From NCBI RefSeq assembly GCF_000304475.1, contig NC_018946.1:1-64000 (forward strand): a DNA stretch of 64,000 nucleotides, in the 5' to 3' direction. The translations under genes were made by a program, and so were the position numbers. The DNA is from Kazachstania africana CBS 2517. Lineage: Eukaryota; Ascomycota; Saccharomycetes; Saccharomycetales; Saccharomycetaceae. The notes beneath the pieces were generated by a model that worked only from the letters and a program-made list of their open reading frames with translations, was not told the DNA's origin and ran no database searches. Positions within the stretch are counted from its first letter, which is position 1. Each line of letters begins with the position of its first letter. Positions 1 to 64,000 of the stretch are shown piece by piece.

Positions 1-1440
1 CGAGATATCTCACTCGAAATACGGCGTCAGAGACATGATCCTGTCGTATAATGGATCTAATCACTGTCTCATAACATTATCTCGCTGCAAATATAACTCA
101 CTGCTCACTCCCTCTAGTCTACTCTCATTTTCGCTGATTGCTTTCCATATATTTTCCTCATCTTCACATACTTCCCTACTTTACATACTATCTTGGAATA
201 ATATTTTAATATCATCATTGAATACCACTTTTCCACTCTCCATCACTCTCTATTCTGTAAACACCTACTTTTCTCTTTTCCAATATTAACATTTACGCCA
301 ATCCGAAACGATATTTCTTCAACTTTACTTCGTCTTTTCCTGAAATATTAAAATAAAAATCAGGAACCCACTGACTAAACTATTACACACACGATACATC
401 CATATATAAATGACAAACTTGCCCTATTTCCTCTGAACTAATGGGAAAACTATTATTTTACTATCTCTACTATCAACTTATTCTATATTCGAATAATCGT
501 CTTTCTCTCGACTGATGATCCTGCATCATACATCCACATAAACTGTCCACACTCGACAGATTACGAAACATCTATTCCCATTTTACTACCGTCTACACTC
601 ATCGAGACACTCTCTTATATCTTCTCACCGTAAAACCTCGCACAATCGCTCTTCTTATAACTCCCCGAACAAACTCGCATTCCAATTTCATTTTCTTTTC
701 CCAGCGCGACGGAGAAAACTGATTCTCATTGAATTTATTTTTGAGAAAACCTCGCTCACAGGATTCTCCTTACTTTTCGCCCAGATTTTCACAGTGAGAG
801 AATACCGTACAGACAACACTTGAAAGATCTCGTGCGACCATTTCTGAGGAAACTTCTTTAATACTAATCTTTCAACCTTCTCACCTCAATACAATAATCA
901 ACACACACACTTTCTATCCAAAATACATTTAATTATTCCTGAACTACTCACCCGCTCCCTTTTCAATATCACTTACCTCTACATATTACACTTCCCTCTG
1001 CCATTCTTCTCTTCGCCTTTTTCTCTTTCGACTATTTTCTCGCGCAAACAGACCTCTCGAAATCTGCGCTTGATCTCAGAAGAAAAAATCTCAAATCTTC
1101 CCCCGCTCTGCGAGATCGTCTCGGCCAACTTTCCCCTGCGTAACTGTCTGAAACAACAAGACTGAAAATGATCATTTTGACATGACAATTTCCATTCCAC
1201 GTACATCTGAACCCACAAAATACAATGAAATCTACCTCATTTCATCACACTACATATATCTACAAACCATGATCATAGAACACTCTGCTATACACCATCT
1301 TTTCTATCTTATCACCGTCAACACTCTTACTCTGACCACCTCGCTCCCCCACCCATTTTATACCTCTGCTTATCTCTTTTTCACTGTCACAGTCTGCATA
1401 CTTATCATTTCAATCCACCTTCTTAAATACTACAAATAAA

Positions 1441-2234
1441 TCAACTTTATCAATCATAAACTGAAACAGGAATAACTTTACTTGACTTATATGTAATTGA
1501 TAAATGAACTCAAATGTCATTAATAATCATCTCTGACACTTCGGAAACTAACCATCCCATAAGCAATATCCTCATCGATAGATATCAACTAATCATTATT
1601 TCTACTTCCGAACATCCCTGTATCAATAAATATCAATTACGGAATCCTCCAAACCTTTAAATTCCCCTCCTTCAACTTTGATTCTGATNNNNNNNNNNNN
1701 NNNNNNNNNNNNNNNNNNNNNNNNNNNNNNNNNNNNNNNNNNNNNNNNNNNNNNNNNNNNNNNNNNNNNNNNNNNNNNNNNNNNNNNNNNNNNNNNNNNN
1801 NNNNNNNNNNNNNNNNNNNNNNNNNNNNNNNNNNNNNNNNNNNNNNNNNNNNNNNNNNNNNNNNNNNNNNNNNNNNNNNNNNNNNNNNNNNNNNNNNNNN
1901 NNNNNNNNNNNNNNNNNNNTCTTTTTTCTACTGTCACAGTCTCTATACTTATCATTTCTATCTACCTTCTTAAATACTCAAATAAATCAACTTTATCAAT
2001 CATAAACTGAAACAGGAATAACTTTACTTGACTTATATATAATTGATAAATGAACTCAAATGTCATTAATAATCATCTCTGACACTTCGGAAACTAACCA
2101 TCCCATAAGCAATATCCTCATCGATAGATATCAACTAATCATTATTTCTACTTCCGAACATCCCTGTATCAATAAATATCAATTACGGAATCCTCCAAAC
2201 CTTTAAATTCCCCTCCTTCAACTTTGATTCTGAT
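1441..2234. repeat. Direct repeat on both sides of an assembly gap
   Basis: Bases 1441-1688 and 1987-2234 match at all but one of 248 positions (offset 546), and the sequence just before each is also related. The gap lies between them. The second copy of the large duplication has this sequence once only, near 22190-22435. This is either a local tandem duplication or two unmerged ends of the same sequence left at an assembly gap. Confidence 0.9.
1689..1919. other. Assembly gap (231 N)
   Basis: A run of 231 undetermined bases. Open frames that cross it have no meaning. Confidence 0.99.
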
Positions 2235-2739
2235 TAAATCACAAATTCAGAGAAAACCATCTGTCAATATCTATCGCCAACGACATTCCGTTAAATTTAT
2301 TATTGAACTCTTTTCCTTCTGATATTCAACTTGATAGAACCTCTATCATTCTGAACATTTCAACAATTTCTTCATTATCAAAACCCTCTGTCCCATTTTT
2401 ATCTACTCACTTTACCCATTCGTAAATGAATGAATTCTTCGAACAACTTTGAACAGGCCACTTATGAACTCCGAATATTCTTATCATAACACAACACATC
2501 TACCAGAAACTCACGCTGTCATTCTTGTCAAATACCCTTTTCAATCGAACAGGATACAACAGGAGATCACCACTATTTTAACAAAAGAAACATTTTAATA
2601 AACCTAGCCTATCCACTCCAAGATGACAGATCTCAATCCTATTGACAACCAGTTTCTCTAATATATTCCCTCATATCATACAATGACATGACGCTAATAT
2701 GACTTGAAATTATTTCGACGTTTCTAATTTACAGATATG

Positions 2740-5280
2740 ACACATACGTCAACTCATTCTATATCGGATATATCTAACTAACTCACCATCAATTCAGAAT
2801 ATCTTTATCATTGATGGATATGAACATAATTAATCTGGAGACTCTTCGTTAACAACTTCTGAAAGAACACTTTCAAAATCTGAGAACATTAATCGTAAAT
2901 ATTTCCCTATATCTTTAATCTTAGTAACATTCGTTCAGACATTAACAGCGAATAAATCACTTCATTCAACATTAAATATATTTTACTAATCCACCATCTA
3001 TTTGGAATAACCTTATCATTGATTAATATGAATATAATTACTTGGGGAAGCCAACTATTATCTCCAACAACATAACTTCTGAAATGAGGTTTTCATAACT
3101 TGGACAGATGAATTTTAAATATTCTCCTTCTTATCAATAGAACCCTCTTTCAACAAACTTTCCCTCTCAGAAATGAATGTCATTGTACTATCGCGTGACA
3201 CTCCACTTCACATCACTAATAGATAATACTCATTTAATCAATAGAGACTTGTACCAGTCACAATAAAAATAATCACTCCTTGACACCTAGGAAGGTCCTG
3301 GTAAATCCATGGATCATTTTCAATGGTAGAATTATCCAATATTCGAATACTCTATCGTCTAAATTTGGGACATCCATTCTATGCCAGTTTAACCACTTAC
3401 TGTACTCATCTAATGACATAACATATTATGATCAAACTTTCCAATTTTCATCAACAACATTACTTCGAAAGAACAACGATATAACTTGGAACCACAGACT
3501 CAATAACTGTGATCTTGATATAATAAATTTACGAAAGCCTTTCTCTGTCATTCTTGTCATTCCCGTCAAATAACCCATATTTTATCTAACTGAAGAGAAT
3601 ATGAAGCTATTACTATTCATAACATGGGGAGAACGCCTTCGTATTTGACCTGTTTTACTCATCTCAAAGAATGATCGAGCTAAATTCTAATCACAGCCTT
3701 CACAGACATTCTGTCTAATTTCTTTCAATAACAATAACGATATCATCATTTAATTATGACATACACAACGTTCAACATTCTTATTCTCAAAACTAACATT
3801 AATATCACTTTCAAATCAATCTGTGACGTAACCCTATTATTGAACACACGATCGCATTCCACCAATGATAATTTACTAACTCAGCATCTAGTTGAAATAG
3901 CTTTATCTTTGATTGTCAGGGAACATAAATACTCGAAGAATTCAATTATTTTTCTAATAACATGATAACTTCTTAAATGACAGTCTCGAACCCTGGAAAG
4001 ATGAACCTTAAACATATTTTTCATCACTAACGTCATTCATAATAAGCGTTCTGAAGACTTCACCAACAGGCAACGTTCATTCCAGCATCTTTTTTTTGAA
4101 TAATAGGAATAGGCAATTCATCTTATCGTCTTCGTCCTTCCAGATACAAACGTTATCCAGCTTAATGAATACAAACCAGTGTCAACACTATCGTTGAGAA
4201 TAAATACATCCATTCAATTCTAACCTATACTTTACGAAAGACTATTGAAAACCAGCCTCGTCAATGCGCAATCTCAAATTCTGATCAAGCCAAATACAGA
4301 GATCAATTACCAACGAAGCTTCATGGCTACTTCTTATCGACATCTCGTCACTATTTCAACATCATTACTCAATTGCCAAAAGACTTCCCTAGCACATATT
4401 CAAGAAATTGACTAAAAAACTTGATTTTGACTCCTCTAGATTTGACAATTTTGTGAACTACATCACCTAACACCAACGTTTTAGATCTGTGCATACTTAT
4501 TGTACTAATATCATCAACTTTTTACTTTGAAATATTCCTAAGATCTCTGACATTGTCTTCTCGTTTTATCAATCCAAAAGGGCGCCATTATATAGGGATA
4601 ATTGAAATCAGGGAAGTTCACCAACGTAACCACTTGCTACTAATACAGCTTATCTTTATCAAAAATCTGTCAATTCGCTATTTTGGGCCTCTCCATCCAC
4701 TCTTCTTCCCCTTATCAAATTGATTGTACATTTGAGATCGATTGAATTGACGTCAAATCAGTGTAAACCGACTCTATAACCATGACTACTATCAAGTGAC
4801 CATCAAAGAATATGAATACTCAACTCTTCAACAAACAGTCATGTCAATTAACACTTGAACATCTATTTCATAGCTTCTTCTGGTATTCAGATCTCGAGGG
4901 AATCTACCTGAATAATCGTACTGATCTTGATACTTCAGGCTTCATTTTAATGACAATTGATAATAATTATCTTAATCCTAATCTAATTCGCATTCGTATC
5001 TGTTACACTCGTCACTTCCCTCTTCTCATCTCTCTTCCTTGTTTCTCGAACTAGGAATGAATTAACTTTTTTTTTTTCAAATTTCGATCTTCGAGAAAAA
5101 GAGACTTGATATAATTAATACAAAGGGAGAAACATATTAATCAAGTGAGAAATACAGCCATGTACACATCCATCCGACAATTGGGATACTGGACAGCGTA
5201 ACCACCCCAGTTCAACGGTTACAAAGCTCCAAACTACAGTCATCAACTTCAATTACACATATAAAATACACATCAAACTA
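2740..5280 (-). pseudogene. Decayed tandem protein repeats downstream of family A
   Basis: No long frame remains, but minus-strand translation gives related peptide units with stops and frameshifts. Near 2780-2900, 2990-3125 and 3880-4030 the units share a core of the form (K/R)F(I/M)(F/C)PGFE(T/N)VISEV(I/M)MLLE, followed by a second element of the form (I/L)(K/R)LFQ(I/L)D(G/A)ELV. Near 3280-3420 the minus strand reads without a stop for over 40 codons, including the piece WLNWHRMDVPNLDDRVFEYW. The alternation of short leucine/isoleucine-rich segments is compatible with leucine-rich repeats, but I cannot prove the family. The purine-rich sense strand explains the C-rich, G-poor plus strand. 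The region lies directly downstream of family A on the same strand, and a third locus at 35640-36941 keeps the same order, so it was probably the C-terminal part of that gene. Confidence 0.5.
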
Positions 5281-5285
5281 AACAT

Positions 5286-8200
5286 CTAACTCCCAAGAAT
5301 CCCCCTCCACTTATGAAAACAGACACCTAACACCACCACATAGACTGGACATTTCCCCCTCCTGTACGGAACTATCTCCATCATGTCCGTAATAAACAAA
5401 GGAAATATTCTGTAAGGGCTCACACCGTCCACCTCAATGACCTTGTTTACAATGTCCACATCTAACTCTGCTTCAAATGCCGCCCACAACATCAAAACCA
5501 GCACTCTTTAATAACCCTAAACTATATCAACGTCTATTTTCAAGAACAAATCGCCTCAACTCTACATGGTCACATAGGTAACAACCTAAAACTACCAAAA
5601 ACAACGGAAAGCTTCTTCATTGCAATTGACCTTACTCATAAGTTTTTTAACGAACAGAGGAAATATCCTGTAGTTCGAAACATTGTCAATCCTAAGGTCC
5701 TGTTCAATTATCTTCCTGTCAGCTTCAATCTCGAATATACACCAAAGTAACCACCATCAACTGCTCTACTTCTTTCCTTCAATATATTTAAAACATAATT
5801 CACCGTGTCACTCCCATAATAGTATTCCGCCAGTTCCTTCATCACTACCCTCTTGGGCTGCTCTAGAGTTTCTGGGTCTGTTATTGTTATGGTCTGTTCA
5901 CCAAGAAGAGCGTCCCGGAACCCAGTATCGATAAATGATCTGTGACCCTCATACCAGCTTTCACCTGTTGTAATTCTCCCTTGAATAACTAGGTCCATAA
6001 TATTCAGCTTTTTTCCTATTATTTCCTTCCACAGAAGCCTAAACACAACAATCAAATCAACATTCACCGGTATCAACTCCTCCACCAATGTAACCGACCA
6101 ACTGTAAAATCTGCAAAATTTGACATACATTTTCTTCAATTCATTCATATTTCTCAGATGACGGACAACGAATGGATGGCCTTCTTCTATATTCAATTCT
6201 GCTTGCTGAGAGATAAAGTATCTGGTGTCGACAGCAGCAAACAGCATGAGAAGCTCAGGTACTAATGCACCGACAAATTTCCTCTTCACTGTTTGACATC
6301 TACAGTCGTACTTCCAAGTAAAACACTCCCCACACAGCGCCTCTGGCTTTTTCATTATCCATCTCAAAGCTTTTGGTGGATAAATTTCAGAAAGCATGTT
6401 TTTCATTTCCTCATTCCAGCAAACCCTACAACGGCACCCAGGGATCTTCTACTGTCCGGTAATGCCCTCAGTATCCTCATTAGATGGCCCCTATCGTCAT
6501 TGTCTTCCCCCGTCTTATTACTTCGGTTGAACTTGTATACTCGATTTTGATTAATTACTCTTGTCACTTCTGTGGAAATCTGGTTTTCTCTCTCCCTGCT
6601 CTGACCGCAGCATCTGGCATGGCCCTCGAATGGAAAGGCGTAGAAGGCAGCATCCTGGTTCGGGATATAAATATCCCGTTGAGATCCATGCACCAGACAT
6701 GAGAAGTTTTGTCATCTTATTGATGAGTTTGATTACCTTTGTTCTGATCTCAGCTACAACGGCATCTTCCGGCCTCCCCCATTTCAAATAATGTGGAGCA
6801 GCATGGCATTGACGGCAGAATTTTCAATACACTATTTGTCATTGGATCTTCCTGCATAAGGTCAATGTTATTATTACCTAGAACGGTCATATAATCAGTT
6901 ACAGGACTTCCGAAAGTAAACCATTCTCTCAAAGCTGTTTGACACGCATCAAATTCTATGTGAAGATCATTCTTAGTCGGTGAAATAAAATTTAGCGACA
7001 GAGTCTTGGTACCCAAACTGACAGAGCCCTTTTCCAAATCTGTTGTGACAAAGTTACGGGCTGCCATGTCCTCCTCTTTCATGACTTTCGAGTATAACGT
7101 TTTGAACTATCCATAAAAGTGTGCTCCCATGTTGACATCATCTACAACCCTCTGTGATTCCTCCTCGTTGATCTCTGAAAAACCAAACACCTTGATAAAC
7201 AATTTGATAGCATCCAGTATGTGTCTGTAGGCTCTAACATGGAGTCGTGGACAGGGTTGCCCATGTGATACCCGTTGGTTGAAGTTGAAGCAGCAGGAAT
7301 GAACCCATCTCGTGAAATACTCGTGGCAACCCCCTTCGATCAATAATCATAAATTGTATCGTACTAAATAGAGACGCATTGCCCTTCATTTTCAAGATTG
7401 TTCAAAGCTTCTATTCTATGTTGTGGCAAAAAGTCCTTGTCTCTGAGAAATGATAATCTGTGCCCATTAATCGAAAAATAAAGAGGGTACGCCAACCGCC
7501 TTCCGTATTCTTCAACAGAGCGTTTAGTTGAATCCTTGATGAATGCATTTCTACCAACATGAAAGTCCCTGCCAAAGTATAGCTTCCCATTTCTTCTAGC
7601 ATTGGCATAAGCTTCCTTTAAAATCTTTCTGTAAAATGCTCTCATTTCCTCTGCATTATATGACGTAATAATATCGTAGTCTTCTTCAGTAAAATTGAAG
7701 GAGCTGGTATCTATAATCGTCGAGCTGACTCTATTATCTCTTGTCTGTTCTACGCTGTCGAACACATCATTCATTTCGGGCATTTCTTCCTTCCTTGGAT
7801 GTGTCCTTTTCAGGTAAATGTAGTTTCTTCCCTTTAAGGAGACACGATGGCATCTTTCCACAAATGTTCTTTTAAGTCTCCTTTTGTTTCTTGTACATAG
7901 CGTGCTTCCTTTATGGAGGATAGTGCCATCGTACATCTCACAGAATTGGTAAGCCTGATGGTCCACCAATTTTGCAGCTCCCCCAGAGATGTATTCAAAG
8001 ATTACAGTTCCAGATCTGTCGATTACGTCATATTGTTGTAATACTTGTGCGTTTAATAGCTCTATCTTTGGCTTAGAAAGTCATCGATGTAACGACTGAT
8101 TTTGCAATAATTTTACGATTTCTTTAATCAACAATCCATCCTTCCACAAGGGAAGGACGTGCGTTAATAGTAACTTTCATTGATTGACTCTCATATTTAG

Positions 8201-8450
8201 CTGTGCTTATTGTTACTTTTCTCGATAATGTTGATGAATGGAACAACTTCTTCAAGATCAGATCTTCGCTTTTATCTTTTTCGTAGAAAAAACAAAATTT
8301 TGTAGTGACGCGTCAGTAACAGTAGATCCGTGATATGTAGAGGATAAAGTCCTGATCTCTGCTCCATTCATAGGTGCAATCTGTGTTAGTACCAATAGAA
8401 GACGATGAACTAAAAAGTGCCACGTGAGTTCGCAGGAGAACAGAGGTCAT
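5286..8450 (-). pseudogene. Family A, copy 1: large unrecognised protein gene, broken
   Basis: I do not recognise this protein. The frame starts at an ATG at 8448-8450, about 85 bases downstream of a TATA box, and can be followed in pieces to 5286, close to 1,050 codons. Visible lesions: TGA at 8316-8318, a shift near 8270, a shift near 8130, TGA at 8081-8083, TAG at 7364-7366, a one-base loss just after it, TAG at 7107-7109, and shifts near 6680, 6430 and 5740. Both TAG codons are TAT (Tyr) in the partial copy at 12431-13440, which shows independent decay. The longest clean pieces are 7364-8080 and 5708-6440. A Cys-rich stretch near 6300-6440 (RCRVCW, LCGEC, DCRC) could bind a metal. The last part contains two diverged units of the form VSxYRIFPLF(I/V), near 5660 and 5420. 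The product was probably intracellular: I see no signal peptide. Its neighbours are a small membrane protein and a killer-like secreted protein. Confidence 0.8.
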
Positions 8451-8660
8451 GGCCAATCGCTCTTAACCAAGGCGATGGGACGCTAGAGTCTGGTGTAGCC
8501 TCGTCTATTAAAGACCATATTACGAGCTTTCCTTATATAAGAATCTAGAACCGTACTATTTAATTTTATACATACTTCATAAACATCTAAACTATAGCTT
8601 TATTTCAGTAAAACAAGTATAAACCGCCAAGAAGTACTTATTCAATGTATAGGTGCATGT
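8451..8660 (-). promoter_or_regulatory. Family A promoter
   Basis: On the minus strand a TATATAA box lies at about 8533-8540, roughly 85 bases before the ATG at 8450. The stretch from the box to the ATG, including the 'gcgatgggacgctagagtct' element at 8471-8490, is recognisable again at 29664-29760 and 36942-37310. It is therefore the conserved 5' region of the family rather than chance sequence. Confidence 0.6.
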
Positions 8661-8703
8661 TTTAATCAGAGTTTAAAAACGAAATAAAGCCTACGTACAC
8701 AAC

Positions 8704-9154
8704 CTATAATATCCAAAGGAAGGCACTTGCCATAGCCAACATCAACAAAGTAAAGATTAAACTGAGGAAAAAATCTTTCTTTCCTTTAAAGGTACCCAGC
8801 AATGTTTTAAAGCCTTTTTGCGGTGAAATTAATATCACAAATGTCATCCACGCACTGAAGATATACAATGTTAGAAATAAACAAACGAATGATTTGATAA
8901 TCACGTTTCTAAGATCCTTGCGAGCGGCCAATTTTTCTTCGTACGAGGAAAATGACTTCATTCTAAAAATATTGGAATATATAAAGACAGTACCAAAGAA
9001 ACAAGATATCAAAATTAGAATAACAGCTAATATAACCTGTTACTTTGTATAGAGAAATATACTTCAGACAGTTTGCCTTCTCTGTTATAAATGATTCCAT
9101 AAAATGTTCAGTACTGATAACAGATTTATATATCTCAGTTGCCCACCTCCCCAT
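8704..9154 (-). pseudogene. Small multi-pass membrane protein, apparently frameshifted
   Basis: Two overlapping minus-strand frames join into one plausible protein of about 140-150 residues. The 5' part starts at an ATG at 9154; the second frame, from about 9035 down to 8704, takes over after a one-base shift near 9040. The protein would have three hydrophobic segments: the start of the second frame, rich in V, I and L; a central one around FVCLFLTLYIFSAW; and a C-terminal one around FTLLMLAMASAFLWIL. A charged loop (EEKLAARKD) lies between the first two. No family is recognised. It sits between family A and the killer-like gene, divergent from the latter. Small membrane proteins beside toxin genes are often immunity proteins in other systems, but here that is only an inference. 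The second frame might be expressed alone from the Met in its loop (FRMKSF). Confidence 0.35.
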
Positions 9155-9972
9155 TCGGTGTGTGCAATATTATTGGAACACTAAAATTGTGCGGATAAAG
9201 AAACTTTGGCTGCATGAAAAAAATCATCTGACTTTCTGAGCACCAGTGTAATTGAATGGTATTTTTCGACATGCATGATTATCACTTTCATTAGGAAGGC
9301 CAAGAAAGATTTCTATTATGTATGCATGTGCTTCTATTTTTGCAACCACATTTATTAAACCATAATAGTTTCAAAGATTAGCTTTGGCTGGACACATCCG
9401 CCGTACGCAACAATATGGCATGCTACTCTAGTACCAAGAAAAGAGGCAATAATAAATAACTTATATCGCGAAGAAGTGCAGTAGATAAATACGCCCATAA
9501 AGACTTTTTCATAAAGTTATTGAAGCTTAAAAGATTTTTCGGTAAAAATAAAAAAAAAGACTGTATGCTTGCATATTGTTATGAGTATTCGCAAAAATAT
9601 TAAACTCTCATTGGAATTACTGAGCTTGAAATCAACTACGGAAAAAGACACAACATTCGTAGGGCTATTGTCTCAACGGTTGCTACTCTTTTCAGTCGAT
9701 GTGATAAATCACTTCAATAATGAAGCCTAAGCAACAAAACAAACAATTCTACATGTTGCTTTCGCGGGATGTATCCACGAACTAACTGTTTTCGCACATT
9801 TTTATCGTTAGCATCGATTACAAAAGAAATTGAAAATTCATAAAATATTGTTATATAAATCCTCTGTATTATTAACTTTGAGGCATGCTACCGCTTAATG
9901 TAATTTGAATATTTTTTTAGAGATTCAAACAAGAAATACATTCTGAAATCCAAGATTCTATAACTATCCAGT
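9155..9972 (+). promoter_or_regulatory. Upstream region of the killer-like gene
   Basis: AT-rich intergenic DNA with no gene. A good TATA box (TATATAAA) lies at 9852-9859, about 115 bases before the ATG at 9973, a usual yeast spacing. I see no other site I can name. Confidence 0.55.
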
Positions 9973-10944
9973 ATGTTTACAAAAGTCCGAACTTACATCA
10001 TCCCTATTTGTATCACTTTATGTTTACTTCAATCAATAACATTGGTAGATACTCTTGTATCCGCTTCTGGTGTAGCTACACCTGATGAATATATTGAGCT
10101 TGCAAAAAGAAGTATCAAAAATGCTTCCCTCGGGGCAGGATTGGGCATCTCTGGTGCGCTAGCTGGTGTTGCTGGTTATTTTACCAAAACTATCTGCGCT
10201 GCAGGTGGTGCCATGGCAACTGTTTTCGGGACATTGGAAGGAAAGTTGGCCTGTGCTGCTTCTGCTGCTGTCTTCTTGGTACTCAGTGCTGTTACTGGTG
10301 CCTTGGCTGCTGGAGATACTACTGCCATTACAAAACGTGATTTATCATCAAGTATCTATACTGGATATCTTTATCACAATTTAACGGGTATTCATTATAG
10401 CTTAAATTCAGCCCCAATCGAGTTGACTCCTTACTACAATGATGTGGTATCCGTATTGATCGAGAAGGCAAATATTACCAATGTAAAAGTCGCTGACCAT
10501 ATTGCTGCTAACAACGAAACTTTGAATATTAAGCGTGATGAATCCATTCTAATTCACTCACTACACTTTGAACACAATGGCTATAAAATGCATGGTTTCC
10601 ATTTTGATAACACTATTGAGTCTTACCTGGAAGCATTTGTCTCATATAATGAAAACAGCACGGAAAGCTTGCAAAAGCGTGGGACAGCAACTCTTGATTG
10701 GGCCTCTTTTACAGAGGCTTGGTCTGATACGCAACAAGAAGAAGAAGCTAGTGGAAATGCATCTGAAGAAATTGATAATGGTTGGGAAGATTGGGACTTC
10801 GCAAAATGGATTGAACACGATACCGGTAATAAATACTGCCTAGGTGTTGAATGGACGTCCGACAGATCCGAATTTATGGCGGGAGAATTGTACTTCAACG
10901 CATACGGTGGTGTGGATGGAGAATGCTGGGACATATTGGAGTAA
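9973..10944 (+). CDS. Secreted, Kex2-processed protein with killer-preprotoxin-like layout
   Basis: An intact 323-residue protein. A hydrophobic N-terminus (residues 7-30) is a likely secretion signal. Lys-Arg pairs at 45-46, 121-122, 188-189 and 235-236 are potential Kex2 sites. Residues 51-113 are Gly/Ala-rich and hydrophobic, in two stretches able to span or disturb a membrane (around GLGISGALAGVAGYF and ACAASAAVFLVLSAVTGA). Putative N-glycosylation sites occur at 136, 168, 181, 229 and 263. The C-terminal part after 236 is acidic and Trp-rich and ends in a motif GELYFNAYGGVDGECWD, with cysteines at 289 and 318. A signal, a hydrophobic subunit and several dibasic sites are the layout of yeast killer preprotoxins, but I cannot tie it to a named killer toxin. 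Two decayed paralogues (13641-14000, 18345-19394) share the family. It is the only intact member here and has its own TATA box. An alternative role is a pheromone-like or cell-wall secreted protein. Confidence 0.75.
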   Translation: MFTKVRTYIIPICITLCLLQSITLVDTLVSASGVATPDEYIELAKRSIKNASLGAGLGISGALAGVAGYFTKTICAAGGAMATVFGTLEGKLACAASAAVFLVLSAVTGALAAGDTTAITKRDLSSSIYTGYLYHNLTGIHYSLNSAPIELTPYYNDVVSVLIEKANITNVKVADHIAANNETLNIKRDESILIHSLHFEHNGYKMHGFHFDNTIESYLEAFVSYNENSTESLQKRGTATLDWASFTEAWSDTQQEEEASGNASEEIDNGWEDWDFAKWIEHDTGNKYCLGVEWTSDRSEFMAGELYFNAYGGVDGECWDILE

Positions 10945-11752
10945 TTTTATTAGTTCATTCATATGTGCTTTATTTTTCTAACTTCTTTGATTTTTTTAAT
11001 TTTTTCTCAATTCTATTCTAATGAGTGACTAGCTATATAGTCAATCATATATGTTGTTGGCAAAATGTAGAGTTTTTTTTTTCAATTACTAGTAATGCCT
11101 TTGGCTTAAGTATAGTTATTTCCTCTGATATAAAACGTTAGTTACAGTCGCAGGCAGCAACGTTATCACTTATCCTTGAAACGCAAGATAGTTTACTGAA
11201 GACCACTGTTCTCCGAAGCAAGCTCAGGCTACTTCATAGCAGCGATTTGGATAACGACTTATCTGGTAGGCGTATTTCTAAATTGAAAGGGTCTCATGAG
11301 ATACACATCTACCTGGACCACCATAATTTCAATTAGTTCCATGATAGGACTAGCTACAACTTTTTTATTTTAAATATTACGGAACACTCCAACACTTGGT
11401 TCTCAGACTGCGGGGGAGAGCGCTACAACACTGCAAAATTTAGTCCATTGGCATTTACAATTTTATGCTCCATCAGCCTTAATATATGTGTATGGCTATG
11501 AAACGTTATTCTTGGCCACTTAGATGTAACTCTTTGCTAAACTTGAATGGACATCGCCAGCAGAGAAGCAATTTTTTATAGTTACCATTTGAGCCTTTTT
11601 GTCACCGATTTCTACCAAACTGAATGCAATCGTCATAAAGTAGCAGGAGCAAAGTTGTGGCTTGTTGCATATGAGAGGGTTTGATAAAAGAGCTCCCAAT
11701 TTGTTGGTGTATATCAACGTGAGCAAATTCTAGCAGATAAATGACTATGGTT
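10945..11752. other. Intergenic, no gene recognised
   Basis: AT-rich DNA between the killer-like gene and a family-A fragment. A short minus-strand frame at 11520-11726 has no recognisable feature. A run of T at about 11073-11082 is the only simple-sequence element. Confidence 0.5.
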
Positions 11753-12300
11753 TCATGCAGAAGACTTTAAGCTTTGCATCCTGATTTGCTTGCTAGGAAT
11801 ACTTAAAATATCAGCATGCATGAAGGAGAGTGGCATCTTTTTTGCTAAAACAGCTAAAGGGTTTGATCCATCATCAGAAAAATCGAAGAGTTTCAAAACT
11901 GGATGAAGAGCTCTTTCTTGCTCTATATCATCATTAAATTCTTCTAAATCTGGATTTTCCTCGAGGTTAGGATCAATTCTTCTCGAGTATATGTATTCTC
12001 TGGACCTCAAAGCAACACGATGGCATGACTCTGGTAAATGTTTTCTCAATTTGCTTTTTACTTCTTTTACATAATCTACTTCCTTGTAGAAAATACGGCC
12101 GTCCTTCATTTCACAAAGTTCATAGGGGCAATGATCTACCATTGCTTCAAGTTCCTTAGAGACGTAAGCAAAAGCGCTGTAGAAGATGCCTCGGTGAGGT
12201 CATAAGCTCGTAAAACTTGTTGATTTAAGACTTCTTTTTTTTCTCTTCAGAGAACGCTTGTGTGAGTCTTAATTTTTATCCCATAGGCATGTCAAATGAT
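11753..12300 (-). pseudogene. Family A, copy 2b: N-terminal third only
   Basis: The clean piece starts with ATG at 12142 and runs 129 codons to 11753. It matches the copy-1 segment near 7970-7750 (shared pattern VDHxxYxxCEMxDG, then CHRV-L-R-YIY). Upstream of 12142 the homology continues to about 12300 in shifted frames: one shift near 12180 and another in an A-run near 12240. At its 3' end the similarity stops near 11870, and the rest of the frame to 11753 is unrelated, so the gene is truncated. It lies downstream, on the same strand, of the middle part at 12431-13440, which is the wrong order for one gene. The two are therefore remnants of two tandem copies or of a rearrangement. Confidence 0.75.
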
Positions 12301-12430
12301 ACGTCAATATGGCTTCTCTTAATTTTCTTTATTACTTTAGAGCTGAAGTTATAAATTGTCTCATTGCTAGCCTCCCGTTAAGCAGAAAATTTTCAGTAGT
12401 AAATATCTAGTGCATCTACTCAGATCTTCT

Positions 12431-13440
12431 CTACTTCAGATTCACGCATAACAAAAATAAGAAGTTCGACAATAGACTATTTATGATGGATCTGCCAGTG
12501 ACGAGGAATTTATCTTGGTTTGTGTATATTTTACGTCCCGTTGAGATCCATACACTAGCCATGAGAAGTTTTGTCATCTTATTGATAAGTTTGATGACCT
12601 TTGTTCTGATCTCAGATACACAGGCATCTTCCGGCCTCCTCCATTTGAAATAATGTGGGGCAGCATGGCATTGCGATAATATTTTGAATATACTATTTGT
12701 CATGGGTCTTCCTGCATAAGCTCAAAGTTTTTATTACCTAGGACGGTCATATAAGCAGTTACAGGGCTGCCAAAAGTAAACCACACTCTCAAAGCTGTTT
12801 GACACGTATCGAATTCTATGTGAAGATCATTCTTAATCCGTGATATAAAATTTAGCGACAGAGTCTTGGTACCCAAACTGACAGAGCCCTTTTCCAAATC
12901 TGTTGTGACAAAGTTACGGGCTGCTATGACCTCCTCGTTCATGACTTTCGAGTATAACGTTCTGAAATATCCATAAAAATGTCTTCCCATGTTGACGTCA
13001 TCTACAACCCTCTGGGATTCCTCCTCGTTAATTCCTGAAAAAACCGAACACCTTGATAAACAATTTGGTAGCATCCAGTATGTTTCTGTACGCTATAACA
13101 TGGAGTCGTGGACAGAGATGCCCATATGACACCCATTCGTTGAAGTTGAAGCAGCAGGAATTAACCCATCTCGTGAAATACTCGTGGCAACCCCCTTCGG
13201 TCAATAAATCATAAATTTTATCGTAATAAATAGAGACGTATTGGTCTTCATTTTCAAGGTTGTTCAAGGCTTCAATTCTATGTTGTGGCAAAAATCTTTG
13301 TCTTTGAGAAATGATAATTTGTGTCCATTAATCAAAATATAAAGCGGGTAAGCCAACCGTCTTCCGTATTCTTCAACAGTTTGTTTAGTCAAATCCTTGA
13401 TTAATGCATTACCAGTATAAAAGTTTAAGGTAGATATTCA
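12431..13440 (-). pseudogene. Family A, copy 2a: middle part only
   Basis: This minus-strand fragment aligns with about 6660-7560 of copy 1. It begins at the element (A/N)(F/L)IKDxTKxxVEEYGRRLAYPLY and continues through HRIEALNNLENE, GGCHEYFTRWV, NEEESQRVVDDVNMG and ARNFVTTDLEKGSVSLG to KLINKMTKLLM. Frames change near 13290 and 13040, and a stop occurs near 12700. It keeps Tyr codons at two places where copy 1 has TAG. The similarity ends near 12540; the remaining frame to 12431 is unrelated. Both ends are missing, so it is a dead fragment. Confidence 0.8.
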
Positions 13441-13640
13441 ATGTATAGCTGCTCACGCACTCCAGCGCCCATGTTATCGTACTACTCAAACCACTCTAAC
13501 AAATAGAAATAGATCTCACTAAATGAATTTCAATGTATATAACAAATTTACGTAGCTTTGATGTATTAACGACTAAATGGAGTGAATAGTTAATAATCGA
13601 TAATTCTCTCAGTTGCCAATTTATTTCTCGCAAATTGCTT

Positions 13641-14000
13641 CTATGCTACAGCTGGGCTACCAGGAAAAACAATCGAGCTCACCGAGGCTGCTGATGTGAT
13701 CCAGGCTAATCCAATGCCACATGCATGTAGTTCGCCTTTAGCTTCGTTGGTAAAACCATTATGTGCCCACTCCCTGACAAATTCTGGACATTGAGAGGCG
13801 GTTAGGAAAACCGAAGCAATTCCTATACCAAAAATATTCCCTTCCCTCCACCTACCATCAAACTTTTCCATGAACAAGCTTGTATGGGTAACCTTCTTGC
13901 AGCAGGATATAGTGCTACAGTAGTCAGCAAGAATATCGAAAGGTAAATGCAATAACTTCTGATGAAAGCCATTTTTTGTTGTTTTGTCTTTTTGCCTCAT
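13641..14000 (-). pseudogene. Truncated relative of the killer-like secreted protein
   Basis: A 119-codon minus-strand frame beginning at an ATG. Its middle matches the pseudogene at 18345-19394: the shared pattern is CP(A/E)FVR(D/E)(F/W)AH(D/N)GFT followed by K-GEL-ACG-GL, then a Ser/Ala-rich stretch. The frame ends at 13641, just where the relative continues, so only the hydrophobic N-terminal half is left. It lies next to a family-A fragment on the same strand. It could still make a short peptide, but I see no sign that it is functional. Confidence 0.65.
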
Positions 14001-17000
14001 TTATTTGAAGCGTTTTAAGGTTTCATTTAAGAAGATATTTTATAATCCCTATACTTTTTTTCATCATTCAAGCATGTTTTTCATAAATAGTTGGACTTCG
14101 CGACGCTTGCCCACAAAGCAGACGATAAATTCATATTATTTTGATAATATATCAGAAAAACAGCTGGAAGAGAGAAACTTCTGGCAAAAGTTGAGCTACC
14201 GTAAAACCGTAAATTGTCAATTGGGCTTTGGTATCTAATTCCAATATTTACTAAGCTGCCAAATTTTTTAGGAGCATTTCATCCTAGCCAGTTCTAACTT
14301 ATGTTTATTTCTTAAAGCCATCGAGACAGACAATGGTTTTAGCGAGTATCTAGGGTAGGAATTCTTGACAAAATATTACCTTAAAACCTTACTTATTACA
14401 ATATTGCAAACTAAGCAACACAAAAATCAAAATTGGAAGGCCAAGAAGAAGGAGAGTACATGAGTAACAATCCATTGCTTTACAGAAGTATATGACTTCT
14501 TTATCTGGCAACAACATATTGTTAAACTGGAAAAAGGTATTTACATATTCAGTTTGTATATACTCTGTTTCATGGGAAACTATGTTGCTATGCACCATAG
14601 CAACAGCTGGTTTCTAAATCTAAACTATTTTTTTATAGCAGGCTTTTTGATTTAATTAGAGTGCATAATTAATGTTGTATATCTAATCTTCAAAGTGCTC
14701 CGAAGACTCAATGAACTGTTTTGCGCACAGGAATTTTGGAGTAGCATATTGAAAGACGTCCGAAATCAAAACAATTAGTTGTTCAAAGGGTACCTTATAA
14801 TGATTAATTAATTCACAGTCTTGGTAGACGCTTGCAGCAACTACTTTACTTTCGAAGCTATGATTTTTCCTTCATTTGTGAGATACTTCTAACATGCAGC
14901 AGGATTATGTAGTTTATATGGCAATGCTTTATATGGACTGGGCAGTTAGCTTGGGACTGTAATAAAAAATCTTACTGACAAAAGTAATTTAGTGGGCGTT
15001 TTTTATAATAGACCCGGAGGTCCCACGATCCGTGAACCTGGAAATGAGTTGACAAGTGAGGCTCCTTTACTGTTACCTTTCTTGAAATAGTCACCCTATT
15101 CTAATCATGAAGAAAAAAGTTTGCAAAATTCATATACTTGGGATTGACCAACATTCGTACGCCTTAGAATAACTTTACGAGACTTGAGGGAAGGAGGGGG
15201 AAGGTGGCGAAATTCTCAAAATGAATATAAGTAACTTCTTTCATTTCTAAAATATTATGAGCTACCGATTCTGCCCTATCTGACTGTAGAGAAATAAAAG
15301 GAAGACAAGCCTGTTTACTTTCTTACTGTTTTGAGCTGTTACATGTAATCTTGTAGGCGGATCAATTGCGCAGCTCTTATTTAAACAAATTACTGACAGA
15401 ATTACAGTTTTAATTGCCTTTACGTTTGCCGGTAGTGAATATTTCGACAATTCTCTACGATATATATCTAGCTATACTCAAAAAGACGGATAGATTTGTT
15501 AATTAACGCCAAACCTAGTATAGCTATACTAACTACCGAGAAAATCCATTAATTCCATATACAGCCACATTGTGATGCTTGCAATATAACGAGAATTCAC
15601 ATCAGATTATTTCGTGAAAACTGGTATCAATGGTGGCAGTTTTTTTACTATGAAAATTCCTTGTTACCAACATAAAACGCTGAGAAAATAGTCAAGGATG
15701 GCCTACCAGAGATATTAACTTTGCAGCATATAGAATTATAACTCCTCTGAAAAACCTCCCGACTTCTTTTTCTATTATTTTATTGTGCATATATTCTCAA
15801 GCACCTTATCCTATGACTTGGAAATGCTGAACGATCTGTTAGACCAATTCTCATACCAGAGAAGTGTACGTAGATATCGGCAGATTGAAGTACCTGGGCT
15901 GAGATTATTGTAGAGTTTAGTTTTGCCAAGATCATTCACAGTGGACGTGATGCTTTGGCGACATTTCTGGCACACCGTAAAAGATATACCGTATACGAGC
16001 TTTACTGCTAGAATAGTCAGTTTGTGACTCTTCATTATACTATTAATTATGTTTCACTAACTCATTTAGCGCTCCTTCTCAGTATTCTGGATGATTGTAA
16101 TTATGTCTTCAGAGTAATCTTGCAAGCAGCCATTATCGCTATAGTGTAATTGTAATATAAATAACGCCAGATTGTCAAAAGTCAATGCCGCGCAAGTATC
16201 TGTGTGCTATGGTAGATATTGCGGCCAAAGAATAGCGCTCCCTTTATACTGTGGGAGTTCTTGTACTTCATTCTAGATGCAATCTTTAAAGATGAGTTCA
16301 ACATTACTAATAATATTAGGCCATAGTTGGAGACTCTTTGCTCTGTGAAGGAGGCAACATTGTGATCTCTCCAAAACTAAGAGGGAATTCCATGGTTGAC
16401 CACAATATAAAAGGCAAATGTTGAACAATACTTGAAACAATCAACAATTCTGCTGTAGTACTCACTGGCCTGCTTATGGAAGAGGTATTGTCAGGACAGA
16501 TATGGTTCAGCGATAAAAGGTAGGTATGTAGCGATAAAATAATGTTCTGTACTATATTTCATTTCTACTATAAGGAAAACTGGAAGTAATATTCTTTTAA
16601 GAATTTTTTGATGTCTATCTATTCATTATCTTCTAAGAAGAGATTTAACTCTTTTTACATATTGATTCACTCTTTTTTACTAGTTGCATTCATTATTATT
16701 TCTTGCGTTAATAAAGAAGTCATGAATAATTGATTTTGTAATTGGTGAGAGCTAGGTTATCGCTTCCTATTCATTTGTACTGTACATCGAAGCCTGGTTA
16801 ACCTTCAACGATAATGAATACTAGGACCCAAAGAGGTTTATATAGCATGTGTAAGGGTATCATTGAAGCTCAAGTCTACGTTTCCACGTAGATTATGGGC
16901 CTTCGCACGTGGAAGGTATGATTAATTCACACAAAAAAGCAACTTGTTAGCGAAAAGCTCATTTGATTGCATCTTCAGCACTGTTTTTCTCATGCTTATA

Positions 17001-18340
17001 GTGGAATGACGTCGGCACATTCTTTTTTTCTTTTGATAATTAAACGCAGTTACTCGAGCAGTCCAATAACAGCTTTTCTGTACCTCATACAAACATTATT
17101 TAATTCCAATTCAGAATATTGCTTGTTTGGTGGCATTCGTATGTCAATCGTCGTATTTGGAGGTTGATGGCAATTCCCAAATGGTCATATTTTCGGTTAG
17201 TGGCATTTATTTTTTCGTTGTCATTCCAAGACTAGGTCGACAGCCATAACTATACTTTACGTTCTGCGAAGCAAAAGAATCTTCTTAGTATCGTAATAAT
17301 TACAGGTAACGCTAATTCCCAATAAGTTAATTATGCTATGCTTTGAGGTTCGGGGTTAGGAGATATAGTACCAATTTTTTGTGGCAGCAGACATATTTTT
17401 TCCGCGGTTGAAAAAAATAATTTCATAGCAAACCGACCGAAAGCACGGATTTCAAAATGGTCGCCAACCAAATGGCATTCTTTTGATAGGAGCTCTCCGA
17501 GCAAAAACTTCCATTTTCAGTCCAAGAAAAGAAGGCCCTTTCAGGGGAGACAACTTAAAAACCCTCAGCGAAAATGTGCAAGTCTTGGCATTTCGCGAAT
17601 TCGATGATTTCCAAATATTTGGAAATGAAAACAATCATAAAAAACTGCTCCCTTGAGGATAGAAATAGTATGTTTTAGACCTTCAAAAGAAAAATATATG
17701 ACCTATATGGATTTTCGAGATCAAAATGTGCTCTTTTTCCTGGAGTAGGATGTGTACTTGCGCCATCTAGTTACGCCAGATATGTAACAGGGCTCCATTA
17801 CTGATAGAACAACAGCCAAAGTTAATGAAGTATCTTGCTGGTGAGTTATCAATTTTTCATATGCATAAAAGTTACATCTTTCCTCAAGTGCTTGTGCTTA
17901 GCGTTCGATGAGCTTCGTATAATTGCAAATACTCTATAATTCTGCGACTGAGTATTTCGCCTGAGTACTTTTTTCAGAAAACTGTAGTACTAGCTTAAAG
18001 ATCTAAGCATAGTCGTACAAAAAAAATCCACCCATAAGAAATGAGCTCGATCAAAGATATATACATTGCATGAGAGTCTTTTTATGCAGCAGGCCTACTG
18101 AACGTTTTCCATGTGCAATGATGTGCGAAATTGTGCTGCCCCATGTTACACCCTTATCTTATTATAGAGAGCTTCGTTTCTTTAGTTCACCAACTTCAAA
18201 AAATCTCATAAATGTCGAGCAGTGTTTTGTTTGCAACGCTGGTTTCCATTCCATATATAAGTGTCATGTTCCAATCTTGAAAAATATATTGCAATCCGTT
18301 CATTGTAACTTTCCTAATATTATGTGCAATAGTTAAATAT
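14001..18340. other. 4.3 kb without a recognisable gene
   Basis: AT-rich DNA. A 69-codon minus-strand frame at 14389-14598, with an ATG and one C-terminal hydrophobic segment (CTLLLLGLPILIFVLLSL), is the only frame with a protein-like feature, and it is too short to call. Frames at 15262-15450, 15811-16035, 16967-17167, 17452-17634 and 18070-18336 show no motif. No tRNA gene or repeat array was recognised. Confidence 0.5.
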
Positions 18341-18344
18341 TCAA

Positions 18345-19394
18345 GTGAAAAAAATTGACATCCTATCAATAAAACATGTCACTCAAAAAAACTACAAGAT
18401 TTACCTTATTTTGGTATTGGCTAGTATTGCATCAACCCACCCCGTTGGGAGAAGATTATTCATCCGAGCCATCTCTTGGAAAAGGTGGGTTGTAGATGGA
18501 GCAATAGGACTATTTTTAGGTTTGGGGGCGACATCAACTTTACTGGTTGTCAATGATTGTCCCGCCTTTGTCAGGGATTTTGCACATGATGGTTTTACAA
18601 GCGACACTAAAGGAGATCTAATTGCTTGCGGAGTTGGGTTAATTGGGTTAGCTGCAGCATCAGCAGCAAGTTCTGCTGTTATTGCTGGTGGCGCAACTGC
18701 TGCATGGGCATATTTCTCGGGAAGTGGGTCTGCTAAGAGATATATGATCCCAGGAGATTTGGACTTTGGCCCTGGTACACTTTTAGCCAATAATACAGCT
18801 GCTGGTAGGGAGGTCTGGTATAATCACACACTAGAAGTTTATTCAGCGGTATCTGACGCCCTCAATGAGCACGGTTTGAGTTCTCTTCATGTGACAGCTC
18901 CACCAGCTGGTATTTACATCCAACACGAAGGCAATTGGGAACATCATGCGTATGCTTTACACATGGTCGGTTCAGACCATAACAAGTCGCGGTAATACAT
19001 GCAGACGATCTTAGCACCGTTATGGCAGCTTATGCTGAGCATATGAAAACAGGCTCAACAGTTTCCACTGAAAATGTGAATAGCACCTTAACAAAACGGT
19101 CAACAACATACGAATGGGCCGTCATATGACCTTTGGGGTGTCAATGACGGGTATTGTGAAGATATCATACAGTGGGAAGAGTGGGTTACTTTTATCAACG
19201 ATTATGATTTGGAGGATGATATAGGCATAATAGGACAGGTACAGCCTTGCACGACTCAAGGTTGTTATGGGTACTTGGAGAAATATTGTGCGACATGGGG
19301 CTTCTCCGAAACCCAAGGAGTTGACTCCGCCATGGTAGGAGAGATATACATGGATGCGTGGGGAGGAGTAGACTCGGAATGTTATGACGGATAA
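18345..19394 (+). pseudogene. Broken paralogue of the killer-like secreted protein
   Basis: The first clean stretch (to 18995) holds a hydrophobic signal-like start (IYLILVLASIAST), a hydrophobic Gly/Ala-rich domain and two dibasic sites, but has no in-frame ATG. The nearest ATG, near 18377, is in another frame, so a shift near 18400 is likely. A second shift near 18990 moves the frame to a stretch with a further Lys-Arg site, and a third near 19128 leads to the C-terminal domain. That domain ends in GEIYMDAWGGVDSECYD, which matches the end of the intact protein at 9973-10944. The gene is therefore dead through three shifts, yet still easy to align, which suggests fairly recent loss. Its N-terminal half resembles the fragment at 13641-14000 more than the intact gene. 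Confidence 0.8.
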
Positions 19395-20584
19395 TTTTTT
19401 CGAAATGCATAATTATCATTTGATAACATTGTCACAGTACCTTGGTAAATATGCTCCGCTGTCATTGTTCTCTGTTGTTGTTTTGTTGTCCAGACCATTT
19501 TAAATGTGCTTTATTTTTCATCATTTTGTATATCTATTATACACTTAAATAAAAGATCATAATCAAAGTTTTTACCTCCAATAGTATATGTATCGAATTT
19601 AGTGGAATATCAATCTTTGGCATGTAAGTTCTTCAATCCGACTAAATCATTCTTGGAATAAAGAATGTTACTAAGATTAGAAGGACGTTCCTTGATAGCA
19701 TTTAATCCCTAGAACAGTATTTTGGAAATAGCGCGGCTTACAAAGATTATGTAGGCTTGTAGAAGACGTTCGTTTAACTTTACTTTTTCGTATTTGCTAA
19801 GTTTTGAAGGATATTGTTTTTGAAAGATTACAATAAATTTATTGACTAGCTCAATAGTTGTCACAACGCGTCTGCTCTGACAATCGGCATATAATAATTT
19901 ACTTTTGTATTCCAAATTTCAAATTTCATTATGATAGGTAAAGCTCTATGTTTGTGGCCATTGTGCAGACATCTCAGTCTGCACTTTTTAAGCGATCTTC
20001 AAAATTTGTATATTCTAAAACGCTATCTGGAAACAGACTACTTATAACTTACCACACTCTGGTTCTGTTTCTACTACTATCCAGTTATGGATGTCCGATG
20101 TTCCTGCTTCTGTTTCCTAATCTTTTTCCCAACTATAATATAATAAAGTGAAACTGCATCTAAATATATTGTGTATATATGTCTACCATATCAAATCTCA
20201 TTACTTTTCAACACAGTGCTCGCTTCCATAGAAAATTGTTTCGAGAGGTTAAAGTCAAGGGATTTGTTGAGCCGAAACTCAACAGTTCAATATTCCTTAT
20301 GGGGATTTTTTTGCACTGTAGCATTGTGAGAGTTTTGTTCAATATTTATATTTATTGCTGAAAACTTGTATTCACTATATTTAGATTGTTATCGAGATCC
20401 TTTTACGACTAAAAGTTGAAACAAGGCACAGAAAATCATTTTCTATTTACAGAATTATTAATTCGAATGGAGAATGAACAACACTACCTTCCTGTTGAAG
20501 TTACTATCGCTTTCTCCAATACTTAATTTTTAATTTGGCTAACAAGAAAAAAGCTATTCAAAATGACTTAGTACAACAACAGCA
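19395..20584. other. Intergenic, no gene recognised
   Basis: AT-rich DNA with short frames only (19709-19915 minus, 19948-20151 plus, 20179-20361 plus), none with a recognisable motif. Confidence 0.5.
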
Positions 20585-20965
20585 TCAGTTACAATCATCT
20601 CCGATTAAGGGCAGCTTTTGGAGCATGGCTTTCAAGTTTATAGCATCCCAAGGCAGGTATTCTGCAACTGTAATCCCAACAATAGTGCAATCTTTTTTAA
20701 CTGATTGACCAGGTCTATGACATTCTGCATACTTAATTCGCCTTGAGCATACCCATACTTATCAGGTGCATCTGGACGTGAAAATAACAGTGAATGGAAT
20801 TTGGCCTCATTCAATACATCCAGATCAATGTGGATTGCAAGTTTTTAATTTTTCTATCATGAATCCATTGGGGAACAGATTTGGCTCCGGCTTGAACTTC
20901 CTTTGCAGAGCATGTAGAAACGTTATACCTGGTTAAAAATTCTTCTTCATGGTCAAATGGATCGT
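20585..20965 (-). pseudogene. Arginase/ureohydrolase-family gene, 3' part, broken and cut by a gap
   Basis: The minus strand enters from the gap at 20966 with a frame containing STCSAKEVQAG. After a shift near 20837 it reads HIDLDVLNEAKFHSLLF, the metal-binding HxDxDxL signature of arginase, agmatinase and formiminoglutamase enzymes. After another shift near 20680 it reads VGITVAEYLPWDA and ends with a stop at 20585-20587. The order (metal motif, then the (V/I)(V/I)G(I/L)T(V/I)AE(Y)xP strand) is that of the C-terminal third of a ureohydrolase. It differs from yeast Car1, whose corresponding part reads more like a classical arginase, so another substrate is likely. The 5' part is lost in or beyond the gap. 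Two frameshifts make it a pseudogene. Confidence 0.7.
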
Positions 20966-20985
20966 NNNNNNNNNNNNNNNNNNNN
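20966..20985. other. Assembly gap (20 N)
   Basis: Twenty undetermined bases exactly at the left edge of duplication copy 2. A fixed-length 20-N run usually marks a join of unknown size, so the true neighbour of 20986 is uncertain. Confidence 0.97.
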
Positions 20986-23900
20986 CACTTTTCCACTCTT
21001 CCATCACTCTCTATTCTGTAAACACCTACTTTTTCTCTTTTCCAATATTAACATTTACGCCAATCCGAAACGATATTTCTTCAACTTTACTTCGTCTTTT
21101 TTAAAAATATTAAAATAAAAATCAGGAAACCACTGACTAAACTATGACAAACTTGCCCTATTCCTCTGAACTAAGGGGAAAACTATTATTTTACTATCTC
21201 TATTATCAATTTATTCTATATTCGAATAATCGTCTTTCTCTGTACTGATGATCCTGAATATGACATCATACATTCACATAAACTGTCCACACTCGACAGA
21301 TTTCTATACATTTAAACTCATCTTAAGACCTTCTCTACTCATCGAGATACTGTCTTATATCCTCTCACTCTGACACCTCGCACAATCGCTCTTCTCACAA
21401 CTCCCCGAACAAACTCGCATTCGAATTTCATTTTCTTTTCCCAGCGCGACGGAGAAAACTGATTCTCATTGAATTTATTTTGAGAAAACCTCGCTCACAG
21501 GATTCTCCTTATTTTGCGCCTAGATTTTCACAGTGAGAGAATACCGTACAGACAACACTTGAAAGATCTCGTGCGACCATTTCTGAGGAAACCCCTTTAA
21601 TAGTAATCTTTCAATGTTCTAAACTCAATACAATAATCGACACACACACTTTCTATCCAAAATACATTTAATTATTCCTGAACTACTCACCCGCTCCCTT
21701 TTCAATATCACTTACCTCTACATATTACACTTCCCTCTGCCATTCTTCTCTTCGCTTTTTTCTCTTTCGAGTATTTCCTCGCGCAAACAGACCTCTCGAA
21801 ATCTACGCTCGATCTCAGAAGAAAAAATCTCAAATCTTCCCCCGTTCTGCGAGATCCTCTCGGCCAACTTTCCCCTGCGTAACTGTCTGAAACAACAAGA
21901 CTGAAAATGATCATTTTGACATGACAATTTCCATTCCACGTACACCTGAACCCACAAAATACAATGAAATCTACCTCATTTCATCACACTACATATATCT
22001 ACAAACCATGATCATAGAACACTCTGCTATACACCATCTTTTCTATCTTATCACCGTCAACACTCTTACTCTGACCACCTCGCTCCCCCACCCATTTTAT
22101 ACCTCTGCTTATCTCTTTTTTCACTGTCACAGTCTGCATACTTATCATTTCAATCCACCTTCTTAAATACTCAAATAAATCAACTATATCAATCATAAAC
22201 TGAAACGACATAAATTTTACATGACTTATATACAATTGATACTCAGATGAACTCAAATATCATTCATAATCATCTCTGATACTTCCTTAACTAACCATTT
22301 CATAGTCACCATGCTCAGCGATTAATATCAACTGACCACTATTTCTACTTCCGAACATCTCTTTCCCAAAAACTGTCAACCACAGAATTATCCAAACTTT
22401 TCACTTCTACTCCGTCAACCTTGATTCTGATTAAATGAAAAGTTCAGAGAAAACCATCTGTCAATATCTATCGCCAACTACATTCCGCTAAATTTATTAT
22501 TGAACTCTTTTCCTTCTGATATTCCACTTGATAGACCCTCTATCATTCTGAAAGATTCTGAACGGCTCAACAATTTCTTCTCTACCAACACCCTCTGTCC
22601 CACTTTAATCTACTCACTTTACCCATTCGTAAATGGATGAATTCTTCGAACAACTTTGGACAGGCCACGCATGAACTCAGATCATTCTTGTCATAATACA
22701 ACACATCTACCAGAATCTCACGCTGTCATTCTTGTCAAATACCCCCCTTTCAATCGAACAAGATACAACAGGAGATCACCACTATTTTAACAAAAGAAAC
22801 ATTTTAATAAACCTAGCCTCTCCACGCCAAGAATGACAGATCTCAATCCTATTGACAACCAGTTTCTCTAATATATTCCCTCATATCATACAATGACATG
22901 ACACTAATATGACTTGAAATTATTTCAACGTTTCTAATTTAAGGATATGACACATACGTTAACTGACTCTATATTGAATATGTCTAAATAATTCACCACC
23001 TTTTTAGAATATCTTTATCATTGATGGATATGAACATAATTAATCGGGAGGCTCTTCATTAACAACTTCTGAAAGAACACTGTCAAAATCTGAGAACATT
23101 AATCGTAAATATTTCACTGTATCTTTAATCTTATTAACCTTCGTTCAGACATTAACACCGAATAAATCATCTCACTTTAAATTGAATATATCTAACTAAT
23201 TTACCACCGATCTATAATAATTTTGCCATTCAATGACATGAACATAATTACTTGGGGAAGCCAACTATTATCTCCAACAACATGACTTCTGAAATGAGGT
23301 TTTCATAACTTGGAAAGATGAATTTTAAATACTCTCCTTCTTACCAATAGAACCCTCTTTCAACAAACTTTCCCTCTCAGAAATGAATGTCATTGTACTA
23401 TCGCGTGACACTCCACTTCACATCACTAATAGATAATACTCATTTAATCAATAGAGACTTGTACCAGTCACAATAAAAATAATCACTCCTTGACACCTAG
23501 GAAGGTCCTGGTAAATCCATGGATCATTTTCAATGGTAGAATTATCCAATATTCGAATACTCTATCGTCTAAATTTGGGACATCCATTCTATGCCAGTTT
23601 AACCACTTACTGTACTCATCTAATGACATAACATATTATGATCAAACTTTCCAATTTTCATCAACAACATTACTTCCAAAGAACAACATACAACCTGGAA
23701 CATTTGAACCACAAACTCAATTACTGTGACCTTGATATAATAAATTTACGAAAGCCTTTCTCTGTCATTCTTGTCATTCCCGCCAAATAAACCATTCTTG
23801 TCTAACTGGATAGAATAAGAGGCTATTATTATTTGTAACCTGAGGAAACATTTTCGACCTGACCTGTTTTACTCATCTCAAAGAATAATCGATCTAAATT

Positions 23901-26128
23901 CTATTCACTGCCCTCTGAGACAGTCTGTCTAATTTCTTTCAATAACAGTCACGATATCATCATCTACTTATGACATACACAACGTTCAAGCGTCTTTTTC
24001 TCAGAGCTAAGACTAATATTGCTTTCAAATGAATCTGAGACTTAACCCCATTATTGAACGCACCATCGCATTCCACTGAATTATAATTTATTGATTTGCC
24101 ATGTATTTGGAGTAACCTCATTATTGATTGTCATGGAACATAACTACTCGATGAATCCAATTATTTTTCGAATAACATGATAACTTCTTAAATGACAGTC
24201 TCGAACCTCTAAAGATGAACATTAAACATATTTTTCATCACAAGCGTCATTTATAAGAGGCGTTCTGAACACTCCACCAGCAGGTGTCATTCATTCCATC
24301 ATCTCTTTGTTTGTAATAATAGGAATAGACGCGTCATATTGTCATCTTCATTCTTCCACATACAGATATTATCCATTTTAATGATCACAAACCAGTATTA
24401 ACCCTATCGTTGAGAATAAATACAACCAGTGTATTCTAACCTGTACTTTACAAAATAGGATCGGAAACCAGTCGGGAAATACGCAACCCCAAATTCTCAT
24501 CAAACCAAATACGCCGATCACTTACCAGTGAGCCTTCATTAACACTGACTGTCAAAGTCTGATCACTATTTCTACACCATTATTCATTGCCTGAAGACCT
24601 TCCTTGAACATAACTTACCAGATGACTAAATAACTTCATTTCGATACCACCAGATCTGATGATTTTGTGAATTACATCACCTAACAGTAACGTTCTAGAT
24701 CTATACGTACTTATTTTACTATTACTGGCTTATCTTTACTTTGAAATATCTCTAAGATCTCTGACATTGTCTTCTCCTTTTATCAATTCCAAAGGCTACC
24801 GTTATATAGGGGTAATTGAAATCAGGGCAGTCCAATGTGACCACTTGCTATTAATACAACTTATTTTTATCAAAAATCTGTCAATTCGCTATTTTGGGCC
24901 TCTATCATCCACTCTTCTTCCCCTTATCAAATTGATTGTACATTTCAGATCGATTGAATTGACGTCAAATCATTGTAAACCGACTCTATAACCATGACTA
25001 CATTCAATTGGCGTTTAAGTAATATGAATACTCAACTTTTTAACGCTCGATCATGTCAACTAACACTTGAACAACCCAGCTCAAGGCTTCCTCTGGTATT
25101 CAGATCTCCAGTAAATCTAGGTGAATAATCGTACTGACCTCGATACTTCAGACTTCATTTTAATGACAATTGACCTTAATTACCCTAGTCCTAGTCTAAT
25201 TCGCATTTTTATCTGTTATACTCGTCAATCATCACTTCCCTCTTCTCACCTCTCTTCCTTGTTTCTTCAACTAGGAATAATTTTTTTTTCAAATTTCGAT
25301 CCTCGAGAAAAAGAGACTTGATATAATTAATACAAAGGGAGAAACATATTAATCAAGTGAGAAATACAGCCATGTACACATCCATCCGACAATTGGGATA
25401 CTGGACAGCGTAACCACCCCAGTTCAACGGTCACAAAGCTTCAAACTACAGTCATCAACTTCAATTACACATATAAAATACACATCAAACTAAACATCTA
25501 ACTCCCAAGAATCCCCCTCCACTTATGAAAGCAGACACCTAACACCACCACATAGACTGGACATTTCCTCCTCCTGTACGGAACTATCTCCATCATGTCC
25601 CTGATAAACAAAGGAAATATGCTGTAAGGGCTCACGCCCTCCACCTCAATGACCTTGTTTACAATGTCCACATCTAACTCTGCTTCAAATACCGCCCACA
25701 ACACCAAAACCAGCACTCTTTAATAACCCTAAACTATATCAACGTCTATTTTCAAGAACAAATCGCCTCAACTCAACATGCTCACATAGGTAACAACCTA
25801 AAACTACCAAAAGCAACGGACAAGCTTCTTCCTTGTAATTGACCTTACTCATAAGTTTTTTAACGAACAGAGGAAATATCCCGTAGTTCGAAACATTGTC
25901 GATCCTAAGGTCCTGTTCAATTATCTTCCTGTCAGCTTCGATCTCGAATATACATCAAAATAACACTATCAACTGCTCTACTTCCTTCCTTTCAATATAT
26001 TTAAAAAATGACTTACCCCCCTCATTTTTCCATAATGGTACCCTACCAGTTCCTTCATTACAACCCTCTCGGGCTGTTTAAGGGTTTCTGGGTCTGTTAT
26101 TGTTATGAGCTGTTCGCCAAGAAGGGCA
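20986..26128. repeat. Segmental duplication, copy 2
   Basis: Same orientation as copy 1 (231-5910). It starts right at the 20-N gap and ends where the family-A frame diverges near 26128. It carries a single version of the segment that is tandem around the gap in copy 1. The left boundary may be set by the gap rather than by biology. Confidence 0.93.
22950..25480 (-). pseudogene. Decayed tandem protein repeats, copy 2
   Basis: Counterpart of 2740-5280. The same repeat units lie near 22990-23110, 23205-23340 and 24100-24260, and the over-40-codon open minus-strand stretch occurs at 23490-23630 within the 332-bp identical patch. Stops and indels differ from copy 1 at several places, so it has decayed further since the duplication. 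Confidence 0.5.
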
Positions 26129-26150
26129 CATTTTCCAATACGTATACCCC
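25498..26150 (-). pseudogene. Family A, copy 3: C-terminal end only
   Basis: Matches the last part of copy 1 (5286-5910). The final 72-codon unit (25498-25716) keeps the VSPYSIFPLF element, and upstream the related VSNYGIFPLFV unit near 25870 is followed by a broken ITDPETLKQPERVVMKELVGY stretch at 25978-26163. The frame ends in unrelated sequence after 26128. No promoter or 5' part is present. Confidence 0.75.
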
Positions 26151-26761
26151 ATTGAACTTCCACGTTCTAGGGCCAAGCTTGTCAAAAAATGAATCAGTTA
26201 ACGACAATTGGGCTCGAACTCGTGTCCAAAATGGTATATTTTTCCCTTTCACAAGAGCTGCATGAACCTAATAGTATAAACCATCGTAAATTTATTCCTA
26301 CGCTCGTAGGAATATATCCTAACATGGTTTTTCTCTCGAGACTTTTCACTGTTTTCCTTTTTAGACAAAGGCACAAGTCATTTCAGGCACATCTGAAATT
26401 AACTAACACCAAAAAAAAAAAAAAAAAAAATAAGTTAGAATTCCGGTAAATCTTATTCTTCCAGGGTACTTCTAAAATTAGAAGGAAAGACATCTAGTAT
26501 TACTACTCTCAAAGTGCTATTCACTGTCTAAAAAAGTTAAGTGCCGCAGCAACAATGATAACTCGAAAAGATGTTTAAGCACGTGTGCTCATGTCTGCTT
26601 GTCTTCCAAAAAGTAGATGTCGTTACAAAAAACGCACTGTTTAGACACTTATATATACCGACAATGCTCTCTAAAAACAGTTATATTTAAAATTTTCCAT
26701 CTTATTCTTATTAGTCATCAAACTAACCTTTCCAGTTATTGTTTACAGCTAGCATCCATTA
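26129..26761 (+). promoter_or_regulatory. Upstream region of the mannosyltransferase frame
   Basis: Non-repeated DNA between the duplication edge and the ATG at 26762. It contains a 20-A run at 26411-26430. A TATA-like 'atatata' at about 26650-26657 lies roughly 105 bases before the ATG. No gene is visible. Confidence 0.4.
26411..26430 (+). repeat. Poly-A tract (20 A)
   Basis: Twenty consecutive A, flanked by related short sequences ('ttaactaacacc' before, 'taagttag' after). A simple homopolymer, possibly acting as a nucleosome-free promoter element. Confidence 0.9.
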
Positions 26762-28786
26762 ATGTCCGAAGACGAAACTTTCTCCTACGAGCTTTCCTCA
26801 GATGACACCCGTTCTGAGCCTTCACTAAGTGACTCTCCAAAGATTAGTGAATTTGGACCTTCACCACATATATGTGGAAAATTCAGAGTTATCTGTCAAC
26901 AGTGTAAATTTTTCGTGGCAAGAAAAATAAAATGTAAATCAATTAAAAATAATTTAGTCAAGATACTTTTGGTTACCATACTCTTTTTAATTTTCTTCAT
27001 TCATGAAAATAATATTAAATCCTATTACTATACAAGCACGGCACTAAAGACAGTACGTAACAAGAAAGATTTACTAAAAATTGATATTTCAGATCAGTTA
27101 CATTGGAAAGATCCCTCGAACTCTCCAATTACACCTGATATTTTACAATATAATTTTACCGCTGTCAATATCACTGGTTTCGTTTCCAATTTGGACCTGA
27201 AGAAAAAATCAATTAATGAGGTAAATTCAAATGGCATTGTACCCGAGGCTTCATATCATAAAGAATACGATTCTTTAGTCACGTGTGATGATCTTTAATA
27301 TAGTAATATTATAGAGTTGTCAACATGGAATACTTTGTTACCAGATGATTTGGTTATGTTGAGAAGAGAACTTACTCATGATGAAACTGCATTGAGTAAA
27401 GAGCTTCAAGATCACAATGAAGAGAAGATGAGCGAATCCGAAACTATTGGTGAACATTGGTTAAGATTTGGAGGTGCTGCTGTATGGTTAGAAAGCGAGC
27501 AGTGTTTTGTCGTTTACACTAGAGTAATTTATTCACCGCAAGGTTTTAAAGGAGCAGCTAAAGTCTCTTTAGTTAGAGCACAAGCTTTTGATAAAGATTG
27601 GAATGAAATAAAAGGCAAACGTATACCATTCAGTGATATCCCAGTTCCAAAAGATGTAACAAAGGAATTGTCTAATTTAGAATAGAATTTAGGTTATTCT
27701 AATTGTGCTCATTTGAAAAACTCTGATAAAGAATTTTATGATGATTGTATTGTTCAAATGAACAAAAAAAAATTAAAATTCCAAAAAAGGTATGATGAAC
27801 TACTATCAAGATATTATTTGACTTATCCATCCATAATCAATGTACCATTTGAGCTTGGTGGATTTCTCAAAGGACCAGAAGATCCTCACGTAATTTTAAA
27901 AAAAAAGAAAAAATATGAAGAGCCCATCATCATTTTCAATATGCATGCTAGTGAAGACGGTAAAAGAAGAATCTATGCATTCCATCCACACAGAAAAATT
28001 GATCCTTTAGTGAAATTTTCTATTGAAGACCGTAAAGTAAGACATAAAGAAAAAAATTGGGCACCATTTTTCTCATACCATGACGAAAGTGAGAATAGTG
28101 TTTTTTCTAGAGGTTTCATCCATTTCATCTATACGTATGCACCATTAGAAATTCTAAAATGTTCATTAAATGATCGTATATGTGAAATGGTATTTGAAGC
28201 CTCTACCATTGAAGCTTCGGATAAAAACAAGTATGGTGATATGAGAGGTGGTACACAATTTGTTAAATTACCTACTGATATTCCTCAAGTGAACGGTAAG
28301 CAAATGTGGCTCGGCTTCCCCAAATCTCACTCCTCGGGCTGTGGTTGTGGACGTCATTACTATAGGCCGATGCTAAGTTTATTAGTTGAGACTCACGGAG
28401 CTTATCATCTAGAATTAGTAGTCCCAACTATGGACTTCGAGAGAGATGTTCTGTCTTGGGATTTGAAAGGAAGTTATTGTGAGGGTGTTAGTATAATGAG
28501 TCCTAATTCGATAGCCTACTGGGAAGTTGTTGAGCAAGACGTTGAAAATGAAAAATTCGATGATTATTTAGGCTTCACATTCAGTGAATCTGATGCCACT
28601 ACTAAAGTGGTTGTTTTGAAAAACGTTTTGAATTACATTTTGGATATTTATAAGGAAAAGAGGATAAGAGATCATTTTGAGATTAGCAAAGAGTCTGATA
28701 ATATTATTGGAAATACATTGCAATGTGTGAAGGATAAACTATGGGATGACTGTGCGAAATATGATAAGACCCACAAAAAAGGCTGA
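26762..28786 (+). pseudogene. Beta-mannosyltransferase (GT91/BMT family) with two in-frame stops
   Basis: One continuous frame of 674 codons from the ATG at 26762 to a stop at 28784-28786, interrupted only by TAA at 27296-27298 (codon 179) and TAG at 27683-27685 (codon 308). No frameshift is needed. Residues 1-62 are polar and cytosolic, 64-82 form a single membrane anchor (type II Golgi topology), and the rest is luminal. Family-like blocks include RGGTQFVKLP (about 495-504) and SGCGCGRHYYRPMLSLLVE (about 525-543), followed by DFERDVLSWDLKGSYCEGV. BMT enzymes add beta-1,2-mannose to cell-wall mannan in Candida albicans and C. glabrata. Downstream of the second stop 357 codons remain open and well conserved, so inactivation is recent, or the stops are sequence errors or are read through. 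As written, it would yield only a 178-residue anchored stub. Confidence 0.85.
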
Positions 28787-29663
28787 TCATTTCAAAACGC
28801 TATCGTTCCTATCCAAGGACTATAGCCAAAATTTGGTATACTTTTCCAGTAAATCATCAGCTTTTATTTTCAGTAGGGCCAAAAATGAATTTTCAAAGAC
28901 ATATTTTTATAAATATACCAACCGTAATAGACATCAACAGATAAGTCAATTCAACGGAAAAGCGACATATTAATGTGTATCTTGCCATGCTTGAATATAT
29001 TGGATATCCACAATTAAAGTTGAGATTGTGAAAAAACTGATATTTCTTTCAATTTCGCAATTTAAATAGACTATAACGTTTCTTTTAAATATCGTATTGA
29101 ATATATTTAATGGAATACAATTTCAATAACATTTAATAAAAAATCGGCAAGAAGGTGAATTGAATCTATTATATCCACCTGTCGCTAAACGAAATTTCGG
29201 GATCTTTTTTCCTTCTTTTTAATCATATTTCAGGAAAATGTAGGACTTTTCTCAATGGTCATTTATAAGTAATACAATGGTTGAAAACAAGTGTTTAGAA
29301 TGTTTCTGTATTCTATGGCCGGTCGAAGATTTGAAACGCTCGTTTCTTTTGGTAGCGCCAGTTTCTTTTCCGTTTTACAAAATCTTCGAGATCGCTGACG
29401 GAACGAAAGCAAACACCCCTTCTCTTAGCTTCTACGGTACATTCTCCGAACTGACTTAGCTCATGCGCGAGATATGAAATGCCAAGTTAATAGTGCCAGT
29501 TGAGCCTTTTTCAAATTCTCGAAATGCTCCCGCATTCCTCTTTTTGTCCACATATGTATTTGTTCTACAGCGTACGGAAAGAGAGTCCTTATCAAAGTGC
29601 ACGGTGAGGGATGGTAATTCAAAACATGTTAGATAAGTTACTGCAGAATGGCAGTTATGATCA
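28787..29663. other. Intergenic, no gene recognised
   Basis: 3' flank of the mannosyltransferase frame. A 60-codon frame at 29277-29459 has no recognisable feature. Confidence 0.5.
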
Positions 29664-29760
29664 AATCACTCTCAACTAAAGCGATGGGACGCTAGAGTCT
29701 GGTATAGCTATCTGTATTACAGACAAATTAGTACTTAAAAATTACATCATGAAAGCTTTA
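29664..29760 (-). promoter_or_regulatory. Orphan relic of the family-A promoter
   Basis: The stretch containing 'gcgatgggacgctagagtct' is nearly the same as 8471-8500 in front of family A, and the following bases resemble the copy at 36960-37020. No coding part of family A is recognisable beside it, so it is a solo promoter remnant. Confidence 0.6.
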
Positions 29761-30689
29761 TGCTTCATATTGATTAAACTACTTCCCGATACAATCTTGT
29801 GAAAGTGTTGCATAATTGTTCATTTCACTTAAAGTGCTTTTGCTGTATTGGACCGCCTTTACATTACAACTGAATGCAACTTAATCTTTTGAAGAGAGCG
29901 CCTCTGCCTTCAGGCATTCCTTTGCGGAAGACAAACTTGTTGAACTTGCATAAACCAAAAGATTAGTCCTCTTCAACTTAATCCGGCTATTACAGATAAC
30001 TGATTGATTTACAAAAAAGTAGCGGAGAATAATTTCGTGCAAGTATTTTTCCGGAACCGTAAACTTATGGTATAATCAAGTATGACATGCTAATATATAT
30101 TTAGAATTATTAATAGCTTTTAGATACCAGGTGTGTTCCAAAGTTTTGCTTTTCCATGATTGTGATTGGGATTTTTAGAATTGGTAATATGTAGGAAGGA
30201 AGCGTATTTAATACAATTAGAGATCTAAAAAAGAACAAAATACTTGTTAAACAGTATGTAAATATATATATACATAATGCGTATATTGTACGAATAATTT
30301 AAAAAGGTATAGAGCAGAACATAAAACGACGACAAACCATCTTATCGTTTAGGTATCTAAAAATAAACTAAATTAGGAAAAACTTTTCAATATAGAAATC
30401 ACAACAATATTAATAAAAAGCATATTTGAAGAAGCACTCATCAAAGAATAACCGGATCCTTTATTAAAAAGAAAATGTAAGTGGTGAAATCTGAAGTGAT
30501 AGTACTAGTATACTTAGACCCAGCACTTACAGACACAGTGTAGTCACTTTTTTTTTTTTTAAAATATTTTTACATGTACTATCCCATTATTTTTTCTTAA
30601 TGCTACATAAATCAGTATTTTAAATTACTTACTATTTATGTATTTATAGTGATGATATTACGTAATAATATTTTTATGATTATGTATCA
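29761..30689. other. Intergenic, no gene recognised
   Basis: Very AT-rich 3' flank of the adhesin frame, with a T-run at 30549-30560. Nothing else is recognised. Confidence 0.5.
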
Positions 30690-32114
30690 CTACATCATTT
30701 TACGAAGAATAGTACGTAAAACATATTTGACATGAAAATATTTAGTTTTCATCACCTGTGGTGATAGTAGATGACAGGTGTAAATAGCGCCAGAAGGTTC
30801 GGTAGTGGTGTAACCAGAAACAGTAGCGGTGGTATCTGAAGAGGTAGTACCAGAGACTGAGCCAGCTGAACTTGGCGATAGTGTCGTCGTTCTAGACAAT
30901 GACCCAGTAGTTGAGGAAACTATAGAATTAGAGCTAGAGACTGGACTAGTAGCAGAGGCATCTAGAGAACTAGAATGAGAGTATGATTCTACTGTGGATG
31001 GGGCGCTATCTGTGTACGACATTGCGTCAGAACTGCTATAAGACATTTCAGATGTGCTAGTTTCATATGAATCGTCAGAGAAAGTATTGGATAGGGATTC
31101 AACCGAAGTGCCAGAACAATAGTCATCTTTCGAAGGGAAGGCTAAACATGAGCTGCACTGATCCGGTAGCGAAACAGCCGGTGCTGCTGCCGCATAAGTT
31201 ATTATATCTGTACCAGTAAGCAACCCACTTTTTGAGGTCGTGAATTCGGAGGTTGTATAGCCTTCCCCAATGTTGAGATTCAACGTCAGGGTCCCAAGAA
31301 GCAACGTTTTTGAAACCACGGTTAATATACCAGTTGTTGAATCATAAGAATAAGAATTGATGCTTTGGCTAAGCTGTATTTTATTTTTTTTGCCAAACCC
31401 TGCTATGGTTAAGCTGGCAGTGGTTGATTTATGTGTGATGTAAATGACAGCAGATGTATCATTCATATAAATAGTTTGGCCGCTCAATGGATATGATTTG
31501 ATGTTATCTATTTCTAATTTACCATGAGATAGTAGCGTTATACAGCCAGAGCCAGAAATAGTGGTACCTGGGGAAAGAGTAACTGATTGCGCACAAATAG
31601 TACCATCGTTTGTAAGGTCTGAAGATGATTTACCCATTGTAAAGGAACCTCCTCCTCCCAATACCTGATTTACATATATAAGACCAGAATTGTAGATTTT
31701 CTTACCAGTCATGGAAAAAGATGCTGAGGTTAGCACAGCCTTCCCTGCTTGATACCATATATTTCCATAGTTATATGCGTAACCAGAAAGAGACATAGAC
31801 CCTGCTGTACTAGCGGTAGTATCATCAACAAGGACCTCTCCACGATTAATAAAATCCGAGTAGAAATTTACGGTCGTACCCAGGTTGAGGATAGTATCTC
31901 CAATAATATACAGCCTATTGTCATTATCAAAGCTTTTCCAAAAGTAATGCCATAAACCGGACAGAAGACCTAGAGCACCGCTTGACTTGATATTTACAGA
32001 TTCATGAAAAAAAGTCGAATCAGCCAAAGCTTCACAACGGGTGATATTTAAAGCATTTGCAAAATCTGTACCAATTAGTATTCATATAGTTGTTAGATTA
32101 ATGCGACACATCAT
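30690..32114 (-). pseudogene. Hyr1/Awp-type cell-wall adhesin with a stop in the signal peptide
   Basis: The frame begins at an ATG at 32114 and runs 474 codons to 30690, with one internal stop, TGA at 32082-32084 (codon 11). Codons 1-25 otherwise look like a secretion signal ending in FANA. They are followed by NITRCEALADSTFFHESV, a typical start of the hyphally regulated cell-wall protein domain (Pfam Hyphal_reg_CWP). That domain runs to about residue 315 and shows its usual features: NRG and NSG turns, GSGCITL, SGQTIYM, GFGKKNKIQLS, YDSTTGILTV and IGEGYTTSEF. A Ser/Thr-rich stalk follows from about 345 to 455. The last 25 or so residues are basic and unrelated, as after a frameshift near 30785, so the usual GPI signal is missing. 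In Candida such proteins are GPI-linked wall proteins mediating adhesion. Both ends are damaged here. Confidence 0.85.
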
Positions 32115-35100
32115 AGTACCAAAATTCTAATGAGATGTTAAACAAAGTAGGAGAAAGTTTAATCTAATGAAATTTGGATAACTTTGGATAATGTGGATTT
32201 CCGTCCTTCATATAGTTGATCATTTCAGTTCGTACTACAAATCTTGACAAAAGATAGTAACAGAAAGAGATTGGGAACTGGATGATGTTACGGGGTGTTC
32301 GTTTAACCATGGCATGGGTGAAAGTAACGGTTCCTTTACATGATATCATTGATTGGCAAAAAGAAAGAATGCAAAGTACAAGTGTTCTTAAAACTATATT
32401 GTATGCCTTTTTCCCTGAATTTTTATTCCAACACTAGTACTAAAGAAAGCGTTATGGCATGAATGCAGTGAAGAGAAGAGAATACAATTTGAGTACATTT
32501 AGTCGGACTGGACGTCCCTCTTGAGCTCAAAACTATGCGACTATCCTATTTTTTTGTGATATGACGTTCTGGTGACATGTGTAAGGAAGAAAGTCCAAGT
32601 GTTTGTATTAGCTCTATTTTATCGTATTAACATGGATGGAATGTGCTCAGAACATATTCAAAAGATTACTTAATTGAAAAAAATGAGACAATGAAACGGA
32701 AGTGATCCTGGTAACTTGAATTTTAATCCTAAGCAAAGTGAAGAAGAGACGGCATTTCATGAGATTCGGTCTCAAAGAGCCGACATCCGAAGATGAGGAG
32801 GCTATTTTTTGATCCCTCCCTCGAAAACATGTAAATATGCACTATCTGATCTCATGCTAGCTCAGATAGCAGACCCTGCAAAGGTAATCGATCCTCTTTG
32901 AACTTCAAAAATAGCAGCAATACGAATATTTTGGTAACAGGAACTGGCCCAGTATCTTGTCTATTTTCTTTAATTTGATAATCAAATTGGGATTATGCGA
33001 AGATGTGTCACAATTTGAAAATGATACTACTCCGTTTTTCGACTAATGATTTTCTTGCGTCAATCCTTCCTGCAAGGGAGATTTTCAGTGAAGAGGAAAA
33101 AACCGGAAATAGAATGCTAATATCAACAACTGCCTAGAGAGCAAAAACGAAATACAATCAACTATGATACCATAAATGACTAATGTGTGCAGTTTTTTCT
33201 GGGTTGTTGTATTGGTGCATGTTGACTGTTAGACCTCTAATTGCTCCTGTAGTTATTCTTGTAGTCTAGATGTAAATCTTTACAACTCCGTTTGTTCAGT
33301 GAGGAGTAGAAGCCATTACACAATACAGAGCACACCTCTAGTCACATACATGGCCGTCCACGAACTATTACATCTGTGCTTGTTTTACTTGGAGGATTAT
33401 ATGCCTCTATGAGGTTGGGGTTTAGCAAAGGTTGAGAAAAGTGGAAAAGAATTATGACGTACCCGTATTGAGTTGACAAAGCAAACACTGATCCAGTGAG
33501 AATGCTAAGCAGAGTATCACAAAACGCGCATCCAGCGTCTTTGCCTATCCTCGTTGGACTGTTGCCGAAAATATTCCAATTCTAAATGCGTTCGCTATCA
33601 GTGGTTTTAGTGCTTTATTTTTGGTCACTTTTGACCAGGGTTCAAAGTGAAACATAATCTATTGAGACGCGGCATGTGGAGTATGTTGTTGCCTCTTCTT
33701 CCGAGCGAGTATCAGCTTCCTTGCGTTCATCCCATTCTCACTATCCATTGTTGTAAAAAAAAGTGGACGCACATCATCACCTTCGAGAAGTTCGCTTAAT
33801 TACGTGTCCTCCATAGCAACAACCGGATTTTCCGTGCGAATGAATGATACAGTTAGCCCTGTTTTCACTAACGGTTGGAGCAAAGGTGGATCTAATGGGA
33901 AGTTAAAAAAATGTATGCAGGTCTATCTACGTCCATGTTGCTATAAATTTCTGATTCCGTTAGAATTTTACATTGTCCGAAGGAAGGCTGACGAGGATGA
34001 GCACCAATTTTAGAAAGTATATACTGGCAACGTCGCTTCAGTAAAACAATTCTACTAAGAACTCTGATGATTCGTCTCCTTTTTGAGACTGATTTGCAGA
34101 GTTTAGCGTATTCCAGAATATGAAAGCGTACAGATTCATTCTTTGCCGATAGTATCTTATTTTTTTTTCTGTACTTGAGCAAATGTTGACACTAAATGAG
34201 TATGCTGTATCGCATTGCTAGGTCACAAGGGCTGATGATAAGTTTAGGTGGTTATAAGGTAAATATTAAGTAAATAAGAAACCTTCTTCAATATCTAAAC
34301 TTGAACAATACGAATGAGATCAGCATTGACGTTAGTCTGGCTTTGAAGAAAATCCACAAAGTTGATGCTTCAAACGAGGAGGATACTTGAGAAAATAGCT
34401 ATAGGTATAATCTATGAGAACTTCCTTGGAATAGATATTTGAAACTTTATTTTGATAGAGAAATTGTGTTCTGCTAAACATCATCAATCTTATATTGCTT
34501 TGGTGCGCTATCCCTCATAGCTCAATTAAACTACGAAGAAAAAGAATTTTACCTACGAGTTATCCTGTAGTGGTCGTTTTTTCAATCATTTTATGGAGTA
34601 CACTTTTTTATTAAACTTACAATTATTCAGGTATCTTCGCTCGATACAGATTTAGCTTACTTCTTGCTATACTCGGACTTTTAGCAATATAATGCAAAGA
34701 CAATTAGAAGACTTAACGTTATTACAGGGAGCACTTTCAAACCCTCGGTATATTTTCGTACTTTAAGGGGATACAACTATCTTACAGCTTTTTTATTTTA
34801 CTCTTTTAAATTACCCAAGTGTGAAACACACGAAAGCCTAGAACTGATTATTCTAAAAACGCTCCAGAAAGTATACATTTTCATCCAGTATTGATGAAGT
34901 TGGTTTGATAGAAGGAGAATAAGTGACTTATAAGGTAAAGCGTAACATGCCTTTGCTCCCTAAACTGCAGCCTTGTCTTCAATAGGTGGAAAAGAGGAAC
35001 TACGATCACATTTATTGACCACAATCCGGTAATAATTATATCATTACAACGTATTGTCGAACTACTCATTATTTGGCTCAGTTTTTGTTAGGTGTGGTTT

Positions 35101-35639
35101 TATTAAGTAAATACAGCAGATGTGTTGGTAAAATGGCGATGTTATACTAATTTTAAGGTAGGGCAAAGGAGTCAATGAAGTAAGAGCGTGTCAAAAAATT
35201 GTTTAAGTTGAAACAAATCCATACCTTTTGGGGATATAAACAATTCATGCCTGAAATCATGCTTCAAATCATGATATATGAAATCTACCTACTTGGCGTG
35301 TAATTTAAAGAGAAGTCTGTATAAAGGTGAAATTCATAGATTTGTTCAAGTCATAAGAAAATACAGGTTATCGGTAAATAGATTAAGATTCAAATAGAAT
35401 ATTCACGAATAATTGATTCAGTATATGGGATTCTTCGTGTTGCCTCAAAGTTTGTGATGCGAGCTTTAACTTTTGTTTGTCAGACAACCAAATTTAGCGA
35501 GGGAAAGGGCGCATTTTACCAAAGCTATATTATATATATTCATCTATTTAATCAAGTAAGCTACCATGAGAACCCTTTAATCCTCAGTATCGATTATAAT
35601 AAAATATAATTTGCTGGGACTAATTTATTCTCTGACAGT
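32115..35639. other. 3.5 kb without a recognisable gene
   Basis: AT-rich DNA. Short frames (32164-32349, 33804-34013, 33892-34182, 34881-35069) have no motif. I see no RNA gene. Confidence 0.45.
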
Positions 35640-36740
35640 AAAATCTCCAGAATCATAGTCTTACAACCTGGAGGGGTAAAGTTATACATAATACTTTTAG
35701 CATCATCCTTAGTAATAAGCCAGTGTTCCGTGTTTATTCTGTCCACAGACAAACCTCATTATATCATCTTCTTATTTTGTCATGTTCTTGGTTAATATAT
35801 TGATTCATTGTCATCGAACATTTGGATACCAATAGTGTTCAGCTTATTGAAGGAAGGCTAGTCTTCCAATATAATATGTACTAATAATAATTTATTAACT
35901 CTGATCTGTACTTTAGAAGGTACTATCGGGAAACAGTTTCATGAATCACATACACGCAAGTATTATCAACTTAACTAGGCCAAACAAATATCAGAGATTA
36001 TCAGTATGACATTCCATAACAGCCTAATCCATTTCCAAAAATCGGTATGCTTGCATCTTTAATTCAGCAATAATAGTTGTTTTCGTGTTTGGGTACCTTA
36101 TTATTCATCAACGATATAACTCAAAAAAACAGGAAAGTAATTTCGCTCAAGCAGATTTAGATTCAGAGTTTGCAAACATTTTATTCAGAATCACTATTGC
36201 ATGTCTATCGAGCCATGTCGCCATCTCTTTGCTGTGTAATATTCAACCTCATGTACCATCAAATTGCCATTCATTCATTTCAAAATTTTAATATTATACT
36301 GCGATGAACCCAAATCTAATGGTATGGATAATATCCGATTAATCCTTGGAGATGGCACTATTGAATGTGGAAAAATTTGACTAGCTCAATTTAGTACTTC
36401 TGTAGATAAACTGGATAGTAAGGGTTACTAATTAAAACAGCAAACACACCAGTAACCAGTGATCTACAGCAATCCTATTCCTACGTATTTTCCTTATACA
36501 AATCCCTACTTATTCATCAATTGTGGATTATACCTTTTCAATGGTACTCCAAGCATGGCAGACCGATATAACATCACACAGCAATACATTCAGAAAATAG
36601 TTTTATGGTTCGTTCCATCAATATTCCAACTTCCACAACAAAGAGCGCCCGGTAATAGTAGCTTTTATTGACTAATCCTGACGCCTAGATATACCAATTA
36701 TTTACTGTTCTCGATGACCTTTAACAATGCAACAAGTTCT
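35640..36740 (-). pseudogene. Strongly decayed relic of the family-A repeat region
   Basis: Scattered similarity to the repeat blocks at 2740-5280 and 22950-25480. Around 35910-36005, 'ctgtactttagaaggtactatcgggaaac' followed by 'ggccaaacaaatatcagagattatcag' parallels 4225-4310 and 24440-24525. The plus strand has the same C-rich, G-poor look. It precedes, on the same strand order as copy 1, a family-A N-terminus at 36747-36941. Confidence 0.4.
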
Positions 36741-36746
36741 TCAAGA

Positions 36747-36941
36747 TCAGATCTTCGCTCTTATCTCCCTATTCCAGAAAAAAAGAAAATTTTGTAATGA
36801 CGTGTTAACAAGAGTTAATGTACGATAAAAGGATGGTAAGCTTCTGTCCCATTGATAAGTGTAACATGTATTAGTAATAGTAAAAGATGATGAGTTAAAA
36901 TATGCTAGGTGACTTCGCAGAAGAACAGAACTCAGGGCCAA
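36747..36941 (-). pseudogene. Family A, N-terminal fragment with lost start codon
   Basis: A 64-codon minus-strand frame aligned with 8260-8450 of copy 1. Shared elements include SVLLR(S/T)H at the start, a Ser-rich patch, YxWxR, and TSLQNF near the end. Where copy 1 has its ATG this copy has CTG, so it has no normal start. The frame ends at the same TGA that follows the corresponding frame in copy 1 near 8260, after which both continue in the -1 frame. The middle of the gene is missing, and the decayed repeat region follows directly. Confidence 0.75.
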
Positions 36942-37310
36942 TCGCTCTTAATCAAAGCGGTGGGAGACCAGAGTCTTCTATAGCTCTATCTGCTAAAGAA
37001 GATACTACGAGTTACATCAGGACAAATTATACTAGATGTTCGAATACAGATGGTGGCTACCTTTATGTTTAAACGGAATGATAGCTCTTCCGTAAAAACA
37101 ATGATATTGAATGCTGGACATAAAATGACGGTTGCGTAAGACCATACTGCGAGATATTCTTATATAGGAAGGTAGAACTATTACTGCTTAAACTTATATG
37201 TAATTCATGAACGTCTAATCAGTAGCTTTATTTCAGTAAATCAACGAGTATATACCGCCAAGTACCTCGCAGTTTCGGAAAAGTTTGAATTACATATTCT
37301 ATGTATAGGT
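36942..37310 (-). promoter_or_regulatory. Family-A promoter relic
   Basis: Matches 8451-8660 upstream of copy 1, including 'ggccaatcgctctta', the 'ccagagtct' element, a 'ttatata' box near 37160 and 'tttatttcagtaaa' near 37226. An insertion of about 100 bases (about 37020-37130) separates the two halves. Confidence 0.65.
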
Positions 37311-37909
37311 GATGATATTTTCTACGCTACGTTCTATGGCGCACTTAGTGACCAATCATATCTAAAAAAGCAGCAATGTCTTACTCTCGAGGATTTGCTC
37401 AGTGTGTTATGCGTTCCTTTCTCCAGTACTAAAAGTTCCGAATCGAGGCAAAAGGCAATAGGCACCTTCCGAAAGTGAGTGTATTGTATCGCGAAAACGT
37501 AAATATGAAAAATATTGCCAAGAAAATAACGGATACTCCGGCATTCTTGCCTATAAAATAAAGTTATTTTTTTGCTGATCGAAACTGAAAAGGCAATTTA
37601 AAGGGAGAAAAGCACACCGTTACACACGTTTTATGTTCCAAGTCCTTCACTCTTAACAATAGAAATATATCGCCCGAGTTTTAATCAAAATTTTAGAGCC
37701 ATGCACATCTTTTTTTATATTGCTCTTTTAAAACAGGCTTACAGAGTTCTTGGTCAGTACTCATTAGTTTGTAGTCTATAAAGTACGTGTCCTTATCTGA
37801 CTCAAAAGTAGTCTCTTAGCTGCCATCGAAATAATTCCATAACTTTTTTGAATCGATTCTGAATTGTGTCTGGTATTACTTATTCCATTTTCTCTATTGG
37901 CCAGTCCAA
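37311..37909 (+). promoter_or_regulatory. Upstream region of the ELO3-like gene
   Basis: Non-coding. A TATAAAG box at 37778-37784 lies about 130 bases before the ATG at 37910. Confidence 0.45.
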
Positions 37910-38917
37910 ATGGATCAACTAGTTTATGAAATCACTCACAAAGTTGTGAACAACACTATTACATCTGACCTTCAAACGCACTGGATCCGGTACCACAGTC
38001 CATCTATTGATCATCCATTTGGTTTAGAACTATGGCCAATACTTTCAAAAACATTTGAAGGCATTGTTGGGTACCCAGCTGAAAATTTCGACTTCGTCCG
38101 CCATGAAACGTTCATGGCAACAGGCTATCATGCTATTGCTGTCGTCATCTTTTATTACATTTTTATTTTGGGGGGTCAAGTAATATTAAGAAAGTTGAAC
38201 GTTATTCACTTCAGGCTAAACTTTTTTTTCCAACTTCACAATCTACTTCTAACCACTCTATCCTACATTCTTTTACTTCTAATGATGGAGCAACTAATTC
38301 CTATGGTCTACTATAATGGATTATTCTCGTCTATTTGTTCCAAAAATGCCTTCACCCCAAAATTGATTACTTTATACTATCTGAATTACATTACTAAATT
38401 TGTTGAATTGATTGATACAATTTTCTTGATGCTAAAGCGAAAGAAGCTGCAATTTTTGCACCTATATCATCATGGCGTTACTCCTTTGCTATGCTACACA
38501 CAATTAGTTGGTCACATTTCTGTTGAGTGGGTCGTTATTGTTTTGAATTTAGCTATTCACGTTTTTATGTATTGGTATTACTTCTTGAATTCATGTGGAT
38601 TCAAAGTTTGGTGGAAGAAATGGCTGACTAGATTTCAGATTATTCAATTCATGATTGATTTATCTTTTGGATATTTCGCTACTTACAATGGTTTTGTTGC
38701 GGTATATCTGGCTGATCTCTTGCCCTACAAAGGTTCTTGTTATGGTACTGGGATGGCTGCCATATATGGTAACTCAATATTAACGTCCTATCTATTTTTG
38801 TTTATTTCATTCTACATGTCTACTTACAATATGCGTGATAAAAAGGCTCGCGGCAATAGCCTCGTTGCCAATGTCGCTTCCTCAAAATTCATCGAAAGTA
38901 CAGCCGGAGTTTGTTAA
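37910..38917 (+). CDS. Fatty-acid elongase, ELO3-like
   Basis: A 335-residue polytopic ER membrane protein of the ELO family, which performs the condensing step of very-long-chain fatty acid synthesis. The catalytic histidine box is present as HLYHH at residues 184-188 (family form HxxHH). The surrounding blocks [15 protein letters not shown] and TRFQIIQF match the family, and the N-terminal [13 protein letters not shown] and GYPAENFDF are closest to yeast Elo3, which makes C24-C26 acids for sphingolipids. About seven hydrophobic segments are visible. The usual HTYHHGATA reads HLYHHGVTP here, and the C-terminus is short with no obvious lysine-based ER-retention signal (it ends STAGVC). This looks like a diverged extra copy rather than the housekeeping gene. 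Confidence 0.95.
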
Positions 38918-39625
38918 AATACGAATAGCCATGTCTATAGAAAATTTTAATAACATCAAAGCTATTATTTTCACTCCATACAAATTTGTTTAAAATTATT
39001 ATGTACAAGCATAAAGCATATTAATATTTAGGTATCCTCCTCTCAATTTTTTTTAATATATTGGAGAAGTAATTTTTTAAGAGATTTTTAGCTTGGAACA
39101 GCTTAATAAATTATATTTATACTGTCTTTTCCTGTTTTGAAGAAGTTTGCATTACGTTTGAGCTTCACGTTTTTGCCTGTATCACATCTAAACACACTTT
39201 TTGTTAAGGGTCTAATATATTGAACTTTGATCATTTTCATGTGTAGCAAGAATCGATATTTTATTAGGTTCACTGTTTGGAATAGTTTAAGTATGGATTT
39301 AATCAAACAACTTGACATAAATCTGGAGACTAAAAAGGTCATCCCAGTTTCAGAACTTGATTGTTGTCACAGCTCCTTTTTCTGGGACGCTTCGGAATTT
39401 CAACTAGTTTGTTCTATTATTTTACCTTGATTTTTAAAAGATATCGATTTTTTTTATGTGATAGCAATACATTTGTAAATGTGTCAAATGCGCTAAGCAT
39501 TAATTTATTATTGATCCTGCCTTCATTAATTTTGAGTATATAAATGGAATAGATGCTAATAGTTTCTTCGAAGCGCTCGTAGTTACAGGACCTCATTCGG
39601 ATTCCTTTACTATTGGCAGGAAATT
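38918..39625. other. Intergenic with a TATA box
   Basis: 3' flank of the elongase. A TATATAAA at 39537-39544 precedes the frame at 39626. No other gene is recognised. Confidence 0.4.
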
Positions 39626-39995
39626 ATGGAACCAATATATGGCATATTGAGCCATTTCCTTGGTGAATCAATGAAGCACAAATACGGAATATCTCGTCAG
39701 CATACAGATTTTTCGGATGAGTTAAAATTTCCAATCAAGACAAGAAAATCAGGCACCATGTTCGAAGCACTTCGAAAAGGAAAAAGGAGAAAGGAACGAC
39801 TTGAAAGCCATTTTAGAGAATACAGGATTCTCGATGGAGGAAATATTAATAGTGTTCAACCTTTACATTCAATCAGCAAAAAAGTTAAAAAGAGTAATCT
39901 TCTTGGAAAATATCCACACAAGAATTAACCTCATCGTGAAGAAAATGGGGAGTAATTTTGTTATAGAGCCGGATAGATTTTTCTTCGTATTCTAA
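39626..39995 (+). pseudogene. Unrecognised short protein, probably frameshifted
   Basis: An ATG at 39626 lies about 85 bases after a TATA box. The first frame is protein-like for about 58 codons (to near 39800, Lys/Arg-rich). It is then better continued in a second frame (39801-39995) that reads ILENTGFSMEEILIVFNLY and AKKLKRV before ending in IEPDRFFFVF. Joined, it would be about 120 residues. The second part loosely recalls the first helices of a cyclin box, but this is too weak to name. The length and the frame change suggest a gene remnant. Confidence 0.3.
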
Positions 39996-40253
39996 TATTT
40001 GTATGATTTTGAAGCAACCCAGTCAAACATATCTTCTTCCGTTTATAAGAGGATATCTTACTTTGCTGACGTGTCGTTTGAGACCATAATTTTGAGATTG
40101 TTTTGGCATACATGCGTAGTGGGAACCCAGCTCCGTATTGCTAAATGTTCAGTTTGAAAATGTGCTAATAGTTCGGTCATATCTAGATTTTTCTTTCATT
40201 TAGACACTTCGACACAGGACTTTGCGCCCCGGTCATTACGTCGTTTCTATCGG

Positions 40254-40261
40254 TATATAAA
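40254..40261 (+). promoter_or_regulatory. TATA box of the GUP1-like gene
   Basis: TATATAAA about 140 bases before the ATG at 40399. A second box, TATAAAAT, lies nearer, at about 40356-40363. Confidence 0.5.
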
Positions 40262-40398
40262 ATTCTGGCAATGTGTCCCAGCTTTTCTTTACACACTCTT
40301 TTTCGATAATTTTGAAATGTTTCAATATAAATTCTTCTTCAGTACCGCAGAAGTCTATAAAATAGACATTTTGAAGACTATCAAGTCAACAATCAGAC

Positions 40399-42177
40399 AT
40401 GTTCGATAAATTGCTGGATAATGTACGATATTTCTTTTCTCCAGAAGCATTGGATGCTCGTATTGAGCCAGACTTCGAGTTTATTGCTGCAAATAAAAGA
40501 AATGGGCACATATCACCGCCTTTATGGGATACCTTCGAATTCAGATTTTACTACGTCGGTTTCGCCATCATCGTTCCATTCATGTTTAGAACAGTTATAC
40601 ATGTTACGAATGAATCCAATGAGAATTACAATAAGTTTGAAAGATACCTCTCTAAAGGCTGGTTGTTCGGAAGAAAAGTAGACCATAGCGATATCCAGTA
40701 TAAATTTCTCAGGGAACATTTTTTCCCAATGTTGAAAATAATTGCTGTATATCTTGCTATTAGGAGGGCTACAGCATTTATCTCTAGGAGCATCACAAGA
40801 TTGAGATTTGACTCTATTTTTGGACTGATCTTTGTCTTTGGTCTGCATGGTGTCAATGCCTTTAAAATTTTCTTTCATATGATAATAATGTATGCTACTG
40901 TGCATGTCTTCCAAAGTACAAGGCCGGTTGCAACTGTCTTAACCTGGGCATATGGAATAACTAGTTTGTTTTTAAATTCAAAATTCAGAAGCTATTCTTT
41001 TGGAGATTTTTCTACATTGTTAAGACCGCTGGACAGTCTTCCTACAGGAACAATTAAAAGGTGGGATGCTTTTTACAATTTTGCTTTATTGCGATTACTG
41101 AGTTATACATTTGATTACCTAGAAAATTTAGACAATCGAAGAAGGAAAGTTACCACAACAAGAACTGCATACGGCCTTGACACACACGTAGCTAAGCGAA
41201 GAGAGAAATGGTCTAGAAACAATAGATCAGCATCCAAGAAAAGTCATAATCCTCATAAAGTCGTAACCTTGAATGAAAGAGAAAGATTAGTGGCTCCATT
41301 AAGTATTGAAGAATACAACTTTTTTAACTTCACTTCATACATACTTTATGCCCCACTTTTCATTGCTGGTCCCATTATTACCTACAATGATTACATTTAT
41401 CAGTCATATCATACATTGCCTTCAATCAATATCAAACGAATTTCAATATATATGCTAAGATTCATAGTAATAGTATTGACGATGGAAGTTTTTTCACATT
41501 ACATATATGTAGATGCAGCTTCCAAAGTTATGGCATGGGAACATAATACACCGTTTGAATTATCGATGATTGGATTATTCATCCTAAATATAACATCTTT
41601 TAAAATGACGATTGTCTGGAGGTTTTTTCGACTGTGGGCCTTGGTTGACGGGATTGATGCTCCAGAAAATATGATTCGATTAATAGATAACAACTACAGT
41701 ACTCAAGGATTTTGGAGGGCATGGCATCGTTCCTATAATAAATGGCTTATCCGTTATGTATACGTTCCATTAGGTGGCTCACATCGAAGGGTTGTGGCAT
41801 GTTTAGCAATTTTCACGTTTGTTGCCATCTGGCACGATATCCAACTCCATCTTTTAAAGTGGGGCTGGCTAATTGTTTTATCATTTTTGCCAGAGATGAT
41901 TTTGGTCAAGTCGTTCACATCCTACAAACACAAATGGTGGTACAGGTACATATCCGCCCTGGGAGGGGTAATAAACATTTGGATAATGATGATAGCCAAT
42001 TTGTTTGGGTACTGTATAGGATACGAAGGTACTGTCGGTATGTTACATGATATGTTTTGCACCATGTCTGGTTTCGTCTATTTCGTTATAACTACATATT
42101 GTTTAGGTTACACGGTTTTGATTATGTTTGAGCTAAGAGAAGACGAAAAAAGGCGTGGTATTAATCTAAAGTGTTGA
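40399..42177 (+). CDS. GUP1-type MBOAT O-acyltransferase
   Basis: A 592-residue polytopic membrane protein. The MBOAT core is clear: FWRAWHRSYNKWLIRYVYVP near 435-454, then AIWHDIQLHLLKWGW with the putative catalytic His479. The C-terminus ends in NLKC, like the YLKC end of yeast Gup1. An upstream block APLFIAGPIITYN is also typical, and a basic hydrophilic loop lies near residues 245-300. In yeast, Gup1 works in the ER and remodels GPI-anchor lipids by adding a C26 acyl chain; Gup2 is its paralogue. The length is slightly above that of Gup1 and within the family range. Its neighbour is a very-long-chain elongase, so the two could act in the same lipid supply, though yeast genes are not operonic and this may be chance. 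Confidence 0.95.
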   Translation: MFDKLLDNVRYFFSPEALDARIEPDFEFIAANKRNGHISPPLWDTFEFRFYYVGFAIIVPFMFRTVIHVTNESNENYNKFERYLSKGWLFGRKVDHSDIQYKFLREHFFPMLKIIAVYLAIRRATAFISRSITRLRFDSIFGLIFVFGLHGVNAFKIFFHMIIMYATVHVFQSTRPVATVLTWAYGITSLFLNSKFRSYSFGDFSTLLRPLDSLPTGTIKRWDAFYNFALLRLLSYTFDYLENLDNRRRKVTTTRTAYGLDTHVAKRREKWSRNNRSASKKSHNPHKVVTLNERERLVAPLSIEEYNFFNFTSYILYAPLFIAGPIITYNDYIYQSYHTLPSINIKRISIYMLRFIVIVLTMEVFSHYIYVDAASKVMAWEHNTPFELSMIGLFILNITSFKMTIVWRFFRLWALVDGIDAPENMIRLIDNNYSTQGFWRAWHRSYNKWLIRYVYVPLGGSHRRVVACLAIFTFVAIWHDIQLHLLKWGWLIVLSFLPEMILVKSFTSYKHKWWYRYISALGGVINIWIMMIANLFGYCIGYEGTVGMLHDMFCTMSGFVYFVITTYCLGYTVLIMFELREDEKRRGINLKC

Positions 42178-43581
42178 GTTTTCATTAAATTTAAGCCTAC
42201 ATGAAGGCGTGTAACATGAATGTATATTTATTCATTGTTGATCGAAGACTCAATTCGCACAAAATCAATTTTATTTACTACCACTTTTCTCAGAAAGGAG
42301 ACTAAAATACTGTATAAGAGCGAAAAATGGATTAATAATAATGTGGTTTTCTTATTTAAAAGCATATATATGGTTACTCCTCTTCATAAGTAATGCAATG
42401 GAGGTGAAAAACTGGCTCCACTTGTCTGTCAAGAACTTCTTACCGTCCATTGAGATGAAGAACTAACATATGTTCCTAAAAAGTTTTTGTCCTCCAAGCA
42501 GCCTAAGTAAATTATATTTCATGTTGCTCTATTTATCATAATTTTCTCGATAAAAATAATGAGTAAAATACATTCGTATACATTTGATGTTGAAATTCTT
42601 ACTTTCTATTTGTCGGCTAAGTCAGTGATACGCATTGGGTAAGTTGCACGTTCGGGTGACAGAATGCCAGCTTTCTACTCTTCTGTTTAACGTGCACGTT
42701 CAATATTACATCTCATTCAGTTTCCAATAATATGATCCTAACTTTTTATGCAATGTCTCGTAATAATGATTTATTTCAAATAGTCTCTGTTATTCCTACA
42801 GGAAGCTAAAATATATATTGCCAGCCTCGATTAACATTGCTTCGTGGGAGTAGTAGCAGACGATTAGTTTTCCGGGTAGATTGTTCGTAAAGCAATGGAA
42901 TTATTTATGAAACTCGGTTTATGATTGACATAAAATCGGTAGCAGGTCAAAAGGTCGATATGTCTTATTTTTTGAGCCATTATCTTTGAATAAAATACAG
43001 ATATCAGGAGCATTCAATTTAACTGTTATATGAAAGGTAGTATTTTATCATGCTTCCAATATATATGTTATCTGGATCTATCAGAAGGAAAGTTCAAGAT
43101 ATCTCTTTTCAGCAAACATTTTGAAAGTGTTTTCATAAGTAACACTGATAAGTAAAAGAATAATTACTTACATAAATTAGGCCAATAACTTAATACCATT
43201 ATTCGTATTTTATATGTCCGGCTAGTTCTCATATACATCTCATTGAAGACACATATTTAAAAAGAGCTGGATGGTACAGTAACTTCCCAGATCCAAACGG
43301 AAGCGGTTCAAATAGGCGTGCGTACAATGAAAAACTGCAGTAGCATGTGTGGAGCCACCTTGCTGTTTGTATCAAGGTTTGCACAAAGGGAAATTAGTCT
43401 CCCAAGTTTACAATAACCTAAGTTGAGTATACAAACAAAAAAAAGTTCTGCAGTTGGGAGAATATAAAGAACTAAAAGTTAATTACAAATGGATATAATA
43501 GTAATTATATAACAGAAAAATTAGAAAATATGAAAATACAAAAGGGTCACGGAAAAAGAACATTGGTATCATAGTTATCTC
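42178..43581. other. Intergenic, convergent 3' ends
   Basis: Between the 3' ends of the GUP1-like gene (plus) and the repeat protein (minus). No frame of interest. A short inverted pair, GCACGTT and AACGTGC, lies near 42646-42697. Confidence 0.5.
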
Positions 43582-45393
43582 TTAGATTATTAACATTAAC
43601 AAAAAGAAAACATTAAAACAGGCGTTGAATAAACTCCCACCCAAAGTACCAGCCGATCCAGCGTAACTTGAAACCAAAACTGAACTCTCGATAGCGCAAC
43701 TGGTGGTGGAACCAGAAGTGACAGTAGTGGTGTACTTAGACTCAGCATGAGTGTCATCTGTAATTATAGTAGATTGTGTAGTGTACGTAGAACCGGCAGA
43801 GTCAGTGGTCGTGTAGTCAGAGACTGTGGCAGTATAAGTGGTGGAACCAGAGCTTAGAGTAGTAGTGTATTCAGAGCCGCCAGTCGTAGATTCAGATCCA
43901 GAAAGCGTGGATACGATTGTATACGTGGTGTAGTCAGATCCAGCACTGTTCGTAGTGTCGTAGTCAGATACCAGAGCAGTGATGGTTGAGGAACCAGAGC
44001 TGAGAGTAGTAGTGTATTCAGAGCCGCCAGTCGTAGATTCAGATCCAGAAAGCGTGGATACGATTGTATACGTGGTGTAGTCGGAGCCAGCACTGTTCGT
44101 AGTGTCGTAGTCAGATACCAGAGCAGTGATGGTTGAGGAACCAGAGCTGAGAGTAGTAGTGTATTCAGAGCCGCCAGTCGTAGATTCAGATCCAGAAAGC
44201 GTGGATACGATTGTATACGTGGTGTAGTCAGATCCAGCACTGTTCGTAGTGTCGTAGTCAGATACCAGAGCAGTGATGGTTGAGGAACCAGAGCTGAGAG
44301 TAGTAGTGTATTCAGAGCCGCCAGTCGTAGATTCAGATCCAGAAAGCGTGGATACGATTGTATACGTGGTGTAGTCAGATCCAGCACTGTTCGTAGTGTC
44401 GTAGTCAGATACCAGAGCAGTGATGGTTGAGGAACCAGAGCTGAGAGTAGTAGTGTATTCAGAGCCGCCAGTCGTAGATTCAGATCCAGTAAGCGTGGAG
44501 AGGATTGTATACGTGGTGTAGTCGGAGCCAGCACTGTTCGTAGTGTCGTAGTCAGATACCAGAGCAGTGATGGTTGAGGAACCAGAGCTGAGAGTAGTAG
44601 TGTATTCAGAGCCAGCGCCGTTGGTAGTGTCGTGGTCAGATACCAAAGTGCTAGTAGTAGAAGAACCAGAACTCACAATGGAGGTATATTCTGCTCCACT
44701 TGAAACGGAGGAAACCACCCAAGATGAGCTTGAGCTTGAGATAGAAATACTCGTGGACTCACTTGCAGTTGATGGCATGACCGTAGATGACGCAGAACTT
44801 TGAGTAGTACTCGTCGAAGAAATATCTGCTATCGAACAAGAACCGGAAGTGATGGTGGTAGTACAGTCATAAATAACTGAGGTATAAATGTGATTATCTT
44901 CTGTCGAAGTAGTAGATGTACTGTCATCGGCCGCTTCAGAAGTGAATAGTGATTTCCAGCTCTTATAAACAACACCTGAAGTCGTCGATGTATACTCAGA
45001 AACGACTTCACCGTAAGTTTTACCTTCAGAAGTAACAGTAACAGTGTAAACTGGATTTTCCGTAGTGGTAACGACGCTGTTAATGCAATAACTGGAACCA
45101 CTTTCATCAGTTGTAGTCATAGCGGTAACGATAGCAGTAGCAATACACGCAGAAACAGTGGTTGTGGCTGTCATACCTGATCTAGTAACTTCAGCTTCAA
45201 TAAGGGACTCGACGATGTACTGAGTTGTAGTTTTACCCTCTGAGTTGGTTGTAACTAGCTCAGAAACAACTGCGGTGGCAGTTGTGATCAGGTCTTCGTA
45301 TGTAGTTGTAAATACTGCACCTTCAGCTCTAACGAAGAGCAAAAGATGTAATAGCAGAACCAAAGATCGACTTGCATGTTTGAAGGAAATCAT
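43582..45393 (-). CDS. GPI-anchored Ser/Thr-rich cell-wall protein with tandem repeats
   Basis: A 603-residue protein. Residues 1-23 are a signal peptide (SLVLLLHLLLFVRA). A conserved-looking domain of about 190 residues with scattered cysteines follows, then Ser/Thr-rich stalk sequence. Five tandem 49-residue units (GGSEYTTTLSSGSS..., DNA period 147 bp) occupy roughly the 270-515 region. The C-terminus has a small-residue stretch (SYAGSAG) and a terminal hydrophobic tail (FFLLMLII), as needed for GPI attachment. Such proteins are heavily O-mannosylated wall mannoproteins, often adhesins. I do not recognise the N-terminal domain as a known adhesin domain. The promoter has a TATA box about 95 bases upstream. 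Confidence 0.9.
   Translation of the reverse strand: MISFKHASRSLVLLLHLLLFVRAEGAVFTTTYEDLITTATAVVSELVTTNSEGKTTTQYIVESLIEAEVTRSGMTATTTVSACIATAIVTAMTTTDESGSSYCINSVVTTTENPVYTVTVTSEGKTYGEVVSEYTSTTSGVVYKSWKSLFTSEAADDSTSTTSTEDNHIYTSVIYDCTTTITSGSCSIADISSTSTTQSSASSTVMPSTASESTSISISSSSSSWVVSSVSSGAEYTSIVSSGSSTTSTLVSDHDTTNGAGSEYTTTLSSGSSTITALVSDYDTTNSAGSDYTTYTILSTLTGSESTTGGSEYTTTLSSGSSTITALVSDYDTTNSAGSDYTTYTIVSTLSGSESTTGGSEYTTTLSSGSSTITALVSDYDTTNSAGSDYTTYTIVSTLSGSESTTGGSEYTTTLSSGSSTITALVSDYDTTNSAGSDYTTYTIVSTLSGSESTTGGSEYTTTLSSGSSTITALVSDYDTTNSAGSDYTTYTIVSTLSGSESTTGGSEYTTTLSSGSTTYTATVSDYTTTDSAGSTYTTQSTIITDDTHAESKYTTTVTSGSTTSCAIESSVLVSSYAGSAGTLGGSLFNACFNVFFLLMLII
43861..44595. repeat. Five tandem 147-bp coding repeats
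   Basis: Units begin at 43861, 44008, 44155, 44302 and 44449 with constant spacing, and a partial unit follows at 44596. They are nearly identical; the unit nearest the 5' end of the gene differs most (for example 'ccagtaagcgtggagagg' instead of 'ccagaaagcgtggatacg'). The reading frame is kept because 147 is divisible by 3. Repeat number is expected to vary between strains. Confidence 0.95.
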
Positions 45394-45486
45394 GGCGGTA
45401 AATCTTCGGAATTCTTTTACTGTAGGTTAACAAAATTAGGCTGAATGTACTGAAGAATGGAAAAGAAATATAATTTCAGGTTCTAC

Positions 45487-45494
45487 TATTTATA
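45487..45494 (-). promoter_or_regulatory. TATA box of the repeat cell-wall gene
   Basis: TATAAATA on the minus strand, 94 bases before the ATG at 45393. Confidence 0.5.
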
Positions 45495-48400
45495 CCTTTC
45501 CAACACCTTCGTTTTTCGGACAATTGGGAGATTTTATTATTTTTTATTCAAATGAAAGGGATGTTTAAATGATTGATTGCTAGATTGGGTGGCTGGCTAT
45601 CCACGCTCTAACATTATGAGAGCTTTTTGCGCCACTTGTAATGACTAATGAACATTAATGGCACGGCTTAAAATAGCGAGATTCAACTTGCCAGGATACT
45701 TCCTATGGCATGGTTCGTGCACAATATTTCTTGAAAGGCAAACATAGTTGCTCTTAGGCGTCGTTCATAGTGGAACGTTTCAGCAATAGTATGAAGGATC
45801 CAAAGCAGGCATAGCAGTGTTTTGTAAAATGGTGTGACAAGAAATTCGCGTGCAATCATTTGCTTAATCTCGATGTAATATGAAAAGCAATTAGTTTACC
45901 GGTCTTAAAAGAACATTGACAATTAGACTTATCGGCCAGTGCCGTCGACGGCTAGATACACCTGAGATTATTGGAAAAATTATTTGGATAAGGGAGGGAC
46001 AATAGAATCAAGATATTGCCAAGAAATTTATGTCTTAATCTAGCAAATGGACATTCGAAAAATTGCAGATCATTTATTCAAAGGAAATATAGCACCTATC
46101 AATAGCACATGTAAAAAAAATGGAAAAAGGGATGTGCAACTAGGGCTACAAACCAGTCAAAAATAGCAGTCCTTCGTAGTAAACAGGTGTGTTGGAGGAC
46201 TTTGAACCATCTAGCTCGGGTTACTTGAATTAGGGGATTAACTAAGTTAGGAATTCTCGAGAGCATTCATCAAAACTTGCGAATTTTGAGGGAGGCAATA
46301 GTAACAGTTGAAAAAGCGGAGACAGGAAAATACACGTAGAAAAAATGCGCGATAAGCGAAATCTTCCAATATGCAAAGTATTTAGCTCCTGATTATCGTC
46401 GTTTTCAGAATACATAGATGCTATGAAAATGAACGTAACCAGATTGTCTTTCCAGATTGTCTTTCGAAACAGTGAGTGAGATTTTTTGGAACGATTCTTT
46501 GTCAATATTGTTTTGGGATCAGTGTGACTGCCCACTAGAACGGAAGTAGTATTATTCAGAGAAGCGGTTGTCAGGAGGTTCTTTATGCCGCTTAAACTTC
46601 ATATTTGTGAAAGGAACTTAGCTGCTGCATGTAGAGGAGCCTGCTTAATCTTACATATTTGAGTTACAATAATGCAACAGTGAACTTGCACATAATGACC
46701 CATTTCCAGTTATCCCATTTCGGCAAAGCATGTAATTCTTACGGGTTGCTTGATTTGCCGGGAAAAATACAGAGGAGTTTTCAGAATTGGTTCCATTTTA
46801 CTAGGCTGTTTTAATCTACAACCGATATAAGATCTTAATGAAGTTCAATTGTAAAGCTCAAACTTCTCGTTTGCCAAGAATTTTTTACCAGTAACCTCCA
46901 GGAGTACTTTCTTCCCTTTCTGGTCACATCGCTTTTTTGGAGTTATCTATCCTTGACGGAAGACGTGACTGAGAGATATTTAGCCATAGAATCTTCTTGA
47001 TTAAAGAACTCACGTAATCTAATCTGACTGTGCCCTCTTACTCAGCAATTGACAATGACGCCCTGGTAAAATGGCAGCATCTACTCAATTCAAACACAGT
47101 GTGAGACTTCCTATTTTAGAGACCTCTGGTTGCGAAATAAAGAAACCACATGAATGGCCACGCAAAAATATTGCAGGGCGACCAATCCAAGTATACACCC
47201 ACACAAAAACTTACCGATCTAAGAAGCGATCGGAGACTAATGACTTGAACCTACCTTGTATATGGGGTTTCCTTGGCAAATTTTGGAAATATGATAGTTC
47301 ACAAGGCAAGTAGAACACATTTTGCTTTAAAAATACGAAGTGTAGTAGCTGAATGCCGCTCAACGCTAAAGTAGGCAATTCTTGTTGATTTCGTTCACAA
47401 GGGGCATAAACTATGATTATGTCAAAAGAGAATATGAACGTAACTGCCTTTATCTCCTGGTAAGTGAAAAGGCGGTGGCGGAGCATACAGTATGTTCTTG
47501 ATTTTATGGTTTCCTGTATCCTCTATTTTTGATGACTAGCAGCTTGCTGAATTTGGAGAATGCTATAAATTTGCTTTTTTGAAAGTCATAACTGTAGTAA
47601 CAATAGTGTAGGACAGCCGCACGAATTGTAATATGCCGCAGGATATTGTGAAGGCACTAGAAGACAATCTGTACTTTTGTCTCCATTTCAAGGTTTCACA
47701 AATTATCGATGGCACAAGCCTACATCTATTGCTTGAGTGGAATAATAGATGTGAGTTACCTCAAACAAGGAATTACTGCTATACGTTTGTTTAATTATGA
47801 CATTCCTTGGTTGGTCGCGGAACTTGTGCAATGGTACACTATCCATAGATCTATTTGTCAGCAAGGTCACCGTGCCATGGATATTATAGGCTGTGATGTT
47901 AGTGTTTTTGTATGAGTTGAATTAAAACATTAGTAGAATGTAAAAGGCAAGCGTACCGCGCTTTCAAAGTGGGATATAACGGAAGTAATTTTGTATTAAT
48001 AACAGCTTCCTTCTTCAATATCATCAATAGAAACCTAAAAATATAATTGCCTAAAGTTTTGAGTCTAGCAACTCATTTTTTGCCCTGGCTTCTGAAAGCG
48101 AATCATTTCTATTACTAAACGATTGTTTCAGTTGACTTTAATAGTTGGCTAAGAATATATTTCTTCTAAAGATTAGTACGCCGAAAGGTAGTCGTCTGAT
48201 ATTTGGTTATCTTTTGGATATTAACTTTTGGCTTTATCTTCCCATCAAATCAATTAGGTGACCATTATGAAATGACGATTAAAGGAACTTGGTCCAGGAT
48301 CAGCTTTAAGTTCCGGCCTTAGTCTAGTTCGGATAACATTTTTTTCTAGTTAATTGTCCTCAAATGTCATCACGATCCTTTTTTGTGAATGTCAAGCTCC

Positions 48401-51400
48401 AAGTCATTCAATCAGAGCATAAACAGCATATATGTGTACCATTTACAGTCTCCATGCCCAAAAAAAAGCCTACAGCTTTATAAAAAGGGTCCATTGCATA
48501 ATAGTCGAAGCATGAAAAAAGTAATAACTTCAGGGAACTGGGCAGTCTAATATTTATTAAGCGAGCTTTGGTAGACTTCTATGGCCTTGCCGAATTTTTT
48601 CCACTTCAGTATTAGCATCTTGAGAAGCATTTACATTTTGCATAAAACTCTGGCTGACAGCAACATAAGCATGATTTTTGCATATTGCTGTCATTGGAAT
48701 ATCTTCTTAATCTTCATGACAGGAGAGAAAAGATCAGTATCAAATAATTGTATAATCAACCTTTCGAAATGTCGTACGTGCCGTGGCCTCTGTAGAAATA
48801 ATTAGCACGATATTCAGCTGTGCCCATTAGTCAACAAATAGCCGTTCACAGAAGAAGCAATAGGATTCCAGGTATTTGGTCGATGTTGTGCTTGCATTCG
48901 ATTAACGCAAAGGTAAAAACTGCCTTTGCAAAAGTATGAAGGCTCGTATCAAAGACTATCAGGACTGCGATTGTTGACGTAATAAATAAATGCAGCGCGG
49001 TAAAAACTAGATAATTAACATTTCATTATCTTCTATTATGGCTTCATAAGTTATTAGCCATTATAATGAAGAATATTTGTGAACTGTTGGCATGTGATAT
49101 TTCATGAAAGCGATATGAGATCTTCTTATGGAAAATATTGCCCATAAGTGCCGTTGTAGCCGGCTCATGATTCTCATTTAGGGGCTCACCTGAATCTTTT
49201 GAATTCATCGTTGGTTTTAGAAGTTATTAATTTGAAAATGATTTACTCCTTGGTTGCATTAAAAAGTACATTTTTAGGGCAATATAAAACCTGACCATAT
49301 TGCTGCCATATTGAATGAGCGAAAAGAAAACCCTCAAGTCCATATAGAGTTAAAGTAGTAAAAAAAATTGTGGACGAATTTCAATTTTCCTTGTACCAAT
49401 TGAAGTATTATTAGCATAGTTGAAGAAGAGATTATTGTATGATACTTACATGAGAGATGGCAGAACAACCGTTCTCGGGACTCAAATGATCAGTATTAAT
49501 AACTTTACAGGTTCAAGTAAGGTAATAAAAACGCAGCTTCAGCTGTTGGAGAGGATAATTCTTCAGTTTTTTGTTCCTTTGCGAACCATGTTTTTTTTTA
49601 CATATATGCCCTTTAACTATACCTCTCATTCATCAGTTTCGAATGTACCATGTAACTAAATTTGGACTTTATAGATCGTGTCTTGAAATATGGAAAATGT
49701 CAAAATCAGTAGCTATCGTGGAACTAATATATTGAGAAATAGGGTTTGACAGTATGTATTTTTTAGTTTGATGTCAAGCTTCGGTGTAACACTGTCTAAA
49801 TTAAGACCTATGGAATGTGACCTTGATAAAGGGGCTCATTTATCTATAGATCATATACTTGGTTGTTATTTTTACGTTTTATAAAATGAAGGCCATTTCT
49901 CATGTTTTTTTCTATCGATTTTTGATCATTGGGTCCGATGTACTTTTCTCGAGTACCAGAAATGTGTTGAACCAAATCTGGGACGTTCAATGGATTCGAA
50001 AAGACAAAGTCGCAGTAAACGCAGTATTATTAGAGGCAGACATAATTTAGCAGTAGGATGCAAATATGAATCAATACGAATGTTTATTGTATTAAAAGGA
50101 ACTGACTTCCTTTGCATATTGAACGACATCTTAATGCGACAAGTCATTTGTTATTTGACTCTTAGTAATACTAGAAGCTAGGTTCTAACTTCTGTTCATC
50201 GTTTTCAATGTACATTAGGAAATGGACACCTTTTAACAAAATGATGAAGCTGTCGTCATTCCTACAGAAAATTCAGCTCATGAGGAACTCGTTAGCATAC
50301 ATAAACCACTATGATATAGACTTCACACACTTATATAGTATATCTAGAGGTATTTACATTAAACAAGAACTAAGTGACTACCGTTTTCAAATAATTCTGG
50401 TAAAAGCGACAGTAAAGTTTTTACTATCTGTCGTTATCAGGTCAGCAACCATCCTGCAGTCCTTATAGAGCATGATTATTGGTTAGAAAAGTTATGTGTT
50501 GAGTTCATCATTGATTAAGTTAGGTATAAGGATGAGACTTTCTTTTTCAGCTGTATAAGGTAAGTAAAATATTTAAACAATCATAACTAGTACCTAATTC
50601 TCTTCTTGAATTACGTCCCTGTATTTATTAACACACTGGGAGTTACTACTTTAATTTTTGGTAGTGTACACTCTGCACTATTATGCAATTGGTATGATTC
50701 CCCTTCCTGCCAGAAACAATAGATGTGTCTTAGGTAATGAAATTCATTTATTGGTTTTGTCTCATAATCTTTTTCATTTTTGTTGCACTAACGTATAGTC
50801 TTCCGTGGTTTTCGAAATTTTACTTGGAAGCATAAAATATTAAAAAAAACAAAAAACGTAAATAGAGATGACTTTATTTTAAAAGACCTTATCCGTTGAA
50901 ACACGCTGTAATTATGGCGGCTGCTACTTATTTATATCTGTACTATTTTTCGAAGGCTATTTATTATTGTGAGAGCATACAAAAACAATGTCTAGGAAGA
51001 TATCAGAACAAACCTCTTTCAAGATTTCGTTTATTATAATAGGTGAAATCAAAGCTAACAGGAACCTACTCTACGTACATGATAGTTGCGTATCGACAGT
51101 AAGGAATGATGAACTACTAATTCGAAGCAGACAAAAAGGTCACACGTCACTGGTCTCAAAAAAAATAATCATATCCTAAAGATGACTTTCAAGCGCTTCA
51201 TTCAAGAGCTGCTCTGCTCCTTGAAAGTTAATTCTGAGCTACGTTCCTTTCCTGCAGGAGCATATCGATTTCTCCGTTCCTTTTCCGAAAGTTCACGACA
51301 CTTTGGCACCGCTTTAATAACTAGAAAAAAATTGACATCTGTATATACTGACATTTTTGATGAGCACCGAGAGAAATGATGTTACGAGCCTGAGAAAGTG

Positions 51401-51572
51401 TGTACAAGGGACTCCTTGCCCCATATTTTTCACCTATGATTATATCTCTAAAAGCCTTACCACTTTTGGAATGGCACTCAGAGTATCTGTTTTTGAAAGC
51501 ATTTTTTATACAGTCTGTCACCTATGTTACTGGGACACTGTATAAAGCGGAAAGTTTTCATCAGCAGAAAGG
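45495..51572. other. 6 kb without a recognisable gene
   Basis: AT-rich DNA between the divergently oriented wall protein and hexose transporter. Short frames occur at 46242-46535, 47071-47313, 47709-47915, 48581-48805, 49420-49659, 49859-50181, 50208-50468 and 50988-51379. None has a motif I can name, and they overlap in ways typical of chance frames. I recognise no tRNA, LTR or transposon. A long silent or regulatory region, or heavily decayed genes, are both possible. Confidence 0.4.
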
Positions 51573-51580
51573 TATAAAAA
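51573..51580 (+). promoter_or_regulatory. TATA box of the hexose transporter
   Basis: TATAAAAA about 100 bases before the ATG at 51682. It lies inside the open frame that extends upstream to 51400, which argues that the upstream extension is not translated. Confidence 0.55.
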
Positions 51581-51681
51581 GGACCTATTCCAATGATTTT
51601 CTATCGAATTCAAAGCAGTTTTGTTATTTTTTACCACATTTCTTCAGATCTAAATCAAAAATTTATCACGATTCTACAAAA

Positions 51682-53346
51682 ATGACAGAATCTATGGAGC
51701 ATGAACAATTACAGCGGACGGGTTCATCAAATGACTCATACTCATTGGAGCCACATGAAAAAGTTTCTGGTGAAAGCTTTAATGAGTACCATAGTGAGGT
51801 TCTAGATGAGGCACCAGGGTTACCCAAAAAGCCGATAACCGAATACGCCGGAACCATATTAATTTTCTTTTGTATAGCGTTTGGTGAATTTATTTACGGT
51901 TGGGATACTGGTACAATATCTGGCTTTGTCGCTTTTGATAACTTTTTAGAAAATTTTGGTGAAAAAAGGAAAGATGATACTTACTATTTATCAAATGTCA
52001 GAACAGGATTGATAGTTGCCATTTTCAACATTGGCTGTGCCGTAGGTGGTATCTTCCTGTCTAAAATTGGGGATATTTATGGACGTAAAATAGGTATTAT
52101 TTTTATGAACGTTATTTATATTATCGGACAGTTAATCTGTATCACATCAATGAAACATAAATGGTACCAATACACAATTGGTAGGATTATCTCTGGTTTA
52201 GCTGTTGGAGGTTTCATGACTCTAATCCCCATTTTTCTTGCAGAAACTGCTCCAAAACATTTGAGAGGTTTGGCCATATCTGTCGGGATGTTCATGTGTA
52301 CCTTAGGTATCCTACTTGGCTACTGTGCCAACCTCGGTCTGAAGGATTATACTACTACAGCCCAATGGAGGATTCCCTTAGGATTAACATTCGCGTGGGC
52401 GATTTTATTGTTTGCTGGTGTATTAGTCACTCCGGAATCTCCACGATACTTATGTGAGTGCAAAAAAATTGAACTGGCAAAAAAATCTGTTGCCAGATCA
52501 AACAAGGTTCATTCTGATGACCCTGCTGTACAAAGTGAGATAGATGCAATGTTAGCAAGCATCCAATATGAAAAAGAAGTAGGAACTGCTAGTTGGGCAG
52601 AATTGTTTTCTACCAAAGATAAAATATTACAGAGATTAATTATTGGAATATTCATTCAAGCATTTCAGCAACTAACAGGAGATAATTATTTTTTCTATTA
52701 TGCAACAACGATTTTCAAATCAGTCGGCATGTCAAATTCGTACATCACTTCCATAATTTTAGGCGCTATCAATTTTGGTTCAAGCTTTATCAGTATGTGG
52801 TCTGTGGACCATATAGGTCGTCGTAGATCCTTATTATGGGGGGCTGCATTGATGGCTATTTGTATGGTTATTTATGCTTCGCTTGGTGTTACACGACTAT
52901 ATCCGCATGGCAGAAGCCAACCACCATCCAAAGCGGCAGGTGATGTCATGATTGTTTTCACCTGCTTGTATATTCTATTCTTTGCTACTACATGGGAACC
53001 TTGTGCCTGGCTCATAGTGTCTGAAATATATCCATTAAGAATTAGGTCAAAAGGTATGTCTTTAGCAAGTTCAGCTAATTGGATTTTTGGATTTTTGATT
53101 AGTTTTTTTACGCCATTCATCAACTCTGCTATACATTTTTCATATGGGTATGTCTTCATGGGTTGTTTAGTGGCTATGTTTTTGTTTGTGTTTTTCTTTG
53201 TCCCTGAGACAACTGGTTTAAGTTTAGAAGAAATAGGTGAGATGTTTGAGGAGGGCGTATTGGCCTGGAAGTCAAGAGACTGGGTTCCTTCTGCAAAGAG
53301 AGAAGCAGGGTTCACTTATACTACAAGTAATAATAGCAAGTTTTAG
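51682..53346 (+). CDS. Hexose transporter (HXT family)
   Basis: A 554-residue sugar porter of the major facilitator superfamily with twelve hydrophobic segments and a hydrophilic N-terminus of about 55 residues. Family signatures are all present: YGWDTGTISGFV at the first segment, the loop motif GDIYGRKIG, VTPESPRYL, QAFQQLTGDNYFFYY in segment seven, DHIGRRRSL, and PETTGLSLEEI after segment twelve. It takes up glucose and related hexoses at the plasma membrane by facilitated diffusion. The frame stays open upstream to 51400, but I chose the ATG at 51682: the TATA box lies upstream of it, and the resulting N-terminus has the usual length and composition. The exact HXT orthologue cannot be told. 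It faces EGH1 tail to tail. Confidence 0.97.
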   Translation: MTESMEHEQLQRTGSSNDSYSLEPHEKVSGESFNEYHSEVLDEAPGLPKKPITEYAGTILIFFCIAFGEFIYGWDTGTISGFVAFDNFLENFGEKRKDDTYYLSNVRTGLIVAIFNIGCAVGGIFLSKIGDIYGRKIGIIFMNVIYIIGQLICITSMKHKWYQYTIGRIISGLAVGGFMTLIPIFLAETAPKHLRGLAISVGMFMCTLGILLGYCANLGLKDYTTTAQWRIPLGLTFAWAILLFAGVLVTPESPRYLCECKKIELAKKSVARSNKVHSDDPAVQSEIDAMLASIQYEKEVGTASWAELFSTKDKILQRLIIGIFIQAFQQLTGDNYFFYYATTIFKSVGMSNSYITSIILGAINFGSSFISMWSVDHIGRRRSLLWGAALMAICMVIYASLGVTRLYPHGRSQPPSKAAGDVMIVFTCLYILFFATTWEPCAWLIVSEIYPLRIRSKGMSLASSANWIFGFLISFFTPFINSAIHFSYGYVFMGCLVAMFLFVFFFVPETTGLSLEEIGEMFEEGVLAWKSRDWVPSAKREAGFTYTTSNNSKF

Positions 53347-53697
53347 CATAAGAGTGGATTTTGATCCATATACACCGTATGAATAAACAGCTACTTATGA
53401 GAACTAGCTTTTCTAAATATATATCGTTTTTACTCTAATGATTTATGCTTTTTCAAGACAAAGGATTTGGCATGCCGACAACGATAGTTGCCGGCATTTC
53501 ATTAAACAGGCATATAATATCATTCATAAAGTGGTACTATAAAAGAAAAAGAGGCTAACTCTGGCATTGACATTTTTTTTTAGTTTAATAGCAACAATAT
53601 ATACACTTTTATATATACTTTCAACAGATACACTGTTTAAAACACCGCATCAAAACGGTAGGAGATGGTTGACTCTTATTACTCGGCAGTTTCATTT
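53347..53697. other. Convergent 3' region of HXT and EGH1
   Basis: 350 bases between two stop codons, AT-rich, presumably holding both 3' ends. A T-run lies at about 53573-53581. No gene. Confidence 0.6.
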
Positions 53698-55869
53698 TTA
53701 GTAATTTCCCATAACATTTAATGTTTGCTCCCCAGCACCATGTTCCCACTTCAAAATATCGTATTCAGGATCAAATTCTAATTTTCCTGTAGAAATGTCA
53801 ACTGTAACCTTATCAATTGGAAGATGATAAGAGGGCAAGTATATATATGTGGAAGAATCAGCTTCCTTGCCTATAACAGATAAAGAATAAGCTCTCGATG
53901 GTAAATCAAACGCAGCATGAGAGAAGAAACCAGAAATTTTAATAGGAAAGGGTCTTACTAAAGCATCAATTGCCCGGTATCCACTTAGATTCACTTTTTC
54001 TTTCTTCATTACAGGCGAAACTGCAAAATCTGAGATTAATGATTTTGTCTGGATGGAACTGTCAATTCTCTCCAAAGAGATATCAGGTAAAGGTTTAACA
54101 GGAAACTTGATATCGTCTGGAGACCAAATTGAAAAATCTTCATTATTCCAATCATCACCCCATTCATGTGAATTTACAGAACAGTAACACCAGAAACTGT
54201 ATGAGAGATTATTACTTTCAAGAGCGTAATGCAAAGCATCGATAGCCTTGGTCTGTGTGGAATAATCACCGTTTCTGTATGCTTTCTTGTCTTCCATGTC
54301 AAGTGGCATACCTATCTCTGTAAAAATTAATGGAATATTGTTACCCACAATATCTGTAATCTCATCCTTCATACGTTTTAGTTGCTCTCTAAAAACGTTT
54401 CTAATGGCATCTTCACCTTCGACGAGAACATCCTTTGGATGAGTACATTCATTACGAACTTGCTTAATCGTATCAAAATTAAATTCAGTGTTCCAGGTTT
54501 TCATGACCCACGATACGAAATCGTAAAAATGGGAGGCACATATAGTTTTATTATCTAAAACGCCATAGTCTGTCAATTTTGGAGGAACTTGATAGACTGT
54601 TGGTTGGGCTATAATAAAATGCTCGGAATCAATGGCTCTAAATTTGTGATAAAGTCTCTTGTAGTAGTTGATGAATTGCGTGTTAATAAAATAGACAATA
54701 TCAATACGTTCTCCTGGAGAAGTTGACTTTGAAAAATAATCTGGAATCAGCAAGTTTGGCCTACCATCTGTGCCTACTTCCCAAACGTCGTGCTGTTTCC
54801 AAATACACTCTCCAGCTTTCCAATCTGGGTTACGAGTCCAACCATACTTAGCGTCAACGACGTCTCTTTCTTCCGAACTTAACCAAGCCTTCTTACCATT
54901 GCACTTGAAGTTTTTGGTACCAACTTTATGAGGCCCGGATACTGAAGACTCGTATACGTCAATAATTGTATCAAAACCTTCACCCATAATAAGACTCTGA
55001 AATCCTGTTGGTGTTAAGCCAACATTGAAAGTTCTCTCCTTACCAATGGCACCTAAATTTGTTTCACCAATGTACCCCTCATTGGGTTCATTCATACTTT
55101 CTAAACCAATAACAGTATTGCTAGTAAATAGTTCTGGTGCTCTTTCTTGAATTCTTTTGTAAAAAGTCATAATTGCATCCATGTAGCACTCTTGTAAATA
55201 ATCCTCGATATTTAAACCATTAATAACACATTTTGGAGCAAATTGCTTACCTGCAAAAAATAAGGTAAACATTGTTTGAGCAGCTAGTTTGTAGTAGTTA
55301 GTAGCCCAGACCATCTTTGGATAGGGCTCCTTGATGGATTCTTTCCCGGTAATGGGATCCATATGATATCCTTGTAAAAGAGCAGCATGAGTATCTTTGA
55401 ATCTAGTTGGCTGAAACCCAGCAGCTAATAGAGACCAGTATGGTGAACCAGAACCTCCGCAATATCTCGACCAGACGTCCTGATGAGGGTCAAGATAGAC
55501 ATAAATTCCGTCCAGTTCCATAATCTTCTTCAAAACGTCGATACAGTAGTCCATATATTCGTAGTCATATTTGTGGGGTCCCTCATGTTCGAGAGCTTCC
55601 CAAGTGAATGGAAATCTGATACAATTATAACCGAGAGATTTAAAGTGACTGACATGAACTTCCACCTGGTCTAAAGGGATTGGATGCCCTACAAAACTGA
55701 CAGAAGCGTGACTTTCATAAAATACATTATCTGCGGGTACATGTGTAGAGTCCACAGGTTTCGTTGGATTTTTAATACTTGGATCAAAATTGACCCCTCT
55801 GAGAACGATGACATTACCGGCTTCATCGGTGAAGTCTCCGTTTGCAGATACAGTTAATTTAGAAGGCAT
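53698..55869 (-). CDS. Steryl-beta-glucosidase, EGH1 homologue
   Basis: A 723-residue glycoside hydrolase of family 5, like yeast Egh1, which cleaves ergosteryl-beta-glucoside. The N-terminal part gives LRGVNFDPSIK and a long TIM-barrel. The acid/base glutamate lies in ESMNEPNEG (Glu261) and the nucleophile in IFTEIGMP (Glu518). Other family features are the segment YVYLDPHQDVWSRY and the FWCYCSVNSHEWGDDWNNED block near 565-585. A C-terminal beta-rich extension follows. No signal peptide is visible, in keeping with a cytosolic or vacuole-peripheral enzyme. The frame is open four codons upstream, but the first ATG is at 55869. A TATA-like stretch lies about 70 bases before it. Full length and intact. 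Confidence 0.97.
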   Translation of the reverse strand: MPSKLTVSANGDFTDEAGNVIVLRGVNFDPSIKNPTKPVDSTHVPADNVFYESHASVSFVGHPIPLDQVEVHVSHFKSLGYNCIRFPFTWEALEHEGPHKYDYEYMDYCIDVLKKIMELDGIYVYLDPHQDVWSRYCGGSGSPYWSLLAAGFQPTRFKDTHAALLQGYHMDPITGKESIKEPYPKMVWATNYYKLAAQTMFTLFFAGKQFAPKCVINGLNIEDYLQECYMDAIMTFYKRIQERAPELFTSNTVIGLESMNEPNEGYIGETNLGAIGKERTFNVGLTPTGFQSLIMGEGFDTIIDVYESSVSGPHKVGTKNFKCNGKKAWLSSEERDVVDAKYGWTRNPDWKAGECIWKQHDVWEVGTDGRPNLLIPDYFSKSTSPGERIDIVYFINTQFINYYKRLYHKFRAIDSEHFIIAQPTVYQVPPKLTDYGVLDNKTICASHFYDFVSWVMKTWNTEFNFDTIKQVRNECTHPKDVLVEGEDAIRNVFREQLKRMKDEITDIVGNNIPLIFTEIGMPLDMEDKKAYRNGDYSTQTKAIDALHYALESNNLSYSFWCYCSVNSHEWGDDWNNEDFSIWSPDDIKFPVKPLPDISLERIDSSIQTKSLISDFAVSPVMKKEKVNLSGYRAIDALVRPFPIKISGFFSHAAFDLPSRAYSLSVIGKEADSSTYIYLPSYHLPIDKVTVDISTGKLEFDPEYDILKWEHGAGEQTLNVMGNY

Positions 55870-55935
55870 TTTTTGATTCAAAGTGTAATGAGTGTCTACA
55901 TTAGAAATTGATAGTATTGAACTAAAGTTCGCCGT

Positions 55936-55948
55936 GTTATATATAAAC
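55936..55948 (-). promoter_or_regulatory. TATA box of EGH1
   Basis: The minus strand reads TTTATATATAA here, about 70-80 bases before the ATG at 55869. Confidence 0.5.
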
Positions 55949-57540
55949 TAAGATTGTGACGGTTTTTGAAATAACCTTGAAAATCATACCAGAAAAACTC
56001 TCAGACACAAGTAACGTGATGTTCTCGGAACGTTACACTCCTTGGGCTACAAACCACAATTCCCCACAAGTTTGCCTTCATTAAGAATATTGTCCCTTAG
56101 GCAAACTACTGGAGTTGCTCGTATTTACTCGCATCAATTAAGAGAGTAGTCAGCTAAGATTTCTCAAATAAATTGACACAAAGAGTAATAACTCGCGCGA
56201 CTCAAGTGTCCTTTCAAGGCAAATTTGCTCGAGACAGAAAATTAAAGTTTTTCTTGGCACCGGAGTTCTGCTATGCCAGGAGTTCGTGAGTTTTAGTTCG
56301 GAGAACGCGGAGTATGATATTATATGAGTTCAAAACAAGCAGCACAAGACATCAAAATGGGAACTATAAGGTATGATTATTCGTAAAAGAAAAAGAGACA
56401 GGCTGAAAAAGGTAGCGTTATCTTTGTGCGGAACGTTAAAAAATATATTATAGCTCTAGAGAAGTATGACCTCGTCTGGTATTTTTTTATTTTGATGCTC
56501 ATTCGTAGTGACAGCCGCTAGCACCTGGTTCTTAAAAATCTCTTAATATTCAAAAATTATTTCCCTGTAGCTATCGCCCCTGAAATTTCGATGGCTTTTC
56601 GATTTGGACAATAAAACGTGCAAATCAAAGTATCAATTTTTCTTATTGGGTATCTATCCTTCAGAGTTTGTTCTTTTAACCATCTTGTCATTGATGGAAT
56701 TAAAAAAAGTTTTCAACAAACAGTCCTAGATATTTTATTTGCTTACTGAACAAGATAACATACATCCTGAAGAGGTACTTAAAAAGAGGGCAATTGTCCC
56801 TTCTTACATAATAGTTTTTGGTAGTTATGAGGTAAAATTGTTTCTTAATAGTAGAATTACCTTCAAGTCTGTTAGCATTGGGATATCTCATAATACTAGT
56901 TTATGACTATCAGTTGCTTTCCTTTAGATAGAAAGTACTTAGCTGCTGATAGTGAATACCTCATTCAATTCAGTGGATCAATGACTTGATAGATCTTAGT
57001 TTGAGGTAACTAATTTTATTAAATATAACCACAATAGTAAACGAGTAACATGTATTCTTGCATATCTCGTGAATTCAATAAAAGGTAGTATTCATTCAAA
57101 GACCTGCGCAGAAATAAAATCACAAAATCTTTCGACCTATAAGCTGTCTGGCAGCTATTTTTAAGCTTACAGATACATATTTTGGACAAACTCAAGGCAT
57201 TGCCCTACAGTTCTTTTAAACTCTCCAAAAAGTAAAAACCTCTGCCGTATATAAACTATCATGACTTACCAATCCTTGTAAAAAGCTGATTGCATGGAAC
57301 ATGAGAAACCAGGCTAATACTTAATTCATAAAAATATAAAATATGGTAGTCACCCCTAGAAATAGGTGCATGTGAAAAACTATAGTCTATTTCTCTTATA
57401 CTCGGTGAAAACTGAATTAGAAATATGTTGGACACAACTTGGACCTTAGTTAAGAGAATGCTGCTTCTGTTTCTGTTCAAAACAAGCATGGCAGATTTTG
57501 TGACCCTACTTATTAAAAAATGATTCAAAGTCGAGAAGGC
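55949..57540. other. Intergenic, no gene recognised
   Basis: EGH1 upstream region and beyond, AT-rich. Frames at 56700-56891 and 57259-57558 have no motif. Confidence 0.5.
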
Positions 57541-59780
57541 CTCATTCCATAGTAGCACTGCTCCAGCGGCTAGTACACATAATACTGCTGAAACAGCGGC
57601 ACTTAGTATTGAAGGTTACCATCTAGCTAAAAGTATTGCCGATAAAGGTTCTGTTGCACCGGAGATAGTCTTATTAGTGAACTAGCAGCACCTTCAACTA
57701 ATATTTAAATTAAAATAGCCCAAGTTGCCAATTTAGTTGCCATAAATCTTTTAACAAGGTTTGCTTCCATTATAGATCTGTCATCACCAAATAATCGTTC
57801 CGTTAAAATTAAAAGAAACTAACAAAACTATGATACGCGTGAACTTCTCTTTATTGAGTTGCAAGGGAGCAAGCATTCATTAGGGCAGTCAATGAAGCAG
57901 AAACCGAGACGAGTTTACTAGTGATGACTTGATTTCCAGTAAGCTGGTAAAACTTTCAACAATGTGGCATTCTATAGCAACAGAGCCTTTCCATTAAGTT
58001 AACGAAATTGCTCAGTCCAAGGATTCTCAAAAAATCGTTTCTTTCGGCCCCACACAATCATTGATATGTACTGCTGAACCGGGCAAGATGAGACATATGT
58101 GAAATCTGTCATTTGCCATTAATTGTTAGGTTCACTATACCATTGATATGGCTCGGTATGTTTATATGCACAATTTAAGTTATACCAGGCACATCAAGAA
58201 AAAGAAAAAAATGTTATTCGACGGAGCCCATCGTGCGTGATAAATCACTTCGCATGGAAAGGTTTTCAACTTCTACCATATGCAAGGTCCATCGAGTACT
58301 ATGTATAAAGACAATGGTATTTTATGTTGAAAGATGGAGATACTGTCTTTATTAGAAGGATTGCCATTGGAAATTTGATAAAAATATGCTCTATCCAAAA
58401 AAGTTCCGGAGTGTTGGTATTTTGGACAGTAAGGATTATCCATCCAAACAGAGTGACATATGCTCCAAAACAACATGGCACATATCACGTTGATATTGAG
58501 ATTGAATGTTATGGTGTATGTTGGCTCTGATATCCGCATGGCGGCCTCATTGGAGGGAAATGGGAGTTAAAACGGTTTTGATCGTGAAATTGTAAGTTCA
58601 ACCAAAAAGCTTGCTCCAGTATGTGGCTCTGATCTAAAGATTCGTGACAGAATGCGTGCAAGTGCACAATCATTTCCTGTCTCAAACATAACCACTGCAA
58701 GGAAAACAATGAGCTATACTATGAAAAGGTCATTGGTACTTACAGTAAAACATATGAGGGCAGTTATATATCTCAAGGCGACTAGGCTTCGCATGTTAGA
58801 AGTCACGAACATTTTGTTCTTCTAGTTCTAGATGAAAGATCAAATGAATTGGATACTTCACTGATACGTGCGGGTGTTGCCGTCTTCTCCCCATTTTTAA
58901 AAAATGTTTGTGGTCCAAATAACAAGTTTGTATCGCTGGTATTGATGATATTCCACAACTGTGTGTCCTTTTTTTACTAATCTATGGGTGTCGGGGGAAT
59001 TTAAATATTTGTATCCATTGAACATCAAAAAATTCTAATATGGTTCTATGTGTGAAATTGCTACTTTATAAACAATTTCTAAACAGATTTTTGCATCGTT
59101 TGTTTTCAGGGGCATCAGCATACGGTGTATATTTTTTAAGGTGCTATAACTTTAATATCATAGTAGAATAGCGAGAATTACTAATTGACTAATTGACCTC
59201 CTTATTATAGTCAAAACGAACTGAAATGTGTAGTTAATAGCGGCGCCAGAAGTATCCAGGCCTTAGCTCCCTTGAAAGTTTTTCTGTGTATCTGCCCCCT
59301 TTATACAGTGGCATTGATGAATGACGTTTGCATCGCAGCAGGGGTCTATCCACCATCCAACAGATATATCAAAAATTGATGTGCATCAAATATTATGTCG
59401 TGTCACCAACAATAATTCAAGCCATTTTGCTTTCTGTGGTCAAATATTAGAACTAGATGCAGGAATGCAGATTCAGGGTTTGCTGTTTTATGGCATATAT
59501 TAATTAAGCAGATAAGGTTGATTTACAGTAAATAACAAAGCATGGAATAAATCTGTCTATGGCAGTGTTTTTATTTAATATTGCTTATACGTATAACTTA
59601 TGTATTTCTAATGCTCTCACTCTAAATCAAGAACAGCCTTGGACCATCTCCATGTGTCCCTTTCCAGAACTGGATGTCAAGAGGTTATTGAGTTACTGCT
59701 TTTCTAGGGGTCATAGGAACTTCAATTCTTCCACCTTTCAACTCAATTCTCTCATTTGGAAAACCGATAGCAAGTGATAT
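57541..59780 (+). other. Possible decayed coding region, unidentified
   Basis: Several short plus-strand frames look more protein-like than their surroundings. Near 57560-57680 there is an Ala-rich stretch (STHNTAETAALSIEGYHLA); at 58324-58530 a frame ending HGTYHVDIEIECYGVCWL; at 59321-59503 a frame with HHPTDISKIDVHQILCRV. They are separated by many stops. An Ala-rich hydrophobic part followed by a Cys-containing end loosely recalls the killer-like family at 9973, but no motif is shared clearly enough to assign it. Confidence 0.25.
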
Positions 59781-60882
59781 CAGGGCTTGTGCTTCGATTG
59801 AGTAACCATTTATAAACTTTTCAGACACTGATACTTCAACAAGAATTGAGCAATGAATTCTCAGAAAATTGCAGCTCTACGATATATTCAAGATGGTGGT
59901 GGATTAGCACAATATTGCGAGCCACACCATAACAATACAAATATTCTTAACAAGCCAGTCCGAAGTGTATATTAATGAAATATACGTCTTAGTATAAGAC
60001 ATCACTGATTACAAAAAATTGGGCAGATCTCTTTACAGTTCTTTCCCCTCACTTGAATAAAGATATGCTGCGGTAAAGAACAGATCCCCATATGCTTATT
60101 CAGATCTTCTCAGAACTACAGCCAATTTTTCCGCATCATATGGCGTTTTTTACTGAAAATAGAAAATGTGAGAGAGCACAAAGAAAAAATTTTCCTCCTT
60201 GAATCAATGTTGCAAGAAGAATCAAGTCACCAAGCAGACATGCGTATAGAACGGTTGATTTTACCGGGAGTCAACCGCAATTTAACGATAAATTATATTT
60301 CTCACTGAATATTCAAATAATTTTCAGTATATATAAAGAAAGTAGCAAAATTTCTTGGGTCTTCAAATATCGTGATCGCTGTACGTGCCATAGGTTCAAA
60401 CACTCTAAGGTGTGTCGCCCTCTACGAGCCAGCACTGCACTTTCTCGTGTTTTTCTCAAACATCCAACCATTTTTGTGATCTGCTTAATATGTGATGTAC
60501 GGATTGAACATCTGGAAAACGAAAAACAAAAACGTATGAAACTATACATATTATAACCAAAGCTCAGTAATTCTGTTGTCAGCACTTGTAAGATCATCAT
60601 AATTGCCCTTGAAAATGATCTTGGGTACACTTTTCATTGTGAAAGTATTTGTATAGGCCTAAAATAGCATATTGAGTGGTACAATGCATAATGAGGGGAA
60701 ACGGTCCGCCCTCCATACAATTCGTCAAGAGGAGAGGACGTAATGGTATAAAATTTGCAGGTGGTTTTGTATGGGAGCATGGGATTTTGTCTCTAGATGA
60801 GGTCTTATTGATTTGGCTGTTCTCTAACATAGCATGACACTTTTTTGCCCTGCCACGTATTAGACAAACTGATTCAAACGTG
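59781..60882. other. Intergenic, no gene recognised
   Basis: Short minus-strand frames at 60313-60630 and 60597-60830 show no known domain. Downstream flank of the a1-like gene. Confidence 0.45.
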
Positions 60883-61215
60883 CTATTTTGATCTTGAGCG
60901 TTTATTAATAAACCATATTCTTACTTGTAATGGTGTTATCTGGCACCTTTTAGCTACCAACTCTCTTTCTTCTTTTGTAAGCCATTGTTTTGTAGCGTAC
61001 ACTTTTTCCAATAATTCTTTCGAGCTTTTTGATATGCTCCCTTTTCCACTTTTCGTATTCTTTCCAAACTCTTCCATGTAATTCGAATAGATACTTTTTA
61101 ATAAATTCTTTTTCTGTTCTGGTTCCAAAGAGGTGTTTAAAATGTTCGTGGCAGCTTTGCTAAAAAAGTTATGGAACTCTGTTCGATCCTCTGTAATAGC
61201 ATTGCGTTTTCCCAT
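60883..61215 (-). CDS. MATa1-type homeodomain protein
   Basis: A 110-residue protein ending in a homeodomain of the yeast a1 class. The third helix reads ITPLQVRIWFINKRSRSK, nearly the same as the end of yeast MATa1, and the protein stops at the same place. The first helices (SSKELLEKVYATKQWLTKEE) also align. In yeast, a1 pairs with alpha2 in diploid cells and represses haploid-specific genes. The N-terminal 60 residues are less conserved, as usual. No intron interrupts the homeodomain; an intron or extra exon upstream of 61215 cannot be excluded, because yeast MATa1 is spliced and the start chosen is simply the first ATG. It could be MAT itself or a silent cassette; no alpha2 or complete alpha1 gene is in the window. 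Confidence 0.88.
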   Translation of the reverse strand: MGKRNAITEDRTEFHNFFSKAATNILNTSLEPEQKKNLLKSIYSNYMEEFGKNTKSGKGSISKSSKELLEKVYATKQWLTKEERELVAKRCQITPLQVRIWFINKRSRSK

Positions 61216-62761
61216 CTTCTTTGATATTATTAAGGTAACTTCTCCACAAACTTTCTATACGATAACGGTGTTGACCTCGAAGTGTTAGTATTCGTTCGAA
61301 TGAAATAAAAATGCATGTAAAAACTACTGTCATTTCACTAACTATATGCATTCATGTATTTAGAGAACCATGTAAATCGTCATTTGGTACTGGATGTCAG
61401 GATGTATTTCCTATTTGTTTTTACAACCATAACTAGCGTCATTGAACACGAGATGTGTCCGACTTAGATTCCCGACGTTGAAAACACCTCGAGATGGCTA
61501 AGGGTATCCGCATACAAAAGTAATAACCTCGAATAGGAAATACTTTTGAAAATAGATAATGACAACTTTTTGAGCTAGTAGCACGGGAAAAGATTATTAC
61601 TTGTTTGTCTCGGGCATCAGTTGGTGTATCTGAGATGGGATGGTTTAACATTAGTTGAATAAATATTCTTTTAAGCTGATTGTACTAATCAGGTGTCAAT
61701 ATCACCCATACCTTGCATAAATAAAATTTCTTGCTTGAAAATGTTGCATGCTGTACTTTGAATAGCCTGTGTGATTATTATTAGAACGGCTTCCATGATG
61801 ACAGTAAAATATTCTATCTGGAAAGGAATGCACTTTGGATTGAATTTACATACATTTCAAATTCGAGATTTCTTATGATTTAAATACTCTGAAAGTAATC
61901 ATACAGATAGGTTCTGTAAAAAAGAATTACATGAAGAATATTTTTTGGAAAAGCATGTAATTGGACTAATTAGGAAAATTACATGCCTTTTTATAACGTA
62001 CCCCAAGTTCTATATCAATTCCATCGGGGTTTAGTAAAGACTTGGCGAGTATTGCGGTATTGTTGCATGTAAACGAGAAACTTTGGTATCACAATTCTGA
62101 AACAGCGATGTTACAACTCATTTTCAGACGGCACTTCCCTCATAGAGAAATGTGACATTTTAGAGGTCAAGAGCTCAAGCATGTTCCAGACTGGGCTCTT
62201 TCCGACATGAAACGCCTGAGAAACTGATATGAGGAAAACAGTTGGCTTGCTGTAATAAACTGCTCAGAAAAATAACATTCTAAACCGATTGAAGAATTGG
62301 CTATATATAGATATATATATATATATATATATACTAAGTTTTTTCGAAGGACAAAGAGAAAAGATTACCTGTGTGACCCTTACATATCTAGTAGAAAATT
62401 GAAGAGTCTTATCTAGGCGTTACTTTCTTGATATGAAAAGAATCTTTCCTAGCTTGAATTTCCTATTTACCTACAAATTTTGGTGAAAGACCTGTCAGAT
62501 TTCAAAAAATGCCACCTTTTTTCGACGGTAGTAGTAAATACTAAAATGATTAATTTTGCATATTCTTCAGTAACAAATTAAAAGTCATTCAGTTTAAATT
62601 GAAGATGTAGGATTAGCATGACATTTTGATTTGATGAAGAGTTACATAATGGATTTGATTCATTTAGACACTTGTACTGTAATATTGTTCGTTGAACGCC
62701 AACCTCTCAAGTCTGACTCACAGACATGACATGTTCACAATAGTATACACAGCTTATTAAG
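61216..62761. other. Intergenic between a1-like gene and alpha1-like remnant
   Basis: AT-rich, no gene recognised. It includes a TA microsatellite at 62301-62333. If this is a mating cassette, silencers would be sought here, but I cannot identify one by eye. Confidence 0.4.
62301..62333. repeat. TA dinucleotide microsatellite
   Basis: A 33-base alternating TA tract with a single G interruption at 62310. Confidence 0.9.
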
Positions 62762-62980
62762 TTGAAGCCAAATATTCTCAGAAAGTTTTTTGTATTAATG
62801 ATAGTAGAACCTTTAAAAATGTCGATAGTATTTTCTTTCTCCCCAAGAAAATTAAATTGGGATAACTGGGATTTATTTGCGGCAACAGAAGTATCATACA
62901 GATTTTGGAACCAACCTGATGCAATGCGGGAAGGCTCCACTTGTTTGATCAGGGAAATTACATTGAATTTAGTATTATGA
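62762..62980 (+). pseudogene. Possible 3' remnant of MATalpha1 with HO-site-like core
   Basis: A 72-codon plus-strand frame without a natural 5' part. It contains KLNWDNWDLFA, comparable to KMQHGIWDYFA of yeast MATalpha1, and ends ITLNLVL like VFVHLAL. At DNA level 62876-62894 reads TTTGCGGCAACAGAAGTAT; yeast MATalpha has TTTCGCGCAACAGTATAA at the matching place, which is the HO cut site. In yeasts with a MATa allele the flanking Z region keeps just this 3' end of alpha1, so such a fragment near an a1 gene would make sense. Against it: the frame after the core does not align well, and the a1 gene points away from this fragment, whereas in Saccharomyces it points toward Z. Confidence 0.35.
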
Positions 62981-63520
62981 TTCCAATTCATAAACAATTC
63001 CAAAGAAAGAGTGCATGAAGAGATCAGGTGACTTAAGAGAGCTGATTGTGCTGTATATTTGTCACTCTTCTATCAATTGATCGTTATTTATCTTAAAGGG
63101 GAGGCTTTCAATTAGAGATGAGGCTGCAACATCGTAACAAATAAAATAAAGGTCGTGTTGACACACATTTCGGAATTCGAGCAGCATTTTTAGTGGGAAA
63201 TCATTTTACAGTTGCTTAAACTAGCTAAAAACACGTATGGTCGCATGAGTTGACGTGGTGAGAAATGTTCTTTTATCTATATTTGTTGCCATCACAAACT
63301 ATATGTCTTTTTTTTTTTTTTTCTTATACCTGAAACCATATTCAAACAATATTGAAAAAAAAAATGTGGACTGGTTTGAAACGCGAAACAATCAACAGAA
63401 TCTTCGAAGATTCACGTATTTATCACTTCAGTTTTAGCCGAAAACGATATCTTATCAGTTTCTACAGTGCTAGAGAGTTCTACTTGGCATAGCAATCGAT
63501 CATACAACGGGTTTACGGCA
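62981..63520 (+). promoter_or_regulatory. Upstream region of RNH203
   Basis: Non-coding. It has a 15-T run at 63308-63322, about 200 bases before the ATG at 63521, of the kind that keeps yeast promoters free of nucleosomes. Confidence 0.4.
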
Positions 63521-63919
63521 ATGAGACAGGAAATAGTTCTAGAAAGTACAGGCGAAAATGCAAACAAATCAATTCATTTGATACCAGCAAGAGTGAAATA
63601 CACAGGTCCTACTACAGAATTCGAAGACAATTTCAAGAATGACCCAAATGAAAGCGAGTCTCATGTTAGATATCTGAGGGGCAAGAAGCTTCTGGGCACC
63701 GACATATTATCCAGTATTCCAGGGCGTAAAGGTTACATTATAGAAAAGAAAAATGGAAAAGCTGACGAAGGGCAAGAGCAAGAAAAAGAGGCTTATATCA
63801 CATCTGGGCCGCTGACTTCTGTAATCAATTATGAAAGAGAAGGTAATGAAAAAAGATCAGAAGATGAAGTCTCGAAATTTCAAGAATACATTTCATTGAT
63901 CGATATAATTCATGGCTAG
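63521..63919 (+). CDS. Ribonuclease H2 subunit C, RNH203 homologue
   Basis: A 132-residue protein. The blocks VKYTGPTTEFEDNF, VRYLRGKKL, SVINYEREGNEK and FQEYISLIDIIHG match yeast Rnh203, the small scaffold subunit of nuclear RNase H2, which removes ribonucleotides from DNA together with Rnh201 and Rnh202. Yeast Rnh203 is 110 residues long; the extra length here is a Lys/Glu-rich insert near residues 75-95. The frame is open 18 codons upstream to a GTG, but the first ATG is at 63521 and gives the normal start. Intact. Confidence 0.93.
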   Translation: MRQEIVLESTGENANKSIHLIPARVKYTGPTTEFEDNFKNDPNESESHVRYLRGKKLLGTDILSSIPGRKGYIIEKKNGKADEGQEQEKEAYITSGPLTSVINYEREGNEKRSEDEVSKFQEYISLIDIIHG

Positions 63920-64000
63920 TCTTAATCATATGCGTATATCAATTAAGGTCCACTACTTTATGATATATACTCTTTTTTCCCCTTCTGCTGGTGTATCCAG

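What the first reader, a model, noticed from the sequence alone, without database searches (positions are those of the whole stretch)
5286..13440. Unrecognised large gene family (family A) with at least four decayed copies
A protein of about 1,050 codons or more, with a Cys-rich segment and repeated C-terminal units, is present in broken form at 5286-8450, 11753-12300, 12431-13440, 25498-26150 and 36747-36941. I cannot place it in a known family. Copy 1 has TAG at 7364 and 7107 where copy 2a has TAT, so the copies decayed independently and the gene was intact when it was duplicated.
Basis: partly seen in the sequence, partly recalled or inferred. Interest (0 to 1): 0.8.

Follow-up and report, generated by a model that had tools for sequence, protein, structure and literature searches.

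The report
Decayed yeast telomere-end helicase genes
The broken genes are remains of a helicase gene family that sits at chromosome ends in this yeast, distant relatives of the Y' elements of baker's yeast, so the kind is known even though this branch had not been labelled as such.

Summary
The window is the left end of a Kazachstania africana chromosome. Family A belongs to the Y'-element helicase family: Sir1-type ORC-binding domain, family-specific N-domain, DEAD and Helicase_C domains, in the order of the S. cerevisiae Y' helicase, with a weakly supported Cys motif near the C-terminus. It was missed because window copy 1 has lost about 655 codons that hold the whole helicase core, and copy 2b stops before it; the core survives on contig C5. 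I list 23 fragments genome-wide; 22 lie within 50 kb of a contig end (14 of 24 ends) and 21 of those 22 point toward the telomere. No intact full-length copy was found. Copy 1 and the C6 right-end copy share the deletion junction and one of the two cited TAGs, so an already broken copy spread. "Copy 2" is pieces of at least two copies. A strand-skewed terminal element caps at least 15 of 24 contig ends; its second window copy, with copy 3, looks like an internalised chromosome end. Y' repeats are already reported in Naumovozyma castellii. New member of a known kind; the most provocative side-find is an open 261-aa ORF joining the ORC-binding domain to the Y' N-domain without a helicase.

The parts
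5289..5507 (-). copy 1, C-terminal unit 2 (end of the gene, next to the terminal element)
   Evidence: tblastn: same unit at 25501-25719 and on C5 left at 4933-5151
5595..5756 (-). copy 1, C-terminal unit 1, related to unit 2 (46% over 41 aa)
5711..6448 (-). copy 1, C-terminal region with the Cys-rich motif (CxxC...CxC)
   Evidence: 74% aa identity with C5 left, 81% with C5 right; Cys motif aligns with the S. cerevisiae Y' C-terminus only weakly (hhalign E 0.0011, probability 20%)
6449..6667 (-). copy 1, stretch just after the lost helicase core
   Evidence: blastn 6103-6667 to C5 right 919456-920021, 86%
6667..6673 (-). junction of the central deletion (about 655 codons, DEAD and Helicase_C lost); shared with the C6 right-end copy
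6673..8183 (-). copy 1, ORC-binding (Sir1-type) domain and Y'-family N-domain; stops at 7364 and 7107, frameshifts
   Evidence: Pfam Sir1 E 5.9e-5, just under the curated cut-off; P0005 by tblastn; family profile E 6e-28 for 7367-8080
8106..8526 (-). 5' end and upstream flank of the gene, repeated at 36.6 kb and elsewhere
   Evidence: blastn 71% to 36596-37011
11912..12246 (-). diverged fragment of the start of the gene (ORC-binding region); a different copy from 12536-13425
   Evidence: tblastn 40-42% to copy 1 residues 3-114; weak against relatives on its own
12536..13425 (-). copy 2b, N-domain piece
   Evidence: blastn 89.6% to 6674-7566; family profile E 1e-10 for 12703-13092
12426..12563 (+). 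small inverted piece of the same gene at the end of copy 2b
   Evidence: tblastn 76% to C5 ORF residues 177-222
25501..26127 (-). copy 3, C-terminal remnant
   Evidence: blastn 92-93% to 5006-5911
36613..37011 (-). 5' end plus upstream flank only
   Evidence: blastn 74% to C7 right, 71% to copy 1
1..5285 (.). C-rich, strand-skewed terminal element; gap of N at 1689-1919
   Evidence: GC skew to -0.53; repeated at chromosome ends
20000..25497 (.). second copy of the terminal element (matching part from about 20986), now internal, abutting copy 3

Best explanation
Family A is the K. africana branch of the Y'-element helicase family, now decayed. Shown here: homology to the S. cerevisiae Y' helicase inside and outside the helicase core; same domain order; mostly subtelomeric location; orientation toward the telomere; every long copy found is broken; one broken copy and its lesions are shared by two chromosome ends. 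Inferred: the element spread between ends by subtelomeric recombination (gene conversion or break-induced replication); the intact protein was an ATP-dependent helicase that its Sir1-type domain may have tethered to ORC (Orc1) near telomeres; it helped its own end-to-end spread or recombinational telomere upkeep; source copies were under selection until recently and are now lost or lie in unassembled ends.
For: C5 left ORF (811 aa): DEAD E 1.1e-6, Helicase_C E 4.1e-13. S288C Y' helicase P0010 vs this ORF: 670 aa, 23%, E 8e-32. With helicase cores cut off: ORF residues 1-440 vs P0010 1-650, 57 bits, 0 of 500 shuffles reach it; a profile built without K. africana and S. cerevisiae sequences hits P0010 1-650 at E 3e-25 and window 7367-8080 at 6e-28. 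P0010, P0096 and P0005 carry Sir1, DEAD, Helicase_C in that order. 21 of 22 subtelomeric fragments point to the telomere, sign test p 1.1e-5, fragments not independent. Shared junction and stop, and an identity step from 83-88% to 98.3%, between copy 1 and C6R.
Against: None of the six window pieces tested reaches P0010 pairwise above its shuffles; the link runs through relatives and through C5. The window Sir1 match is just under Pfam's cut-off (23.9 vs 24 bits). The Cys-motif alignment is weak. The C-terminal units have no hit in the S. cerevisiae C-terminus. The 36-bp repeats of S. cerevisiae Y' (PMC13177704 passage) are not among the arrays found in the window. The C5 ORF departs from relatives at the Walker A lysine and motif III (read), so even the longest open stretch is probably inactive. 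Telomeric repeats and ARS were not tested.
Confidence: 0.93

Rival explanations
1. A truly new subtelomeric gene family unrelated to Y', as first proposed.
For: Window pieces alone give only a borderline Sir1 match; pairwise they do not reach P0010.
Against: The same family's C5 copy aligns with the Y' helicase over 670 aa, and the non-helicase part matches independently.
Confidence: 0.03
2. Homologous to Y' only because both captured an ordinary DEAD-box helicase; the rest is unrelated.
For: Against PDB sequences the C5 ORF finds generic DEAD-box proteins.
Against: Residues outside the helicase core match P0010, P0096 and P0005 with 0 of 500 shuffles reaching the score in each case, and the Sir1 domain is shared.
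Confidence: 0.02
3. An autonomous transposon family with its own transposase or reverse transcriptase.
For: Many dispersed, decayed copies, one of them internal (C2:669 kb).
Against: No transposase or reverse transcriptase domain in the Pfam scans of the pieces and of complete relatives; 22 of 23 fragments are within 50 kb of a contig end and 21 of 22 share orientation.
Confidence: 0.02

Closest known systems
S. cerevisiae Y'-element ATP-dependent helicase (Y'-Help1/YRF1 group; P0010, 1758 aa)
   Same: Sir1, N-domain, DEAD, Helicase_C in the same order; repeated at chromosome ends; gene pointing to the telomere (orientation in S. cerevisiae recalled).
   Different: About 23% identity; no 36-bp repeat array found in the window; a strand-skewed terminal element lies between gene and contig end; all long copies found are broken.
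Zygotorulaspora mrakii HG535_0A00110 (P0002, 1099 aa) and unnamed P0005 (1445 aa)
   Same: Closest intact-looking relatives: 34-38% identity over 809-853 aa of the C5 ORF.
   Different: Open reading frames; P0002 as recorded lacks a Sir1 match.
Y' subtelomeric repeats of Naumovozyma castellii
   Same: Called Y' repeats outside Saccharomyces; siRNAs map to them (PMC7528652 passages; PMC5499181 passage).
   Different: No N. castellii sequence was compared here.
Sir1/KOS silencing proteins
   Same: ORC-binding domain PF11603.
   Different: No helicase in Sir1 (recalled); compared only through the Pfam model.

Membership tests
Y'-element helicase | SF2 helicase core (DEAD + Helicase_C) | tested here: met
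   C5 left ORF and C2 right DEAD piece; absent from the window copies through deletion or truncation
Y'-element helicase | N-terminal Sir1-type ORC-binding domain upstream of the helicase | tested here: met
   window 7367-8080 E 5.9e-5 (just below cut-off); C8 3.9e-26, C12 1.1e-27; relatives and P0010
Y'-element helicase | Homology to Y' protein outside the helicase core | tested here: met
   profile E 3e-25; 0 of 500 shuffles
Y'-element helicase | C-terminal Cys motif | tested here: inconclusive
   hhalign E 0.0011, probability 20%
Y'-element helicase | Repeated, subtelomeric, gene pointing to the telomere | tested here: met
   22 of 23 fragments within 50 kb of a contig end; 21 of 22 toward it; the Y' orientation itself is recalled
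Y'-element helicase | 36-bp repeat array | tested here: not met
   no such array among 5 rows found in the window; other copies not scanned. Not treated as defining: P0005-like relatives were not scanned either
Y'-element helicase | Flanking telomeric repeats and ARS | not tested
   no search was made; contigs may stop short of telomeres
Y'-element helicase | Helicase activity or induction in telomerase-minus survivors | not testable with these tools
   needs experiment
Sir1/KOS | Stand-alone ORC-binding protein acting in silencing | tested here: inconclusive
   C8 ORF has the domain and no detected helicase, but its post-domain part matches the Y' N-domain; no Sir1/KOS sequence was compared

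The most novel reading that the evidence does not exclude
The Sir1/KOS silencing proteins may be domesticated N-termini of Y'-type elements. The K. africana C8 ORF joins the ORC-binding domain to the Y'-specific N-domain with no helicase, as an intermediate would; a chromosome-end element may thus have given yeast its ORC-binding silencing factor. The direction of descent is untested; the reverse (Y' capturing Sir1) fits equally.
Probability: 0.13. Interest if true: 0.75.

Novelty: new member of a known kind. Interest (0 to 1): 0.38.

Why it matters
[quoted passage not shown] Homologs in Kazachstania and Zygotorulaspora (the latter outside the genome-duplicated clade; recalled) suggest that the element is older than Saccharomyces, and give a second genome in which to follow its spread and decay. 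The shared ORC-binding domain ties a subtelomeric element to the silencing machinery.

Tried and rejected
Pfam on six window proteins: one borderline Sir1 match for family A. PDB sequence searches: the C5 ORF finds generic DEAD-box helicases; the C8 ORF and the ORC-binding profile found no Sir1 chain (the only hits, 4o8m E 0.2 and 3fhg E 0.0056, I judge chance). Two structure predictions had mean pLDDT 47 and 53, so no fold search was run. One search is invalid: gapped alignment rows overwrote protein sequences; redone, and no number is used. The list of 23 fragments was typed by hand, merging neighbouring hits. Left out: C6:40975 (E 0.02; long open frame with LIM-like Cys motifs, by eye) and helicase-only hits inside long open frames (C3:439896, C3:1209224, C5:233105, C2:168588, C7:164216), taken as ordinary helicases. 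Genome searches score only the best candidates, so the count is a lower bound.

Literature: ten searches. None of the papers listed appeared, from listing or passages, to describe this family in K. africana. KAFR_0G03860 and HG535_0A00110 had 0 occurrences in the 10 of 42 papers listed, but that search asked for two terms, so a paper holding one of these names alone would not show. The word Y' cannot be searched, and most subscription papers are not held. Of the papers cited I saw passages only.

Full report
Where it is. The window is C7:1-64000 in an 11.13-Mb genome of 12 contigs. The copy near the right end of C7 corresponds to KAFR_0G03860 of Kazachstania africana CBS 2517, recorded on a contig of 812,636 bases, which is the length of C7. 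So the window is one end of a K. africana chromosome.

What is there. Fragments of one gene family lie on the - strand at 5289-8183, 11912-12246, 12536-13425 and 25501-26127, and the 5' end with its flank at 36613-37011. But 11753-12300 and 12431-13440 are not one copy: the first holds the start of the gene, from a diverged relative, placed downstream of a later part; 12426-12563 is a small inverted piece.

What it is. Pfam on the window pieces gives one borderline match, Sir1 ORC-binding, in 7367-8080 (E 5.9e-5, 23.9 bits, cut-off 24). Relatives on C8 and C12 match it at 3.9e-26 and 1.1e-27. The C5 left-end copy holds an 811-aa open stretch with DEAD and Helicase_C. Protein searches found Z. 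mrakii P0002 and P0003, the unnamed P0004 (Sir1 E 2.5e-5) and P0005, 1445 aa with Sir1, DEAD and Helicase_C. The S288C Y' helicase P0010, fetched with a recalled bait, has the same domains in the same order and aligns with the C5 ORF over 670 aa at E 8e-32. With helicase cores cut off, ORF residues 1-440 match P0010 1-650 at 57 bits, 0 of 500 shuffles reaching that; a profile of five relatives, none from K. africana or S. cerevisiae, hits P0010 1-650 at E 3e-25, window 7367-8080 at 6e-28, 12703-13092 at 1e-10, 6753-7106 at 3e-10, 13031-13327 and 7110-7346 at 2e-3 each. Against this: 11756-12199 alone reaches only E 110 at that database size and rests on its likeness to copy 1; none of the six window pieces beats its shuffles against P0010 directly; the Cys motif aligns weakly.

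Why it was missed. Near 6667-6673 copy 1 jumps from the counterpart of C5 ORF residue ~150 to that of ~805, losing DEAD (450-594) and Helicase_C (669-769). Copy 2b ends before the core.

History. Copy 1 and the C6 right-end copy share the junction and the TAG at 7107; the TAG at 7364 is in copy 1 alone of the copies aligned there. They are 98.3% identical (627 of 638) over the last part but 82.6-87.6% upstream, where each is about as close to the C7 right copy: a recombination boundary. dN/dS is 0.15-0.85 in the 17 of 18 pairs that could be computed; the highest includes a frameshifted stretch, one value rests on near-saturated dS, and broken copies dilute the signal. So constraint preceded decay. 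I found no intact full-length copy. The C6 copy runs off its contig end, so intact copies in unassembled ends remain possible. The longest open stretch (C5) departs from relatives at the Walker A lysine and motif III (read by eye), and its N-terminal part is replaced by unrelated sequence.

Distribution. Of 23 fragments, 22 lie within 50 kb of a contig end, on 14 of 24 ends; 21 of the 22 point to the telomere, C3 right being the exception; C2:669 kb is internal. Copies are related, so p 1.1e-5 overstates independence. The strand-skewed sequence at 1-5285 (GC skew to -0.53) recurs at 20.99-25.5 kb and near at least 15 of 24 contig ends (C1 L/R, C3 L/R, C4 L/R, C5 L/R, C6 L, C7 L/R, C8 L, C9 L, C10 R, C11 L), on the + strand at left and the - strand at right ends (C4 and C10 lengths; tally by hand). 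It abuts the 3' end of the gene at window 5285 and 25497 and at C5:4929. The stretch 20-26 kb therefore looks like an old chromosome end now internal.

How it probably works. For S. cerevisiae, the cloned Y' ORF showed helicase activity and the protein is expressed in telomerase-minus survivors, while removal of all Y' elements had no evident effect on growth or telomere function (PMC13177704 and PMC11042809 passages). By homology an intact member here would be an ATP-dependent helicase, possibly tethered to ORC by its Sir1-type domain; the last step is inferred and untested. Spread by recombination is supported by the copy 1/C6 mosaic.

Noticed in passing
window 1-5285 and 20986-25497: C-rich, strand-skewed terminal element (GC skew to -0.53) found near at least 15 of 24 contig ends, with a few internal copies; no function assigned.
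   Followed up: partly
window 9973-10944 (+); L031:3606-4499 (-); L035:3704-4906 (-): Secreted-looking proteins with DUF5341 matches (30.3, 47.7 and 19.1 bits; cut-off 25) beside family A copies on three chromosome ends. [quoted passage not shown] africana (PMC7888664 passages); identity not tested.
   Followed up: partly
L028:5076-5858 (+), that is C8:721075-721857: Open 261-aa ORF: Sir1-type domain (E 3.9e-26) plus Y' N-domain, no helicase seen downstream.
   Followed up: partly
C2:669463-671064: Decayed helicase-family fragment far inside contig C2, about 670 kb from the nearer end: perhaps an old fusion or inversion point.
   Followed up: no
window 27713-28786 (+) and 30690-32027 (-): Beta-mannosyltransferase piece (BMT, E 6e-62) and Hyphal_reg_CWP adhesin N-terminus (E 2.9e-52).
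   Followed up: no
window 43582-45393 (-): Hpf1_C-type cell-wall protein with a 147-bp tandem repeat, 5.2 copies at 43843-44613.
   Followed up: no
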